A stretch of 59,968 bases of DNA from positions 1-59,968 of the forward strand of contig CALDZJ010000003.1 of the NCBI GenBank assembly GCA_937944055.1, given 5' to 3'. The position numbers and the translations under genes were made by a program. Position 1 is the stretch's first letter; each line of letters opens with the position of its first letter. Source of the stretch: an uncultured Verrucomicrobiales bacterium (lineage in GTDB: Bacteria; Verrucomicrobiota; Verrucomicrobiia; Verrucomicrobiales; Akkermansiaceae). The notes below the pieces were generated by a model. That model ran no database searches. It worked only from the letters and a program-made list of their open reading frames with translations, and had not been told where the DNA came from. Shown piece by piece: positions 1-59,968 of this stretch.

Positions 1-353
1 CAATACACCACCGCCATCACCACCCCCAGATGCAGCAAGACGTTTACCAAATGATGACGCCACAAGGAGCCCCCCCCAAAGCGCACCACCAAATCATGCG
101 AAAGCACCGTCAAGGGATGCCAAAGATTAGCCACCGCTCCCGTCCAGAGTTCTTTCCAATAAGCAAGACCAAAGCCAGCTGGCCGTCCCGCAAGATACTC
201 CGGATCATCGTAAAGCAAGGGGCGGAAAGCCGCGACATCACCAAAGGCCCAAAAAGCAACAAGCACAAAAACAAGAAAAACGCCCCACCAGGTGAACCAA
301 GTAGGGCATTTTGAAAGCGAACGGAGTCGCGAGATTAAAGTCGCTCCGCGCAT
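1..353 (-). CDS. N-terminal part of a polytopic TMTC/TPR-type membrane protein, cut by window edge
   Basis: An open frame of at least 117 codons runs off the left edge of the window. The ATG (353-351) overlaps the stop of the PEP-CTERM gene as TAATG, with GGAG about 12 bases upstream, so translational coupling is likely. The visible protein has a basic N-terminus, one hydrophobic segment (about residues 24-38, WWGVFLVFVLVAFWAF), then LLYDDPEYL, NLWHPLTVLSHDL and WRHHLVNVLLHL, followed by the start of a second hydrophobic segment. The YDDP, WHPLT-LSH and HLVNVLLH blocks are what I know from the N-terminus of TMTC-like proteins, which are membrane glycosyltransferase-like proteins with C-terminal TPRs. 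The catalytic function and the TPR part lie outside the window, so the family call is an inference from the N-terminus only. Confidence 0.7.
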   Translation of the reverse strand, partial: MRGATLISRLRSLSKCPTWFTWWGVFLVFVLVAFWAFGDVAAFRPLLYDDPEYLAGRPAGFGLAYWKELWTGAVANLWHPLTVLSHDLVVRFGGGSLWRHHLVNVLLHLGVVMAVVY

Positions 354-1153
354 TAGGATCTCGATCTCCGGCGAATCCCCAGCGCGCCCACCAGACCTGA
401 GAGGAGAAGCAAGGCTGAGCTCGGCTCAGGCACAGCTACCAGATCAAAGCTAAGAACCAGTTCTGGGGCCTTTTGAATCGCGCTCGTTCCACCAAAGCCA
501 ATGTTTGGCCCTTGTCCTGAACCAAATGTATAGAAGTTGCTACCAGGATTCGCAGCAGCATTCGGAGCATCCAGCGTGATTGAAACATCAGAAACGGAAT
601 TCAAATCAATCGAAGGCACCCCAAGAGAGGTCGAAACAAAGGTCCCGTTAGGAGAGTTGAACAAAACTGACTCATTCGGTGCACCTGGAAGAGCTCCAGT
701 CTGGAAACTTCCTTGATAAAAATCGATTAAAGTCGCGGGCCGTCCATCATTCGTTCCCCCGCTCACTTCCAAGACGAGTGAGATATCGGTAAAATCATAA
801 ATGAATCCAGCGGGAGCAGCCGGAAGAAAAGATAAATCGTAAGTCAGAACTGCACGATAAATATCAGAACCACCATAGTTACTACCTACCATGATCGCAT
901 TGAAACCAGAAGGATTCCCAGCCACCCCATCGGACTGGCGGTAGTTTCCAGTCGTCTCAACCTCGGTCGGCGAACTTCCGCTCCCAGGGTTTCCCACGAC
1001 CGTTCCCGATCCGTCGGCCGCCAAGTAATCACTCAGCTGAAAAGTCTGAGCGTTCGCAAGCCCGAGCCCGAGAGAAAGTGAAGCGGCCACAATAAGCCCT
1101 GACGATTTTCTGAAACTTACAAGAACTGGAAGGGTTGAATTTTTAGCTTTCAT
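353..1153 (-). CDS. PEP-CTERM sorting-domain secreted protein
   Basis: A 266-residue exported protein. A signal peptide (basic start, hydrophobic stretch near residues 18-34, cleavage near LANAQT) is followed by a middle region with YRAVLTYDLSFLP. That motif resembles the DNRLRE-type beta-sandwich of surface proteins. The C-terminus is a textbook PEP-CTERM tail: VPEPSS, a hydrophobic helix, then a basic end (RRRSRS). Such tails are recognised by exosortase and usually mark proteins bound for the cell surface or extracellular matrix. No exosortase gene is in the window. The gene is translationally coupled to the downstream membrane protein at 1-353. The middle domain is a weak call; the PEP-CTERM tail is firm. 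Confidence 0.85.
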   Translation of the reverse strand: MKAKNSTLPVLVSFRKSSGLIVAASLSLGLGLANAQTFQLSDYLAADGSGTVVGNPGSGSSPTEVETTGNYRQSDGVAGNPSGFNAIMVGSNYGGSDIYRAVLTYDLSFLPAAPAGFIYDFTDISLVLEVSGGTNDGRPATLIDFYQGSFQTGALPGAPNESVLFNSPNGTFVSTSLGVPSIDLNSVSDVSITLDAPNAAANPGSNFYTFGSGQGPNIGFGGTSAIQKAPELVLSFDLVAVPEPSSALLLLSGLVGALGIRRRSRS

Positions 1154-1532
1154 GATAGGAGGAAGAATTGTTACTGAAACCTGAATTACTTTTCAAGTAT
1201 CTTTTTTCGGATTTGTTAAAAATTAATAATGTTTGCTCACTCTCCTGTAAATTAGAATTATGGACGAGGATTACTATAACCTTCTGAAAAGAAACAAATT
1301 AAACGAAACACCTCTCAGCGCGCTCGACTTCCAAAAAGGTCTGAAATTTTTCTCAAAAAAACTCAGAACAAGACCCTCAGACGAGATATCTACCTCCCCC
1401 CTTAACTCTTAGCGAACTCTTAGCCTCTCTTGGAATATCGATCTGACTCCCCCACGCTCAGCCCTCAACTCCGTGGAAACTGCGCGCTCGTCAAAAAGAT
1501 AGAGTTAGACTACCGTCCCGCTATCCTAATTT
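1154..1532. other. Divergent intergenic region before the surface-sugar operon
   Basis: These 379 bases separate the PEP-CTERM gene (minus) from asnB (plus) and must carry both promoters. The stretch is AT-rich around 1190-1260 compared with its neighbours. I see no convincing -35/-10 pair, operator palindrome or riboswitch. The only coding candidate is the 50-codon frame listed separately at 1260-1412. Confidence 0.5.
1260..1412 (+). CDS. Possible 50-residue small protein, unrecognised
   Basis: ATG at 1260 opens a 50-codon frame to TAG at 1412 (start MDEDYYNLLKRNKLNE, end SDEISTSPLNS). It is charged and soluble, with a predicted amphipathic Lys/Phe/Leu-rich middle (LDFQKGLKFFSKKLRTR). There is no clear ribosome binding site. 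Codon use is more AT-rich than in the adjacent asnB, so it may be chance or a recently acquired or fast-evolving gene. I do not recognise a family. It is included because nothing else explains this stretch. Confidence 0.2.
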   Translation: MDEDYYNLLKRNKLNETPLSALDFQKGLKFFSKKLRTRPSDEISTSPLNS

Positions 1533-3371
1533 ATGTGCGGAATTGCCGGAGGCCTTCAACTTTCTCGCGAGCAACTTGATGCCATGTTGCGCGCGCTCTC
1601 CCACCGAGGGCCAGATGGCTCCGGCAGCTACCAAAGCCCCAGCTTCACACTGGGGATGACCCGCCTCGCGATCCTCGATCCCGAGCATGGGAAACAGCCC
1701 TTCACTTCTGCCGACAAACGGATCCACGCCATCTGCAATGGAGAAATTTATAACTGGCAATCCCTGCGCCAAGAACTCCATGAACTCGGACACCGCTTCC
1801 ACACCAGCTGCGATGCCGAGATTCTTCCAGCCGCCTATCAAGAATGGGGAAGCCAGCTTCCCACGCGACTCAACGGAATGTTCGCCCTCGCCATCTATGA
1901 CTCGCGAAATGACAGTCTCTTCCTAGCTCGTGACCGCTGTGGTGAGAAGCCTCTCTACCTCACCGCACCCGGCACGGCCCCCTTCCGCTTCGCCTCCGAG
2001 ATTAAGGCCCTCAGAGCAGCGCTCGTTCCCCTGACTCCAGCTCTCTCCCATCTCTCCACCTGGCTCAGCCTTCGCTACCTTCCAGAACCCCAAACGCTCT
2101 ACGAAAAAATCGATACCCTCCCAGCCGCCCATTGGACTCTTATCCAAAATGACGGCTCCCGCCAAACCGAGCGATACTGGCAGCCCGAGACAGATTCCCC
2201 CATTCAGGAAGGGAATTTAGAGACTCTTGATCGGCTCACCCGCTCGGCCGTCGAGCAGGCCCTCCAATCTGACGTGCCCCTCGCGGCCTACCTCTCCGGC
2301 GGGGTAGACTCCGCCCTCCTCGCTCACTACCTCCGCGACCTAGGCGCAGATCAAACCCCCACCGTCTCCCTCGGCTTCGGTTCCCCTTCTGATGAGACTC
2401 CCGCTGCCCTCGCCACCGCGCGGCAGCTCAATCTCCCGCACCACCCCACGCAACTTTGCCCAAGCTCTCTCCAAGACCTTCCGCGCGTGGTCTCCCAAAT
2501 GGATCTCCCGATTGGTGATCTCCTCATCCTCGCCTTTGACCACCTTGCCTCCCATACCGCCAGCCTCGGCGCTAAGGTCGCCTTGGGAGGAGAAGGACCT
2601 GATGAGCACTTCGCCGGCTACTCCTTTCAAAAAGCCTTTCTGAATGCCCAAAAACTCGGCCCCCTAGGCCGCCCCTTAGCCGCCAAAGCTCTGCACTATC
2701 TTCCCAAAAAACTCCTCCAGCGCCTTGCGAATTTTCCAGCAGAACTCGGCGCAGAAGAGCGGACAAAAATCACGCACTACCTCAGCTCATTCACCTCCCT
2801 AAGCTCTCAAGAAAAAGCCACCTCCCTCCACTCTCTCTTCCTCCCTTCTGAAATTCATGCCCTCCTCAATCCAGATCTTCTCCCGGCTCAAACCAGCGCT
2901 CAAGCCTTCCCCGAAATCACCCAGCTCTCCACCCTTCTCGCTCCGCAATATTCCGCTTGGCTGCCAGATTGGTCCCTCATCCGCCAAGACCGCAACACGA
3001 TGGCACACTCGCTCGAATACCGAGCGCCCTTCCTAGACCATCGCCTCATCGACTTCGCCTTCACACTCCCGGACTCACAAAAAATCGCCCACGGTCTTGA
3101 TAAAAAAATATGGCGACAACTCGCCGCCCGTCATCTCCCCAAAAGCATCACGCAACGCCCCAAACAACCCTTCTACCTCCCTCTAGAACAGGCATCTTGG
3201 CGCATTCCCTTCATCGAAATGGCTTCAGACATTCTCGCCTCCCCGCACCCCTTCTTTAACCAAAAAGCAATCGCTCCTCTTCTCAAAGCCACCACCTTCC
3301 TCCCACTTAAAAAACTCGCTGCCCTCCTCATTCTACAACTCTGGCTCAACCAATCATCATCCTCCTCATGA
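1533..3371 (+). CDS. asnB: Asparagine synthetase (glutamine-hydrolysing) family amidotransferase
   Basis: A 612-residue class II glutamine amidotransferase. Cys2 (MCGIAGG) is the N-terminal nucleophile once Met is removed. NGEIYN (69-74) and RDRCGEKPLY (133-142) form the glutaminase pocket. SGGVDS (255-260) is the ATP-pyrophosphatase P-loop of the synthetase domain, and the domain continues to the C-terminus (EYRAPFLDHRLIDFAF). The length fits AsnB. The family either makes asparagine from aspartate, glutamine and ATP or, in polysaccharide clusters, amidates a sugar carboxylate. Here it leads four genes with 4-base overlaps that end in an RmlC-like sugar epimerase, so the second role is plausible. 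The ATG at 1533 is fixed by the invariant MCGI start. Confidence 0.9.
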   Translation: MCGIAGGLQLSREQLDAMLRALSHRGPDGSGSYQSPSFTLGMTRLAILDPEHGKQPFTSADKRIHAICNGEIYNWQSLRQELHELGHRFHTSCDAEILPAAYQEWGSQLPTRLNGMFALAIYDSRNDSLFLARDRCGEKPLYLTAPGTAPFRFASEIKALRAALVPLTPALSHLSTWLSLRYLPEPQTLYEKIDTLPAAHWTLIQNDGSRQTERYWQPETDSPIQEGNLETLDRLTRSAVEQALQSDVPLAAYLSGGVDSALLAHYLRDLGADQTPTVSLGFGSPSDETPAALATARQLNLPHHPTQLCPSSLQDLPRVVSQMDLPIGDLLILAFDHLASHTASLGAKVALGGEGPDEHFAGYSFQKAFLNAQKLGPLGRPLAAKALHYLPKKLLQRLANFPAELGAEERTKITHYLSSFTSLSSQEKATSLHSLFLPSEIHALLNPDLLPAQTSAQAFPEITQLSTLLAPQYSAWLPDWSLIRQDRNTMAHSLEYRAPFLDHRLIDFAFTLPDSQKIAHGLDKKIWRQLAARHLPKSITQRPKQPFYLPLEQASWRIPFIEMASDILASPHPFFNQKAIAPLLKATTFLPLKKLAALLILQLWLNQSSSSS

Positions 3372-4498
3372 AAACTCTCAAAATCGGACTCGTCGGCGCT
3401 GGCTGCATGGGCTGCGGCATCGCCCTACAAATCAATGCCACCCCCGGCATGTCCCTCAGCTGGGTCGCTGACCTCGATCAATCAGCAGCACAAAAATGCG
3501 CACTCCTTGCCCCCGGCTCACTCGCTGGCAGTGACTTCACAGAACTCCTCAACCAGCACCCGATCGATGTCCTCGTAGAGGCCACCAACTCTATCGAAGC
3601 CGCCGCTCATTACTGCCTCACCGCCCTAGATCACGGGGCCCACATCGTCCTCATGAATGCCGAGGTCGACCTCGCTCACGGCCCAGCCCTCGCCGAAAAA
3701 GCAGCCTCAAAAAACCTCACTCTCACCTCTGATGCCGGAGACCAACATGGCGTCCTTGCCTCTATGATTAGCGAGGCTGACCTCATGGGCTTTGACATCG
3801 TCCAAGCCGGAAATATCAAAGGCTTCCTCGATCGTCAGGCCACGCCGAACTCCATCAAGTATGAAGCCGAGAAACGAAGACTCTCAGCCACTCAGTGCTG
3901 CGCCTACACCGATGGCACGAAGCTTCACATCGAGATGGCCGTCCTCGCAAACGCCCTCGGCTACCTTCCCCCAAAGGGCGGCATGACCGGCCCTCGCGCT
4001 GCCAGAGTCGAAGAAGCCCTCACCCTCTTTGACTTCGACTCATATGAAGACACCCCCCGGATCGACTACCTCCTCGGAGCAGAGCCCGGCGGCGGCGTCT
4101 ACCTCATCGTAAAACCAAAGCCCAACATCCCTTCCCAACAAGCATTTTATCTGAACTACTATAAACTTAGTAATTCAGCTTGCGGAAAATACTACCTCCT
4201 CTACCGCCCCTACCACCTCTGCCACTTAGAAACGCCCAAGGCCATTCTCGCCGCCGCCTCACAACAAGCCATCCTCAGCCCCCGCCCTAAAAAAAGCTGC
4301 GAGGTCTACGCCTACGCCAAGCGTGACCTCCCCGCGGGCTGCCAGATTAGCCACGCCATCGGCTCCGCCGAATGCTACGGCCTAGTCGAAACGATCGACC
4401 CTCAAAAAGTCCCCATCGCCTCCCTAGAAGCGCCCCGCAGCCTCAGCAGCCCGATCCAAAAAGGCCAAGCCCTCACCCTAGCACACTTCTCATCTTGA
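3368..4498 (+). CDS. COG4091-like NAD(P)-dependent oxidoreductase with C-terminal SAF-like domain
   Basis: A 376-residue protein that starts inside the asnB stop (ATGA, 3368-3371). The N-terminus is a Rossmann fold with GLVGAGCMGCGIA at 7-19, followed by VADLD, typical of dehydrogenases binding NAD(P). The middle (VEATNSIEAAAHYCLTA, HIVLMNAEVD) resembles homoserine-dehydrogenase-like proteins of COG4091. The C-terminal part (VYAYAKRDLPAGCQIS to LTLAHFSS) resembles a SAF domain, as found in sialic acid synthase and antifreeze proteins. Substrate unknown. Homologues I know of often sit in surface-polysaccharide loci, and this context agrees: the amidotransferase precedes it, and a flavoprotein and sugar epimerase follow without gaps. 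It is unlikely to be the threonine-pathway homoserine dehydrogenase. Confidence 0.75.
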   Translation: MKTLKIGLVGAGCMGCGIALQINATPGMSLSWVADLDQSAAQKCALLAPGSLAGSDFTELLNQHPIDVLVEATNSIEAAAHYCLTALDHGAHIVLMNAEVDLAHGPALAEKAASKNLTLTSDAGDQHGVLASMISEADLMGFDIVQAGNIKGFLDRQATPNSIKYEAEKRRLSATQCCAYTDGTKLHIEMAVLANALGYLPPKGGMTGPRAARVEEALTLFDFDSYEDTPRIDYLLGAEPGGGVYLIVKPKPNIPSQQAFYLNYYKLSNSACGKYYLLYRPYHLCHLETPKAILAAASQQAILSPRPKKSCEVYAYAKRDLPAGCQISHAIGSAECYGLVETIDPQKVPIASLEAPRSLSSPIQKGQALTLAHFSS

Positions 4499-5835
4499 AG
4501 CCCCAGCTCACCATCCTCGGCGGCGGCCCCTGCGGACTATACGCAGCCCACCGCGCGCTCGAACTCGGCGCTGCAGTGACCCTTTTTGAAAAAGAAAACA
4601 CCTTCGGAGGCCTCGCCGCCGGCCACCAGCTCGGCGGGAATTGGTTCGATCTCGGCGTGCACATGCTCCACGCCTTCGACTCTGAAATCTTTGCCACCTG
4701 CCAAGAAGCAATGGCTGATGAACGGATTGAAGTCCCCCTGAAATCCCACATCAAGTGGGGGGGTAAAACATACCGCTACCCACTTCGCGGCCGAGACATC
4801 CTCGCCGGAATCCCCCCCCTCACCCTCGCTCGCTGCCTCAGCGGACTCCTCATCGCAGAGTGCGACGCCCGCTTCGGAGATTCCCCCCTCGGGGCTGATG
4901 CCGAATCTGCCCTGATCGAGCTCTACGGCGCACCACTCTACGAATTCTTCTTCGAGGACTTCACTCAGCGCTACTGGGGCATCCATCCGCGCGATCTCTC
5001 CGCCGAGTTCGTCCGCCGAAAAATGCCCCGCCTCTCCGCAGTCGATGTCTTTAAAAATCTTCTCGAAAAACTCCACCTCAGCAAAGCCCGTAACGCCACG
5101 GAAGGAGCCCTACGCTTCGAGACCCTGCACTACTCTAAGACCGGCTCCGAGACGCTCCCCCGCTCACTCGCCAAACGGCTCAAGGAGAAGGGAGCCAGCC
5201 TCCACTCCGCTTCCCCAGTCACAATAATCACCCACTCCCAGCAGCTCATCACAGGCAGTAACCACGGCCCCTTAACTGGCGGCGTCCTCTCCACTCTTCC
5301 ACTTCCCCACCTCATACACGCCCTCGATCCTCCCGCTCCCCCCGACATCCTTCACGCAGCCGAGCAGCTCCGCTTTAAGCCGATGACCGTTTACGCCCTT
5401 CTCGTTAAAAAAAATCGCTGCATGGATGCTCTCTACACCTACTACCGTGACCGCATCTTCCATCGCGTCGGCGAGCCAAAAAACGCTGGCCTCATCATCC
5501 GCCCAGAAGGTCACAGCACTCTCATTGTCGAAACCACCTGTGAAATCGATGACCCTAAATGGTCCGGCGCAGCCCTCCCCCAAATCATCCGCGACCTTCA
5601 AGCAGAGGGCCTATGCCAGCCTGAAGACATCGTCTCTCACCACCTGATCCACGCCACTCACGCCTACCCGATCTTTGCCAAGGGCTTCGAGCCACACCTC
5701 CAAGCGATCACCACCTATCTCTCGCAATTTAAAAACCTTCGTAGCACTGGCCGGCAAGGAGCCTTCACCTACCCTAACATGCACAGCGCAATGCGCATGG
5801 GTGCCACCGCCGCAGAAGAACTCCTCACCTCATGA
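4495..5835 (+). CDS. FAD-dependent oxidoreductase, UDP-galactopyranose-mutase/amine-oxidase-like
   Basis: A 446-residue protein if translation starts at TTG 4495, which overlaps the previous TGA as TTGA. That start puts the dinucleotide-binding motif (LTILGGGPCGLYAA) right at the N-terminus, as in the family. An ATG 41 codons further upstream would add an unlikely Pro/Arg-rich leader. After the beta-alpha-beta FAD site come the second-strand acid (LFEKENTFGGLA) and GVHMLHAFDSEIF. The C-terminal FAD contact (TYPNMHSAMRMGATAAEELL) closes the fold. This layout fits UDP-galactopyranose mutase and protoporphyrinogen-oxidase-like flavoenzymes. In this operon it probably acts on a nucleotide sugar or lipid-linked sugar; the exact reaction cannot be read from the sequence. 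Confidence 0.8.
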   Translation: MKPQLTILGGGPCGLYAAHRALELGAAVTLFEKENTFGGLAAGHQLGGNWFDLGVHMLHAFDSEIFATCQEAMADERIEVPLKSHIKWGGKTYRYPLRGRDILAGIPPLTLARCLSGLLIAECDARFGDSPLGADAESALIELYGAPLYEFFFEDFTQRYWGIHPRDLSAEFVRRKMPRLSAVDVFKNLLEKLHLSKARNATEGALRFETLHYSKTGSETLPRSLAKRLKEKGASLHSASPVTIITHSQQLITGSNHGPLTGGVLSTLPLPHLIHALDPPAPPDILHAAEQLRFKPMTVYALLVKKNRCMDALYTYYRDRIFHRVGEPKNAGLIIRPEGHSTLIVETTCEIDDPKWSGAALPQIIRDLQAEGLCQPEDIVSHHLIHATHAYPIFAKGFEPHLQAITTYLSQFKNLRSTGRQGAFTYPNMHSAMRMGATAAEELLTS

Positions 5836-6434
5836 AAACTCAGCCCACCACCCTCCCCGGAGTCACCCTCCTCAGCCCACCCCGCTTCGATGACTCACGC
5901 GGCTCTTTCCGCCCCCTCTTCGCGGAGCGATTCCATGCCGCAGCCGGCTACTCTCACCCCTGGGCAGAAATGAACCTCTCTCACTCTGAGCAAGGGTCCG
6001 TCCGCGGCCTCCATTTCCAATCTCCCCACGCTCAGGCCAAGCTCATCACCATCATCACCGGGACCATCTTTGACGTCGCCCTAGACCTGCGTCCGGACTC
6101 GCCAACCTTCGGGAAATTTGAAACCTTCACCCTCTCGGCTCACGACCCTCATCTCCCCTCCCAAATCTACCTTCCCGAGGGCCTCGCTCATGGCCTCGCC
6201 ACCCCACACGGCCCAGCCACCATCGCCTACCTCGTCTCCTCTCCATGGAATCCAGAAAGCGAACACGTCCTCGCTTGGGACGATCCCACCCTCGCCATTC
6301 CATGGCCCCTTCAGGCGCCCAAGCTCTCCGAACGAGACCGCCATGGCTCCCCCTTCTCCAGCATTCAAACCGAAAAAAGGAAACCCCACTCGGAGTTTCC
6401 TTTTGAAAAAAATGAAGGGATTGGTCGCCCCTAG
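5832..6434 (+). CDS. dTDP-4-dehydrorhamnose 3,5-epimerase family (RmlC-like cupin)
   Basis: A 200-residue RmlC-fold protein overlapping the previous stop by ATGA. Family landmarks are present: DSRGSF (21-26), the catalytic-base motif VRGLHFQ with His61, a Lys at 70 (AQAKLI), the LPEGLAHG loop and Tyr133. The second conserved Tyr of the family pattern (Y-x-P-x-x-E) is replaced by Trp139 (SPWNPESE), so it may epimerise a different substrate or only one carbon. The last 20 or so residues are poorly conserved and are encoded by a terminator hairpin (6375-6404). The gene ends 4 bases into the convergent gene. It closes the four-gene surface-sugar operon. Confidence 0.85.
   Translation: MKTQPTTLPGVTLLSPPRFDDSRGSFRPLFAERFHAAAGYSHPWAEMNLSHSEQGSVRGLHFQSPHAQAKLITIITGTIFDVALDLRPDSPTFGKFETFTLSAHDPHLPSQIYLPEGLAHGLATPHGPATIAYLVSSPWNPESEHVLAWDDPTLAIPWPLQAPKLSERDRHGSPFSSIQTEKRKPHSEFPFEKNEGIGRP
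6375..6404. terminator. Bidirectional hairpin terminator inside the rmlC-like 3' end
   Basis: A perfect inverted repeat AAAAGGAAAC (6375-6384) / GTTTCCTTTT (6395-6404) with a 10-base loop. It has T-tails in both reading directions and lies between two convergent genes. It sits inside the coding 3' end of the epimerase gene rather than after it. Confidence 0.65.
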
Positions 6435-7504
6435 TCCAAGGGCAGACCCGTCACTTCTACCAACTTAAAGTCGCCCGGGTTCCAGTAGCTCAGAGCGATG
6501 AAGAGCTTCTGAACCTTACCATCGACCACTTGTGGCCACCAAGCGGCATTATGAATGTGACGCCCGTTCTTATGATCAAAGTCCTTTTTAGGAGTCAAAA
6601 CCGAGACCACCTTTTTCGTAGGCCAATGGTAAATATAACACGGCGCACCTGGATACTCCGCCTCCTTTGCTCCAGGTCCACTCAAGCAGCCGACCAAAGC
6701 GTAGTCGCCAAAGAAATCAATATCGCAGGGCATTGCCCCCTTGAGAATCAGGAAGCGCTGCTCAATTTCCCCCTTCAGATCCAAGGTGCAAATTTCGCCA
6801 GAGCCACGACTACAAACCACCAATTTCTCACGATGAAAGGCTCCACCGTGTGAAGTCCTAAAGTGATTTCTCCCACCCCAAACCTCTTTCTGATCCTTCA
6901 CATCGAACACCAGATTACTCCCATAACCGTCAAAGACCCAAGGATTTCCCGTCCCCGTATGAATCTCGACATCAGTAGGAGCAAATTTGCCACCCTTCGC
7001 AAAATAGGAATGAGTTGCACTCGTCGAAACAAAATCAACACTCGCCCCAGTCTCGTAATTCCGATGCCTGACAAGACGTCGCAGATTATCCGCAAAATAG
7101 AAACTAGGCTGATCTCCACCCTTCTCCAAAGTCAACCCATGGAAATTCCCCTGACCAAATTTTTCATCATCCTCTAAAATCACACCCACCCCGCCACCCG
7201 CGCGGAAGCGGATCACCTTCGCCCCGATCGTGGTGTAAAGCGCACCTGTCACCGGATCCACCACACTCCCTCCGTGATTTCGCCCAAGATGAGCCCTTAA
7301 ACCGGGATCACTCGGCAGAATATATTCGCTCGCATCACGGAACTTTAACTCCCCCCAAGAGCTCAGCACGTAAGGCCGCATTTTAAGGGCAGGCGCTTCC
7401 TTCTCATCAGCCACAATCGGATGGCTATGGTCCTCGCCCTCGTGAGCAAATACCGAAAGAAGATTAAAAGTCGTAACAATTGGGAGTAATAGGTTCTTGA
7501 TCAT
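6431..7504 (-). CDS. Secreted protein of unknown function, propeller-like
   Basis: A 357-residue protein with a signal peptide (hydrophobic residues 3-20, cleavage probably near VFA-HEGEDHSHP). The mature N-terminus is His/Glu rich, which could bind metal. The rest alternates short strands with Gly/Asp turns (VVDPVTGALYTTIGAKVIRF, GNPWVFDGYGSNLVFDV, ICTLDLKGEIEQRFLI), suggesting a beta-propeller of the NHL/SMP-30 kind. I do not recognise a catalytic motif. It ends convergently with the sugar operon and shares its terminator. It is transcribed away from argF. Confidence 0.6.
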   Translation of the reverse strand: MIKNLLLPIVTTFNLLSVFAHEGEDHSHPIVADEKEAPALKMRPYVLSSWGELKFRDASEYILPSDPGLRAHLGRNHGGSVVDPVTGALYTTIGAKVIRFRAGGGVGVILEDDEKFGQGNFHGLTLEKGGDQPSFYFADNLRRLVRHRNYETGASVDFVSTSATHSYFAKGGKFAPTDVEIHTGTGNPWVFDGYGSNLVFDVKDQKEVWGGRNHFRTSHGGAFHREKLVVCSRGSGEICTLDLKGEIEQRFLILKGAMPCDIDFFGDYALVGCLSGPGAKEAEYPGAPCYIYHWPTKKVVSVLTPKKDFDHKNGRHIHNAAWWPQVVDGKVQKLFIALSYWNPGDFKLVEVTGLPLD

Positions 7505-7707
7505 GAAATCGCCTGAAATGCGGCGGGCGCTAGCTAGAGCAAGCTTGCCCGTTCGTGAAGCCCTATCTGAAAAATTTCACCCTCTCCCCTCTCAAAAGCC
7601 CCAAAAATAAAAAAGCCGTCGAAAAAAAACGAAGCAGAAAAGTTCAAACACAAACCTTGAATTTTTCTCAATCTTTCCTCAATCTCCGCGCTTCCCATTT
7701 TCTCACG

Positions 7708-8601
7708 ATGAAGTTCCTATCAATCGAAGAATCAAGCGCCAGCCACTTGGAGTCCCTCATTTTTCTCGCTGCCGAGATGAAGTCCACTCGGGGCTCCCAC
7801 TTAAATCAGCCGCTCGCTGGCCAAACCTGGGCCATCATCTTCACCAAGGCCTCTACCCGCACCCGCGTTTCATTTGAAGTTGGGATCCGGGAGCTTGGCG
7901 GCAACGTCATGTTTCTTTCCAAAAATGACATCCAGCTCGGACGTGGCGAAGCGATTAAAGACACCGCGCGCGTCCTTGGCCGCATGGTCCACGGCGCCGT
8001 CATTCGGACCTTTGCCCAGCAAGACGTCATCGATTTTTATCACTACTCAGGCATTCCCACCATCAATGCCCTCACCGATGCAGAGCACCCTTGCCAAATC
8101 CTTGCTGACCTCCTGACGATCCGCGAAAAACTCGGCACCTGGGAGGGGAAAAAAATCGTCTTCATCGGCGATGGCGATAACAACATGTCCCGTTCTTGGA
8201 TGTGGGCAGCCAAGCACCTCGGCTTTGAATTGGTAGTGGCCGCGCCCCAGTCTTGCATGCCCCCACAAGAGTTCATGGATCAGCTCGCTGCACCAAATGT
8301 CACCCTCACCACAGATCCCGCCGCCGCCGCCGCCGGAGCTGATGTCATTAATACCGATGTCTGGCTCTCAATGGGCCAAGAAGGACAGGCTGAAAAAGAG
8401 GCCCTCTTTGGAGATTACCAAGTGAATGAGCAGCTCCTCTCTCATTGTCACCCAGGCCACATCGTCCTGCATTGCCTGCCAGCTTATCGTGAAAAAGAAA
8501 TCACCGAGGCCGTCTTAGAAAATCACGCTGACACCATTTTCCAGCAAGCCGAAAACCGCCTTCATGCGCAAAAGGCTGTCCTCGCGACTCTCGTGAAATG
8601 A
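7708..8601 (+). CDS. argF: Ornithine carbamoyltransferase
   Basis: A 297-residue enzyme that makes citrulline from ornithine and carbamoyl phosphate in arginine synthesis. The carbamoyl-phosphate site STRTR is at 49-53, HPCQILADL follows in mid-protein, DVWLSMGQE marks the ornithine domain, and HCLPAYR carries the catalytic Cys. I chose ATG 7708 because it gives the family length and start (MKFLSIEE). An in-frame ATG at 7555 would add 51 residues of low-complexity Lys/Ser sequence with no counterpart. No other arginine gene is adjacent. The gtrA-like gene begins within its stop codon. Confidence 0.92.
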   Translation: MKFLSIEESSASHLESLIFLAAEMKSTRGSHLNQPLAGQTWAIIFTKASTRTRVSFEVGIRELGGNVMFLSKNDIQLGRGEAIKDTARVLGRMVHGAVIRTFAQQDVIDFYHYSGIPTINALTDAEHPCQILADLLTIREKLGTWEGKKIVFIGDGDNNMSRSWMWAAKHLGFELVVAAPQSCMPPQEFMDQLAAPNVTLTTDPAAAAAGADVINTDVWLSMGQEGQAEKEALFGDYQVNEQLLSHCHPGHIVLHCLPAYREKEITEAVLENHADTIFQQAENRLHAQKAVLATLVK

Positions 8602-9095
8602 TCACCCGTGAGCTTCGCAAAGCGTGGTCATTTTTTCGCGAAAAGGGCCTCAAGGAAAGCATCCTCTCACGCGAGGTCCCCTTCTTAATTCAATTCGGGA
8701 AATATGGACTTTGCGGAGTCCTCTCGGTCCTCGTCTTGGCAGCGATCATCGCCTTAGGAGAAGGATATTTCCCACAGTATTTCTCGCCTGAACTCACAGC
8801 GCGGACACTCGCTTGGAACACCGCCCTCCTGCACCTCATCGCCTTCATTCCCGCTAACTTTACGGCATACGGGCTGAACCGCTGGCTCGTCTTCACGCCC
8901 GGTCGCCACACCCCCCAACGGGAGCTCACCCTCTTCACTCTCATTTCTTTTCTGAGCTTCTCCCTCGGCGAGCTCATCCCTTTTTGGCTGATTCAGAACC
9001 TCGAGATACCGCGCGCCCTCATCCACTTCTCCTTCATCATCTCCTCAGCGCTCGTCAACTTCATCTGCCGTAAGTTCCTCGTCTTCGAGAACTGA
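8598..9095 (+). CDS. GtrA-like membrane protein
   Basis: A 165-residue protein with four predicted membrane helices and the GtrA-family landmarks: FGKYGLCGVLS at the first helix, NRWLVF after the second or third, and FICRKFLVF at the C-terminus. GtrA-family proteins are thought to flip lipid-linked sugars across the inner membrane for O-antigen or cell-wall glycosylation. The start overlaps the argF stop (ATGA). A GtrB-like transferase lies at 10421-11386 on the opposite strand. The 3' end overlaps the convergent membrane-protein gene by 51 bases. Confidence 0.8.
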   Translation: MITRELRKAWSFFREKGLKESILSREVPFLIQFGKYGLCGVLSVLVLAAIIALGEGYFPQYFSPELTARTLAWNTALLHLIAFIPANFTAYGLNRWLVFTPGRHTPQRELTLFTLISFLSFSLGELIPFWLIQNLEIPRALIHFSFIISSALVNFICRKFLVFEN

Positions 9096-10418
9096 CCATT
9101 CTTCCAGCGGCACCTTAGCCTCTAAGAAATCGGGCTTCTTCGTGAGATATGCTTCTAAAAGCATCTCACTTTTTACCTGAAATGGCTGATAGCCAATCTC
9201 GTCAGGATTTAAAATGACAGCTCGCACCTCTCCCTCACTCCAAACATAGCTCAAAACAGAATTCGTCCAGCCCCAGTGACTGATCCCTCCATGATCTGCC
9301 GGTTTTACAAAGCCCCTTTCACTTTGCAGGATCTCCTTGAAATCACGGCGGAAGTCCAGCCAGCTTTGCAAATGCCGCACATGGAGAATTGAGAGAGCTA
9401 AAATTAAGCCACCCACCACGAGAGCACATTTCCGATGAAAGCGGAAGCAAGAGAGGCTGGCCATCCCCGCCACCAGCATCAGCAAAGGAAGCGCCGTCAG
9501 GGTAAGGGTCCTTGTCGCAAAAGAAATCCCTCCCATAATCCCAGGCGAAAAAAGCGAAATCACGCCGATCACAAGAGGCGTGACCCAGCCCGCCACCCCC
9601 AGCTTGCTCGATTGCAGAAGATGGCCCAGCGCGGTCAGAACGACAAAGGATAAGCCCATCCACGGATAAGGATGGGCAAGCGATCCTAAAATCGCACCCA
9701 GAAAGTGGCCGCGATTTTCCGGATCTCGAGGGTTGAGAATCCAGTAAAGCGCGATCATGACCGCCGCCGCCGCAAGGATCGCAAAAACACAACTCCACCC
9801 CTTTTGCCAACGCGATTCACTCAACCACGCTCGGAAGAGGAAGAGCAGGGAGAAGAGCGTCCCCGAGACCAGCGCCGTCTCATAAAGCTTCAGATGAACC
9901 AGCAGTAAAGCCGCCACCAAGACTTGCTCCAGCGCCGTAAGCGGACGCCTTAAAATCGCGAGATAAAAAATCGGCCACGCGATCGAGAGCAGCACCATGT
10001 GTTCACCATAAATCAAACACCACCCCGCTAGATTTAAACTCGCCAGCGAGATGAGATAAAAGGCGATGAGCGCCGGATTTTCCCGCGTGGCGTAAAGTGA
10101 AATCACAAAGCTCAACAAAAAGGGAAACCAGATCCCCAGACCAAAGAACACCTCTAACAGCTTCAGATCGCTCACCCCAGATCGCAGCGCCCAAACCAGA
10201 GGCCACTGTGACATGAGCTCAGCATGTGCGCGCGAGGGCGCGATCTCCGTAAAGCCCCCTTTATCGAGAATCATCGCGAAGTAAAAAGAACCATCACTCC
10301 CGAAGTAGGTATCGGCGGAAAAACCCAGCCACAAGGCCCCAGAAATGATCAAGAACAGCGCCACGGCCCAGCCCCGGATCACCCCAGATTTTAATGCGAT
10401 CTCCTGCCTCACGTTCAT
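9045..10418 (-). CDS. Polytopic membrane protein, possibly a GtrC-like glycosyltransferase
   Basis: A 457-residue protein with about ten hydrophobic helices and a short acidic C-terminal tail (VLEDEELTADEVDER). A large first periplasmic loop follows helix 1 and contains YFGSDGSFYFAMILDKGG, the place where GT-C transferases carry their acidic catalytic residues. I see no strict family signature. It starts 2 bases after the GT2 stop, so the two are surely co-transcribed, and a GtrA-like gene converges on it. By analogy with gtrABC sets it may transfer the lipid-linked sugar to its acceptor; that is inference. Confidence 0.6.
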   Translation of the reverse strand: MNVRQEIALKSGVIRGWAVALFLIISGALWLGFSADTYFGSDGSFYFAMILDKGGFTEIAPSRAHAELMSQWPLVWALRSGVSDLKLLEVFFGLGIWFPFLLSFVISLYATRENPALIAFYLISLASLNLAGWCLIYGEHMVLLSIAWPIFYLAILRRPLTALEQVLVAALLLVHLKLYETALVSGTLFSLLFLFRAWLSESRWQKGWSCVFAILAAAAVMIALYWILNPRDPENRGHFLGAILGSLAHPYPWMGLSFVVLTALGHLLQSSKLGVAGWVTPLVIGVISLFSPGIMGGISFATRTLTLTALPLLMLVAGMASLSCFRFHRKCALVVGGLILALSILHVRHLQSWLDFRRDFKEILQSERGFVKPADHGGISHWGWTNSVLSYVWSEGEVRAVILNPDEIGYQPFQVKSEMLLEAYLTKKPDFLEAKVPLEEWSVLEDEELTADEVDER

Positions 10419-10420
10419 CC

Positions 10421-11386
10421 CTATTTTTCCAAACCGAGCTTCTCCGCCACCAAGAACTCAGGCCGCCCCTTCACCTCAGTGTAGATCCGGTTCAGATATT
10501 CCCCAATCACTCCGAGGAAGAGTAACTGCACTCCTCCCAAAAATAAAATCGTCACAATTGTCGCCGCGAATCCCGGCACAATCGGCAAGCCCATCGCCTG
10601 AAAGGGGCCGGGGTAGATCTTTTGGACGACAAAAAACAGCGCCCCCAAGGCTGAAAAAAATGACACCATTAAACCCACGTATGAGGCCAGCCTTAAGGGC
10701 ACCCCGCTGAAAGAAAAAAGACCATCGCTCGCCAGTCCCAGCAACTTACGGAAGGTATACTTCGGCTCCCCTGCGAAGCGGGCACTCCGCTCATACTCCA
10801 CCCCCGTTTGCCGAAAGCCAGACCAAGCACGCAGCCCTCGGAGGAAGCGGTTCTTCTCCGGAAAGGCCACTAAAGTATCCACGACCTTACGATCGAGCAG
10901 GCTGAAATCACCGGAATCGAGAGGGAAATTCTCAATCTCCGTCACGGACTTCATGAGGCGATAAAAGCAGTAATAAGCCGCTCTTTTAAAGATCCCCTCC
11001 TTACGCTTTTTACGCACCGCATAGACCACCTCGAAGCCCTCGCGCCACTTTTCAATGAGCTCCTGGATAAACTCAGGAGGATCCTGCAAATCTGCATCAA
11101 TAATCGCTACAACTTCCCCCGAAGCCGCTTCTAAGCCAGCGGAGACCGCGGATTGATGGCCAAAGTTCCGGCTTAGAACGATGAGTTTCCACTGCGGATT
11201 CCGGGCATGTTGCTCGCGGAGTAAGTCCACCGTCCGATCGCGTGATCCGTCATCGATACAGATCACTTCGTGCTGCTCCGGCCAATCTTGCGCGATTTTT
11301 TCAATCCGCGCAAAGAGGGCAGGAAGTGAGTCCTCCTCGTTATAACACGGGACGATCACGCTCAGCGATTTAGGACTCTCTTTCAT
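10421..11386 (-). CDS. Family 2 glycosyltransferase, GtrB/DPM1-like
   Basis: A 321-residue membrane-anchored GT-A transferase. The N-terminal catalytic domain shows SVIVPCYNEEDSLPAL, the nucleotide-binding IDDGSRD, LSRNFGHQSAVSAGL, and the metal-binding DADLQDPPE. Two C-terminal hydrophobic helices follow (YVGLMVSFFSALGALFFV, VTILFLGGVQLLFLGVIGEYLNRIY). This layout is that of polyprenyl-phosphate glucosyl/mannosyltransferases such as GtrB and DPM synthase. It should load a sugar onto bactoprenol phosphate at the inner face of the membrane. It lies 44 bases after the sulfatase-fold gene and 2 bases before the polytopic protein gene, probably one transcript. Confidence 0.88.
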   Translation of the reverse strand: MKESPKSLSVIVPCYNEEDSLPALFARIEKIAQDWPEQHEVICIDDGSRDRTVDLLREQHARNPQWKLIVLSRNFGHQSAVSAGLEAASGEVVAIIDADLQDPPEFIQELIEKWREGFEVVYAVRKKRKEGIFKRAAYYCFYRLMKSVTEIENFPLDSGDFSLLDRKVVDTLVAFPEKNRFLRGLRAWSGFRQTGVEYERSARFAGEPKYTFRKLLGLASDGLFSFSGVPLRLASYVGLMVSFFSALGALFFVVQKIYPGPFQAMGLPIVPGFAATIVTILFLGGVQLLFLGVIGEYLNRIYTEVKGRPEFLVAEKLGLEK

Positions 11387-11430
11387 GGCAACGGAATATC
11401 GGTATCACCCAAGAAGGGCAGCGGCAACCC

Positions 11431-13605
11431 TCAGAGTGAGGGCTCAAGCAGTTGGAATTTTTCAAAGAGACGCGCAGGCGCATCGGGGAATTTTTCGAGA
11501 AGAAGTTTTTGCCACTCCGCTGGCTCGATCGCCTGAATGAGACTCCCTTCCGGCCCGATGATATCGTCCAGATGAATTTGCTCAGGAGGCTCATATGAGA
11601 ATGGATTCTCCCAGCGAAAAGTCGCGACCCAGCCATCACGATACCACGCCATGCAGACTCCACTCACCCCCGTATTGCAAGCAAAGCTAATTTGCGTCCG
11701 CTCCTCCTTCACCGGCTGAAGGAGGGAGCGCCCGATCAATCTATCATCCACCGGCAAGCCGAGTAAATCTCGCAAGCTGGGCAAGAGATCCAGATGCGAG
11801 GCAGAAGGCTGCGGCGGAGCTTCCATCCCTTTTGGCCATTTGATGAAAAGCGGCACCTGCGTTTGCGCCGGCAAGAGTGAGGAACTGTGGAACCAACTCC
11901 CATTCTCGTAGAACTCCTCACCATGGTCTCCCGTAACAATGAAGAGACTCTTCTCGTAACGGCCCATTTTTTTGAGCTCCTCTACAAATTCCTTCACCTG
12001 AAAATCCAGCCATGCAATCGAGTTATAGTATCGCCTCTTAAAGGAGCTAATCTCCTCATCACTCGGGAAGGTGGGAATGCCTGACCCCTCAAAATAATCC
12101 TCATAAGGAAGTTCAAAGTCCTCCGCCCAGCGGTAACCATAATGAGTCGAATCCAGCGCAATGAAATGAAAGTTCCCGCTCGATGGTGAGGCCTTTAAGG
12201 ACTTCAAAGCAGAGGCGAAGGATGCCTTCTCTCGCTGCGGAATCTGCGAGTAATAGTCTTGCCAATGAATCTCCCCCTCGGGCGACTGCTGGAGGACTTG
12301 GTAGATTTCCTCCGAGGAGCCGAAGCTTGTCGCCCCCATATTCCGGTAGGAGAGATCACACACCGTGCGGATTTCCATGCGGTAGTCCGCCTTTTCTAAA
12401 AGATCAAACCAAGCTGGCGTGCCGAGCTGATTTTCCTCTAAAAAAGAAGCCTTATCGCGAGACCAGAACACTGGAAGCACTCCATGAAAGAGACCATACC
12501 AAGACAGGGCCGTGGAATTTGAAGGAGCCCAAGTCCGCCCTAAGACTTGGCATTCATGATCACGAAAATGACTCAAAAACGGCGCGTGCTCTGGAGAAAT
12601 CGCATCCTGCCGCGTGCTCTCCATCATAATAATGAAGATGTCTGGGCGCGTGCCATCAGCTAAGGGAGCCCCCTCGGCAGGCGGGTTCACCTTTGGAAAA
12701 AACTTCACCTGAAACTCCGCCACTCCGAGCGGTGGCTCCATCCCCTTCGTCAGATGAATATCATACACATTATGTTCCCAGCGCAGAGCATTGCGCGACT
12801 TCCAGTTCGTCCCCACATACTTCTCCGCCCACACTCCGCCCCACAAACCGAGAAGAAAGATCACCAAAATCCAGCGCCTCGGCTGTAAACGCGACGCCCA
12901 TTTTAGGTCCGCTAACCAATGGCAAATGAGATAAATTCCCCACACCAGCGCAAAGAAACCGAGCACCACCACCCATGAGGGCAGCGCCACTCCGCTGGAG
13001 GCTAGATTAGCGCCAAGGTCAAAGCGCCCCGCTTCATCCAATTGATTCAGAAGGTTAATGATGGGGTTTTTCCAAGTGATAATCGCGATGAAATCCGCCA
13101 AAACCACAAAAGGGAAACAGGCCGCAATCACCCAAGGCCAGCGCCGCATCCGCCGCGGAGCCAGCGCTCCAGCCAGACCACACGCCAACCAATAAATCCC
13201 CACCACCACCGCTCCGGTCAAAACCCGACCCAGCATCGCACTCATCTTCTCCAGCCACGTGAACGGAAAACCATCTAAAACAAGATAGTTATGGAGACCA
13301 TAAACTCCCACCGAAAGAGTGAACCACATCCAGTGAAATTGATGCTTCTCACCGCACCATCTCCGGAAGCTGCCCAGCATCGTCCCCCCAGATAATTTGA
13401 TCCAGAGAAGACCACCCACTGCCGCTCCGCCCAGCCCCCACCAAATCGCAAGAATCATGTTCGAGCCAAAGCTGCCAGCCCCCTTGATCCACGGAGCGCG
13501 AGGACCATCAAAAGCGATCGCCAAAAAGAATGGCAAAAGCGCCAACAAAGCTCCCCCCATCCAAAGGGGGCCGTGCCAACGATCACTCAGTTTCCGATTC
13601 ATCAC
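11431..13605 (-). CDS. Membrane sulfatase/phosphotransferase-fold protein
   Basis: A 724-residue protein. The N-terminal third has six or seven hydrophobic helices. The C-terminal part is an alkaline-phosphatase-superfamily domain: PDIFIIMMESTRQD (first metal-binding motif with the nucleophile region near ESTRQD), SNSTALSWYGLFHG, FIALDSTHYGY, and VTGDHGEEFYENGSWFHSSSL carrying the DHG-E and His metal ligands. The architecture matches LPS phosphoethanolamine transferases, LTA synthases and membrane sulfatases. The substrate is probably a lipid or surface glycan. The neighbouring GT2 and polytopic protein genes support envelope-glycan modification. Confidence 0.78.
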   Translation of the reverse strand: MMNRKLSDRWHGPLWMGGALLALLPFFLAIAFDGPRAPWIKGAGSFGSNMILAIWWGLGGAAVGGLLWIKLSGGTMLGSFRRWCGEKHQFHWMWFTLSVGVYGLHNYLVLDGFPFTWLEKMSAMLGRVLTGAVVVGIYWLACGLAGALAPRRMRRWPWVIAACFPFVVLADFIAIITWKNPIINLLNQLDEAGRFDLGANLASSGVALPSWVVVLGFFALVWGIYLICHWLADLKWASRLQPRRWILVIFLLGLWGGVWAEKYVGTNWKSRNALRWEHNVYDIHLTKGMEPPLGVAEFQVKFFPKVNPPAEGAPLADGTRPDIFIIMMESTRQDAISPEHAPFLSHFRDHECQVLGRTWAPSNSTALSWYGLFHGVLPVFWSRDKASFLEENQLGTPAWFDLLEKADYRMEIRTVCDLSYRNMGATSFGSSEEIYQVLQQSPEGEIHWQDYYSQIPQREKASFASALKSLKASPSSGNFHFIALDSTHYGYRWAEDFELPYEDYFEGSGIPTFPSDEEISSFKRRYYNSIAWLDFQVKEFVEELKKMGRYEKSLFIVTGDHGEEFYENGSWFHSSSLLPAQTQVPLFIKWPKGMEAPPQPSASHLDLLPSLRDLLGLPVDDRLIGRSLLQPVKEERTQISFACNTGVSGVCMAWYRDGWVATFRWENPFSYEPPEQIHLDDIIGPEGSLIQAIEPAEWQKLLLEKFPDAPARLFEKFQLLEPSL

Positions 13606-13651
13606 GAGTCCGCACTTGCGGGGGCGGCTGTGGTATCACGACTCAGCAAGG

Positions 13652-13718
13652 GAAGCAACATTCCTGCCGAAGCAACATTCCTGCCGTTCTCGGCTTTCCT
13701 CAGCTTTCCTCGGCTTTC
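13652..13718. repeat. Two short tandem repeats in an intergenic gap
   Basis: A 17-base unit GAAGCAACATTCCTGCC is repeated exactly twice (13652-13668, 13669-13685). It is followed by three copies of a 10-base unit, CTCGGCTTTC/CTCAGCTTTC/CTCGGCTTTC (13689-13718). They lie upstream of the sulfatase-fold gene. No function is evident; slippage is likely. Confidence 0.85.
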
Positions 13719-13770
13719 TCACCCCTACCTGCGCCCGATGATATAAGCCTACGAGCCTCGATGAAGCGAA

Positions 13771-14904
13771 TCACTCCGAAAGGACGCCCGGCTTGATCTT
13801 AAAAATCACGGAGGCCGCCATCACAGGATCTAATCGCTCTTTTAGGGAAATCTGAATCGCCTCCTTGCTTCGTGAAAGCGTTCCGCTGAAGTATTCTTTC
13901 CCATCGAGCGTGATCTGAAGGGCTTCATCTAGATCAATTAATTCATCGCTCAAATAAAGTGTCAGTTCCTCACCGCCCCCTCCCGTAATCGCGATTTTCT
14001 GTCCTGTCACCTCCGCTTTAATGAGGCCTTTGGGCTGACCCCCTAGCCAATAAAAGCGCTCCGAGCGAATCCGAGATTTCCCCCAGATGACTTTCTTTGG
14101 CCACGCCTTGCGGGTCTGCTTTCCCATCCACGGGACCGCCTCTGCATCTTTCTTATTCATCCAATGCCCCTCCTCGGGATAAATCGTCACCTTATGTTCA
14201 TAGCCTCCTCTTTCTTTCTGCAATTTTGCCAATTTCACCTTCCACTCAGCGGCCACTTTATTGCGCTGATAGGCACTATCTTTCCCGCCCATATAGATCC
14301 GGAAGGGCAACTGATGCAGTCCATCTGCTGAGGCATCATTCGGATGGCCCGCCATCATACTTGCCGCCCCGAAGCGATCCGCGAGACGCGGAGCCAGTTG
14401 ATAAACCCCATCCCCCCCAGCAGAAAAACCCATCAGATAGACCCGATCCGGATCCACCCCATGCTGCGCCACCATCTCCTCGATCAGTTTGGAAAAAAGA
14501 AGATCAATGTGAGGCTCGTGCCAGAGATTCCAAGTGTTCGTGGGAGCCCGGGGCGCCACATACCATCCCTCCTCTGGCACATAGAGGCCGATTTGATTGA
14601 TCCACTGTTGATCGTTCACTCGGGGCTGAGTTCCACCCCCGCCATGCATCGAAATATAAAGAGCGCGTTCACCCTTCTTCGCCTCACCATAGAGCTTCCC
14701 AGCGCAGCGCATCTTCTGATCAGCAGCCTCAATTTCAAAGTAAACAAAGCCACCTTCGATCGCTCTCATATCGATCCCCCGGCTCGCTGAAAGCTCTTGA
14801 TAGATCTCCTTTTTGACCTGAGCAGCCTCTTCTTTCGTCAGCCCGCCCAACGCAGATCCCACGAGGCATAAGAGTCCAAAAAATCGCCGCAATTGCTTCA
14901 TCAT
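13771..14904 (-). CDS. Secreted alpha/beta-hydrolase, esterase-like
   Basis: A 377-residue exported hydrolase if translation starts at ATG 14904 (MMKQLRRFFGLLCLVGSALGG, a good signal peptide). The open frame reaches further upstream, but that leader is Arg/Ser rich and unlikely. Catalytic elements are an oxyanion region MHGGGG, the nucleophile elbow GFSAGGDG, an acid probably in GGKDSAYQ, and His in EEGHWMNKK. This is the layout of PHB-depolymerase/acetyl-xylan-esterase-like enzymes. A C-terminal strand-rich extension follows (ITGGGGEELTLYLSDELIDLDE). The substrate is not readable. bioA lies 85 bases upstream on the same strand. Confidence 0.75.
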   Translation of the reverse strand: MMKQLRRFFGLLCLVGSALGGLTKEEAAQVKKEIYQELSASRGIDMRAIEGGFVYFEIEAADQKMRCAGKLYGEAKKGERALYISMHGGGGTQPRVNDQQWINQIGLYVPEEGWYVAPRAPTNTWNLWHEPHIDLLFSKLIEEMVAQHGVDPDRVYLMGFSAGGDGVYQLAPRLADRFGAASMMAGHPNDASADGLHQLPFRIYMGGKDSAYQRNKVAAEWKVKLAKLQKERGGYEHKVTIYPEEGHWMNKKDAEAVPWMGKQTRKAWPKKVIWGKSRIRSERFYWLGGQPKGLIKAEVTGQKIAITGGGGEELTLYLSDELIDLDEALQITLDGKEYFSGTLSRSKEAIQISLKERLDPVMAASVIFKIKPGVLSE

Positions 14905-14989
14905 AAAAGTAAGAATAAGCCCCCTTTTCAAAGAGGCTATCATTTTAAGCTCCCAATTTTCCCGCGAAACCGATCGAGCTCCCCGCTGC

Positions 14990-16189
14990 TCACTCCGGCA
15001 TCGCCGCGAGGAGAAAGTCCATTTCACAATCAGAAATACAAAGCGGCGGCATCACCACGATGGTATTTAAAATCGGCCTCGTGAGCACTCCGCGCGCCCT
15101 AAGATCTTGGCAAAATTTCTGCCCGCAGCCCTCAATATCTACTCCGATGATAAGCCCCACACGGCGGATCGCTTTCACGAAGGATTTGTCACGCAGCCCA
15201 GCTTCAAGGTAGGCCCCTTTCCGCTCCACCTCCGCAAGGGTGTTTTCTTTTTCAAAGATCGCCAAGCTAGCCAACGCCGCCGCACAGCCCAAGGCATTCC
15301 CCGTGTAACTATGACCGTAGTAAAAGGTCCGCTCCGCTCCCTTAAACCCCTCATAAATTTCCGCCGTAGTCAGAGTTGCAGCAAGAGGCATGCACCCTCC
15401 CGTGAGCCCCTTTGCAAGACACAAAAAATCTGGAATGACCTCTTCATTCTGACAAGCAAACATCTTACCCGTCCGCCCGAAGCCCGTCATAACTTCATCG
15501 AGAATAAGATGGATCCCCCTCTCAGAGGACCACTGGCGAAGGTCCCGGAGCATCCCTCGCGGCCAAGTCCGCATCTGATTGACCCCTTGGATCAAGGGCT
15601 CAATCACCACCGCAGAAGCCGTCTCCACCACCACTTGCGGAAGCGCGGCCACCTCCGCAAAAGAACTCACCCGGTAAACCTGTAAGCCCGCCTCTGCGTA
15701 ACCTTTTAAAAAACGCGAAACCCCACCCGCCGATGCCGCTCCGAGAGTATCGCCATGATAGGCATTCTCAAAAGCGATGATTCCGTCTCTCTCGCCGCGC
15801 CCGCTCCCTTCATTTTGCTGCCGCCATTGCAGAGACATTTTAAAAGCCACCTCCAGCGCCGTAGAGCCATCGTCTGAGAAAAAACACCTCTCAAGAGTTC
15901 GCGGAAAAAAACCGCAAAGCTTCTCCGCCAACTCGCTCGCCCGATCATTCGCCAAGCCGAGATACGAACTATGGCACAGCCGCGCCGCCTGCTCCTGAAT
16001 CGCCTGAACCAGATCGGGGTGAGCATGACCGTGGATATTTGTCCAAATGCTCGAATTCGCATCCAAGTAGCGCTGCCCCTCCACATCAATCAGCCAACTC
16101 CCCTCCCCGCGAGACAGCACTACCGGATCCTCATTCTCCCATACTTCTTGGTCCGTGAATGGGTGCCACGCATGAGCGTGATCCGCCAT
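14990..16189 (-). CDS. bioA: Adenosylmethionine-8-amino-7-oxononanoate aminotransferase
   Basis: A 399-residue class III PLP aminotransferase of biotin synthesis, converting KAPA to DAPA with S-adenosylmethionine as amino donor. The N-terminus HAWHPFTDQEVW is the BioA hallmark. Further landmarks are SSIWTNIHGHAHP, DDGSTALEVAFKMSLQW, AYHGDTLGA, ILDEVMTGFGRTG and the PLP lysine in CLAKGLTGG. ATG 16189 places the WHPFT motif at the usual distance from the start and leaves 7 bases to the upstream gene. ATG 16216 would overlap that gene by 20 bases. No other biotin gene is in the window. Confidence 0.9.
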   Translation of the reverse strand: MADHAHAWHPFTDQEVWENEDPVVLSRGEGSWLIDVEGQRYLDANSSIWTNIHGHAHPDLVQAIQEQAARLCHSSYLGLANDRASELAEKLCGFFPRTLERCFFSDDGSTALEVAFKMSLQWRQQNEGSGRGERDGIIAFENAYHGDTLGAASAGGVSRFLKGYAEAGLQVYRVSSFAEVAALPQVVVETASAVVIEPLIQGVNQMRTWPRGMLRDLRQWSSERGIHLILDEVMTGFGRTGKMFACQNEEVIPDFLCLAKGLTGGCMPLAATLTTAEIYEGFKGAERTFYYGHSYTGNALGCAAALASLAIFEKENTLAEVERKGAYLEAGLRDKSFVKAIRRVGLIIGVDIEGCGQKFCQDLRARGVLTRPILNTIVVMPPLCISDCEMDFLLAAMPE

Positions 16190-16196
16190 CACCCAC

Positions 16197-16457
16197 TTAT
16201 TGCGGTGGGCCTTCATTTGTTTTACCCAGTAATTTATCCACCTTGGCCACCAAGTTCCACGCGATCCGTTTGCGCTGATATTTCCGCCAGAGCACCTCAC
16301 GAAGAGCCTCCCAATCCTCCTTCTTAGGAGGGTTCAACTTATGCCAACGCTCCTCCTCCTTATCCTTCGTATAGAGTTCAAAGCGCCCTCCATGATAATT
16401 CGCCCGCCAAAAGCGGACCTCCTCACCGTTCTGCTCACGCCATTGATGCCTCGTCAT
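16197..16457 (-). CDS. Small hypothetical protein (86 residues)
   Basis: A charged soluble protein rich in Trp, Lys and Glu (MTRHQWREQNGEEVRFWRAN at the start, EDWEALREVLWRKYQRKRIAW in the middle). No signal, membrane helix or cysteine motif. It lies 7 bases upstream of the chosen bioA start on the same strand, so it is probably co-transcribed. I do not recognise a family. The regular amphipathic spacing, sensible codon use and placement argue that it is real. Confidence 0.55.
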   Translation of the reverse strand: MTRHQWREQNGEEVRFWRANYHGGRFELYTKDKEEERWHKLNPPKKEDWEALREVLWRKYQRKRIAWNLVAKVDKLLGKTNEGPPQ

Positions 16458-16552
16458 GCCTGCATTAAAGGTCCGTCTCGCTCATAAATCCAAGATTCAA
16501 TTTCTGGATTCGGAGTTTCCCTCCCGCCCCGATTCTGAGCTAGTCTCGCGCC

Positions 16553-17599
16553 GTGCGAATCGCAGCCCTAGCAGACGTCCTCAAGGTACTCCTCTATGTG
16601 ATTGCCTCGTTCCTCCTTGCTGCCCTCATCAGCCCCACCCTCTTTGACCTCGGAAAAGGCTTCGCCAACCTCACCAGCGGAAAAACCACAGCGGATCAAA
16701 TGGCTTGGCTCGCCTCGAAGGCCGAAGGCGCAAGCTTCACCGCCTACTTCAAAAAGGCCCTCTTCATCTCCGCTCTCATCTGCCTCATTCCTCTCTTCTG
16801 CTCACTTGATTTAAGACGCCACGCCCGCCCCCGTAAAGGCAACCCCTGGACGATTGGCCTCCCTCCTCAATCCACCCCACCCAGAATGGGACAAGCGCTC
16901 CGGAACTCCCAATGGGGCATCTTCCAATCTCTCACCGGCTTCTGCCTCAGCGCCGGATGTTCCCTCGCCCTCGCTTGGCTCGTCTTCGCCCTAGATTGGT
17001 TCCAGTGGCAAGCCCCACCCAGCGCAAACACCCTCTGGGCCACCACCTGGTCAGCTCTTAAATCCGCCCTCCTTCTCGCCATCATCATCGAGACCATCTT
17101 TCGCGGAGCCCTCCTCGGAATCTTCCTGCGCGCCTTCAGGCCCAGCATCGCCATCCCCCTCCTCTCTCTCACCTTTGCCTCCGCTTACTTCCTAATCCCC
17201 TCCCACATCGTCCCCATCAACGACCCGCAGGCAGCCAGAGCGGGCTTCGAGATCCTCGGCCAACTTTACCAAAAATTCCTCAGCCGGGAGATCCTTATCC
17301 AAAGCTTCATTCCCCTCTTCATCGTCGGCCTCATTCTCGGAATGACACGCTACCGCACCAGCGCTCTCTGGCTCCCCATCGGCCTTCATACTGGCTGGAT
17401 TTTCTCCCATCAGCTTTTCACCCGCCTCACCGAGCGGAGATCTGACTTACCTGAGCACTTCAGACTCTACATCGGGCCAGAATTGAAAGACGGCCTCCTC
17501 TCCATCTCCCTTCTCCTTCTCATCGGCCTCATCGTCATCCTTTACCTGCAATTCCTGCAATTTTCAAAAAAAACTCCAGCTCCGGAACGCGAGGAATGA
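16553..17599 (+). CDS. CPBP-family intramembrane protease-like protein
   Basis: A 348-residue protein starting at GTG 16553, with about eight hydrophobic helices. The Abi/CPBP motifs appear in order: IIETIFRGALLG near residues 177-188, FLIPSH after the next helix, and GLHTGWIF in the penultimate helix. The canonical EExxFRG is IExxFRG here, so the first Glu is replaced by Ile, which may weaken or abolish proteolysis. CPBP proteins act in prenyl-protein processing, bacteriocin immunity or unknown roles. comF begins in its stop codon (ATGA). Confidence 0.75.
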   Translation: MRIAALADVLKVLLYVIASFLLAALISPTLFDLGKGFANLTSGKTTADQMAWLASKAEGASFTAYFKKALFISALICLIPLFCSLDLRRHARPRKGNPWTIGLPPQSTPPRMGQALRNSQWGIFQSLTGFCLSAGCSLALAWLVFALDWFQWQAPPSANTLWATTWSALKSALLLAIIIETIFRGALLGIFLRAFRPSIAIPLLSLTFASAYFLIPSHIVPINDPQAARAGFEILGQLYQKFLSREILIQSFIPLFIVGLILGMTRYRTSALWLPIGLHTGWIFSHQLFTRLTERRSDLPEHFRLYIGPELKDGLLSISLLLLIGLIVILYLQFLQFSKKTPAPEREE

Positions 17600-18324
17600 T
17601 TGCTCGGATTCTAGACCTTCTCTACCCAGCCCTCTGCGAGCTCTGTCAAAAAACCCTCAAAAACGGACAAGCCCTTTGCCCGTCCTGCTCCCTAAAACTC
17701 CCCCGCATCCAGGAGCCCTTCTGCAAGAACTGTGGAGAAATGTTCGAGGGAAACATCAACGATGACTTCCACTGTCCAAATTGCCTCGGCTCCACCCATG
17801 ACTTCCACTTCGCCCGCGCCGCCCTCAAAGGCAACGGCAGCACCTTCCACCTCGTCCATCAGCTAAAATACCGCCGCCGCTTCTTCCTCGCCCCAGACCT
17901 CGCCCTCCTCATGGATGAGGCCATGGAAGAAGATCCCCGCTTCGCTGAACTCGCCGCACACAGCGACCCACCCATCCTAGTCTCCGTTCCCCTGCACTGG
18001 AAACGGCAGCAAAGTCGGCAAGGAAACCAAGCCGACGAGCTCGCCCGTGCCATCGCCAAAATCCGCGACCTCCCCTATCTAAAAGCCCTAAAACGCAGCC
18101 GCGCCACCCAGACTCAGACAAAGCTCAACCGCAAGCGCAGACTCTCAAACCTCCGAGGCGCCTTTCAAATCCGCCACAAAGCCCTCCCGCAACTGCGAGG
18201 GAGAAACATCATTCTCATCGATGATGTCTTCACCACCGGTGCCACCGCCCACGAATGCACCCGCATCCTCAAGCACGAAGGTAAAGCTTCAAAAGTAGCC
18301 ATCTTAAGCCTCCTCCGTGGATAG
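17596..18324 (+). CDS. comF: ComF family amidophosphoribosyltransferase-like protein
   Basis: A 242-residue ComF-type protein. Two N-terminal zinc-knuckle pairs are visible (CELCQKTL with CPSC, then CKNCGEMF with CPNC). A type I phosphoribosyltransferase domain follows, with the PRPP loop ILIDDVFTTGATAHEC near the C-terminus. ComF is required for DNA uptake in naturally competent bacteria, where it is thought to act on incoming single strands; no other competence gene is nearby. It overlaps the CPBP gene by ATGA. Confidence 0.88.
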   Translation: MIARILDLLYPALCELCQKTLKNGQALCPSCSLKLPRIQEPFCKNCGEMFEGNINDDFHCPNCLGSTHDFHFARAALKGNGSTFHLVHQLKYRRRFFLAPDLALLMDEAMEEDPRFAELAAHSDPPILVSVPLHWKRQQSRQGNQADELARAIAKIRDLPYLKALKRSRATQTQTKLNRKRRLSNLRGAFQIRHKALPQLRGRNIILIDDVFTTGATAHECTRILKHEGKASKVAILSLLRG

Positions 18325-18365
18325 ACTTCACTTGCCAAGTCCGTATTCTGAGGAACACTAGCCCC

Positions 18366-19727
18366 ATGCAAAGACGCTCATTCCTCACCACCTCCGGCGC
18401 CGCCCTCGGCTTTCTTGGACTCCAGAAGTATCTCAGCGCCGCCGAGCCTAGCAGACTCATCACTCCATACGGCCCCCTCATCCCAGACCCCCAAGGCCTG
18501 CTCGACCTCCCAAAAAATTTCCAATACCAAATCATCTCACGGCGCGGCTCCGAAATGAACGATGGCCTCGTCGTCCCCGGAATGCCTGATGGCATGGCCT
18601 GCTTCCCAGGAAAAGGAGATGAAGTGATCCTCGTACGCAACCACGAGCTCGGCCTCACCTCCCAGCGCCTTAGCCCCTTCCCAGATCAGAAAACTCCCGC
18701 CTCATTCCCGAAAGATCACTCCTATGATCACGGAAAAGGAGACGAGCTTCCCCAAATCGGAGGCACCACCAACATCGTCTACGACACCAAGAAAAAAGCC
18801 GTCACCCAAGAGTTCCTCTCCCTCGTCGGGACTGATCGGAACTGTGCAGGCGGAGCCATGCCTTGGGGCTCTTGGATCACCTGTGAAGAGCCCGCAGACC
18901 TCCTCAGCCCACGCGGCCAGCGCCACGGATACTGCTTCGAGGTCAAAGCAAGCGATGACGGAAAACTCCAAGAAGCAGTCCCTTTGAAAAAACTTGGCCG
19001 CTTCCGCCACGAGGCCGTCGCCCTCGACCCCGAATCCGACATCCTCTACCTCACCGAAGACATGAATGACGGACTCTTCTACCGCTTCATCCCCGAGAAA
19101 AAAGGCAATCTCCAACACGGCAAACTTCAGGCTCTCGTCATCAAAAACCAAGCCTCCGCTGACCTCCGTAACTACAACGGCAGTAAAAAAATCATCAAAG
19201 AAGGAGTCGAAATGGAAGTAGAGTGGCTCGATCTTGATGACTGCGAATCCCCCAAGGATGACCTGCGCTACCGCGGCTTTGAAAAAGGCGCAGCCCGCTT
19301 CGCGCGCGGAGAAGGCATCCAATACAGCGATGGCTCCCTCTTCATCTGCTGCACCGACGGAGGCCCAGAAAACCAAGGCCAAATCTACCGCCTCACCCCT
19401 CGCAAAAAAGACGAGAAAGTAGACAAACTCACCCTCTTCCTTGAGCCAAAATCTGATGACCTGCTCACCAATGGAGACAATCTCTGCGCCGCCCCCTGGG
19501 GAGACCTCGTCATCTGTGAAGACCTCGTCAGCCAACACTACGGGAAAACTCCCCACCTGCGCGGCATCACCCCAGAAGGGAAAATTTACAGCCTCGCCAA
19601 AAATGCCAAAAGCGGCTCAGAGTTCGCCGGCTCCTGCTTCTCCCCAGATGGCTCCATCCTCTTCGTGAACATGCAGGGTGAAGGCCTCACCTTAGCCATC
19701 ACCGGGCCTTGGCAAGAGCGCAGCTGA
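18366..19727 (+). CDS. PhoX-like (DUF839) Tat-exported protein
   Basis: A 453-residue protein with an N-terminal Tat signal (MQRRSFLTTSGAALGFLG, twin Arg at 3-4) and a DUF839/PhoX-like propeller. Landmarks are LVRNHELG, GGTTNIVYD, GTDRNCAGGAMPWGSWITCEE with two Cys, GRFRHEAVALDP, FYRFIPEKKG, and SGSEFAGSCFSPDGSILFVNMQ. The family includes calcium/iron-dependent alkaline phosphatases that release phosphate from organic esters in the periplasm, but many members are uncharacterised. folC follows after 16 bases, and I see no obvious Pho box upstream. Confidence 0.82.
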   Translation: MQRRSFLTTSGAALGFLGLQKYLSAAEPSRLITPYGPLIPDPQGLLDLPKNFQYQIISRRGSEMNDGLVVPGMPDGMACFPGKGDEVILVRNHELGLTSQRLSPFPDQKTPASFPKDHSYDHGKGDELPQIGGTTNIVYDTKKKAVTQEFLSLVGTDRNCAGGAMPWGSWITCEEPADLLSPRGQRHGYCFEVKASDDGKLQEAVPLKKLGRFRHEAVALDPESDILYLTEDMNDGLFYRFIPEKKGNLQHGKLQALVIKNQASADLRNYNGSKKIIKEGVEMEVEWLDLDDCESPKDDLRYRGFEKGAARFARGEGIQYSDGSLFICCTDGGPENQGQIYRLTPRKKDEKVDKLTLFLEPKSDDLLTNGDNLCAAPWGDLVICEDLVSQHYGKTPHLRGITPEGKIYSLAKNAKSGSEFAGSCFSPDGSILFVNMQGEGLTLAITGPWQERS

Positions 19728-19743
19728 TTGACATCCTCACGCC

Positions 19744-20934
19744 GTGAACTACCGCGAGTCCCTCGACTGGCTCTACTCGACGCAGCTCTTCGGAATCAAG
19801 CTGGGGCTTGAGGCCCCCACCCGTCTCCTGCGTGAGTTCCTAGCCTTCCCCTCACACCTCAGCAAAGTCATCCACGTCGCCGGGACTAATGGCAAGGGCT
19901 CCACCTGCGCCATGATCGACTCCCTCGGCCAAGGGCTCGCCCTCCGCTCCGGCCTCTTCACCTCCCCCCACCTGATCGACTACCGTGAGCGCATCCGCGT
20001 GAACGGACTAGAAATCAGCGAGGAAAAAACCGCCCTCCTCCTCACCGAACTCCGAGACCTCGTCGCCGATTGGGAACACCACCCCACCTTCTTCGAGCTC
20101 ACCCTCGCCCTCGCGATGCGGCACTTCCGCGATCAAAATTGCGACCTCATCGTCCTAGAAACCGGAATGGGCGGGCGTCTCGATGCCACCACCGCCGTCC
20201 CCGCAGACGTCTGCGTCCTCACCCCAGTCTCCCTCGACCACACGAAATGGCTAGGCTCCACGCTCGATGAAATCGCACGTGAAAAAGCCGGCATCGCCCT
20301 CCGAGGAAAGCCCTTCATCTCCGCAAAACAAGAACCCGAGGCCGAAAAAGCAATCCGCCAAGTCACCAACCAAGCCCAAGCCCCCCTCCACTTCATCAGC
20401 GCGCCCCTCCTCGGCTACTCCCTCACCCTCTCCGGCGAGCACCAGCGGGAAAATGCCGCCCTCGCCTGTGAAGCCATCACCGCAGCGGGCTACCACCTCA
20501 GCTTCGACATCGTCCAATTCTCCCTACAAAATCTCCACTGGCCCGGGCGCTTTGAAAAAATCACCCCCCGCCTCATCCTCGATGCCGCCCATAATCCCCA
20601 CGCCGCCCAAGCACTCGCGGACACTTGGCGCGCCGAATTCCCCCAGCAAAAAGCCGCCATCATCTTCGGCGCCGTGGAAGACAAAGCCACCCATGAAGTT
20701 CTTAAGATCCTCTGCACCATCGCGGAGGAATTCCACTTCGTCCCCGTCAACTCCGCCCGTGGGCTCCCCCCTGAGAGCCACTCCGTAGACCTTCCCGCCA
20801 CCGTCCACCCAGACTTAAGCTCAGCCCTCAGCGCTACCGAAGGACAAACCAGCCTCCTTACCGGCTCCCTCTTCCTCCTCGGCGAGGCAAAGGCCCTCCT
20901 CTCAAGCCAAGCCATAAGGCCGAGCCTTCAATAA
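19744..20934 (+). CDS. folC: Folylpolyglutamate synthase / dihydrofolate synthase
   Basis: A 396-residue Mur-ligase-fold enzyme that adds glutamate to folates and probably also makes dihydrofolate from dihydropteroate. It starts at GTG 19744. The ATP loop HVAGTNGKGSTCAMI comes near residues 43-57, then LFTSPHLIDYRERIRVNG, LETGMGGRLDATTAV, LDHTKWLG, REKAGIALRG, and the C-terminal domain with LILDAAHNPHA. The stop codon lies in an exact 18-base tandem duplication, so the last residues (IRPSLQ) are coded by repeat. Confidence 0.92.
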   Translation: MNYRESLDWLYSTQLFGIKLGLEAPTRLLREFLAFPSHLSKVIHVAGTNGKGSTCAMIDSLGQGLALRSGLFTSPHLIDYRERIRVNGLEISEEKTALLLTELRDLVADWEHHPTFFELTLALAMRHFRDQNCDLIVLETGMGGRLDATTAVPADVCVLTPVSLDHTKWLGSTLDEIAREKAGIALRGKPFISAKQEPEAEKAIRQVTNQAQAPLHFISAPLLGYSLTLSGEHQRENAALACEAITAAGYHLSFDIVQFSLQNLHWPGRFEKITPRLILDAAHNPHAAQALADTWRAEFPQQKAAIIFGAVEDKATHEVLKILCTIAEEFHFVPVNSARGLPPESHSVDLPATVHPDLSSALSATEGQTSLLTGSLFLLGEAKALLSSQAIRPSLQ

Positions 20935-20951
20935 AGGCCGAGCCTTCAATA
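20916..20951 (+). repeat. 18-base tandem duplication across the folC stop
   Basis: AAGGCCGAGCCTTCAATA occurs twice in direct succession (20916-20933, 20934-20951). Each copy contains a small hairpin (AAGGC/GCCTT). The first copy codes the last folC residues and most of its TAA stop; the second is 3' untranslated. Confidence 0.9.
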
Positions 20952-21001
20952 AGAATGATCACTCCATGATCCACTTCCCCTCAAACCGCCCTATTTCATC
21001 T

Positions 21002-22459
21002 TTATTCAATCCCCCCACTCCTCGCGAAGGGAATCTCATTGAGCGTGTAGTAAGCATCCGGGTGCCACAGTGGCTTGCCTTCTGCGGACTTCAGGGCCTG
21101 CGCATCGAGGTGATGAACGTGGCCTTGGACCCAGCCTTTCACCGTGATTTCGACCCCCAGCCGATCCTCACTGACCTTCGCCGCCGTGACCTGCGGAGTC
21201 GCTTGATCGACCTCCGGACTGCCGTAGGATTTTTGATAAATATAAGTCCATGCTTTCATCGGATAGTTCGCAGGATCAGCCGCTAACTCAGCATCGACTT
21301 CCTGAGTAAACCTCAGCTTAAAGCCACTGGGCGTAACGCGCATGGTCTTAATTTCAAAAGGCACGCCCCCTTTCCAGCGCGTCCGCTCTAGCGAGAAGGG
21401 CTGCGCACCTCGGCTTCCCCACCCCCGGTTCGTCCCGCCGGCAAAGAGAGAACCATCTGGAGCCAAACGCAGCGGAACAACTCCAGACCCGTAGCCCTTT
21501 AAAAACTTAAAAACGGCTCCCTGATAAAAGCCATTGACCATTTCCAGATCGACCCGCTGCACCTCGGAATGAGTCTGCTCACCCACCAAGAGTTGACCCG
21601 CGAATGGTCCGAATTTTCCCTCGGTGAGATCTGGAACCACCGCGGTGGGAGATTGCCCCACTTTGCCATGAGGAAAGACCACGGCCGGCGGGATGAGGCG
21701 CGGATCCTTCTTCCGCTCGATCTGGATGCGCGAGCCACTCTGAGGCTGCGGCGGCTCCGGAAGCCCGAACTTTTTTGCACTGACATTCCCCGTGGGATTC
21801 CCCACGAAGCCGCCCGGCTTGAGCCACTTTAGCGATGAGGAGCCGTTCCAGAGCCCCTGATTATCAGTGTAGAAAAGATCGCCCTGCGGATTAAAGCCAA
21901 TCCCACCTGGGGATCTCACTCCGCTCACTTCAGGGTGCATTTTACCGGCTTGATCGATGCGCACGGCCCAGCCACGCCAATCAGCCCCCGTCTTCGCCGA
22001 TCCAGTGAGACAAAGAACGGCCCAAGTGTCACCATTGACATCTGGATCAGAACCGAAGGCGTATTCATGGTAATCATGCGAGGCTCCCCACGCATCACAC
22101 AGGCAGGAAAAATCATCTGCCTGGCCATCTTGATTCGTGTCGCGGAGGCGCGTGAGCTCCGTCCGCTGCTGGACGATCAGCGAGCCCTCCTTCCAATACA
22201 TGCCGAGCGGCTCGTGGAGCCCTTTGGCAAAGCTCCTCCACCTCACCTTGCTAAGATCATCTTCATAAAGCCCACTCCCGATCCAGATTTGACCACGGCG
22301 GTCAGCGATCGCCACTTTCTTATCAGGCATCAGAGCAATCGCTGAAACCTCAACAATCTCACCCTCTGGGAGAGGAATCGTTTCCGTCTGATAATGAGGC
22401 GACTGAGCCTGAACCTGAGCGAGAATCGCGCTAATGATGAGAGAGAGGCTAGTTTTCAT
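21002..22459 (-). CDS. Secreted propeller-type membrane-bound dehydrogenase-like protein
   Basis: A 485-residue protein starting at ATG 22459 inside the preceding stop (ATGA). A signal peptide (MKTSLSLIISAILAQVQAQ) is followed by a PQQ/sorbosone-dehydrogenase-like propeller: VAIADRRGQIWIG, LTRLRDTNQDGQADDF, YEYAFG-like DYHEYAFGSD, GGIGFNPQGDLFYTDNQG, GSLFAGGTNRGWGSRG. The family is common as expanded paralogues in Planctomycetes and Verrucomicrobia, often linked to a c-type cytochrome, and is thought to oxidise sugars or alcohols. The directly upstream gene supplies such a cytochrome. The C-terminal 120 residues lack heme motifs. The exact substrate is unknown. Confidence 0.72.
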   Translation of the reverse strand: MKTSLSLIISAILAQVQAQSPHYQTETIPLPEGEIVEVSAIALMPDKKVAIADRRGQIWIGSGLYEDDLSKVRWRSFAKGLHEPLGMYWKEGSLIVQQRTELTRLRDTNQDGQADDFSCLCDAWGASHDYHEYAFGSDPDVNGDTWAVLCLTGSAKTGADWRGWAVRIDQAGKMHPEVSGVRSPGGIGFNPQGDLFYTDNQGLWNGSSSLKWLKPGGFVGNPTGNVSAKKFGLPEPPQPQSGSRIQIERKKDPRLIPPAVVFPHGKVGQSPTAVVPDLTEGKFGPFAGQLLVGEQTHSEVQRVDLEMVNGFYQGAVFKFLKGYGSGVVPLRLAPDGSLFAGGTNRGWGSRGAQPFSLERTRWKGGVPFEIKTMRVTPSGFKLRFTQEVDAELAADPANYPMKAWTYIYQKSYGSPEVDQATPQVTAAKVSEDRLGVEITVKGWVQGHVHHLDAQALKSAEGKPLWHPDAYYTLNEIPFARSGGIE

Positions 22460-24036
22460 GGCTTTTTCCAAGTGTAGTAAATGCTGAGTTGGGTGAGGCC
22501 ATTTTTCAGGGCCAGTGGAACCAGCACCTGCGACTCCGGGAGCCTCCGCAGCACGAGCTCTGCATCCGATTTTAAAGTGACCTTGGCATCGAGAATGAAG
22601 CCCTCCCCCGAACGCTCCCCCGAACGCTCAATTTCCGGTCCCGAGGCGAGGGCAAGATAGAGATTCTCCGGTGCGGACCCGCTGCTTTTAAAAGTGATCA
22701 GGCGCTTGAGACTGCGCTCCGTCTCGGAGAGCAGGGGCTCAAAAGCCTCCGTGACTCGAATCTCTCCGATTCGATAGCGGAACGTGGGGCGCCCTTTTTC
22801 ATCCAGCGAGTACCCTCCAAATTGGGGCCGGACCCTCTCATCATCCTTCTGCGGCCACGCAGAATTTTCATCCGCTAAGATCGCGTAAGCGGGCTTCGTC
22901 AAAAGCTGCACCACATCGGTCCCGGAAGGTTTTTGATTCCCCTGCCCCCGGTTCGTCCAGTGTAGCCCTCCATCGAGGAACTTCCCCTGCCAAATGACAT
23001 CTGGGCCCATGTGGGTCACACTAAAGGCCTGATTGACGCCCTCTTCGTAGCCCACCCCGATGGCCCGCGCACCTGCACCCTCGATAAAATTACGATAAAT
23101 TACAGCACTCTTTCCCTCCTCTGCGCGCAGAGGAATGGCCGGAGCTGCTGGGATGATTTTTAAGCGACTCTCAGAAAGCCACTGCTTACCACTTGGCCCA
23201 CTGACTTGGAAAGAGAGCCCGGGCTTCCCCTGATTATTAAAATACTCCAAACGGAATTGATGCCTCCCTTTTAACAAACGGAAGCGGTAGGTGCGCGCCC
23301 GCTCTGAGCCGCGCGGCCCAATGCCCTCCACCTCTAATTGCTTCTTCCCATTAACGTATAAGATGGCCCCATCTGAGGCATCCAACAGAGCACGATAATC
23401 CCCTTCCCTATCAGTCACTAAGTCACCAGTCCAAACGATCCCAAACTCCTGATCCCTCTCAGCATGCGCCACATCCACCAAGTTCCGTGGCTCCTCCTCC
23501 ACGCTCGCCACCTCCAGCTTAGAGAAATCCGGCATGAGCTCCCACTTCCCATGATAAACATGCGAGATCAAATTCTCCAAACGAGGCCATCCGCGCTCGT
23601 AAGGGATGGGATACTTCTCGCGGAGTTCATTTGCCCCATATGGCGTTTTTCTATCCTTCAGCCTTTCTCGGACTTCCGCGACTTGCTCAGCGCTCACCGC
23701 CTCTTCCTCATTCCCCCAAGAAGTCCGCACATAAGTCAAAATCGCAGCTAACTGCTCATCATTAAGCACCGCCCCCTGAGGTGGCATTATCAAATGGTAG
23801 GCCTTCCCCGCCACCTCGATCGGTCCTGCTAAACCTACCAAAACTGCCGAGATTGCACGGTCAGGTTTCCCTAAAAGCCACTCACTCTTCGCGAGCGGAG
23901 GGTTCACATTATTCTCCGGACCACGCCCATCTGCCCCATGACACGCCGAGCAATAAGTGGTGTAAAGTTGCTTCCCATCATTCGCCAAAAGGGCCAGCGG
24001 GAGAAGAAAAAGAATGATTATAAAACGGCTCATCAT
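22456..24036 (-). CDS. Secreted mono-heme cytochrome c with PA14-like domain
   Basis: A 526-residue protein. Signal peptide 1-18, then a class I cytochrome c domain: heme site CSACH near residue 30, probable axial Met in IMPPQG, and the helix LAAILTYVRTSWGN. A central PA14-like sugar-binding segment follows (FGIVWTGDLVTDREGDYRALLDASDGAILYVNGKK to GRHQFRLEYFNNQGKPG is its span). The C-terminal region is beta-rich without motif. It overlaps the dehydrogenase-like gene by 4 bases and follows recR by 6. Its cytochrome domain is strikingly like that of the oxidase-operon cytochrome at 45325-46095 (shared GPIEVAGxxY and TSWGN), so it may hand electrons to that chain. Confidence 0.75.
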   Translation of the reverse strand: MMSRFIIILFLLPLALLANDGKQLYTTYCSACHGADGRGPENNVNPPLAKSEWLLGKPDRAISAVLVGLAGPIEVAGKAYHLIMPPQGAVLNDEQLAAILTYVRTSWGNEEEAVSAEQVAEVRERLKDRKTPYGANELREKYPIPYERGWPRLENLISHVYHGKWELMPDFSKLEVASVEEEPRNLVDVAHAERDQEFGIVWTGDLVTDREGDYRALLDASDGAILYVNGKKQLEVEGIGPRGSERARTYRFRLLKGRHQFRLEYFNNQGKPGLSFQVSGPSGKQWLSESRLKIIPAAPAIPLRAEEGKSAVIYRNFIEGAGARAIGVGYEEGVNQAFSVTHMGPDVIWQGKFLDGGLHWTNRGQGNQKPSGTDVVQLLTKPAYAILADENSAWPQKDDERVRPQFGGYSLDEKGRPTFRYRIGEIRVTEAFEPLLSETERSLKRLITFKSSGSAPENLYLALASGPEIERSGERSGEGFILDAKVTLKSDAELVLRRLPESQVLVPLALKNGLTQLSIYYTWKKP

Positions 24037-24042
24037 AAAAAT

Positions 24043-24642
24043 TTAACGTCGGCCCTCGAAGGCTCTTGAAAGGGTGAGCTCATCGGCAAATTCCAGCCCC
24101 CCACCCGCTGGGAGACCTTGCGCCAATCGCGTGATCTGACAGCCCGTAGGTGCTAAGACCTCGCTTAAATAATTGGCAGTGGCCTCCCCTTCCACATCTG
24201 AGCTTGTCGCTAAAATCACCTCCGTCCCAGGGGTCTCACGGACCCGCCGCACTAAGCCCCCGATCCGGAGATCCTCTGGCCGCACGTCATCCAGCGGCGA
24301 GAGCTTACCGCCCAAACAATGATAAAGCCCGCGAAAGACCCCAGAGCGCTCAATCGGGAGGACATCGGTGGGCTGCTCTACCACACAGAGCAGAGCCGCC
24401 TCCCGCCCCTGCTCACTGCAAACCGCGCAGTCAGATTCCCCCATAAAAAACCCACAAAGCGGGCAGGCCTTCACCGTCTCATGACACGCTCGCAGAGCCG
24501 CGGAAAGATCCATCGGATTCGCCTTCGGGTTTTGCAAGAGATACACCGCCACGCGCTCCGCGCTTCGTGGCCCCACCCCAGGCAGGCGTTTGAGCTCAGC
24601 GATGAGCGCGCGGACTTCTGCGGGGTATTCGACCTTAGCCAT
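24043..24642 (-). CDS. recR: Recombination protein RecR
   Basis: A 199-residue DNA-clamp protein of the RecFOR pathway that helps load RecA on gapped DNA. A helix-hairpin-helix (LKRLPGVGPRSAERVAVYLL, 12-31) precedes the four-Cys zinc finger (CPLCG ... CAVC) and the Toprim domain (LLCVVEQPTDVLPIE, LATSSDVEGEATANYLS). The C-terminal Walker-like GLPAGGGLEFADELTL is intact. The length is standard. The start overlaps the stop of the upstream membrane-protein gene by 8 bases. Confidence 0.95.
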   Translation of the reverse strand: MAKVEYPAEVRALIAELKRLPGVGPRSAERVAVYLLQNPKANPMDLSAALRACHETVKACPLCGFFMGESDCAVCSEQGREAALLCVVEQPTDVLPIERSGVFRGLYHCLGGKLSPLDDVRPEDLRIGGLVRRVRETPGTEVILATSSDVEGEATANYLSEVLAPTGCQITRLAQGLPAGGGLEFADELTLSRAFEGRR

Positions 24643-25144
24643 CTGATTGTTTAGAATGTTGCTCAGTCATGTGTTCTCCCTCGAGACGGATCACATTGTT
24701 TGCTGGGGAATTCAGCGTCTCATCACAAGGCATCACATGCGTTTGCGCGTAGATCATCGCGGAAAAGCAGGACCAAAAAACCGCCAAAAGCATTCCGAAG
24801 GGTTTCCAAAAAATCCCCCAAACTGCAAAGGCCGGAATGAGGGTCATGCTGAGAAAAAAAGCGGAAAAACCAATCACGAATCGCCGCCCCCCACCGGGTG
24901 TCCCCAAAATCGCAGCGACCACTCCGAAGCAAGCCGCCGCCGTGATCAAAACACCCACCGTTCCGGGTAGCCCCATTTCAGATTGAATCTCTAGCCCCCC
25001 GCTGCGCCACAAGTCCCGTAAAGAATCAGTCAGCCCCGAGAAAGCTCCCATCAACTCAGTCATCGTCCCCAAAAGGAGAGATAAAAATCCAAAGAGGATT
25101 AAAGGAATGGGAAAAGAACCCCTTAATTTTACAGGTTGAGACAT
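24635..25144 (-). CDS. Small integral membrane protein, unknown
   Basis: A 169-residue protein from ATG 25144 (MSQPVKLRGSFPIPLILFGF). Four hydrophobic helices are evident: one at 13-29, two in the middle (VGVLITAAACFGVVAAIL, FVIGFSAFFLSMTLIPAF) and one near WKPFGMLLAVFWSCFSAMIYA. A His/Glu/Lys-rich tail follows. The open frame continues upstream to 25219, but that extension is Ser/Pro rich and has no better start site. It overlaps recR by 8 bases. I do not recognise a family. Confidence 0.6.
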   Translation of the reverse strand: MSQPVKLRGSFPIPLILFGFLSLLLGTMTELMGAFSGLTDSLRDLWRSGGLEIQSEMGLPGTVGVLITAAACFGVVAAILGTPGGGRRFVIGFSAFFLSMTLIPAFAVWGIFWKPFGMLLAVFWSCFSAMIYAQTHVMPCDETLNSPANNVIRLEGEHMTEQHSKQSDG

Positions 25145-25219
25145 CGAGGAAGGCGAAGAGTGCGACGCTGGGGAAAGATTAGCAAAAACAAGTCGGAGAG
25201 GAAAGGGAATAGGAGGCAT

Positions 25220-25375
25220 CCAGCGAGGATCACGGCCTGTTTTTCCCCTCGGATTTTCGGAAGCTTAACTTGGGAAATTTGAATGACAACTTCTACTACT
25301 TGCCTTTGGCGCTGGAATTTATTTGCCTCCTCCTGAAGCGGTCTCCATCTTCCGCATGTTCTAACATCACGCTCC
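25220..25375. promoter_or_regulatory. Divergent promoter region between the recR group and hppA
   Basis: These 156 bases separate divergent genes and must hold both promoters. An AT-rich core lies at about 25265-25330. TTGCCT near 25301 could serve as a -35 for hppA, but no good -10 follows, so no precise promoter is claimed. Confidence 0.35.
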
Positions 25376-27439
25376 ATGCCTACTTATATTACCCCGCTCT
25401 TCGGCGTTATCGGCCTCATTTTAGCAAGTCTCCTCTTCTTTAACATCAAGAAGCAAAGCGCCGGTGGCGGACTGGCAGAGAAAATTTCTCTGAAGATCCA
25501 AAACGGAGCGATGGTCTTCATGACCCGTGAATTCAAACTCATCTCGCTCTTTGCGATCGTTCTGGGCGGGGCTCTCTTCCTCTTCCAAGAAAAAGCCTAT
25601 GGCGGCCCCCAAACTGTCGCCTTCTTCATGGGCTGCCTCGCCTCCTCTGCGGCGGGCTTTATTGGAATGAAAACCGCCACCCTCGCCAACGTCCGCACCT
25701 GTGTCGCGGCGAATGAAAAAGGCCCCGCACGGGCGCTCAAGATCGCATTCTCCGGCGGTGCCGTCATGGGACTCACCGTTGCGGCGATGGGATTGCTCGG
25801 ACTCGGCTCCTTATTCTGGATTTTTAAAGGTCACGAAAAACTCCCGGAGATTCTAGAAGGCTTTGCGATGGGTGCGTCTCTCGTTGCCCTCTTCTACCGC
25901 GTGGGCGGTGGCATCTTCACCAAGGCCGCGGACGTCGGCACAGACTTGGTCGGCAAGGTTGAAGCAGGCATCCCTGAAGATGACCCCCGCAACCCCGGAG
26001 TGATCGCCGATAACGTGGGTGATAACGTCGGCGACGTTGCCGGCATGGGCTCAGACATCTTCGAGTCCTACTGCGGAGCTCAGATCGCCACCATCGCGAT
26101 CGCCTCCGCCGCCGCTGCTGCCGCCGCCGCAGGTGGTTTTGACTTCGCCGCTTCCGTCGGCGCGAAGGACGCCGGAATCCTTCTTCAACTTCCCCTGATC
26201 TTGACCAGCGTCGGCATCGTTTGCTCGATTCTAGGAATCCTCATCGTCAATCTCTTTGCCGATAAGGATCCTGCCAAGTCACTCCGCATCGGAACAATCG
26301 GAGCCGCGGCCCTCTTCATCATCGCCTCCTTCGGAGTCACCGCCTTCTTCGGGCTGAGCTCATCTTTAGCGCTCGCCGTTCTTTGTGGAGCAGTCGGAGG
26401 AGTCCTCATCGGCCTCATTACGGAATACTACACCGGCGGCAAACCGATTCGCACCATCGCGCTACAAGGTGAAACTGGCGTGGCGACTCTCGTCATCTGC
26501 GGCCTCTCAGTAGGGCTCCAATCTGTCGTCCTCCCCATCCTCACGATCGCCGCGACCCTCTACGGATCTTACGAGTTCGCCGGCCTCTACGGAGTGGGAC
26601 TTGCCGCCATCGGAATGCTAGGCACCGTTGGCATGACGATGGCGATCGATGCCTACGGCCCCATCGCAGATAACGCCGGTGGCATTGCCGAAATGGCTGA
26701 AATGGGTGAGCAAACCCGTGAAATTACCGACTCACTTGATGTCGTAGGAAATACCACGGCCGCCATCGGAAAGGGCTTCGCGATCGGAGCAGCCGGTCTT
26801 GCCGCGCTCGCTCTCATTACCGCCTTCATCCAGAAGACCGGAATCTCACTGGACCTCTCCTCCCCCGACTCACTCCGCTACTTCTTCGTCGGTCTCCTGA
26901 TTGGAGGCGCCGTTCCATTCTATAATGGAGCACTCACGATGGACGCGGTTGGTAAAGCAGCCGGCAGCATGATCGAGGAAATCCGCCGCCAGTTTAAAGC
27001 CGAGCCCGGCATCCTGAAAGGGACCGTTGAGCCTGATAGTAATCGCTGTATCGACATCGCCACCAAGGCCGCAACCAAGAGCATGATCGGGCCCGCGCTC
27101 CTCGCCGTTGGCACGCCTCTCGTAGTGGGATTTGGCTTTAACCTCATCGGGCCAGAGGGTTCACAAGCTGGGGCTAAAACCCTCGCTGGCTGCCTCATTG
27201 GCGCACTCCTCGGCTGCGTCCTCCTTGCCCTCTTCATGTCAAATGCAGGTGGCGCTTGGGACAACGCAAAGAAGCATGTTGAAAACGGTAACAATGGCGG
27301 CAAGGGATCAGAGACCCACTCCGCCAGCGTCGTGGGTGACACGGTTGGTGACCCCCTCAAGGACACCTCAGGCCCGTCGATGAATATCCTCATCAACGTC
27401 ATGGCCATCGTCTCCCTCGTCATCGCAGGACTCCTCTAA
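25376..27439 (+). CDS. hppA: Membrane-bound ion-pumping pyrophosphatase
   Basis: A 687-residue protein with about 16 helices that couples pyrophosphate hydrolysis to pumping of H+ or Na+. The catalytic signature is complete: DVGTDLVGKVEAGIPEDDP, NPGVIADNVGDNVGDVAGMG, the second Asp-rich loop (DAYGPIADNAGGIAEM) and the C-terminal DTVGDPLKDTSGPSMN. At the K+-dependence position the sequence reads GNTTAAIGKGF, that is Ala instead of the Lys of K+-independent enzymes, so it should be the K+-stimulated subclass. The transported ion is not settled by what I can see. A strong terminator follows. Confidence 0.95.
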   Translation: MPTYITPLFGVIGLILASLLFFNIKKQSAGGGLAEKISLKIQNGAMVFMTREFKLISLFAIVLGGALFLFQEKAYGGPQTVAFFMGCLASSAAGFIGMKTATLANVRTCVAANEKGPARALKIAFSGGAVMGLTVAAMGLLGLGSLFWIFKGHEKLPEILEGFAMGASLVALFYRVGGGIFTKAADVGTDLVGKVEAGIPEDDPRNPGVIADNVGDNVGDVAGMGSDIFESYCGAQIATIAIASAAAAAAAAGGFDFAASVGAKDAGILLQLPLILTSVGIVCSILGILIVNLFADKDPAKSLRIGTIGAAALFIIASFGVTAFFGLSSSLALAVLCGAVGGVLIGLITEYYTGGKPIRTIALQGETGVATLVICGLSVGLQSVVLPILTIAATLYGSYEFAGLYGVGLAAIGMLGTVGMTMAIDAYGPIADNAGGIAEMAEMGEQTREITDSLDVVGNTTAAIGKGFAIGAAGLAALALITAFIQKTGISLDLSSPDSLRYFFVGLLIGGAVPFYNGALTMDAVGKAAGSMIEEIRRQFKAEPGILKGTVEPDSNRCIDIATKAATKSMIGPALLAVGTPLVVGFGFNLIGPEGSQAGAKTLAGCLIGALLGCVLLALFMSNAGGAWDNAKKHVENGNNGGKGSETHSASVVGDTVGDPLKDTSGPSMNILINVMAIVSLVIAGLL

Positions 27440-27472
27440 AAAAGACCCGCTTGACTCACCTCACTCATTCTC

Positions 27473-27504
27473 AAAAAACCTCAGGTTCTGCCTGAGGTTT
27501 TTTT
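27473..27504. terminator. Strong bidirectional rho-independent terminator after hppA
   Basis: Stem AAAAAACCTCAGG (27473-27485), loop TTCTG, stem CCTGAGGTTTTTT (27491-27503), ending in a run of seven T. The A-run on the other side makes it work for the convergent MBL-fold gene as well. Confidence 0.92.
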
Positions 27505-27526
27505 ATCATAAAGACGCGCGGCCCCA

Positions 27527-28423
27527 TCAAATCTCAATCGCCATTCCAGCCACCGGGACGATCACTCGCTCCTCTAATCCCCGTTTTTTAGCCTCTTCGA
27601 GCAAACGCTCAATCGGCTCATCCCTCGGCTCATTCCCCAGCGGAAAAGTGCCATAATGCATCGGCAGCATGAACTCCGCACCGAGATCCTCGAAAGCCTG
27701 CAGCGCCTCCTCAGGATTCATGTGCACATCACGGCCACTCGGCGCGTCATAGGCCCCAATCGGCAGCATCGCCAAACAAATCTCCTCAGTCTTGCCAATC
27801 TCTCGAAAGCCCGAAAAATAAGCACTGTCGCCGCAGTGAAAAACTTTCCGCCCTCCGGAACCGACGATAAAGCCCCCATAATCTCGCTTCACATCCGCAC
27901 CGTAGCGCGCGCCCCAATGGTGACTCGGCGTGTGCAAAACCCGCAAGCCTTCCATCTCACGCTCCTCCCACACCTTCATCTCCCGCACCTTGGTAAAACC
28001 CAAGCGCTTCACCAAGCCACCGTTCCCTTGCGGGACCACGATCCCCTCCTTCGCCTGAATCGCCCGCAGCGACTTCTTATGCAAGTGATCAAAGTGCGCA
28101 TGCGAGACCAAGACCAAGTCCAAATCTGGCAAGTTCTCTAATTCCAAACCAGGCTCCATTTGTCGCTTAACTGGACCATGGAAATTTGCCCAATTTGGAT
28201 CAAATATCACGGCATGACTTCCGAATTGGACCAGAAAGGAAGCATGCCCGATCCAGGTCGCCCGGATCACTCCCTCATCCGGCGGGGTCAAGATCGCGGC
28301 ACGCGTCTCCCCCTCTCTTTTCTTCAGCAACTGAGGCAGGAGTCGATGCCGCCAGAAGGTGTAATTCCTTCCCGGCCAGCCCTTCTTCGGCTTTAAACCA
28401 GAATTCCTCTTCTTCTGCTCCAT
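27527..28423 (-). CDS. MBL-fold metallo-hydrolase, NAPE-PLD/UlaG-like
   Basis: A 298-residue zinc hydrolase. I start it at ATG 28423, one base after the pyrF stop (TGAGATG); the open frame extends 32 codons upstream inside pyrF. Metal ligands are plain: SHAHFDHLH, then H in TPSHHWGAR, FHCGDSAY, and LPMHYGTF. The N-terminus (GWPGRNYTFWRHRLLPQLL) and IRATWIGHASFLVQF place it in the group related to N-acyl-phosphatidylethanolamine phospholipase D and UlaG-type proteins. The natural substrate is unknown. It sits at the end of a three-gene minus-strand group. Confidence 0.82.
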   Translation of the reverse strand: MEQKKRNSGLKPKKGWPGRNYTFWRHRLLPQLLKKREGETRAAILTPPDEGVIRATWIGHASFLVQFGSHAVIFDPNWANFHGPVKRQMEPGLELENLPDLDLVLVSHAHFDHLHKKSLRAIQAKEGIVVPQGNGGLVKRLGFTKVREMKVWEEREMEGLRVLHTPSHHWGARYGADVKRDYGGFIVGSGGRKVFHCGDSAYFSGFREIGKTEEICLAMLPIGAYDAPSGRDVHMNPEEALQAFEDLGAEFMLPMHYGTFPLGNEPRDEPIERLLEEAKKRGLEERVIVPVAGMAIEI

Positions 28424-28424
28424 C

Positions 28425-29204
28425 TCAAGAAAGGCTGCGAGTGATCTCTCCCGCCCAATGCTTTGCCAAGCCCGCGTAGTCAGTATTCCCCTCCGCATAG
28501 GTGATGCCGCGTGACACATTAATCACGCTTGCCGCCTCACGAGCGCTCCCTTTCAGGGCATCTAGCGATCCTCCTTGCGCCCCTAATCCCGGAATTAAAA
28601 GTGGCACATCCGGCAAATTCGCCAGCACATCACCATCCGCATTGGTCAAGCCGACCACCAAGCCAGCCGTCGTCCTCTTCCCCTCCGCCCTCGCCCGCGC
28701 ACACAGCTCGCCTACCCGTTCAAAGACCGCCTTCCCCTCACAATCACGACGTTGAAAATCCGCACTCCCAGGATTGGAAGTCACCGCCAAAAGATAAATT
28801 CCCTTCCCCTCCCAATCCAAAAATGGCTCCAAAGTATCATAACCCATAAAGGGGCTCAGCGTCACCGCATCGACCCCCCAATTCTCAAAGTAACTCCGCG
28901 CATAATACTTCTGAGTTTCTCCAATATCACCCCGCTTCGCATCCAAGATCACCGGCACCTCCCTCGGCATCTCCCCTAACAATTCATCCAGAATTTCTAA
29001 GCCACGGAGCCCCATCGCCTCAAAGTAAGCAATATTCGGCTTGAAAGCCGCCGCATACTGCGCCGTCTCGCCCACCACTCGTCGTAAAAATTCCGGCACC
29101 CCCTCCACACCTCCTGCCGTCAGATCTGGCCGCGGATCCAAGCCCACACAAAGAGCGGATCCAGTCACTTTAAGGCGGGCATTCAGGCGATCAGCGTAAG
29201 TCAT
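28425..29204 (-). CDS. pyrF: Orotidine 5'-phosphate decarboxylase, type 2
   Basis: A 259-residue TIM-barrel enzyme making UMP from OMP. The catalytic tetrad motif is ILDAKRGDIGET (Lys and two Asp in DAKRGDI). ALCVGLDPRPDL, AFKPNIAYFEA and LLIPGLGAQGG are other landmarks. The length and these motifs match the longer type 2 class rather than E. coli PyrF. ATG 29204 (MTYADRLNARL) gives the family start. Upstream in-frame ATGs at 29228 and 29243 are possible but extend beyond the alignable start. It follows the DoxX/MauE-like gene by 7 bases. Confidence 0.92.
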   Translation of the reverse strand: MTYADRLNARLKVTGSALCVGLDPRPDLTAGGVEGVPEFLRRVVGETAQYAAAFKPNIAYFEAMGLRGLEILDELLGEMPREVPVILDAKRGDIGETQKYYARSYFENWGVDAVTLSPFMGYDTLEPFLDWEGKGIYLLAVTSNPGSADFQRRDCEGKAVFERVGELCARARAEGKRTTAGLVVGLTNADGDVLANLPDVPLLIPGLGAQGGSLDALKGSAREAASVINVSRGITYAEGNTDYAGLAKHWAGEITRSLS

Positions 29205-29211
29205 GAGTGGA

Positions 29212-29709
29212 TCATATTCCGCCCCCATCGCGAAGCAAGCCACACCGCCCTCTTTGCCGCCACATCAGAAAAAAAATCACCCCGATCAGCGCGATCCATC
29301 CAAAATTTGTAGCAATCTTCATCCCAAAATCCGTCGGCTCCTCAGACACCCCGTGGCAGCCGCATTTTAGATCAGTAATCCCCCGATCCCACGCCGACCA
29401 CAGCGCTAAGTTAAAAGAAGCCAGCAAGCCTCCCAAAATCGCCAGACCCGCCGCCTTGCCAAATCCGCTCAACACCGCCAAGCCTGCCACAAGCTCAAGC
29501 CACGGCAGCGAATACGCCACATAAGCATCTCCCGGCGCCTCAAAAAACTCCTCAAACTCACCTGGGATCCGCTCCTCCAACGGGAATTGAAAATTCCCCA
29601 CCGATTCCGTAAAGGCCGCTAGATCCGGCAGCTTCATCCCACCACTCCAAATGAAAAATCCCCCCACCAAAATTCGGAGGCCCCATTCCAAGACACGCAT
29701 ACCTGACAT
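29212..29709 (-). CDS. DoxX/MauE-family membrane protein
   Basis: A 165-residue protein with four hydrophobic helices. The first contains RILVGGFFIWSGGMKLPD, typical of DoxX-like proteins; the second is LVAGLAVLSGFGKAAGLAILGG. The loop LKCGCHGVSEEPTDFG resembles the CGCFG loop of MauE, the membrane protein tied to methylamine dehydrogenase maturation and disulfide handling. It probably takes part in quinone-linked thiol or redox chemistry at the membrane. The start is uncertain among closely spaced sites (29715 TTG, 29709 ATG, 29700 ATG). It heads the pyrF group. Confidence 0.7.
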   Translation of the reverse strand: MSGMRVLEWGLRILVGGFFIWSGGMKLPDLAAFTESVGNFQFPLEERIPGEFEEFFEAPGDAYVAYSLPWLELVAGLAVLSGFGKAAGLAILGGLLASFNLALWSAWDRGITDLKCGCHGVSEEPTDFGMKIATNFGWIALIGVIFFLMWRQRGRCGLLRDGGGI

Positions 29710-29795
29710 CGCCAAAAACCTAGCACATTCTCGGGCAGCCCTCGGTTCTAAAAATGCTCTCTTTTCTTTTCGACCGGACTCGCTAAGTTCTCGGC

Positions 29796-30755
29796 ATGGT
29801 TTCGATCAAGCATGTGGCCTTCCTCCTCTCGGCCTCAATCCTCTCAACCCTTTTTCCCTCCTGCAATAACAGCAGCCCAAATACCGCCCAACTCGCCAGT
29901 AAAACCCGCGCCGGAGAAGACTCCGCACAAAGCCTCTACCGTAACGCGCTCGCCGCACAGCAAGCCGGAAAATCAAAGCGAGCCGCCAAAGACTTCCGCA
30001 GCATTTTTGTCAAATACCCCCTCTCCCCAGTCGCGGGTGATTCCGCCTATCGCTACGCCAAAATTCTCGAGAAAAATGGCGACCTCCTTGAGGCCTTCGA
30101 TGCCTACGATTCCGTCGTCACAAAATACCCAGCCTCCTCTCACTACGCCGAGGCCATCAAACGCCAAGAAACGATCGCTCACCAAGTCGCTCAAGGCCAC
30201 ATCACCAGCTCTTTCATCGGCATTAAGTCACGCATCGACGTAAGCCGCACCACCTCGATGCTCGCCAAAGTCCGTGATAATGCCCCCCGCGCCGCCTCCG
30301 CTGACAAAGCGCAATTCACAATCGGTGAAATCCAACAAACCCGAGGATCCGGCGGCACTGGCATGGCCCGCGCCATTAGCGCCTTCCGGAAGCTCACTCG
30401 CGACTACCCAGACTCCCCCTTCGCTCCAGAAGCCCAATTCCGCATCGGCTCCATCCTCCTTGCACAAGCTGCCAGTGGTAACCAAGACAGCGCGAACCTT
30501 GACCGCGCAAAACGCGCCTTTGAAGACGTCATCATCCGCTACCCAAACAGCAAGCAAGCCAAAGCCGCTAAAAAAGAAACATCAAAACTCGCCTCCGGTG
30601 ACATCCAGCGCTCCTTTGACGTGGCCGAATTCTACCGTAAAAAAGGACAAACGTCCTCAGCTCTCTTCTACTACCGAGAGACCCTCCGCAAATCTGCCCC
30701 AGGGCCCCTGCGGAGCCAGGCACAGAGCTGGATCCAGCAGCTCGGCGGCCAATAA
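29796..30755 (+). CDS. BamD-like TPR lipoprotein
   Basis: A 319-residue lipoprotein: signal peptide with lipobox LFPSC (Cys near residue 28), then five or more TPR-like helical pairs. The first two (DSAQSLYRNALAAQQAGKSK, AYRYAKILEKNGDLLEAFDA) with YPLSPVAGDSAYR and YPASSHYAEAI strongly recall BamD/YbgF-type proteins, in which consecutive TPRs have a Y-P-x-S-x-x-A turn. BamD is part of the outer-membrane beta-barrel assembly machine. The following gene looks like LptE, so the pair serves outer-membrane building. It could also be a general tol-pal-associated TPR protein. Confidence 0.72.
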   Translation: MVSIKHVAFLLSASILSTLFPSCNNSSPNTAQLASKTRAGEDSAQSLYRNALAAQQAGKSKRAAKDFRSIFVKYPLSPVAGDSAYRYAKILEKNGDLLEAFDAYDSVVTKYPASSHYAEAIKRQETIAHQVAQGHITSSFIGIKSRIDVSRTTSMLAKVRDNAPRAASADKAQFTIGEIQQTRGSGGTGMARAISAFRKLTRDYPDSPFAPEAQFRIGSILLAQAASGNQDSANLDRAKRAFEDVIIRYPNSKQAKAAKKETSKLASGDIQRSFDVAEFYRKKGQTSSALFYYRETLRKSAPGPLRSQAQSWIQQLGGQ

Positions 30756-30770
30756 TCAAAAGCCCTGAAA

Positions 30771-31343
30771 ATGCGCCCGCTCCTTTCTACCCCCTTCTTT
30801 AACCGTTTTCCCCGTTTTTTAAAACTGGGATCGATCCTCAGACTCGCTCTGAGCTTGAGCCTAGGATTGAACCTCAGCTCCTGCGCCGGCTACCGCCTCG
30901 GAGGGAATAAACCCACCCACCTCGCAGCGATCCATTCCCTCTCCATCCCCCTCGCAAAAAGCCGCGTCGTCTTTCCCCGCGTCGAAGCCCTCACCACCAA
31001 CGCCGTGGTCGATGCCCTCGTCCAAGATGGCACCTACCGCCTCGCCGCAGCCGGCAAATCTGATGCCACCCTCATCCTCACCCTAGAAGATCTCTCCTAC
31101 CGACAAGTCCGCTCCTCTGCGGAAGACGCCCTCCGCTCCGAGGAACTCAGACTTGAAGTGACCCTTTCCTACCAACTCATCGACCCCTCCCGCCCCGGCA
31201 TCATTCTCGAGAAAGGAAAAGGGCGCGGCCACACCCGCCTATTCGTAGATGATAACCTCCAAACAGCGCGGGTCAACGCCCTCCCAGATGCCCTGCAACG
31301 CGCCTCTCAATCCATCATCGCCCGCCTCGCAGATGGCATCTAA
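30771..31343 (+). CDS. lptE: LptE-like LPS-assembly lipoprotein
   Basis: A 190-residue lipoprotein with a long basic leader, hydrophobic stretch 23-34 and lipobox LSSC (Cys37), directly followed by GYRLGG, the typical LptE start. The strand-helix order with IHSLSIPLAKSR and VEALTTNAVVDALVQDG-TYRLA fits the LptE/RlpB fold. LptE plugs the LptD barrel that delivers lipopolysaccharide to the outer surface. Sequence conservation in the family is low, so the call rests on start motif, size and context beside a BamD-like gene. rsmI starts 11 bases before its stop. Confidence 0.7.
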   Translation: MRPLLSTPFFNRFPRFLKLGSILRLALSLSLGLNLSSCAGYRLGGNKPTHLAAIHSLSIPLAKSRVVFPRVEALTTNAVVDALVQDGTYRLAAAGKSDATLILTLEDLSYRQVRSSAEDALRSEELRLEVTLSYQLIDPSRPGIILEKGKGRGHTRLFVDDNLQTARVNALPDALQRASQSIIARLADGI

Positions 31344-32061
31344 GCCCAATCTCTCTCCCCAAGTCACCTTCGTCCCCACCCCCATCGGGAACCTCGGCGA
31401 CATCACCCTCCGCGCCATCGATTCACTCCGAGAGGCCGACCTCATCGCCTGTGAGGACACCCGCCACTCACGCAAGCTCCTCAACCATCTCGAAATCTCC
31501 CGCCCCCTCATCTCCCTCCACGATCATAACGAGGACCAGCGGATTCCTGAGCTCATCACGCGCGCCCAAACTGGGGAAAAAATCGCCATCATCTCAGACG
31601 CCGGCACGCCCTGCCTCTCCGATCCCGGCCACCGCTTCCTAAAGGCCTGCCGTGATCAGGACGTCCCATTCACGGTCCTCCCCGGTCCCTCTGCCATCAC
31701 CACCGCCCTCGTCGCATCTGGCTTCCCCCCTCATCCCTTCTCATTCCAAGGCTTCCTCCATGTGAAAAAAGGAAAACGCGGCAAGCAACTGCAAGCGGCC
31801 CTCCTAGCGGAAGAAACCACCCTCTTCTTCGAGTCCCCGCACCGCCTTCCCTCCACCCTTGAGATTCTCAGCGAACTCGCCCCAGAACACCCCATCTGCG
31901 TGGCCCGTGAATTAACAAAGGCCTTCGAGACCCTCCACCACGGAAGCACGCGTGAAGTCCAAGCGCACTTCTCTGAACGCAAGGTGAAGGGCGAGATTGT
32001 CCTCCTCATTCCACCTCCCCTCAAAAGCTCAACGAAAACTCAAAAAGATGCGCGTGGATAA
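31333..32061 (+). CDS. rsmI: 16S rRNA (cytidine1402-2'-O)-methyltransferase
   Basis: A 242-residue SAM-dependent tetrapyrrole-methylase-fold enzyme that methylates the ribose of C1402 in the ribosomal P site. Signatures are FVPTPIGNLGDITLRAI (first strand and SAM loop), ACEDTRHSRKLL, ISDAGTPCLSDPG, VLPGPSAITTALVASG and FFESPHRL. ATG 31333 gives the standard start; the reading frame is open upstream inside lptE but codes nothing alignable. The C-terminal RsmI HTH-like tail found in some orthologues is short here. It overlaps the S4 gene by 14 bases. Confidence 0.93.
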   Translation: MASKPNLSPQVTFVPTPIGNLGDITLRAIDSLREADLIACEDTRHSRKLLNHLEISRPLISLHDHNEDQRIPELITRAQTGEKIAIISDAGTPCLSDPGHRFLKACRDQDVPFTVLPGPSAITTALVASGFPPHPFSFQGFLHVKKGKRGKQLQAALLAEETTLFFESPHRLPSTLEILSELAPEHPICVARELTKAFETLHHGSTREVQAHFSERKVKGEIVLLIPPPLKSSTKTQKDARG

Positions 32062-32440
32062 ATGGCTCTGGTCCGTCCGACTCTACAAAACCCGCAGTCA
32101 AGCCTCGCACGATTGCTCCGTAGGTAAGATCAAACGCGCAGGAAAAAACCTCAAAGCGAGCGCCGCGCTCAAAGTAGGAGACCGCCTCGAAGTCCCTGCT
32201 CACGATCACTCCCACAAGCGAGACATCGAGGTCATCGAGGTCCTCGAAAAACGAGTCAGCGCCCCCATTGCGCAAGCAGCTTATCGTGACCACACCCCGG
32301 CCGAAATCCTCGCTGAAGCGGAAGCTCGCCGCCTTGCTGAAAAAGAGCAACGGCAAACTCGCAAACAGGGCGATCAAGGCCGCCTCACAAAACGAAAGCG
32401 CCGGCAGTGGGAAGGAAATGACCCAGGGAAATTCTTCTAA
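32048..32440 (+). CDS. hslR: S4-domain RNA-binding protein, Hsp15 (HslR)-like
   Basis: A 130-residue basic protein. Residues 1-60 are an S4 domain (MRVDKWLWSVRLYKTRSQAS, VKRAGKNLK-like IKRAGKNLKASAALKVGD), and the rest is a Lys/Arg/Glu-rich helix and tail. E. coli Hsp15 binds stalled 50S subunits that still carry nascent-chain tRNA. The conserved DKWLW, KTRS and GD--E pattern supports an orthologue or close relative. I start at ATG 32048, which has the DKWLW motif four residues in; an upstream in-frame ATG lies at 31997. It is coupled to rsmI. Confidence 0.85.
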   Translation: MRVDKWLWSVRLYKTRSQASHDCSVGKIKRAGKNLKASAALKVGDRLEVPAHDHSHKRDIEVIEVLEKRVSAPIAQAAYRDHTPAEILAEAEARRLAEKEQRQTRKQGDQGRLTKRKRRQWEGNDPGKFF

Positions 32441-32544
32441 TTCTTCCCCAGGGCCGATCGCCCGCACTCCTCATTCGGGCTATTCATAAAAATCTGGCAC
32501 GGCTGATGCTTACACGCCTTCGTTCAACACGAACCCACTAAAAA

Positions 32545-34041
32545 ATGCGTAAGCTCACAAACAAAACGACCGCCGTATGGCTCCTAATCCTAGCCATGAT
32601 CTTCACGGGATTTGGCTCGGCAAGTGCCGCTAGCTTTGACCCCGCAGCCGAAGAATATGCCGTGACCGCCGAGATGCTCGACTCGAAACACCCAGACTAT
32701 GATGAAGGCGCCGTTGACCTGATTGGTCAACAGATCTTCAGATTCGTCGAACTTGGTGGAAACGTCTCCACCCTCTCTAGCGAACAAGCCTCTGCGATGG
32801 AGGGATATTATGATCGCTACGAGAGCAGTCCATTTTTTGCTCTAAGTAATCTTTGGATCCTCCTCTGTGCTTTCCTCGTCTTTATCATGCACCTGGGATT
32901 TGCGACGCTGGAGTCAGGACTCACTCAGAAGAAGAACACCGTTAATATCCTCTTCAAAAACGTCTTCATCATCTGCTCCGGACTCCTCCTTTACGCCGTC
33001 TACGGCTTTAACGCAATGTATCCAGGAGACTTTAACGGCTTCTTTGCCCTTGGCTCAGCGATCACTAATGCCGACTACGGCAGCACCGACATTTCTTACG
33101 GTGGCGCCGGGCTTTGCCAGACGGGTTTCGCGGACTTCATCTTCCAAGCAATGTTCGCCGCGACCGCCGCTACGATTGTTTCCGGAGCCGTGGCAGAGCG
33201 CGTCAAGCTGAGTGCCTTTATGATCTTCGCCGTTCTCTTAGTAGGCTTTGCATACCCCATCACGGGGTCTTGGAAGTGGGGTGGCGGCTGGCTTGACCAG
33301 AAAGGCTTCCACGACTTCGCCGGCTCATCCGTGGTGCACGGCTTTGGTGGATTTGCAGCCCTCGCGGCAGTCATTCTCCTCGGCGCCCGAAAAGGAAAAT
33401 TTGGCCCGGGTGGCGTGAAACCCATCTTAGGCCACAGCATGCCACTCGCTACAATCGGGGGCATCCTACTCTGGTTCGGATGGTTCGGGTTTAACGGAGG
33501 CTCCGTTCTCTCGGCCGATCCCAGCGCAATCTCTTACGTCATCGTCACCACCTCTCTCGGAGCGGCGACCGGTGGCCTCATCGCCATCACGATCTCTTGG
33601 CTCGTCCTTAAAAAACCGGATCTCTCCATGGCTCTAAACGGCGTTCTGGCTGGACTCGTCGGCATCACCGCTGGAGCGGATCAATTCACCCTGATTGGCG
33701 CAGTGGCTGCCGGTGGAGTTGGCGGAGCCCTCGTAGTCTTCTCCGTTCTCTTCTTTGATAAGGTCAAGATCGATGATCCCGTCGGAGCGATTTCAGTTCA
33801 CGGAGTGGTCGGAATGTGGGGAACCATTGCGGTGGGCCTCGGCTTCTTGACCAAGGCGGACTGTGAAGCGACCTTGGGCGTGCAGATGATCGGCACCCTT
33901 GCGATCGGCCTCTTTGCCTTCCTTTTCACCTTCATCGTCTTCGGCGCTCTGAAAGCCGTAATGGGGATTCGCGTCAGCGAGGAAGAAGAATACGAGGGCC
34001 TCGATGTGGCAGAACACGGTGTCCCCGCCTATGCCGAGTAA
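32545..34041 (+). CDS. amt: Ammonium transporter with signal peptide and periplasmic N-terminal extension
   Basis: A 498-residue Amt/Mep/Rh channel. The first 28 residues look like a signal peptide (cleavage near SASA-ASFD). About 65 polar residues follow before the first channel helix (SNLWILLCAFLVFIMHLGFA), making the N-terminal region longer than usual. The channel core has the ammonium-site region GFADFIFQAMFA and the paired pore histidines in FAGSSVVHGFGG and GAISVHGVVGMWG. The C-terminal tail with RVSEEEEYEGLD is the usual regulatory end. No glnK gene is adjacent, which is notable because most amt genes are paired with one. Confidence 0.92.
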   Translation: MRKLTNKTTAVWLLILAMIFTGFGSASAASFDPAAEEYAVTAEMLDSKHPDYDEGAVDLIGQQIFRFVELGGNVSTLSSEQASAMEGYYDRYESSPFFALSNLWILLCAFLVFIMHLGFATLESGLTQKKNTVNILFKNVFIICSGLLLYAVYGFNAMYPGDFNGFFALGSAITNADYGSTDISYGGAGLCQTGFADFIFQAMFAATAATIVSGAVAERVKLSAFMIFAVLLVGFAYPITGSWKWGGGWLDQKGFHDFAGSSVVHGFGGFAALAAVILLGARKGKFGPGGVKPILGHSMPLATIGGILLWFGWFGFNGGSVLSADPSAISYVIVTTSLGAATGGLIAITISWLVLKKPDLSMALNGVLAGLVGITAGADQFTLIGAVAAGGVGGALVVFSVLFFDKVKIDDPVGAISVHGVVGMWGTIAVGLGFLTKADCEATLGVQMIGTLAIGLFAFLFTFIVFGALKAVMGIRVSEEEEYEGLDVAEHGVPAYAE

Positions 34042-34075
34042 AATGCTCAAACGATCATTCCGCTTTTAAACTTAT

Positions 34076-34107
34076 AAAGACCGCAGCTGAGCCTGCGGTC
34101 TTTTTTT
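34076..34107. terminator. Bidirectional rho-independent terminator after amt and deoA
   Basis: Stem AAAGACCGCAG (34076-34086), six-base loop, stem CTGCGGTCTTT (34093-34103), then a T-run to 34107. The final T-run reaches the deoA stop codon, so one hairpin ends both convergent transcripts. Confidence 0.9.
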
Positions 34108-35419
34108 ATCCCTCGATGACTTCGTAAACCACAGGCTGCCCACTCGCTTGAGACTCGCTCAGAGAAAGGGCGCCCATCACCCTCGCGCTAGCCAGCGCAG
34201 CCTCTTCTTCCGAGCGCGCATGGAGGCGACAAAGCGGCTCCCCTTCCTCGATTCGACTCCCCAGTTCTACGATCTCGTCTAAGCCAACTGAATGATCGAT
34301 GCCATCCTCGGCCCGCCTTCTCCCACCCCCAAGCTCCACCACGGCCATCCCCAGCTCACGAGTGTCAATACGATCGATCCACCCAGAGCTGGGGCTTTTG
34401 ACCTCTACGGTGACCTCCGCTCGCGGCAGGTATTTCTCGGGAGACTCCACAAAATCACTAGGACCACCGAGGCCTGCAACCATTTGGCCGAAGACTTGAG
34501 CCGCCTTCCCCGAGTCTAGGGCCTTTCGTAAAGCACGCCGCGCTTGCTCCCGGTCCCTTTCCAAGCCCCCTAAAACGAGTAACTCGGCAGATAAGCCCAT
34601 CACCACACTTTCCTGCCGTGATCGCTGCCCCTCGCCTTTCAAGAAACGCAGTGCATCCCAAACTTCTAAAGAATTCCCGGCGGCCCCCGCGAGAGGTTCA
34701 TTCATGTCGGTGATCAGAGCGCTCGTCTTGACCCCAGCGCCATTGGCAACCTGCACGATGCTCTCGGCGAGTGCTTTGGCATCGGCATAGTCCTTCATGA
34801 AGGCCCCACTCCCCGTCTTCACATCCATCACTAAGGCAGCCAGTCCAGCCGCCAATTTCTTAGAGAGAATCGAAGCCGTGATCAGATCCAGCGACTCCAC
34901 GGTGGCACTAATGTCCCGTGTCGCATAAAATCGTTTATCAGCCGGAGCGAGCGAAGCGGTCTGCCCAATAATGGCGACCCCACAATCCTGCACCACCCTA
35001 CGGAAGGTGGCATTGGAGGGCATCGTCTGGTATCCCGGAATGCTATCCAGCTTATCCAAGGTCCCCCCAGTGTGGCCCAGTCCGCGGCCCGAAATCATGG
35101 GGACAAATCCCCCACAAGCCGCAAGGAGGGGACCTAACATTAAGGAAACATTATCGCCCACTCCGCCCGTCGAGTGCTTATCGATCACGGGGCCATCCAA
35201 CTCAGGCCAGGCCAAGATCTCACCAGAATCGCGCATTCCCTCCGTCAGGGCCACTCGCTCATCCAGCGTCATTCCTCGGAAAAAGACCGCCATCGCAAAA
35301 GCCGCAATTTGCCCCTCCGAAATCGAGTCATCAGCGATGCCTTTTGCGAAAAAAGCAATTTCCTCACGAGACAAGACTAAGCCATCTCGTTTTTTACGAA
35401 TGATTTCCTGAGGGATCAT
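34106..35419 (-). CDS. deoA: Thymidine (pyrimidine-nucleoside) phosphorylase
   Basis: A 437-residue enzyme that splits thymidine or uridine with phosphate during nucleoside salvage. The family signature is intact: [13 protein letters not shown] (phosphate-binding loop), [15 protein letters not shown], and the domain linkers around [20 protein letters not shown]. The C-terminal PYNP-type domain is present ([22 protein letters not shown]). The length is normal. It starts 6 bases downstream of the xapX-like gene, the two forming an operon. Confidence 0.92.
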
Positions 35420-35425
35420 AAATTC

Positions 35426-35596
35426 TTATTTGTAAAAGGCTTCTGCAATCAAAGGCCATAATTTACTCCCAGCCCAAATCCCAAAAATGCCCAAAATTCC
35501 TTCAATCACAGGCGGAGCTGGTAATGGCAGCTTGAAAGCAGTGAAAATCAAGCCGACAATAAGACCAGTTCCAAGTGATGCGAGAGCGAGTGTCAT
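35426..35596 (-). CDS. xapX: XapX-domain small membrane protein
   Basis: A 56-residue protein, easily missed for its size. It starts at ATG 35596 and stops at TAA 35426, 6 bases before deoA. Two hydrophobic helices (TLALASLGTGLIVGLIFTAF and GILGIFGIWAGSKLWPLI) flank the family hallmark KLPLPAPPVIEG. The XapX family is named after a small gene beside the E. coli xanthosine phosphorylase operon. Here it again precedes a nucleoside phosphorylase gene. The function of XapX is unknown; a link to nucleoside transport or sensing is suggested by this context only. Confidence 0.82.
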   Translation of the reverse strand: MTLALASLGTGLIVGLIFTAFKLPLPAPPVIEGILGIFGIWAGSKLWPLIAEAFYK

Positions 35597-35743
35597 GCCG
35601 CAGCATCTCTCACAGATCAGAAACTCTCAATCTCAAAGCACACCCTCCTCAATCTCTCTTGCCACTTTTCCTATTCTTTTTCCCTCTCCTAACAAGAACT
35701 CCACCTCTTCTGTTTCACTCTAATCTTCCACTTTAAAAAAATC
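35597..35743. promoter_or_regulatory. Divergent intergenic region, xapX-deoA versus LTD protein gene
   Basis: These 147 bases separate divergent transcripts and should hold both promoters. The stretch is pyrimidine rich on the plus strand. No clear operator palindrome is visible. Confidence 0.35.
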
Positions 35744-38665
35744 ATGAAATTACCGCTGATCATTTCCTGCCTCGCCCTCCCCTTGAGCGCGCAACTACGC
35801 ATTACAGAGGTCATGTCAGACTCCAACCACTCTGAAGCAGATGCCCGGGGAGATTGGTTTGAAATCACCAACACCGGCAACTCATCCGTCAATCTCTCTG
35901 GATTTAGCTTTGATGATGATAGCGCTGAAGCTGGGACTTCTGGCTCCTTCCCCCCCGTTCTCCTAGCCGCTGGCTCTTCCATGATCGTCCTCGATGAGGC
36001 TGACTCTACCCTCTTCCGCAGCATTTGGAGCATCCCGGCGGGCGTCCGCATCATTTCCAATAGCGAGCTGAGTGCCTTCCCAGGCTTCGGCCGAAATGGC
36101 GACGCCGTCAACCTCTACAATAATGGCGGGAGTCTGATCGATACCTTCACCTTCGGAGCCGCCTCTGAGGGCTTCAGCTTTGCCCGCTTTTTAAATGGGA
36201 ATGCCGTTCCGGGCGAACTCAGCAGCGATGGCTTCTTTGGGGCTTATGAAAGTAACGATCCCTCCGTGGATATTGCCTCACCCGGTCTTGCCGAAAATCT
36301 GCCTGATCCGCTTCCTCCCTTCTTCAATGGACCTTTTACCACCGCCGGAGTGGCGAACACGAGCCTTGCGAACTCGGCCTTCCGCATCACCAGCATCGAC
36401 CCGAACCCAGGCGACACCATCACCATCAGCTCCAGCGGCACCCCTCCCTGGCTCAGCATCAATGACCTCGGCGGCGGAATCGCAAGCCTCAGCGGCACTC
36501 CGCCGACCTCCGCGGTAGGGCCGCACGAATTCGAAATCACCGCAACGGATGACAGCAACCGCACAAGCAGCCAGAGCTACCGCATCGATGTCTTAGCTCC
36601 GAGCAGCCCGATCATCCTGAATGAATACAATGCCGTCTCGGCAGATGAGTTCCTAGGCGGCGGAGAAGAGGACGAGCTTGACGGCGCATCCGATCCTTTC
36701 TTTGGACGCATTGCTGGAAATGGTGGCCCGTGGGTCGAGTTCGTCATTACCGAGACCAGCGATCTGCGAAATTGGACGCTCGAAATTAACAGCGATGACG
36801 GCAGCCGCACCTTAAAACTCTCCAACCACATCGCCCTCAGCGCCATCCCCGCCGGGACCATCCTCACCTTCACCGAGAGTAATGAATTCAGCCCCACCGC
36901 TCTAAACCAAGTCTCCCTCCTCACCTCAGCCGGTTACACATGGTCGAACATTTGGATGCATGACCCGGTCCTGATTGATCAGAGCAACAGCAGCCACCCT
37001 ACCACTCCCGCGATCAATAGCAGTCAGACCGTATTCACTTGGCTCGATGCCTCAGATGCCATCGTTTACGGACCATCCGGCGAGTCAGTCGCCATACAAG
37101 ATAGTGATGATAACGGCAGCGGCGACACCTTAAGCTCTGTCGGAGGGAGCGAGCTGCTCCGCCTAGAAGCAGACCCCAACTCCTCAGTAAGCCCACTGAA
37201 TCTGAACTATGATGATGGGAGAAGCTCCACCTTCGGCGCCCCAAACATCTGGAGTGACGGCAGCATGACACAAAGTTTTACAGCCTTTATCTCCGCCAAT
37301 ACCCCACCGACCCTCGGACCCGTAAGCTCTCAGAAATCCGTGCGTGGGGAATACGCCGCGACCGCCCCAAACAGCGGAACAAACTTCTCAATCATCGCCG
37401 CGCCGAGCTTCTTGAACATTAGCTTCAGCTCCACCGAGATCACGATCACCAACAACCGCCCTCTCACCTTCGACGACATCGGCACATACGAGGTCAGCTT
37501 GAGTTCTGACAATGGTGCCACCAACTACCTCGCCTACCAACTGGAAGTGACCAACCCCACTCCGGCTCTCATTTTAAACGAATATAATGCAGTTGCCCCA
37601 GACCGTTTCCTCAATGGTGGCACTCTCAGCACGGATGAAGATGGCGGACCAGCCGCTAGTGATAGCCACTTCGCCCGCGTGGCCGGAAATGGCGGTCATT
37701 GGTTCGAGCTCGCCCTACTCGGCGATGGCGGGCCAGGCTTCACCAATCTCCACAACTGGTCGATTGACGTCGGAAAAATGACAAGCTTTGGCCTCTTTAT
37801 CCCCAGCTCTACGATCACCCTCTCTGATGCCAGCACTTGGTCCGCAGTCGCCCACGGGACACTTCTCACCTTCATTGATCAAAACACCGCCGGAGGTGGA
37901 CTTGATACCGAGATTAACCGTGTCGATGAACTCAGCAGCAACGGGCTTGCTTGGACGAACATCCACCTCGGCACCCCGGGCACCGTCAGTGTGGATGGCC
38001 TCGCTGACTTCACGACCGATTCTAATAACACCGCCTTCGTCATCAGAAATGCCTCAGGGACCACCATCTTCGGTCCCGCCGGAGAAGGCATCGCTCCCCT
38101 CGGCGGCGTAGGCAGTGAAGAAATCTTCGAACTTGAGAATGACCCACTCCTCACGATTTCTTCCTGCGATGCAGCCAGCCCCACGGCGCTGGGATATGAC
38201 GATGGCTCATCCAGCTCTACCTTCGGCTCGCCAAATCTCTTCGCTCCACTCGGGAGCAGCACAGACCGCGCTCAAGACTTCTCAGCATTCATTGCCACCC
38301 TCACGCCGCTCGAGGCATATCTAGCGAGCGTTGGACTACCAAATGCCGACCCTGCGGCTGACTCAGATGGTGATGGCTTCTCAAACCTTGAAGAATACCT
38401 CTTCGGCGGTAATGCCAACGATCTCTCCGTCTTCCCACAGAAGACGATCGACGCATCCACGGGCAGAATTACTGCCACGATCCGGGTCAATGATCCGAAC
38501 TTCACGCTCACCGCCGAACGGAGCTCCGATCTCCTCAATTGGGTGAGCGAGGACTTGGAAGTTGTCGATGAAGAGTCGCCGCTTGGGCCAAACTTCGTGA
38601 CCCGTAATATCACCTACCTCGGCGATGAAGCTCGGATGTTTTTCCGCTTCAATTCTCAGCCCTAA
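35744..38665 (+). CDS. Large secreted lamin-tail-domain protein with internal duplication
   Basis: A 973-residue protein with a short signal peptide (cleavage near LSA-QLRI). Residues about 19-180 form a lamin-tail domain (RITEVMSDSNHSEADARGDW, FEITNTGNSSVNLSG). A cadherin/put-Ig-like stretch follows (about 200-285: FNGPFTTAGVANTSLANSAF). Two copies of a second LTD-like module then start at residues near 290 and 608 (both ILNEYNAV, with AGNGG and FxELxL-type strands). Near 868 comes a calcium-type loop DSDGDGFSNLEEYLFGG. The tail lacks a PEP-CTERM motif. It probably sits on the surface or is released; the binding partner is unknown. Confidence 0.75.
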   Translation: MKLPLIISCLALPLSAQLRITEVMSDSNHSEADARGDWFEITNTGNSSVNLSGFSFDDDSAEAGTSGSFPPVLLAAGSSMIVLDEADSTLFRSIWSIPAGVRIISNSELSAFPGFGRNGDAVNLYNNGGSLIDTFTFGAASEGFSFARFLNGNAVPGELSSDGFFGAYESNDPSVDIASPGLAENLPDPLPPFFNGPFTTAGVANTSLANSAFRITSIDPNPGDTITISSSGTPPWLSINDLGGGIASLSGTPPTSAVGPHEFEITATDDSNRTSSQSYRIDVLAPSSPIILNEYNAVSADEFLGGGEEDELDGASDPFFGRIAGNGGPWVEFVITETSDLRNWTLEINSDDGSRTLKLSNHIALSAIPAGTILTFTESNEFSPTALNQVSLLTSAGYTWSNIWMHDPVLIDQSNSSHPTTPAINSSQTVFTWLDASDAIVYGPSGESVAIQDSDDNGSGDTLSSVGGSELLRLEADPNSSVSPLNLNYDDGRSSTFGAPNIWSDGSMTQSFTAFISANTPPTLGPVSSQKSVRGEYAATAPNSGTNFSIIAAPSFLNISFSSTEITITNNRPLTFDDIGTYEVSLSSDNGATNYLAYQLEVTNPTPALILNEYNAVAPDRFLNGGTLSTDEDGGPAASDSHFARVAGNGGHWFELALLGDGGPGFTNLHNWSIDVGKMTSFGLFIPSSTITLSDASTWSAVAHGTLLTFIDQNTAGGGLDTEINRVDELSSNGLAWTNIHLGTPGTVSVDGLADFTTDSNNTAFVIRNASGTTIFGPAGEGIAPLGGVGSEEIFELENDPLLTISSCDAASPTALGYDDGSSSSTFGSPNLFAPLGSSTDRAQDFSAFIATLTPLEAYLASVGLPNADPAADSDGDGFSNLEEYLFGGNANDLSVFPQKTIDASTGRITATIRVNDPNFTLTAERSSDLLNWVSEDLEVVDEESPLGPNFVTRNITYLGDEARMFFRFNSQP

Positions 38666-38674
38666 GAAGCTCCG

Positions 38675-38691
38675 CTGATTCTAAAAATCAG
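38675..38691 (+). terminator. Weak hairpin after the LTD protein gene
   Basis: CTGATT (38675-38680), five-base loop, AATCAG (38686-38691), ten bases after the stop. No T-run follows directly, so it is a weak candidate. Confidence 0.3.
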
Positions 38692-38711
38692 GAAGCTCAT
38701 TTTGAAATCAC

Positions 38712-38752
38712 ACGACGAGAGCGGAGAGGGCTAGCGCGCTCGTCGTTCTTTT
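38712..38752 (+). terminator. Probable terminator between convergent genes
   Basis: ACGACGAG (38712-38719) pairs with CTCGTCGT (38739-38746), followed by a T-rich run (CTTTTT). The 19-base loop is long. The right arm lies in the last codons of the convergent lipoprotein gene. Confidence 0.5.
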
Positions 38753-39732
38753 TCCTCCAAGATCCATCCTCGGTCATCCTTTGAGATGAATTTCGTCGAG
38801 GTTCTCACCACGTTCCCATCTGGCTCAGTCAGCCAAAGCTTCCCGCTGCGTTCATCAAAGCGGCTAAGCTTTGCAAAGACTAAGCCACGATTCGTCCCGG
38901 TCCATTCACGATAACCTTTCTTCGCCATCTTCCGCTCATAAACCTCGCGGTTGTGCTCGATCGTTAAAGCCGCATTCTTTAATTTTCCCCACAGCTCCGC
39001 GTGTCCGCCCCGCGAGTATCCACGCTCACTGGCATAAACCGCCCCATCAGGCTGGAGAATCACGAGCGTGGGATAGCCCAGAACATGATACTGTTTCTTG
39101 AGTTTTTCGGCATACTTCCGGCGACTCAGCTCCTCACCCTCAAAGCGCGATTTGTTATCAACCCCACCTGAGGCATCCACCTTCAGGCGGATCAAATTCT
39201 CCTTCGCCCAATCGCCAAATTCATTCTTCGCAAAGAGTTCCCGATTCAGCGTGGTGCAGCGCGGGCTGGACGGTGACCCACTCCGCGTGAACCACATCAA
39301 AATCGGCTTCCCACTCCGCATCGACTCCCGCCGCGCTTCCCGATAACTCTCAAGCCACGATTTTTTCCGAGTGGGCTTATTCTTAAATGCCTTATCGAAA
39401 GGGATGTCAGCATTCGGATCAGTCCCAGAAGACCACACAATTTTATCATCCGATGGTAAGAGCATCCCCCCCGCAACCACGCCCTCTCCCACTCGCCCCG
39501 ACAAATAACCCACCTCCTCGGGCGCCGTATCACCCAGCGCGGAGTCCTCATTTGGCTTATTGATCTTAGCGAGCGGATTTCCTCCCAAGCCCGCCCCTGG
39601 CCCCGCTTCCTCATCGTCTGTGAATTTCGCCTTCTTCTGCGTCTTCGGCTTGATCGTCGGCACCTTCATCAGATCCGCGCATGAGCAAAAGATAACCCCA
39701 CAGCTAGCAAGGAGGAGGAATGACGCTTTCAT
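38731..39732 (-). CDS. Thioredoxin-fold lipoprotein with C-terminal SHD1-like domain
   Basis: A 333-residue lipoprotein: lipobox VIFCSC (Cys near 18), then a long Pro/Lys/Asp-rich linker, a thioredoxin-like domain and a C-terminal beta domain. In the thioredoxin part the fold marks are LMWFTRSGS, LKVDASGG and the cis-Pro loop GYPTLVILQPDGAV. The usual CxxC is replaced by SPSSPRC, leaving one Cys, so ordinary disulfide exchange is unlikely. The last 60 residues (REWTGTNRGLVFAKLSRFDE, TSTKFISKDDRGWI) fit the SHD1-like domain common in Planctomycetes and Verrucomicrobia. Probably a scaffold or chaperone-like envelope protein. Confidence 0.68.
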   Translation of the reverse strand: MKASFLLLASCGVIFCSCADLMKVPTIKPKTQKKAKFTDDEEAGPGAGLGGNPLAKINKPNEDSALGDTAPEEVGYLSGRVGEGVVAGGMLLPSDDKIVWSSGTDPNADIPFDKAFKNKPTRKKSWLESYREARRESMRSGKPILMWFTRSGSPSSPRCTTLNRELFAKNEFGDWAKENLIRLKVDASGGVDNKSRFEGEELSRRKYAEKLKKQYHVLGYPTLVILQPDGAVYASERGYSRGGHAELWGKLKNAALTIEHNREVYERKMAKKGYREWTGTNRGLVFAKLSRFDERSGKLWLTEPDGNVVRTSTKFISKDDRGWILEEKERRAR

Positions 39733-39833
39733 GAGAGGAATCTAGCACCACTTTGAAAGCAGGAAAAGCGAGCAATCCACCGCCTCCAAGCACCCCAAGC
39801 ACCTCTCCTGATTCTCTCATGACTTTCCTCCAC

Positions 39834-39861
39834 AAAAAAACGACCAGAGCAAGAGCTCTAG
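39834..39861 (-). terminator. Rho-independent terminator of the act-cco-cox operon
   Basis: On the minus strand CTAGAGC, tetraloop TCTT, GCTCTGG (one T-G pair) is followed by TCG and a run of seven T (plus-strand A-run 39834-39840). It lies 35-62 bases after the coxB stop. Confidence 0.8.
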
Positions 39862-39895
39862 CCGCTTTGAGAGGAATGAAGGACCAGAACGCCAG

Positions 39896-40705
39896 CTACT
39901 TTGTGGCGAGTCCCCTGGCAGCTTTTTGGGATTCGAGGATCTTCTCAAGCGCAGCCTTACTCTGCTCCGCAGCCCAGCCATTATAAGCAGACTGACTGAC
40001 CACTTCCATGAGCCCAGCCATATTGGCGTGGTTCTCACCACAAAGCTGACCACAAACGACACTCGTTTCGAGCTTCTGAATCGGCTTGAACCACATCGGA
40101 ATATCACGCCCCGGGATCGCATCCTGCTGGATACGCATCGGAATGATCGAGTAGTTATGAATCACATCAGTCGAGGTGACCTGCAAGATGGCATTCCGGT
40201 CGACCGGGATCTTCAAAACACTCGTCACGAAGTCATCATAGCCATTGGGATCATCCGGATCGATGCAAGGGTCTCCAGTCGTCTGCACCAAGGTGCGGTC
40301 GATCCGCGCAAACTTCCCATCCTCACCCGGATAGTGATATTTAAAACCAAATTGATAGGCGATCACGCGCACGCGCACCGGATCCGTCTTCTGCACCTCA
40401 TCCCACTGGTCAGTGCGCTCCCACCAAAGCGGAAACGCAAAGCCGAGGAGGAGAACGGCCTCCACAATCACTACGCCGATTTCCATGTGGCTGGAAACGT
40501 GGTTGGTCACCCCGTGGTAACTCGCCTTCGGGTTCTTAGAAGCGCGAAACTTCCAGAGACAGAAAAGGAAGAAAAGCGTCCAGCCCACGAAGAGGGCAAA
40601 CATAAACCAGTGCACAATATCGATCAGGTGATCAACATTGCCGCCGTGGTCTGCGTAGTTCTCGGGAATACCGAGCCATTTTGACCAATTAAGTGCGATA
40701 AACAT
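39896..40705 (-). CDS. coxB: Cytochrome c oxidase subunit II (CuA subunit)
   Basis: A 269-residue protein with two membrane helices (about 29-52, 73-95) and a periplasmic cupredoxin domain. CuA ligands are complete: His in VIHNYSI and the cluster CGQLCGENHANM (two Cys, His, Met). The aromatic electron-entry patch normally just before is IAYQFGFKYHYPG. There is no C-terminal cytochrome c fusion, unlike many caa3 enzymes; separate cytochrome genes in the operon may take that role. It is the last gene of the respiratory operon, unusually far from coxA, with a terminator behind it. Confidence 0.93.
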   Translation of the reverse strand: MFIALNWSKWLGIPENYADHGGNVDHLIDIVHWFMFALFVGWTLFFLFCLWKFRASKNPKASYHGVTNHVSSHMEIGVVIVEAVLLLGFAFPLWWERTDQWDEVQKTDPVRVRVIAYQFGFKYHYPGEDGKFARIDRTLVQTTGDPCIDPDDPNGYDDFVTSVLKIPVDRNAILQVTSTDVIHNYSIIPMRIQQDAIPGRDIPMWFKPIQKLETSVVCGQLCGENHANMAGLMEVVSQSAYNGWAAEQSKAALEKILESQKAARGLATK

Positions 40706-40722
40706 GGGAAAGAAAAAAAAGA

Positions 40723-40956
40723 TTATTGATTAGAGGCTGAGGCCACTGGCGGCGCGACGTAATCATCGCAGTATTTCGGATCTAGCCCAGCGCTCTCGCG
40801 TCTCGCGATTTTCAGCATGGACCAAAAAACTCCTAAAGCGAGCGGCACAATCACCATGAGCATCACAGCGATGGACCATCCAGCGGCATCTTGGCCAGCA
40901 TGCTTGAAGGCATTAGCACAAGTCGAACAAGCGAGAATTGAGGAGTCGATAAACAT
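40723..40956 (-). CDS. Small single-helix membrane protein
   Basis: A 77-residue protein with one strong helix (WSIAVMLMVIVPLALGVFWSML), a short N-terminal part with two Cys (ILACSTCANAF) and a soluble tail. It lies 17 bases upstream of coxB. It is probably an accessory or structural subunit of the oxidase; I know no family name. The CSTC pair could bind metal or form a disulfide, but this is speculative. Confidence 0.65.
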   Translation of the reverse strand: MFIDSSILACSTCANAFKHAGQDAAGWSIAVMLMVIVPLALGVFWSMLKIARRESAGLDPKYCDDYVAPPVASASNQ

Positions 40957-40981
40957 AATGTTTCAGGGAAGTTTGTAGGAT

Positions 40982-41185
40982 TCAGACAATGATGTCCTTT
41001 GATTTACGGCGAAAGTGGATGCCATAGGCGATAAGGATGAGAGAAAAGATCAAGCAAATCACCCCAAAGGCTGTGATCGCAGGGCCTGTTTCCTCCTCGG
41101 TCACAAAAAGAGCCCACACTCCAAGCGCAGCGCTAAAGAGTGCAGCAATCGTGATGAAGATGAGATGAAATCCTTTAATTGACAT
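40982..41185 (-). CDS. Small two-helix membrane protein
   Basis: A 67-residue protein with two hydrophobic helices (FHLIFITIAALFSAALGVWALF, AFGVICLIFSLILIAYGIHF) and a short basic tail. Its position between coxD and the small protein before coxB suggests an oxidase accessory subunit. No recognised motif. Confidence 0.65.
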   Translation of the reverse strand: MSIKGFHLIFITIAALFSAALGVWALFVTEEETGPAITAFGVICLIFSLILIAYGIHFRRKSKDIIV

Positions 41186-41197
41186 AAGCGTGCGTGA

Positions 41198-41587
41198 TTA
41201 ATCGTGTCCGTGGACGTTACTGGCAGGCTTCTCCGGATTATAAAAACCATCAGCCTTCTCCGAGTTACCATATTGGATCGGGTCACTCTTAGACCAACCG
41301 ATGAGCCACATGCAGAAGAAGGCCATCACGATTCCGAGTCCATAAAAGAAATAGATCAGAGGTTTCTCATGATTCAAGTGCATGAAAATTAACATCACAA
41401 GAGTTGCCTTCACACTCGCAATGATGAGACCCAAGACGGCATCCTTCCCATCAAAGCCGTGCCCCCCGACATCGAGAGCCGGAATCGTAGCAACTGCCAC
41501 TGTCAGGACCGTCCCCACAAGGAGCGCGCCAAAAATGACGAGATAGAGCTTCTTTGCTTTTTTGATTTCTTCAACTGAGTCAGCCAT
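41198..41587 (-). CDS. coxD: Cytochrome c oxidase subunit IV family protein
   Basis: A 129-residue three-helix protein of the bacterial subunit IV (COX4_pro/CyoD-like) family. The middle helix shows the typical VLGLIIASVKATLVMLIFMHLNHE (family hallmark Lys-Ala ... Phe-Met-His-Leu). It stabilises the oxidase rather than binding cofactors. It lies 39 bases after coxC, in the same order as in caa3-type operons. Confidence 0.88.
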   Translation of the reverse strand: MADSVEEIKKAKKLYLVIFGALLVGTVLTVAVATIPALDVGGHGFDGKDAVLGLIIASVKATLVMLIFMHLNHEKPLIYFFYGLGIVMAFFCMWLIGWSKSDPIQYGNSEKADGFYNPEKPASNVHGHD

Positions 41588-41626
41588 AGCAATAAAATGA
41601 ATTTAGAAAAAATAAAAGGGTTCTGA

Positions 41627-43387
41627 TTACATTAAGTATAGGATCGGGAAAAGGAAGATCCAAACCAAGTCAACGAAGTGCCAGAAGAGACCGCCCACTT
41701 CCACCCGATTCGCGAGCCACTCCGGATTCGAGTCATACATCTTACGTCCGAAGAAGAGGTAATATCCCAGAACCAAGGCCCCACCAATCACGTGAAGTCC
41801 ATGGAGACCCGTAATGGTAAAGTAAATCGCGTAATACGTATTCCACTTGGGAGTGAAGGTGGAGGTAAAGCCAACGTTCTCACGAGGAATTTCCACATGA
41901 GGAAACTTGTAATTATTATGATTGGCCCCGGCAAAGCCGCTGAGATCAAAGAGTCCACTGCGCTGGAGGCTCCCATCCGCAGAAGCCGCAGCAACGGCTT
42001 CCACGTCGAAATCCAGCTTCTGATAAGCGACCATCTGATCCCAGTTCACGCGGTATTTATCGTTCTCAGTGGGGACGAAGCGATCCTCCCCTTCGAGGCC
42101 CTTTTTGTCACTCATCTCATCGAGCTTCTTGGTCAAATTCGCGAGCCACGCTTGGTGACATTCCCAAGCCTTTTTGAGATCATTTTCACCCTTGCTGTTC
42201 TTATGGGTAAGAACCCAGCTCTGCTTAATCGCCTCGAGTGGGTCGATTCCCTCCTCCTCTGCACGCATCGCAGTGTGGCGGAAGTCGATCGCATCTACTC
42301 CTAGAAGCATCGGACTCGGCTGGAGCTCTCCCTTCACTACGGTATCATCGCGCAGCTTAATCTCAGTCTTCGCTAGCTTCGGAATATCATCAGGATCCCA
42401 GACTAAGGTGAGTGCCGGCTCAATCTTATAAGTGACCGTGCCGGGAGCACTGAGCATGAGCGGCTTGATCTTTTCACTATCCTCAGCCATCCGCTCTTTC
42501 CAGAGATCAGTCGTGATGACGAGGTTACTAATTTCTTCAATTCCCTTCTCATCACGAATCCAAGACCATGAGGCTCGGAGGAATTCTGTCCGAATGCTCT
42601 TATCGTGAGCACGGGCATCGAGGAAGGCTTCTTCCATATCGTCTAAGTCATCGATCGAAAGCTTAGCCCCATCAGCGACGACCAGAGCAGCTTCGCTAGA
42701 TTCCAGTTGCGCCCGGTTCTTCCCCCCAGCGAGGAGTTCCTCGGCATTTGGGACCCGGTAATCACCGATGAGGGTGATTTTATGCTCATCCCCTGCTTGC
42801 GCTAAAATTTCCTTCACATAAGCCTCATGCGCTGGTCGCTTCAGCGCGAAAGTGAGCTCACTGGCTTTGAAGATAATCTTATTAGCAGAGAACACTCCCT
42901 CAGGATTGGCCTTCTTATCTTCCTTTGAGACTTCCACCATCTTGCCGTTCTCGTCCAACTTGGCGTAGTGCACGTGGCCCTCAAGATAAGCGAAATCTTG
43001 CACCGATCCCTCACTAGAAAGGCGCACGCCCTGGTGATGGAACTTCGCGTTATACTCGACGGCTTTGAGACCCAAGAAAAGCACCGCACAGATCAGGGTG
43101 ATCCACATGTAAATTTGGAACTTCCTCCACTCGCGCATTTTCAAAGCAGCCCAAGCGAAGACCACGGTCACGGATGAGCCAATGAGAATGAAGGTGTTAA
43201 TTAATCCGGGCAGGACTGGCAAGGCACGCTCTGGCCAAGGATAGTCAGCATAAAGGCGGAGGAAGAGGTATCCCGAGAAGAGACCCCCGAAGAGGGTCAC
43301 CTCTGAGGCGAGGAAGAGCCAGATTCCGACCTTCGAGTTGAAGAGTCCGGTATCTTTACGGGCGTTGACGATAAATGGAATTTCCAT
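41627..43387 (-). CDS. coxC: Cytochrome c oxidase subunit III with very large insertion
   Basis: A 586-residue protein, although this five-helix type of subunit III is normally about 200. Residues 1-110 hold the first three helices (KVGIWLFLASEVTLFGGLFSGY, LINTFILIGSSVTVVFAWAAL, IYMWITLICAVLFLGLKAVEY). The last 98 hold the final two (YYAIYFTITGLHGLHVIGGA, GGLFWHFVDLVWIFLFPILY). Between them lies about 370 residues of charged soluble sequence with no recognised domain, presumably on one face of the membrane. The frame is unbroken, so it is not a fusion artefact of two genes. The insertion may bind partner proteins of the operon. Confidence 0.93.
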   Translation of the reverse strand: MEIPFIVNARKDTGLFNSKVGIWLFLASEVTLFGGLFSGYLFLRLYADYPWPERALPVLPGLINTFILIGSSVTVVFAWAALKMREWRKFQIYMWITLICAVLFLGLKAVEYNAKFHHQGVRLSSEGSVQDFAYLEGHVHYAKLDENGKMVEVSKEDKKANPEGVFSANKIIFKASELTFALKRPAHEAYVKEILAQAGDEHKITLIGDYRVPNAEELLAGGKNRAQLESSEAALVVADGAKLSIDDLDDMEEAFLDARAHDKSIRTEFLRASWSWIRDEKGIEEISNLVITTDLWKERMAEDSEKIKPLMLSAPGTVTYKIEPALTLVWDPDDIPKLAKTEIKLRDDTVVKGELQPSPMLLGVDAIDFRHTAMRAEEEGIDPLEAIKQSWVLTHKNSKGENDLKKAWECHQAWLANLTKKLDEMSDKKGLEGEDRFVPTENDKYRVNWDQMVAYQKLDFDVEAVAAASADGSLQRSGLFDLSGFAGANHNNYKFPHVEIPRENVGFTSTFTPKWNTYYAIYFTITGLHGLHVIGGALVLGYYLFFGRKMYDSNPEWLANRVEVGGLFWHFVDLVWIFLFPILYLM

Positions 43388-43419
43388 GGATCAAGAAAGG
43401 TATGCAGTAAGGTTTGGCT

Positions 43420-45309
43420 CTAGGCTTCAGTCGTTTCCTTTTCGGGCTTTTCCGAAGGTTCCTCGAGAGGGGCAGAACTCTTAGGCTCTTCCCACTGAGG
43501 GAAGAAGTCCTTATCATGGTCAGGGCGACTATACTCGTAAGGCCCGCGATAAACCGCGATATCGAAGGTGAAGTTTCCGTGTCCCGGAGGAGTCGGAGTG
43601 GCCCACTCAAGCGTCGTGGCATCCCAAGGGTTATCACTCGTAACCTTCTTACCCCAGAAGTAGCTGATGATCATATTGAGGAGGAAAGGAATTTGGAAAA
43701 TAGCGAGAGCGATGGCCGCTCCGGTCATGACCTCGTTGAGCGAAATATTATCAGCCACGGTTTGACCGAAGACGTTCACCCCATCAGAGGCTTTCTCAAT
43801 GTAACCCTCACCTCCGTTATACCAACGACGGTGGAAACCTGCCATTCCCTGCGTGAGCATGGGGAAGAAGAGAAGGTTCATGCAGACCAAGGAGGGCCAG
43901 AAGTGCAAGTGACCGAGAAAGTTGTCCATAAAACGCCCCGTCATCTTAGGATACCAATGATACACTCCAGCGAAGAGGCCGAAGAGAATACCGGGCGCCA
44001 CCACATAGTGGAAGTGACCGATCACGTAATAGGTATCGTGAAGGTGAAGGTCCGCGAGGTTGAAGGCGAGCGGAAGGCCAGTCAGACCGCCGATTCCAAA
44101 CATTGGAAGGAAGGCTGCGGCCCAGATCATGGGCATCGTGAAGCGGATCGAGCCACCCCAGAGTGAAATGATCAAAGAGGTGAGTAGAATCACCGAGGGC
44201 ACCGAGATCAGAACGGTGGTGGTTTGGAAGAAGGTCGAGATGACCGGCCCCATTCCGGTAAGATACATGTGGTGAGCCCAAACGATGAAAGAAAGGAAAC
44301 CGAGAACAATGACGCCCCAGACCATCGGCTTATATCCCCAAAGCGGCTTACGAGTGTTACAAGGAATGATCTCAGCAACACAGGCAATCGCCGGAAGAAG
44401 GAGAACATACACCTCAGGGTGACCGAGGAACCAGAAAAGGTGTTGGAAAAGAAGTGGGCTACCAGAACCGGAGAGATCCAAGGCCACATCATCAGCCGCC
44501 GAGTAGAGTCCAGTCGGCATGAAGAAACTCGAGCCGACCATGCGGTCCATCAGCTGCATGATGCCAGCCGCCTCGAGCGGTGGGAAAGCGAGGAGAAGGA
44601 GAAAACCAGTCACCAACATCGCCCAAACGAAGAACGGGAGACGCATCCAAGTGAGGCCTTTAGCACGAAGCTGAATAATGGTGGTGATGAAGTTCACCGA
44701 GCCAAGAAGTGAGGAAGTAATGAGGAGGACCAGACCGATCAGCCACTGCGTTTGTCCCGCGAGGAGCTGATTCACGATTTGTCGATCCGCGTAACCCGCC
44801 AGCGGCGAATAGTTCGTCCAGCCAGACTTTGCCGCGCCGGACTCCATGAAGAAACTCATGCACATCACGATTCCACCAGCGAGATAGACCCAGAAACTGG
44901 CCATGTTGAGCTTCGGGAAGGCCATATCGGGAGCACCGATTTGAAGCGGAGTGACATAGTTACCAAAAGCGGCGAAACCGAGCGGCACCACTCCGAGGAA
45001 AACCATGATCGTTCCGTGCATCGCTCCGAACATGTTATAAGTCTCACCGGTGACCTTTCCGTCATCCAACCAACGGCCCTTCCAGCCGTCTGTGAAGATC
45101 CAGCTTAAATAGCCAGGGAGCGGCTCATGAGGATAAGCGATGCTCCAACGCATCACGATCATTAGAAAGAAGCCGAACAGCAGGAAAGCTCCCGCAGCGA
45201 GGCCATACTGGATTCCGATCGTTTTATGATCTGTGGAGAAGAGATATTTCTTCCAAAATGGAAGCTCGTGATGGTGATCGTGGGAGTCCGCACTCATGGT
45301 CTTTGTCAA
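43420..45309 (-). CDS. coxA: Cytochrome c oxidase subunit I (aa3/caa3 type)
   Basis: A 629-residue, twelve-helix heme-copper oxygen reductase subunit. CuB and heme ligands are intact: WFLGHPEVYVLLLPA with the His and cross-linked Tyr, AHHMYLTGM with the His pair, and HDTYYVIGHFHYVVAPG for the two hemes. The N-terminal STDHKTIGIQYG is the usual start of type A subunits. A His-rich head (SADSHDHHHE) precedes it; translation could begin at 45309 or at the second Met (45297). This is the only subunit I of the operon with an intact active site. Confidence 0.95.
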   Translation of the reverse strand: MTKTMSADSHDHHHELPFWKKYLFSTDHKTIGIQYGLAAGAFLLFGFFLMIVMRWSIAYPHEPLPGYLSWIFTDGWKGRWLDDGKVTGETYNMFGAMHGTIMVFLGVVPLGFAAFGNYVTPLQIGAPDMAFPKLNMASFWVYLAGGIVMCMSFFMESGAAKSGWTNYSPLAGYADRQIVNQLLAGQTQWLIGLVLLITSSLLGSVNFITTIIQLRAKGLTWMRLPFFVWAMLVTGFLLLLAFPPLEAAGIMQLMDRMVGSSFFMPTGLYSAADDVALDLSGSGSPLLFQHLFWFLGHPEVYVLLLPAIACVAEIIPCNTRKPLWGYKPMVWGVIVLGFLSFIVWAHHMYLTGMGPVISTFFQTTTVLISVPSVILLTSLIISLWGGSIRFTMPMIWAAAFLPMFGIGGLTGLPLAFNLADLHLHDTYYVIGHFHYVVAPGILFGLFAGVYHWYPKMTGRFMDNFLGHLHFWPSLVCMNLLFFPMLTQGMAGFHRRWYNGGEGYIEKASDGVNVFGQTVADNISLNEVMTGAAIALAIFQIPFLLNMIISYFWGKKVTSDNPWDATTLEWATPTPPGHGNFTFDIAVYRGPYEYSRPDHDKDFFPQWEEPKSSAPLEEPSEKPEKETTEA

Positions 45310-45324
45310 TGGTCGGTTAAAGGA

Positions 45325-46095
45325 TTATTCGGCAGCTGGGATGGGCTCCCAAGTTTCTGGATCGAGAAGGGTATCTGGAGCTAAATTGTCACCGGGAAGC
45401 ATTTTGTCGTGATTTTTCTTCAACTCTTCTGCGGTGGTCGGCATTCCACCACGTGCCTTAGAAATCTTGAGCGCCTCTTCTGCCATTTCAGGAGTCACGA
45501 GGCTCGCATTATTCCCCCACGAGGTGCGGATGTAGGTCATGACTGCCGCCAACTCCTTAGGGCCGAAGTTGGCTCCAATCGCTGCCATATTTCCGTTATA
45601 GGTCGTTCCCGCCACTTCGATGGGGCCGCCCACTCCATTATGAATAATCATGGCCAACTTTTCGGTGTTTCCGGTGACCCACTCGGAGCCTGCAAGAGGT
45701 GGGAACTCGCCCCCGCCCATCCCGCTTGACTGGTGGCAGGAGGCACAGGCCGCGTATTGTTTTTGCCCCTCTTTTTGGAGAAGTGCGAGAGCTGGAATAG
45801 GCTGAAGTGGCACTTCTTCTTTGACCGGAGATTTTCCGCGGACGTATCCATCCTTCACCAATTCATTGTATCCGAAGAAAGATCCGCCCTGCCCCATCAC
45901 GGCACCGCCAACAAGGACGACGATTCCAGAGACTAAAATGAGCCAAAGAGAGACCGCTTCCATGCCATTTTCACGGAGCGATTTCTCGCGCCCGACGGCT
46001 GGGGGAGCATCTTTAATTGCAGCGTGAGCTTCCGAGACATTGATGGTCTCGTTGAGATCGGGTCGCAAGTCGTGCTTAGATTCAGAAGTCGCCAT
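45325..46095 (-). CDS. Membrane-anchored mono-heme cytochrome c
   Basis: A 256-residue protein with a cytoplasmic N-terminus of about 45 residues, one helix (AVSLWLILVSGIVVLVGGAVMG) and a periplasmic cytochrome c domain. Heme site CASCH, axial Met probably in NGNMAAIGANFG, C-terminal helix LAAVMTYIRTSWGN. The position after the CcoO-like gene suggests the CcoP place of a cbb3 operon, but it has one heme and a different helix arrangement. It probably shuttles electrons to coxB. It resembles the cytochrome domain of the 22456-24036 protein. Confidence 0.82.
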   Translation of the reverse strand: MATSESKHDLRPDLNETINVSEAHAAIKDAPPAVGREKSLRENGMEAVSLWLILVSGIVVLVGGAVMGQGGSFFGYNELVKDGYVRGKSPVKEEVPLQPIPALALLQKEGQKQYAACASCHQSSGMGGGEFPPLAGSEWVTGNTEKLAMIIHNGVGGPIEVAGTTYNGNMAAIGANFGPKELAAVMTYIRTSWGNNASLVTPEMAEEALKISKARGGMPTTAEELKKNHDKMLPGDNLAPDTLLDPETWEPIPAAE

Positions 46096-46099
46096 GAAC

Positions 46100-46834
46100 T
46101 TATTCTACTACGGTAGCCTGGGGATTATGATTGAGGATCTCGGGCAAGGGTTGGCCGAGAGTGTCCTTTTTGAGTGAAATCAGATAGCTGGCCAACTGGC
46201 GGGCGCGATCCTTCGGGCGAACGCCCTTTCCTTCTTCAGTGTCTACGGCGAGGAATCCCCCGCCCGCTCCGTTAAGAGCGACCAGCTCGAAGAGGCTCGT
46301 CTTAGAAGGACAGCTCGATCGCTCTGGAAGATCCTGCGAACCCACGCGGTAATTGCGGACTCCACGAGGATTGTAAAGATGCTGGAGCACCCAGTCCTCC
46401 GGAGTGAGCTCGCTTCCTTTTAAATTTTGCTCCAAACGGCGTCCGAGGTTTGCCAAATCTGGGCCGACACGACTCTGACCAAGGTGTGCTACTTTCTCAC
46501 CCTCGAAGTCCATCGCAAGAGTCTCGCGGCGAGTGTCAGCATTGTCCGCAGTCTTACGGAGGCCTGCCCATTCATCACGGAAAACGTCGTTTCCAGCATA
46601 AGTGGGACGGATCAGCTGAGTGTGACATTGATAGCAACCCTCTTGACCGTAAATGATCGAGCCCTCCGTGACACGCCCATCGCGCTTTGGAATGAAGACC
46701 CCAGAGACAGCCGCCCCTTCTTCATACTTAATTGGCTCCAGCGAGCGCATCTTGGAAAACGGAAGCACGACGGCTACGAGCCAAGGAAAGCCAAAGCTAG
46801 CGAGCAAGCCGAAGATAAATGCTTTAAAAGTCAT
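46100..46834 (-). CDS. ccoO: CcoO-like (cbb3 subunit II) mono-heme cytochrome, probable Met-to-Cys axial change
   Basis: A 244-residue protein with one N-terminal helix and a periplasmic cytochrome domain. Family marks are GSIIYGQEGCYQCHTQLIRP (heme site CYQCH at 67-71) and GQSRVGPDLANLGRR. In the family the distal Met comes after HLYxPR in a S-x-M-P context. Here the corresponding stretch RNYRVGSQDLPERSSCPSKT has no Met and Cys175 falls at that place. The protein has a Glu/Asp-rich C-terminus. It is encoded directly after the CcoN-like gene, the normal cbb3 order, but that partner has lost its active site. Confidence 0.82.
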   Translation of the reverse strand: MTFKAFIFGLLASFGFPWLVAVVLPFSKMRSLEPIKYEEGAAVSGVFIPKRDGRVTEGSIIYGQEGCYQCHTQLIRPTYAGNDVFRDEWAGLRKTADNADTRRETLAMDFEGEKVAHLGQSRVGPDLANLGRRLEQNLKGSELTPEDWVLQHLYNPRGVRNYRVGSQDLPERSSCPSKTSLFELVALNGAGGGFLAVDTEEGKGVRPKDRARQLASYLISLKKDTLGQPLPEILNHNPQATVVE

Positions 46835-46858
46835 GATTCAAAAAAAATGGGGTGGCAA

Positions 46859-48346
46859 TTAAGCAGAAGCGGATCCGATGTTGTCAATTTCCCCCTCGGG
46901 GCCGTGCGGACTCTCCGCATGGTGACCCTTGAGAAGGGTGGGATGAGAAGAGCGACGCCCCAAGCGGGCCCACATCAAAAGAAGGTGAAGACAGAAGAAA
47001 AGATTCGCGAATAAGAGGAAGGCCCAAGCGAGTGTCACTCCCCAACCATACTGGCTAGCGCGCTCCGCCATCGTTGCGAAAGGCTGAGCGACGTCTTCGA
47101 TCCCCTGCCCTTGCGTGACCCCACCCACCACGGCACAAATCACGATGGAAGCGACGCCATAAAGTGAGAGAAAGAAGTGCCACGAAATGAAGCGACGGGA
47201 CAGCCACTCACGACGCGTGATGCGGGGAACAATGAAGTAAATCGCTCCGAAGGCACATAGGGAAAACACTCCGTAGAGGCCGAGGATATCTAAACCGTAT
47301 CCTGAGTAGCTGAACTGAGTCATCTTCATCGCGGGCACCGTGTGAAGGACAAAGGAGAGCACTCCGTAGGCTACGAAAAGAACGACCCCGCTGCTGGTGA
47401 AGCGCAGCGATGGACTTTCGGCAACGATCTCACCATGCCCGTAAACTGTTTGGAGAATGTTAATCCCGACCGAAATAGCGGGGATCAATATCAAGACCAT
47501 GGCGGCTGCTCCAGCATAAGGAAGGAACTGTGGGATCGGAGCTCCGAAGAGCTTCTGCATCCCCGCCCAAGGACCAAGGAAGGCTAAGGCCCAAAAGCCA
47601 AAGAGTGCCAGATTGTAGCTGTAAACCGGACGGCCCGTCACCTTTGGCGCGAGGTAGTAAGCGCTCGCTAAAGCAGTCGGCAAGAAGAACAGCAGGAAGA
47701 GCGCACTCTTAAACCAAGCGGCAATCGCGGAAGCCATGACAGGATGACCATCGAAAACAAAAACGAAGAGAAAAGCGGTGACCGCGATCCACGGGAACCA
47801 AAGAAGCCCAGCGAGGAGATACCATTGACTCACGTAAACATGACCGGCATCGCGAACCTGAAACTGCACAAGCGACCAAATGGTAATGGCCAAGTAGCAA
47901 AGAATCAAAAGCGGCCAAATGAAACCGGGAAACTCCATGTAGGCGATCCCAGAGCCATTTCCGGTCAAAATACACACGAGGCCGATGAAAACGAAAAGGT
48001 TCCAAAGATGGCCAACCGCGAGAATCGTGCCGGCATTGGTGCATTCCTTGCGAGAAAGGCGAGCCATGAGCCAGATGATGATTCCAAAGGCCGCTTGTGC
48101 GCCCCAACCATAGATGAGAGCGCTCATGTGAGCCCCATCTACCCGCCCAGCATCAAGAAAGGAAAAACAGCTCAAGAACTCAGGGGAATGCTTCTTCGCA
48201 GAAGCCACCAGCCCGAGGACGATCGCGAGTGCGAGCCAAACGGCTCCGCTTGTGAAGAAAAACATCACTGGGTGACGCAGTGAGCGATCGATCGAAGCAC
48301 GCAAAGCGACGTCGTTTGATTCAGCAGTGGAAGTGGTCTCAGCCAT
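46859..48346 (-). CDS. CcoN-like subunit lacking the heme-copper active site
   Basis: A 495-residue, about twelve-helix protein that aligns without gaps to cbb3 CcoN through RPVYSYNLALFGFWALAF (239-256), but the cofactor ligands are gone. Measured from the shared RPVYSY motif, CcoN His207 (WYGHNA) is Ser214 here (WFKSA), Tyr251 is Gly258, and the CuB pair His257-His258 (WAGPHH) is Gln264-Lys265 (WAGMQK). The two-heme motif GHVH is GLYG (356-359). Only the CcoN His60 equivalent remains (His73 in DGAHMSALIYGWG). The frame is open and hydrophobicity is kept, so it is a conserved non-catalytic subunit rather than a pseudogene. The comparison sequence is recalled from memory. Confidence 0.85.
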   Translation of the reverse strand: MAETTSTAESNDVALRASIDRSLRHPVMFFFTSGAVWLALAIVLGLVASAKKHSPEFLSCFSFLDAGRVDGAHMSALIYGWGAQAAFGIIIWLMARLSRKECTNAGTILAVGHLWNLFVFIGLVCILTGNGSGIAYMEFPGFIWPLLILCYLAITIWSLVQFQVRDAGHVYVSQWYLLAGLLWFPWIAVTAFLFVFVFDGHPVMASAIAAWFKSALFLLFFLPTALASAYYLAPKVTGRPVYSYNLALFGFWALAFLGPWAGMQKLFGAPIPQFLPYAGAAAMVLILIPAISVGINILQTVYGHGEIVAESPSLRFTSSGVVLFVAYGVLSFVLHTVPAMKMTQFSYSGYGLDILGLYGVFSLCAFGAIYFIVPRITRREWLSRRFISWHFFLSLYGVASIVICAVVGGVTQGQGIEDVAQPFATMAERASQYGWGVTLAWAFLLFANLFFCLHLLLMWARLGRRSSHPTLLKGHHAESPHGPEGEIDNIGSASA

Positions 48347-48378
48347 GAGAAAAAGTGGTTTAAAAGCCTCGTGGAAGC

Positions 48379-48711
48379 TTACTCGGAAGCGGGTTCAGGT
48401 TCTGCTGGTGCCTTCGCAGCCGGCTTTGGGACGGCCACTTTACCAGGAGTGGGTTTGGAAGCGATCAGCGAGGCGGCGCTCGCCTGAAAGGCCTCGTCTA
48501 AAGCATCTTGATTTAAATTTTTATCCTGAGCGTTATCGACCTCAGCACGCAGCGCGCGGCGATCCTCAGCGGCTGCTTCCATCGCGGAATCAACTCGCGC
48601 ATGAGTAATCGGACGGAGAATGATGCAAGCGATGCCAAAGGCAGTCACAAGAAGGAGGGCCACCCAGAAGGCGGTGAATCGCTTGAGAGGATTGTCGCGA
48701 GTGTGATCCAT
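48379..48711 (-). CDS. Small single-helix membrane protein of the act/cco operon
   Basis: A 110-residue protein with one helix (FTAFWVALLLVTAFGIACIIL) near the N-terminus, an acidic helix (AMEAAAEDRRALRAEVDNAQ) and a Pro/Ala/Lys-rich tail. It lies 5 bases after actF. It may take the place of the small ActG subunit of Alternative Complex III, or join the CcoN-like module that follows; the sequence does not decide. Confidence 0.6.
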   Translation of the reverse strand: MDHTRDNPLKRFTAFWVALLLVTAFGIACIILRPITHARVDSAMEAAAEDRRALRAEVDNAQDKNLNQDALDEAFQASAASLIASKPTPGKVAVPKPAAKAPAEPEPASE

Positions 48712-48716
48712 GACGT

Positions 48717-50042
48717 TTAGTTATGAAGGTTAGCGGACTCGAGGATGCGAGGATCGCGGTGAGGATAAAGGGCTGCCGAGGTGAGGTTGCGCAGGTAGAA
48801 GAAAAGGAAGCCGGAAACGGCGATGACGAGAGCAAGAATATCTCCCACCCAAGATCCACCGAGCCAGAGCTGTGGAACATGATCCACCACGAGACCAACC
48901 GAAGGCCCACGCTCAGGAATGATCATATGGTAAACATCAACCACATGCATAAAGAGAATGTAGCAGCAGAGGCCGATCATGAACTTCTGATTCTTCTTCA
49001 CGTCTGAGCGAAGGAGCGCAAGGAACGGAAGCGCAAAGTGCATGAAGACGAGCGAAAGACTGACAAGATTCCAGTTCTCAGTGTTCCGCAGGAGGAAGTA
49101 ACGAGTCTCCTCCGTGATATTGGCATACCAGATGAGGAAGAATTGAGAGAAAGAAACATAAGCCCAGAAAACGGTGAAGGCGAAGCAGAGCTTACCCATG
49201 ATGTGGTAGTGCTCTTGGGTGACGACATTTTTCAAGTAACCCGCACGCTGGAGGAAAATTCCGGTAAGGATGAGAACCGCCATCGAGTTGAGGGCCGATC
49301 CCGCGAAGATGTAAACTCCGAACATGGTGGAGAACCATGAGAAATCGAGAGCCATCACGAGATCGAGCGCGAGGAAAGTCAAAGTGACGCCAAAGACAAT
49401 CATACTCCAAGAAGAATGCTTACGAGCGGCGAAGAGATTATCAGTGCCGGGATTATTGTCAGTGTCCTGCGCGATTGAGAACTTACGGACCAGCCAGATG
49501 AAGAACCCAAGGCCGATGAAATAGGTGAAGAAACGAGCAAGCCAGAAACCGGGATTGAGGTAAAAGACCTTGGCAGCGAGGAGGTGATCGTGAGTATTAC
49601 TACTGTGGAATAAGGCATCCTTCGCACTCATTTCTGGGTGGGCCTTTACCGCGGCATCGTAAGAGGTCATCCACTCCCAGAGATACTGCTGCACTCCGGG
49701 GAAAAGGAAGGGAATGCAGAAGATGAAAAGAAAAGGAAAGACGAAGCCGAGATTCTCCATCATCCGGCGAACTGAGGTCCCCCACCCTGAGTTGGAAAGG
49801 TTATGAAGGAAGGTCCAAAAGCAACCGCCGAGCGCGAGAGTCAGGATAAAGAAGACGGCAAAGAGCCATGAGAAAGCGTAGGAACCATGCGCGCTACCAC
49901 TTCCCACAAGAAGATAAATGATGCTCGCAAGGAGACCAACCCCACCGATGATGCCGGAGAGAAACTGAATTTTCGCAATTTTGCTTTTTTCCAGATGCTC
50001 CCCGTTACTTGGGATGTCTTTTGATGTCACTTGATGTGCCAT
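48717..50042 (-). CDS. actF: Alternative Complex III subunit ActF
   Basis: A 441-residue, ten-helix integral membrane protein. Features typical of ActF are a first helix pair with LSGIIGGVGLLASIIYLLVG, the loop GGCFWTFLHNLSNSGWGTSVRR, and the later helices with FWAYVSFSQFFLIWYANITEE. ActF is a smaller relative of the NrfD-like ActC that lacks a quinol site in known structures. It is 28 bases after actE and co-oriented with the rest. Confidence 0.92.
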   Translation of the reverse strand: MAHQVTSKDIPSNGEHLEKSKIAKIQFLSGIIGGVGLLASIIYLLVGSGSAHGSYAFSWLFAVFFILTLALGGCFWTFLHNLSNSGWGTSVRRMMENLGFVFPFLFIFCIPFLFPGVQQYLWEWMTSYDAAVKAHPEMSAKDALFHSSNTHDHLLAAKVFYLNPGFWLARFFTYFIGLGFFIWLVRKFSIAQDTDNNPGTDNLFAARKHSSWSMIVFGVTLTFLALDLVMALDFSWFSTMFGVYIFAGSALNSMAVLILTGIFLQRAGYLKNVVTQEHYHIMGKLCFAFTVFWAYVSFSQFFLIWYANITEETRYFLLRNTENWNLVSLSLVFMHFALPFLALLRSDVKKNQKFMIGLCCYILFMHVVDVYHMIIPERGPSVGLVVDHVPQLWLGGSWVGDILALVIAVSGFLFFYLRNLTSAALYPHRDPRILESANLHN

Positions 50043-50069
50043 GTCGTGATGAGTCAGATGAAAGAGAAG

Positions 50070-50696
50070 TTATTTGGCAGAAGCCTGAAGAGCGCGAAGG
50101 TAAGCCACAATGGCCCAGCGGTCGCGCACGGGAATGTTGTGCTTATAGGCACCCATGCTGCCCTTACCATTCGTAATGATGTCATAGATGAGACCATCCG
50201 GATGGGTTGCGGGGAGAGTCGTTAAAAGAGTGGGCACCGTAATGATGGGATCAGCTTTCGCGAAGTAGGCAGCGACGACGCCTTTGCCATTCCCAGATTT
50301 GCCGTGGCAGATCGCGCAGTGGACATTGAACATGTCTTTTCCGCGAGCAAGGAGGCCGACAGAGTCCGACTCATTCTCGAGGCCAAGCTCCTCGGGCATT
50401 CCATTTCCGAACGAGCCGCTGAGCTTCCCATCGAAGTAATATCCAGCCCGACCAACTCCAAATTCAAGTGGCATGACACCACTATCGGCATTCTTAGGAA
50501 CGGTGCCTAGAACCGGACGGCGGGAGCCCATTCCATCGGCGAAGAAACTATTCGCGGACTGAGCCTTCACCTTATCTTGGTGATCCATATCGGGGAACAC
50601 CTCAATAGGCGCCTTCGAGAACTTATCACCACGGAAGCCGAAGACACCGACGACGAGGACGGCAAGGGCGATGAGAGTGAGGAAAAAATATTTCAT
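50070..50696 (-). CDS. actE: Alternative Complex III mono-heme cytochrome ActE
   Basis: A 208-residue protein with an N-terminal hydrophobic anchor or signal (FLTLIALAVLVVGVFGF) and a cytochrome c domain with heme site HCAICHG and probable axial Met in GKGSMGAYKHNI. The segment FPDMDHQDKVKAQ is typical of ActE. The subunit passes electrons from ActA/ActB hemes and clusters towards the oxidase. It lies 3 bases after actD. Confidence 0.92.
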   Translation of the reverse strand: MKYFFLTLIALAVLVVGVFGFRGDKFSKAPIEVFPDMDHQDKVKAQSANSFFADGMGSRRPVLGTVPKNADSGVMPLEFGVGRAGYYFDGKLSGSFGNGMPEELGLENESDSVGLLARGKDMFNVHCAICHGKSGNGKGVVAAYFAKADPIITVPTLLTTLPATHPDGLIYDIITNGKGSMGAYKHNIPVRDRWAIVAYLRALQASAK

Positions 50697-50699
50697 GGT

Positions 50700-51257
50700 T
50701 TACTCAGAGTCGTCCTCCACAAGTTCGATGTTATCCCCGCCGATTTCATCGAGGAGTGATTTAGTCGCTTCGGCCGAGAACTTCGCGTCGCGTGCCTCGA
50801 TCGCGATGAAGAACTTATCGTCCGTCACGCGGGAGAATTGCTTACTCGCAAAAATCGGGTGGTTCCAACGAGGCAGTCCCATCAGCGCTAGCAATCCGAA
50901 GAGAACTGTGAAGCCCGAGAAAAGAATGGTGAGCTCAAACATCACCGGGAAGAAAGCCGCGGTGGTGAAAATGTTCGCGGGTTTGCCTTGCACGATCGTT
51001 GGGTAAAGACCGACCTGCGTGGTGTAAGCGAGAGTGATCGCAGTCAAAAAACCCGTCACTCCACCAATGAAGACGAAGTAAGGAAGAATGGAGCGTTTAA
51101 TCCCCATCGCATCATCAAGACCGTGGATCGGATACGGTGAGTAGCAATCCCACTTCTTAAATCCGGCATCGCGGACCTTCTCGGCAGCTTTATAGAGCTG
51201 CGAAGCATTTTTAAATTCGGCTAAGTAGCCGTAAACTCTGCGGACCTTCGTGCTCAT
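50700..51257 (-). CDS. actD: Alternative Complex III subunit ActD (DUF3341)
   Basis: A 185-residue protein with a soluble N-terminal part ([20 protein letters not shown], a family hallmark), two helices ([40 protein letters not shown]) and a soluble C-terminus with [20 protein letters not shown]. ActD has no cofactor and stabilises the membrane arm. It overlaps actC by ATGA. Confidence 0.93.
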
Positions 51258-52786
51258 GCCTTTTCCGTCTTAGGGGTTGCTTCCTCAAGGCCAGCCTCCT
51301 TGGCGGCACCTTCAGGGTTTTCGTGAATTTCGTATTGGTAGGCCTCGATCAACTCGATGCCATCGTCAGGATGTGCTTTCTTATCCTCATCGTGAGCATC
51401 GCTCTCTTTGAGGGTCCATTTCACCTCAGCAATGTTGATGCAGGGTAAGAAGCGGAGGAAGAGGAGGAAGAGGGCAAGGAACATGCCGATCGTTCCGACA
51501 AAGGTCAGAACATCCACCCCACTCGGGCTGTAAGTTTTCCAATCACCAGGGAGCCACATGCGGGCCAAGGTGGTGACAATGATCACGAAGCGCTCGAACC
51601 ACATTCCGATGTTCACACACATCGCGACGGCCATCACGACCCAGAGGTTTTCACGCATCTTCTTGAACCAGAAGATCTGCGGAGAAAGAACGTTGCAGCC
51701 CATCATGGCGTAGTAAGCCCACCAATAGGGCCCATCGATCCGGAAGAGGAAGGCCGCGCCCTCATACTTCGCACCCGAGTAGAAGGCGATAAAGAGCTCC
51801 ATCAAGTATGCATATCCCACGATCGTTCCGGTCAAGAGGATGATCTTGGCCATGTTATCGATGTGCTTCATCGTGATCATGTCGTGCAGACCGTAAAGGG
51901 CCCGCGCAGGAATCATGATGGTGAGAACCATGGCGAAACCACCGAAGATCGCGCCCGCCACAAAGTAAGGTGGGAAGATCGTGGTGTGCCATCCGGGAAC
52001 CACGGAGGTGGCGAAGTCAAAAGAAACCACCGAGTGCACCGAAAGCACGAGCGGAGTCGAAAGCGCAGCGAGAAGAAGGTAAGCCATCTCGTAGTGACTC
52101 CATTGGCGATTACCGCCACGCCAGCCGAGGGCAAAAATGCCATACATAAACTTCCGGATGCCAGGCTTACAACGATCACGAATCGTCGCGAGGTCAGGAA
52201 CCATTCCGAGGAACCAGAAGATGAGAGAAACGGTGAAGTAGGTCGAAACCGCGAAGACGTCCCAAAGGAGTGGCGACTTGAAGTTTTGCCAGATCGCGTT
52301 TGAGTTCGGGATCGGCGCGAGGAACCAAGCCATCCAAACTCGACCCACGTGGAAGGCGGGGAAAATACCCGCGCACATCACCGCGAAGATCGTCATGGCT
52401 TCGGCCGCTCGGTTAATCGAGGTCCGCCAGTTCTGGCGCGTGAGGAAAAGAATCGCAGAAATGAGCGTTCCAGCGTGGCCAATACCAATCCAGAAAACGA
52501 AGTTCACGATGGGCCATCCCCACATCACGCGGTTCGTGTTTCCCCAGACTCCGACACCGGTCGAAACGAGGTAGGTCAGTCCCCCCACCACACCCACGAG
52601 GGCGATAATTGCGGAAGGAATGAAGAGGATCCACCAGAGGAAAGGCTGACGCCCTTCAACCACCCCGCAAATACGCTCGGTGATCCAGTGGTAGGAACGG
52701 TTATTGAGAATCAACTTCTCGCGCTCAAGCACGGGAATTTTCACCCTTGAAGAGGCGTTCTCAGACTGTGTGGTCGCTTCGGACAT
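51254..52786 (-). CDS. actC: Alternative Complex III quinol-oxidising subunit ActC (NrfD-like)
   Basis: A 510-residue, ten-helix NrfD/PsrC-family protein. It is the quinol-oxidising subunit, with the quinol site at the periplasmic face of the first four-helix bundle. Marks include [24 protein letters not shown] spread over helix 2, [16 protein letters not shown], and [20 protein letters not shown]. The N- and C-termini are soluble and charged. Co-oriented between actB and actD, with 21 bases to actB. Confidence 0.93.
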
Positions 52787-52807
52787 AGGTTCAGTCGCAG
52801 GAAAGGT

Positions 52808-55800
52808 TTAGTGAATGTTGATGGTGGCCTGTCCGAGGTATTTGGAATCAGGCATGTCAGGATTCGGATTCTTCACACGGGCGAGGTAGCTCGTGCGCGG
52901 ACGGGTATTGATATACTGGAGGAGATCGTAGTTGCGCGGGCTGCCCGGCACTTCTTCGTAGTCATCTCCTTTGATGATTTTGACGGAGTCGAGAACATTG
53001 CCTTTGGCGCGGACCACCTTCGAGTCGTTCTCGAGGAGGTTACCGAAGGAAATGGCGCTCGTCGGACAGGCGTCCTGACAGGCCGTTTTGACACTGTCTT
53101 TCTTAACGCGAAGGTCTGCAATGCGGTCGACTTTGACCTCGTAAGACTTCTTACCTGACGAGTAGGTATTGACCTTCACTTGCTGCTTCTGCTTGATCTT
53201 AGCGGACTCAAGACGCTGCACGCAGTAGGTGCATTTCTCCATGACTCCGCGCATCCGCACCGTGACGTTCGGGTTGCGCTGGAGTGAAGGGGCCTCGCCC
53301 ACCTGCTTCTCGCCAAGGGGACCTTTGTAAAGATTGCCCTTAATGAGTGGGTTGCGCTTGTTGTAGTCGAAGAAATTGAAGCGGCGTGCCTTGTAGGGGC
53401 AGTTGTTCGCGCAGTAACGAGTTCCGATGCAGCGGTTGTAAGCCATCGAGTTGAGGCCTTCCTCGGTGTGAACGGTCGCGTTGACCGGACAAACGGTTTC
53501 GCAAGGAGCCATTTCGCATTGCACACAAGCAACAGGCTGGGGAATGGACTCAGGATTCTGAGTGACCCAAGCGGGGTTCTCGATCTTGTTGCCAGACTCG
53601 TCTTTCACCTTATGGCCACCCTCGTATTTATACTCTTGGGAAGCAAAGTAGCGGTCCATGCGGATCCAGTGCATCTCGCGGCCCATCGCAACTTGGTCCT
53701 TGCCGACAACGGGGATGTTGTTCTCAGCCTGACAGGCGACGAGACACGCATTACACCCGGTGCAGGTGTTGAGATCGATCGCCATGCCCCACTGGTGGAC
53801 TTCGTCAGCGAGGTGAGTCTTGGCAGCAAGCTCAGTCTTCGACCAATTGTCACTGCCCTCGGGCTTATAAAGAGAAATGTTAGGAGGAGCATGGGAATCC
53901 ATCCCCTGCTTTTTAACCTTCTTCTTCTGCTCAGCGAAGGTCCCCTTTCCTTTCAAGGTATCTGTCGAAATCTCGCGAGCAATCGCACGACCATACATCG
54001 AGTTGTGCTCTTGCGTAAGAGCGACAGGGTAATCTTCATCGGTGGTCTCAATCTTTGCACCCGTGGCAAAGTAAGGAGTTTCTAAAGTGCGGAGATGGTA
54101 AGCATTGAAGCCGGTATTTTTACCAACGTGCCCCACCGCAGGAGTCTTTTGATCGAAGGCGACGGAGCCCGCACGCTCATCATCGGCCGCTTGACCGTAA
54201 CCCACTGGAAGAGTGATGGCATTGTCGGCGTGACCGTAAGCAATGAGAACTGGAACCTTAAGCTCACGTTCATTCACCTTAAGGAGGATCATTGGTGAAT
54301 GATTCCCCTCCCCTTCTCCGGTTTCGTAGCGCTTAGAAACTTTTACCTTTCCGCCGACTTTCATCAGCGGAGTGTTTGGCTCGAGGGAAACAACGCGCTC
54401 GTAGATCCCCAGGTCTTTTGCGGTTTGAGGAGAAATTTGGGCTGCATTGTCCCAAGTCAGCTTCGTGATGGGATCGGGCGATTCCTGAAGCCAAGCGTTA
54501 TCGATGAAGCGGCCGTCAAGAATGGATGCATCGGTAGCGAAAACGACTTCGAGGTTTTCGATGCTTGGAGCTGGGCTTGCGGTGAAGGTCGGAGAACCGG
54601 CATCGAGTTGTCCCGCGGAGTATGAGGTGTCAGCTGCGAAGCCTTCCATCAAAGCCACACGCCATGATTCATCGTCAGATTTTCCAGTGATCTCAGCGAA
54701 GGTTGTTTTGACCTCGCCCATTGCAGGGAAGAATTCCCCTTTTGCGAAATTACCGCCCCCGAGGACGTGGAGGAAATCAATCTCCGTAATGCCACCGTAA
54801 AGCGGCAAGATAAGAGGCTGGATAAGAGAAAGAACCCCAGTCTCACTGCGCGCATCGCTCCAGCTTTCGAGGTAGTGTGCCGCGGGAACATGCCAATCAC
54901 AGGCCCATGAAGTGGCATCATTACGCAGCCCCCAGTGAATGGAGACCTCGGCCTTATCGAGCGCAGCGGCGAAGCCATCCGCATCGAAGACTGGATTCGA
55001 AGGCGTCATGAAGATGACATTTTTAACCTCGCCGCTTTCGAGCTTCGCAGTGAGATCAGCGAGCGATCCATATTGCCCAAGATCAGTCTTGACCGGCTTA
55101 ATCGCGGTCGATTTCAACTTCGCGTTAATGGCAGCCGCGAATTGCTTCACTTCCTTGCTCTGGCGAGAACCAGCGAGGACGAGCGCATTGGCTCCAGCCT
55201 TTTCGAGATCGGCTTTGCAAGCCTCGACCCACTCCTTGAAAGTCTTGGCAGCGTCATCGGCACCTGGGAAGAAGGCTTCCTTATCTTCAGCAGAAGCATC
55301 TGCTCCCCCTAGTCCAAAAGCTTGCGCGATCGCTGCTGCAACAACCGCAACCCGGCTTGGAGCAACTCGCAAACGGTGATCCGCAAGACCACCGGTGAGG
55401 CTGAACTGAGTCTCGACCTGATAGAGGCGGTTCATCTTGTCCGCATCGACGTCGTCCTTCTGGTCATACTCGGCATTGCCGCCCTGACGCTTCTTCGAAT
55501 ACTCGCGGCTATTGCCAACGGGATCGGTCGAGAGGAAATCGCAGTCCAAAGACAGGATACGGGATGCCTTAGAAAAATCGACTAAGTGAGAGATGCCTTT
55601 TTGAAGAGGCTCACCAGAAACGGCTTCGTAAGAAATCAAAGTGGCACCTTTACCAGCGAGACCCTTTGCGAGGCGATTGCGAGTGGGTGAATCATCTTCA
55701 CCAAAAACCAGCGCGGTCTTGGAAAGATCGAGAGCGGCCAGCGCCTCCTTGAGCTCGCTTTGGGTAGCCTCTTTGCCAGCCTTAAGAATCTTTTGAGAAC

Positions 55801-56263
55801 GTGAAGGCGAGTAGAGATCCAGTACCGAGGCCTGAGTCTGCGCGCAAGTTCCAGCGGAATCAGGATGATCTGGATTGGGCTCCAATTTGGTAGGACGCCC
55901 CTCGTGAGTGGTCACCACGAGAGGAACGGCACCGCCAGCCACAGGACGAGTGCTCGCGTAGAAAAGAGGCTTCCCGGGAATGATCCATTCCGGTGCCTTC
56001 TTATAAGGGACGATATAACTCTCTGGACGGCGGCAAGAAACTAAGCCCAAGCCCGCCAAAGCAGTCGAAGCTCCCATGAGCTTCGTAAAATTACGGCGCG
56101 AGACTCCTTGCTCTTCCTCGGTCAAGGCATCCCCCTGCGGGAACTCTCGCTCAAGAACATTACGGAAGCTTTTGGAGCCTTCTTTTTCTCCCACACTACG
56201 CCAAGCAGTGGTGGCTTCTTCTCCGCTAGGAGTGACGGGTGGATTCCAGACGCGTTTGCTCAT
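52808..56263 (-). CDS. actB: Alternative Complex III subunit ActB (Mo-fold plus iron-sulfur)
   Basis: An 1151-residue protein. The N-terminus carries a Tat-like signal (SRRNFTKLMGASTALAGLGL, twin Arg at 56-57) running into a lipobox-like LVSC (Cys77), so it may be a lipid-anchored exported subunit. Residues up to about 800 are the molybdopterin-oxidoreductase-like fold that in known ActB lacks the cofactor. The C-terminal part binds iron-sulfur clusters: CTGCNACLVACQ near 830, CVQCEMAPCETVCP near 910, CIGTRYCANNCPYKARRFN near 940, CTYCVQ near 1010 and CQDACP near 1060. It accepts electrons from ActC-side quinol oxidation. Confidence 0.95.
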   Translation of the reverse strand: MSKRVWNPPVTPSGEEATTAWRSVGEKEGSKSFRNVLEREFPQGDALTEEEQGVSRRNFTKLMGASTALAGLGLVSCRRPESYIVPYKKAPEWIIPGKPLFYASTRPVAGGAVPLVVTTHEGRPTKLEPNPDHPDSAGTCAQTQASVLDLYSPSRSQKILKAGKEATQSELKEALAALDLSKTALVFGEDDSPTRNRLAKGLAGKGATLISYEAVSGEPLQKGISHLVDFSKASRILSLDCDFLSTDPVGNSREYSKKRQGGNAEYDQKDDVDADKMNRLYQVETQFSLTGGLADHRLRVAPSRVAVVAAAIAQAFGLGGADASAEDKEAFFPGADDAAKTFKEWVEACKADLEKAGANALVLAGSRQSKEVKQFAAAINAKLKSTAIKPVKTDLGQYGSLADLTAKLESGEVKNVIFMTPSNPVFDADGFAAALDKAEVSIHWGLRNDATSWACDWHVPAAHYLESWSDARSETGVLSLIQPLILPLYGGITEIDFLHVLGGGNFAKGEFFPAMGEVKTTFAEITGKSDDESWRVALMEGFAADTSYSAGQLDAGSPTFTASPAPSIENLEVVFATDASILDGRFIDNAWLQESPDPITKLTWDNAAQISPQTAKDLGIYERVVSLEPNTPLMKVGGKVKVSKRYETGEGEGNHSPMILLKVNERELKVPVLIAYGHADNAITLPVGYGQAADDERAGSVAFDQKTPAVGHVGKNTGFNAYHLRTLETPYFATGAKIETTDEDYPVALTQEHNSMYGRAIAREISTDTLKGKGTFAEQKKKVKKQGMDSHAPPNISLYKPEGSDNWSKTELAAKTHLADEVHQWGMAIDLNTCTGCNACLVACQAENNIPVVGKDQVAMGREMHWIRMDRYFASQEYKYEGGHKVKDESGNKIENPAWVTQNPESIPQPVACVQCEMAPCETVCPVNATVHTEEGLNSMAYNRCIGTRYCANNCPYKARRFNFFDYNKRNPLIKGNLYKGPLGEKQVGEAPSLQRNPNVTVRMRGVMEKCTYCVQRLESAKIKQKQQVKVNTYSSGKKSYEVKVDRIADLRVKKDSVKTACQDACPTSAISFGNLLENDSKVVRAKGNVLDSVKIIKGDDYEEVPGSPRNYDLLQYINTRPRTSYLARVKNPNPDMPDSKYLGQATINIH

Positions 56264-56278
56264 CTTAGACAGGTAAAA

Positions 56279-57040
56279 TTAACGGTGACAAGTCGCACAG
56301 GACTCTTTGGGTTGAACACCCCAGTGGGCGCGGAGGAACTTTCCAAACTGCTCAGGCTCAGTGATCTGCTCACCTTTCCCAACGATTAGCCCCTCGCTGT
56401 CAATGACAGCATTCTCTTTCAAATACTCAATCGGATCGTAGTCCAAATTATAGACCTCCTCGAGAGGACGAAGGTGCTTTTCAGGAGCACGGTGGCAATC
56501 GAGACACCAGCCCATGGAGTGGCTCTCCGCATGGTGGACCTTTTCCATATTTTGCACGTCACCGTGGCAACTGATGCAGGAAATTCCGCGGTTCAAGTGA
56601 GCGGAGTGGTTAAAATAGACATAATCAGGCGCCTTGTGTACCCGCACCCACTGAATCGGCTCACCTTTCAGGAGATTCCCCGCCGAGTCCTTGAGCGGGA
56701 CATGATTCTCATCGACCGCCATCGCCGAGCGTAGCCCAGCCAACTTTGGAGAACCCTTCTTCACATGCTCGTGACAATTCCAACACGTATTCGCAGAAGG
56801 AACATTCGCATGGCCAGAATGCTCTACAAAGCTATGACAATAGCGACAATCCATCCCATTCTGCCCCACGTGGATACTATGGTCGAAGTGAATAGGCTGA
56901 GTCGGCTGATAACCCACTCGCTGAGCCTCGGGCGTTGCGTAGTAAGTGATACCAGCCACTACGCCAGCACCAAGTGCACCAAGACAAACCGCTACTTTCA
57001 GCGGCAGTAAGTTTGTCCAACGGGGAAAAAAGTTTGCCAT
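56279..57040 (-). CDS. actA: Alternative Complex III penta-heme cytochrome ActA
   Basis: A 253-residue protein with one N-terminal helix (LKVAVCLGALGAGVVAGITY) and five c-type heme sites in order: CRYCH, CWNCH, CISCH, CLDCH and CATCH, the last at the very C-terminus. Extra His residues (FDHSIHVGQNGMD, YFNHSAHLNRG) supply the distal ligands. This is the ActA signature. It is the first gene of the respiratory operon, and two Rex-type palindromes lie 22-64 bases before its ATG. Confidence 0.95.
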   Translation of the reverse strand: MANFFPRWTNLLPLKVAVCLGALGAGVVAGITYYATPEAQRVGYQPTQPIHFDHSIHVGQNGMDCRYCHSFVEHSGHANVPSANTCWNCHEHVKKGSPKLAGLRSAMAVDENHVPLKDSAGNLLKGEPIQWVRVHKAPDYVYFNHSAHLNRGISCISCHGDVQNMEKVHHAESHSMGWCLDCHRAPEKHLRPLEEVYNLDYDPIEYLKENAVIDSEGLIVGKGEQITEPEQFGKFLRAHWGVQPKESCATCHR

Positions 57041-57061
57041 CGCTGGGGCGCTTTTAGGAGC

Positions 57062-57079
57062 TTGTGAAAAATTTCACAA
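57062..57079 (-). promoter_or_regulatory. Rex-type operator 1 upstream of actA
   Basis: TTGTGAAAAATTTCACAA is an exact match to the Rex consensus TTGTGAANNNNTTCACAA. Rex is a repressor released by NADH. The site lies 22 bases upstream of the actA start codon, so it would block transcription of the act-cco-cox operon when NAD+ is high. The rex gene is not in the window. Confidence 0.78.
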
Positions 57080-57086
57080 GCGGAAT

Positions 57087-57104
57087 TTGTGAAAAATTTC
57101 ACAA
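57087..57104 (-). promoter_or_regulatory. Rex-type operator 2 upstream of actA
   Basis: A second identical 18-base site, 25 bases centre to centre from the first. Both are embedded in a longer repeated block in the 152-base gap between the 57193-57828 gene and actA. The exact repetition of an 18-base palindrome argues for selection. Confidence 0.78.
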
Positions 57105-57192
57105 GCCTTCCAAAGCCTCACCCCACAAGGACTTCTCTCCCGAAACGACAAAAAATTTTAGCAGCGATTCCCCACAAAAATCACCACGCATT

Positions 57193-57828
57193 TCATTTCT
57201 TAGGAAGAGCAATTTCCAAAGGCACACTCTTGCGCTCTTCTCGTTCAGGATTATCATCCTCCCCCGCTTCATCCTCCACCTCAGGCATCGTCACCGCAAG
57301 ACAGAGCAAATGATACTGATGCTGCATCACCGCTGGAAAGGAAACACGCCCAGGCTCCTTGATATTCTCACGTAAAATCTTCGCCGATAAGCTAGAGACC
57401 ATCTCCGTCCCCACCCGCGCCGCCAACTCCATTCCCACCAAACGAGCGCCCAGCTTCCCCGTCCCCTCAATCAGATCGCTCGTCACCTTCTTCCCCTGCA
57501 AGGCAATAGAACTCCGAGCCGAGACAATATCGCCATGCTTATCAAAAGTCACATTCAGACTCGAATGATCATCTGCCGAAAACACCCCTCGAAGATGATC
57601 AATCCTCATTGAAACAAAGATCCCCCCAGTCGGAGTCGGGCTCACCTCCGGCTTCCAACAACGATAAGTCGACCCAGACACCTCGAACTTCGCAGCCTTC
57701 CCGCCCTTATCCTTCCAGCCTCCCATCGCCTTCCCCATCTCTTCCACCTGCACCTCCGGGGCCGCGGAAGCCAAGGAAGCCAGAGAAGTCCAAAAACATA
57801 CGATCAAAAAAACTAAGCGAGTCATCAT
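57193..57828 (-). CDS. Secreted protein of unknown function
   Basis: A 211-residue protein with a signal peptide (MMTRLVFLIVCFWTSLASLASAAPE). The mature part is mixed alpha/beta with two internal Cys (YRCWKPE, LLCLAV) and no known motif; the tail is Glu/Asp rich (EDEAGEDDNPEREERK). It lies upstream of actA on the same strand but the Rex sites stand between them, so it is probably a separate transcription unit. I do not recognise a family. Confidence 0.6.
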   Translation of the reverse strand: MMTRLVFLIVCFWTSLASLASAAPEVQVEEMGKAMGGWKDKGGKAAKFEVSGSTYRCWKPEVSPTPTGGIFVSMRIDHLRGVFSADDHSSLNVTFDKHGDIVSARSSIALQGKKVTSDLIEGTGKLGARLVGMELAARVGTEMVSSLSAKILRENIKEPGRVSFPAVMQHQYHLLCLAVTMPEVEDEAGEDDNPEREERKSVPLEIALPKK

Positions 57829-58047
57829 TTAAAGTGTGAGAACTAATACGGGACTTTTTTACGATTTATTCATCTTCTTGCCAACTTTCCACTTGCACCG
57901 CCCCCCCCAAGGCTTAACTTTATGGAAGCAATAAGAAAAATTCTCATTGCTACGCAGATAATCCAGATAAGGGTAGAGGTCCGATTCCTCTGCCCTTATT
58001 TATTGGAACCAGAATGGAGAAAGGAAGGACTTAGGCCACGCCCAGGA
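57829..58047. other. Gene-free stretch with poly-C run and two hairpins
   Basis: 219 bases between the secreted-protein gene and the Dabb gene. It holds a run of C near 57900-57908 and two strong adjacent hairpins (listed separately). Short open frames here have no credible start or composition. Confidence 0.5.
57927..57998. ncRNA. Two adjacent hairpins, one with a tRNA T-arm-like loop
   Basis: Hairpin A: AGCAATAAGAA (57927-57937) with TTCTCATTGCT (57941-57951), one mismatch, three-base loop. Hairpin B: TAAGGGTAGAGG (57968-57979) with CCTCTGCCCTTA (57987-57998), one G-T pair, loop TCCGATT. Loop B and its AGAGG/CCTCT stem look like a tRNA T-arm (consensus loop TTCGATT), and GCCCTTA could be a 3' acceptor strand, but no matching D-arm or anticodon arm is found upstream. 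It may be a tRNA remnant, an integration-site scar, a terminator or a small structured RNA. Confidence 0.35.
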
Positions 58048-58350
58048 CTAGGCTACGTCCATCACCAACACCTTCTCCCACCACTCCTTAAAGCGCGCAA
58101 TGAAAGCATCGTGCCGCTCGTCACCCTCCTGGTAGCGATCGTGATCCTCCATCGAGGCGAACTTCAGAGAAATCGCATAGTGAAACGAATGATCAGTGAC
58201 AGGGCGCTCCGTCGTAGCGGCAGGCACCCCCCAATGTGAGGACGCAATATTAGGAGACTCGCAAAGCTCACGCAGCCCCTCCTCAAAACGCGCACGACTT
58301 TCCTGCTCGTCTCGCTCCGATTTCAGCCAAAAATAAACATGATGCTCCAT
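58048..58350 (-). CDS. Dabb-family (stress-responsive A/B barrel) protein
   Basis: A 100-residue dimeric alpha-beta-barrel domain protein. MEHHVYFWLK at the start, the middle ASSHWGVPAATTERPVTDHS and the FHYAISLKFASMEDHDRYQE strand-helix are typical of Dabb proteins, which include plant stress proteins and small bacterial enzymes or folding domains. Substrate unknown. A single domain, no signal peptide. It lies alone between the hairpins and the insertion sequence. Confidence 0.85.
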   Translation of the reverse strand: MEHHVYFWLKSERDEQESRARFEEGLRELCESPNIASSHWGVPAATTERPVTDHSFHYAISLKFASMEDHDRYQEGDERHDAFIARFKEWWEKVLVMDVA

Positions 58351-58610
58351 CAGCCCTTGCTAGCGCCTAGCCTCAGAGCAAGCAAGAAAAACCCAAAAGC
58401 CCCAAAAGCCCCAAAGTCACGACACAGAGCCACAACACTTCAAGCCCACTGCCCAACTCTCAAGGGGGTCACTCCACGCTCTCCGAACACCAACGCACGA
58501 GCGGAGGCGCGATGTCTGTCGGGAGGAAGCGACCGCAGACAGCGTGCCGCAGATAGAATGAGAAGGTAGTTGAGGCCGTGCCAGCGGTCTGTGGTAATCC
58601 TGCTCGTCTT
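58351..58610 (+). mobile_element. Non-coding left flank of the IS110 element, probable bridge-RNA region
   Basis: 260 bases without a gene before the transposase. It begins with a CCCCAAAAG-type short repeat (about 58391-58415). Nearer the transposase it can fold: ACCGCAGAC (58532-58540) pairs with GTCTGTGGT (58587-58595), and TGTCTG near 58514 can pair with CAGACA near 58536. In IS110-group elements the non-coding left end encodes the bridge RNA that selects donor and target. The left boundary of the element is not determined. Confidence 0.45.
58542..58554 (+). repeat. 13-base direct repeat, left copy flanking IS110 transposase
   Basis: GCGTGCCGCAGAT occurs here and at 59760-59772. Fourteen bases before this copy is AGCGACCGC (58528-58536), also found before the right copy (59738-59746). 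Confidence 0.7.
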
Positions 58611-59672
58611 ATGAAAAACAAAACAGTTCAGAACGTAATCGGCATCGACCTCGGAGATAAGAAACACGCTGTCTGCGTCATCGACAAGGACGGAACGATT
58701 CTCAAAGAATTTTCGATCCGAAATCAATTCAACGATCTTTCGAAAATGGTCCGAGATTTTCCTGGTGTCAGGGTTGCGATGGAAGTTGGAACCCATAGTC
58801 CGTGGATCAGCAGGTACCTTACTAACGAGGGTATGGAAGTCATTGTCGCCAATGCTCGAAAACTCCGCGCAATCTATACCAATGATCGCAAATGTGACGA
58901 ACTCGATGCTCGTATACTTGCCAAATTCGCCCGTATCGACCCCGAGTTACTCCATCCCATTACTCACCGATCCGAACAGGCTCAGCGCGATGCCCTGGCA
59001 ATTTCACTTCGAGACACTCTCGTGCGTCAACGGGTCAACATGATCAACTCCGTGAGGTTTTCTCTGAAGTCTCTTGGGATCCGATTACCCTCTCCGAGTT
59101 GCAGCGCGTTTGCCAAACAAGCTCGCTCTTTTCTTCAAGATTATCCTGAACTGCTTCCTGCCATTGAGCCTTTGCTTTGTTCTCTTAATGAACTCACCGA
59201 TCAGATCAAACACTATGACAAAGCTATTCTCAATATCGCCAAGACTCAATATCCACAGGCTTTGAAGCTCCAGCAAATCACCGGTATTGGGCCCATCACT
59301 TCGCTAAGTTTTATCCTAACTATTGAAGATCCAAGCCGCTTTAAAGATCCGCGTGACATCGGCGCTTACCTTGGTCTGATTCCCCGTCGTGACCAGTCTG
59401 GAGACACCGACAAACAACTCCCTATCAGCAAGACTGGAAACAAACACCTACGACAACTTCTAGTGCAGTCCGCCCAATACATTCTTGGCCACTGGGGGCC
59501 GGATTGCGACCTTCGTCGACACGGTCTCAAGATCGCCGCACGCGGTGGGAAGGCGGCTAAGAGAAAAGCCCTGATTGCCATCGCACGTAAACTCGCCGTG
59601 CTCATGCTGGTAATGTGGCAGAACCAGAGCGACTACCAGCCTCTGCGTTATCCAGAGCGAAACGCCGCATAA
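58611..59672 (+). mobile_element. IS110-family transposase
   Basis: A 353-residue DEDD-type transposase. The N-terminal RuvC-like domain has IGIDLGDKKHAVCVIDKDG (first Asp), VRVAMEVGTHSPW (Glu) and YTNDRKCDELDARILAKFARID (the Asp pair). The C-terminal domain has ITGIGPITSLSFILTIEDPS, GAYLGLIPRRDQSGDTD and GNKHLRQLLVQSAQY, with the serine of the second active site in this domain. I start at ATG 58611; an upstream ATG at 58578 adds 11 residues. The reading frame is complete, so the element may be active. Confidence 0.9.
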
Positions 59673-59968
59673 TCACAGATCCTTTCGCCTCAGATACGAC
59701 ATGAACAACTCTATTTCGACTTTCCAGGATGACTGCGAGCGACCGCTGGCACTTCGAGTGCGTGCCGCAGATGGCAGCATCCTGATCTTTTTCTAACAGC
59801 CCAACGAAAAAGCGGAATCAATCGTGCATCGGGGTCCATGAAACACCCCATTTAGAATGCGTATGGAAGCAAGATTCCGTTGTTCAGCTCCTCAACTTCA
59901 AACACCAAACTCATCACCACCGAAATGAATTTCGATTTCTAATTTGACTAACCTTCTCATGGAAGCGG
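59673..59968 (+). mobile_element. Right non-coding flank of the IS110 element
   Basis: 296 bases with no credible gene to the window edge. It contains a palindrome GCACT-TCG-AGTGC (about 59750-59762), the second copies of the two short repeats found upstream, and a 31-codon frame at 59701 that I do not credit. The true right end of the element is not recognised; it may lie at the palindrome or beyond the window. Confidence 0.4.
59760..59772 (+). repeat. 13-base direct repeat, right copy flanking IS110 transposase
   Basis: GCGTGCCGCAGAT, identical to 58542-58554. It is preceded by AGCGACCGC at 59738-59746 with a hairpin in between that the left copy lacks. Confidence 0.7.

Follow-up and report, generated by a model that had tools for sequence, protein, structure and literature searches.

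The window, meaning the whole 59,968-nucleotide stretch of DNA analyzed here, comes from an uncultured Verrucomicrobiales bacterium and carries an operon in which genes for Alternative Complex III (ACIII) precede genes for oxidase-type proteins. All of these genes lie on the minus strand, in the order ActA-ActB-ActC-ActD-ActE-ActF, a 110-aa open reading frame (ORF), CcoN-like, CcoO-like, CcoP-like, CoxA, CoxC, CoxD, and CoxB. The act portion begins with an ActA-like cytochrome (56279..57040), whose five CxxCH motifs were read from the sequence. It continues with the large iron–sulfur subunit ActB (52808..56263), assigned from its 4Fe-4S domains and operon position; the NrfD-like quinol subunit ActC (51254..52786; PDB 6f0k_C, E 1.9e-178); ActD (50700..51257; PF11821, E 4.2e-60); an ActE-like mono-heme cytochrome c (50070..50696), assigned from cytochrome c domains and position; and ActF of ACIII (48717..50042; PDB 6f0k_F, E 3.3e-53, and 6btm_F, E 6.7e-35). 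The 110-aa ORF between ActF and the CcoN-like gene (48379..48711) matches no Pfam or NCBIfam family. Near the operon start lies an ORF (58578-59672) that we take to resemble an IS110-type transposase.

The distal end of the operon encodes an aa3-type oxidase. Specifically, CoxA, or subunit I (43420..45309), displays the ligand motifs HPEVY, HH, and HFH, read directly. CoxD, or subunit IV (41198..41587), matches COX4_pro. CoxB, or subunit II (39896..40705), consists of a COX2 domain only, with a CuA-like CGQLCGENHANM and no CxxCH, again read directly. CoxC, or subunit III (41627..43387), matches COX3 in two pieces, the domain being interrupted by an insert of ~370 aa. Across the window's order, the gap between the pieces is repeatedly ~236-432 aa, with 117 in L065; it is at most 64 in L109, L111, L175, L193, L194, and L213 and 559 in L107.

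Between these two sets of genes lies the gene of principal interest (46859..48346, minus strand), a 495-aa ORF with an ATG start that encodes a homolog of the C-type oxidase subunit CcoN. Alignment of the protein with eight intact CcoNO fusions from relatives reveals that, of seven ligands, only His73, a low-spin heme b His, is left. The CuB ligands are absent: Ser214 stands in place of one CuB His, and Gln264 and Lys265 replace the CuB His-His pair. Gly258 occupies the position of the cross-link Tyr, L352 that of the heme b3 His, and I354 that of the TM10 low-spin heme His. The first-pass annotation of this DNA had reported the same residues at the CuB and Tyr positions and the retention of His73, and the alignment agrees on each. 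It was also right that the GHVH motif is lost, but GLYG, which it gave as the aligned partner, lies slightly further on; GHVH aligns to GLDI (351-354). Its placement of the gene between ActF and a true coxA, with ccoO adjacent, is confirmed, the 110-aa ORF intervening after ActF. Hereafter, we call family members that have lost ligands dead and those with all seven live. Misalignment was considered as the cause of the missing ligands and rejected: the key regions contain few single-residue gaps only, and live members show the full pattern.

Despite its missing ligands, the window protein is a recognizable CcoN. Pfam assigns it to COX1 (E 1.5e-36), and a sequence search of the PDB finds five CcoN sequences (E 1.8e-22 to 1.9e-18), all of them ordinary CcoN chains. 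Its NCBIfam ccoN score of 104 bits lies below the cut-off of 583, as do the scores of the two live ACIII-linked members tested (220 and 241 bits). An AlphaFold2 model built from an alignment of 67 sequences (pLDDT 86.6, pTM 0.88) predicts that the oxidase body is kept. In Foldseek, the best seven PDB matches of the model are all CcoN chains (E 2.4e-20 to 6.7e-19; TM 0.82-0.90, target-normalised 0.87-0.90; 20-22% identity), followed by nitric oxide reductases and A- and B-type oxidases. Thus, of the features of a C-type oxidase subunit I, the protein has the CcoN fold and does not have the three CuB His, the heme b3 His, the Tyr, or both heme b His. The genome (92% complete) contains two COX1 matches, coxA and the dead CcoN.

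The CcoN family is widespread among relatives of the window. When the window's own genome was surveyed along with those of 57 relatives, 55 of the 58 gave a match, although in G011 and G039 it is only a weak one of the ordinary CcoNO kind; one set of relatives comprises the best 80 of 176. Of 288 genomes sampled from the phylum, the CcoN profile (threshold E 1e-60) matches 89 and ActC matches 102, of which 66 belong to the window's class, 14 to genus code g3, and 22 to other classes. The g3 matches are ActC-like at 42-49% identity, are likely another NrfD paralogue, and were left out of the 66. ActC matches fall into two pieces near residue 210 in G163, G174, G189 (one piece listed), G213, G227, and G255, a pattern that suggests a short lineage-specific insertion. 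The ACIII-linked CcoN family is carried by 65 of the 66 class genomes with ActC and by no further class genome. One class genome with ACIII, G064 (family code f8; L215), has act genes followed by CoxC-CoxD-CoxB, and CcoN, CcoO, CcoP, and CoxA were not found in the locus stretch examined.

Both dead and live forms occur in the class. Of the 65 genomes, 44 are dead and 21 have all seven ligands. In this sample, family codes f1, f4, f8, f10, f13, f15, and f19 have only dead copies and f14, f16, f17, and f18 only live ones, and two are mixed (f9, 16 dead and 7 live; f7, 2 dead and 5 live); among the live f14 matches, two show one TGA. The Tyr and the second CuB His are gone in all 44 dead class genomes, and in the ligand alignment of named loci the second CuB His is still present in some, for example L083. 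L027 and L052, which are incomplete sequences, were left unscored, and L124, whose contig is split, was assigned to the dead group on the basis of five of the seven sites. The ligands are intact at L105, a planctomycete-labelled locus that may be a mis-binned contig.

Within the window's order, no ACIII-linked member is live. Among 98 distinct members, the ordinary fusions L121-L123 being excluded, 7 keep none of the seven ligands, 75 keep one, 14 keep two, 2 keep three, and none keeps all seven. L120, L130, L131, and L135 retain the first CuB His and up to three of seven ligands; by their residues, these are partly decayed active sites. The same or related genomes also encode CcoN paralogues that fall outside the ACIII-linked group; 17 of 17 full-length ones have all seven ligands, and the paralogue fragment L144 keeps six, all that its sequence covers. 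Because 0 of 98 ACIII-linked members in the order are intact while 17 of 17 paralogues are, the loss of ligands is not a matter of chance.

Dead CcoN has constant partners in its operon. Linkage was counted only for loci with enough flank (> 2.5 kb upstream for ActF), and some organisms may have been reached by two routes. ActF lies directly upstream of CcoN in 99/99 dead loci and in 19/23 live loci (the four others are L108, L200, L203, and L204), and CcoO adjoins dead CcoN in 106/109 loci. Dead CcoN thus has the gene linkage to ActABCDEF that marks a component of ACIII. CoxA, by comparison, occurs within 4.5 kb in 68/90 dead loci versus 4/18 live loci, a difference carried by the window's order. 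On the Act tree, no association between ligand loss and coxA in the operon emerges: CoxA differs in only about one of the nine independent pairs that differ in state, equally often either way, a comparison of little power. CoxA is missing from this interval in the other 22/90 dead loci, and the first-pass proposal that the protein joins ACIII to the aa3/caa3 oxidase does not hold as a general role. Because dead CcoN is regularly accompanied by ACIII and by the two cytochromes, and not by aa3, we favor a scaffold, attached to ACIII, for CcoO and CcoP.

A related idea is that dead CcoN serves ACIII in assembly, in a proton path, or in membrane stability, and is not a docking site for cytochromes. 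The strict linkage to ActF would suit such a part, as would the pattern of conservation. Specifically, in a count over 28 live and 116 dead members (those with profile scores < 300, L194 and L213 among them, were left out), 134 positions are at least 95% conserved in the live form. About half of these, 69, are kept by at least 80% of the dead members; the 65 lost ones take in the Tyr and every ligand except His73, those for CuB and b3 and the one in TM10. Cytochrome holding, however, better fits the presence of CcoO, with its heme motif kept, beside nearly all dead CcoN genes, and we regard the assembly or stability role as unlikely, if the most credible of the alternatives.

His73 raises a different issue. 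It is kept in 91/98 members of the window's order, which need not be so in a purely passive scaffold. It could still touch a heme, and the cofactor-free state that the first-pass annotation proposed would be our expectation, not an observation. One could imagine that His73, together with a second ligand that has escaped recognition, still lets dead CcoN hold a single low-spin heme b, with which it would pass electrons between the heme of CcoO and a further site. L169/L182 (G069) and L218 (G221), of family code f10, and L142 retain both low-spin heme b His with no CuB or b3 His, a combination that the relay would accommodate; these members are possible intermediates, going by their ligand patterns. 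Yet most members of the window's order have Ile, Val, Leu, or Met at the TM10 position, His73 is Phe in 7/98 members there, and only 19 of the 44 dead class genomes keep it, 25 having lost it. We consider a heme b relay distinctly improbable and return to the ACIII-attached scaffold, whose predicted cargo is the pair of cytochromes encoded next to it.

In the window, the CcoO-like protein (46100..46834, minus strand) is a mono-heme cytochrome c with the motif CYQCH that matches FixO (E 5.9e-08). Its AlphaFold2 model (pLDDT 84.2) has two PDB matches below E 0.001, both CcoO chains (3mk7_B and 9g6b_B). The CcoP-like cytochrome c (45325..46095, minus strand) matches Cytochrom_C (E 4.4e-11) and, weakly, ccoP. 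Canonical CcoP carries two hemes; the window's partner has one CxxCH, and no dead locus has a CcoP with two. The CxxCH motif is kept in all 115 distinct CcoO-type and all 149 CcoP-type sequences of dead loci. The distal ligand of CcoO is another matter. The intact motif is S-x-M-P, and the window CcoO, a heme c partner by its CxxCH, reads SSCPS, with Cys in place of the distal Met. The Met is present in 8/8 true fusions and in 26/29 live sequences (2 gaps, 1 Phe). In dead loci of the window's order (n=95), the position is Cys in 74, Met in 15, Ser in 3, Ala in 1, and a gap in 2; in dead loci outside the order (n=20), it is Met in 17, Ser, Arg, and His in 1 each, and never Cys. These residues suggest His/Cys ligation of heme c in the CcoO of the window's order. 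Replacing Met with Cys at a heme's distal ligand should lower the heme potential, and the Cys sits uneasily with a simple high-potential wire. The change could also make a ligand-switching heme, and dead CcoN might then be a sensor or regulator of ACIII that responds to gas or redox state. Nothing in the analysis points to regulation, though, and with the Met kept in most dead CcoO sequences outside the window's order, we give the sensor idea little credence. For the scaffold, the relevant observation is that heme c motifs persist where the catalytic ligands do not; a neighbouring CcoO alone is no evidence of an oxidase.

How often catalysis was lost depends on the tree consulted. A quick Act tree (ActB+ActC+ActF; 66 loci, 1489 columns), under four rootings, requires 11 state changes, or 12 losses if its ancestor is taken to be live. 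The tree of CcoN itself groups most dead rows and needs a minimum of 3 changes; in it, long branches may attract each other. Taken over both trees, the estimated number of losses ranges from 3 to 12. AU tests on the ActB+C+F tree, on groups named after the tree was seen, reject a single dead origin (p 1.5e-47, with L124, at that stage without a score, placed on the live side), the 14 dead loci of one half as one clade (p 5.6e-44), and the smaller dead clades L184+L189 (p 0.009) and L185+L190 (p 5e-05). On the Act tree, dead L184 is sister to live L178 (ActC 92% identical, CcoN 61%) and dead L185 to live L106 (ActC 90%, CcoN 46%), and L186/L197 are dead beside live L176, L177, and L179. By these identities, L184 and L185 are cases of recent loss beside a live sister. 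Moreover, L184 CcoN shares 61% identity with live L157 and no more than 42% with any dead CcoN; the corresponding values are 46% (live) versus 38% (dead) for L185 and 55% versus 43% for L169. Because each is nearer to live CcoN than to any dead one, a separate loss is clearly supported for all three by sequence comparison. L189, L190, L192, and L196 lie at much the same distance from live and from dead CcoN, and L193 and L187 lie closer to dead CcoN. The first-pass annotation had called for a tree of homologues; working from the sequence alone, it could not know that some close relatives linked to ACIII are intact or that the loss happened more than once.

Dead CcoN nevertheless remains under purifying selection. 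In 11 of 12 dead-dead pairs, those for which it is computable, CcoN dN/dS is 0.025-0.335, and ActF in the 11 pairs having it gives 0.029-0.225; both sets of values are rough, with many dS > 1. The first-pass annotation had described the frame as intact, had proposed a check for purifying selection, and had named scattered frameshifts and relaxed selection in homologues as marks of a pseudogene: the 495-aa ORF is open, the listed ACIII-linked dead matches have no internal stop (a few, such as G016 and G029, are cut by contig ends), and constraint persists. A decaying pseudogene, for which one could cite the faster divergence of CcoN where it is dead, as between L185 and L106, is thus ruled out by open frames, dN/dS, and conservation across the whole order.

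We consider it probable, with some reserve, that dead CcoN is a heme-copper oxidase pseudoenzyme, a non-catalytic subunit of ACIII that anchors CcoO and CcoP. A non-catalytic, conserved scaffold or docking subunit within an ACIII/oxidase operon, as the first-pass annotation put it, remains the simplest reading. The notion is that dead CcoN goes back to a C-type (cbb3-like) oxidase whose catalytic subunit it once was, and which was encoded with ACIII and probably attached to it, in the order ActABCDEF-CcoN-CcoO-CcoP that is still intact in many Verrucomicrobiota. With other oxidases able to reduce oxygen, CcoN could have shed the residues that bind CuB, heme b3, and heme b. Its body of twelve helices would still hold the cytochromes CcoO and CcoP against ACIII, and for that reason the protein would have been retained, now as a passive part of the complex. 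Quinol electrons would leave ActC/ActB through the ActA and ActE hemes for these tethered c-type cytochromes and pass from them to the aa3 oxidase (in the window, to the CuA of CoxB) or to a soluble carrier. Another COX1 match is indeed present in 20/20 dead genomes checked. A second oxidase does not by itself explain the loss, because 9/10 live genomes checked have another COX1 as well; in G058, the live ACIII-linked CcoN is the only one, in keeping with a live ancestor. Counting against this account are the CcoN tree with its 3 changes only, the ACIII of G064 without CcoN, CcoO, and CcoP, and the dead loci that have no CoxA.

If this reading is correct, a heme-copper oxidase subunit has been kept as a protein part without its chemistry, and this loss of catalysis with retention of the protein has recurred many times. 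The structural and catalytic roles of CcoN would then be separable, intermediates would be available for study, and an ACIII-CcoNOP supercomplex would be predicted in Verrucomicrobiota. More broadly, we lean slightly toward the view that, in this phylum, the C-type core is a near-obligate structural subunit of ACIII whose catalysis was lost independently ten or more times, and that the methanotroph "cbb3 oxidase" is one such case and reduces no oxygen. That would call into question published counts of oxygen-reducing enzymes in verrucomicrobial methanotrophs, and similar genes may be miscounted as oxygen reductases.

The methanotrophs offer a close known parallel. Several papers on verrucomicrobial methanotrophs report that a cbb3 oxidase is encoded next to ACIII (PMC6688271, PMC8498564), that aa3 and cbb3 oxidase genes adjoin the ACIII cluster in Methylacidiphilum caldifontis IT6 (PMC11102522), or that a cbb3 type is present (PMC10205796, PMC8170126). 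The same order as in PMC6688271, PMC8498564, and PMC11102522, with act genes, CcoN-CcoO-CcoP, and then aa3, is found here in L193, L194, L213, and L227. In G127 (L227; outside the linkage counts), nosZ, nosL, and nosD lie between the act genes and CcoN, which is followed by CcoO, CcoP, and CoxA, an arrangement like that given for strain IT6 in PMC11102522; ActF of G127 was assigned by place and size only. We infer that our f8 genomes correspond to the methanotroph strains named in print. In contrast to those reports, CcoN here is without ligands in all five pmoA-bearing genomes; pmoA-type genes are present in 5/5 f8 genomes tested for them, which are all those of f8 but G064, the sixth. Three of the five match COX1 weakly (49-72 bits). 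The CcoN protein of L227, the one protein so tested, has no Pfam COX1 or NCBIfam ccoN match at E 0.001, and its CcoO matches FixO. In the open-licence PMC literature, we found no description of a ligand-less CcoN beside ACIII.

Two further systems frame the window's arrangement. The CcoN of the Pseudomonas stutzeri cbb3 oxidase (3mk7) is like the window protein in its fold and its CcoO neighbour. Unlike 3mk7, the window protein has no ligand for CuB, for heme b3, or at the second heme b position, and no cross-link Tyr; its CcoP-like partner has one heme motif, and its gene is linked to ACIII. According to PMC8552683, ACIII from Rhodothermus marinus and from Flavobacterium johnsoniae was isolated together with caa3/aa3. 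It is alike in ActA to ActF, and the window too encodes an aa3 oxidase after its act genes. For those complexes, the same paper names six subunits, ActA-F, and no CcoN-type subunit, whereas the window carries a CcoN-CcoO-CcoP block between ActF and coxA.
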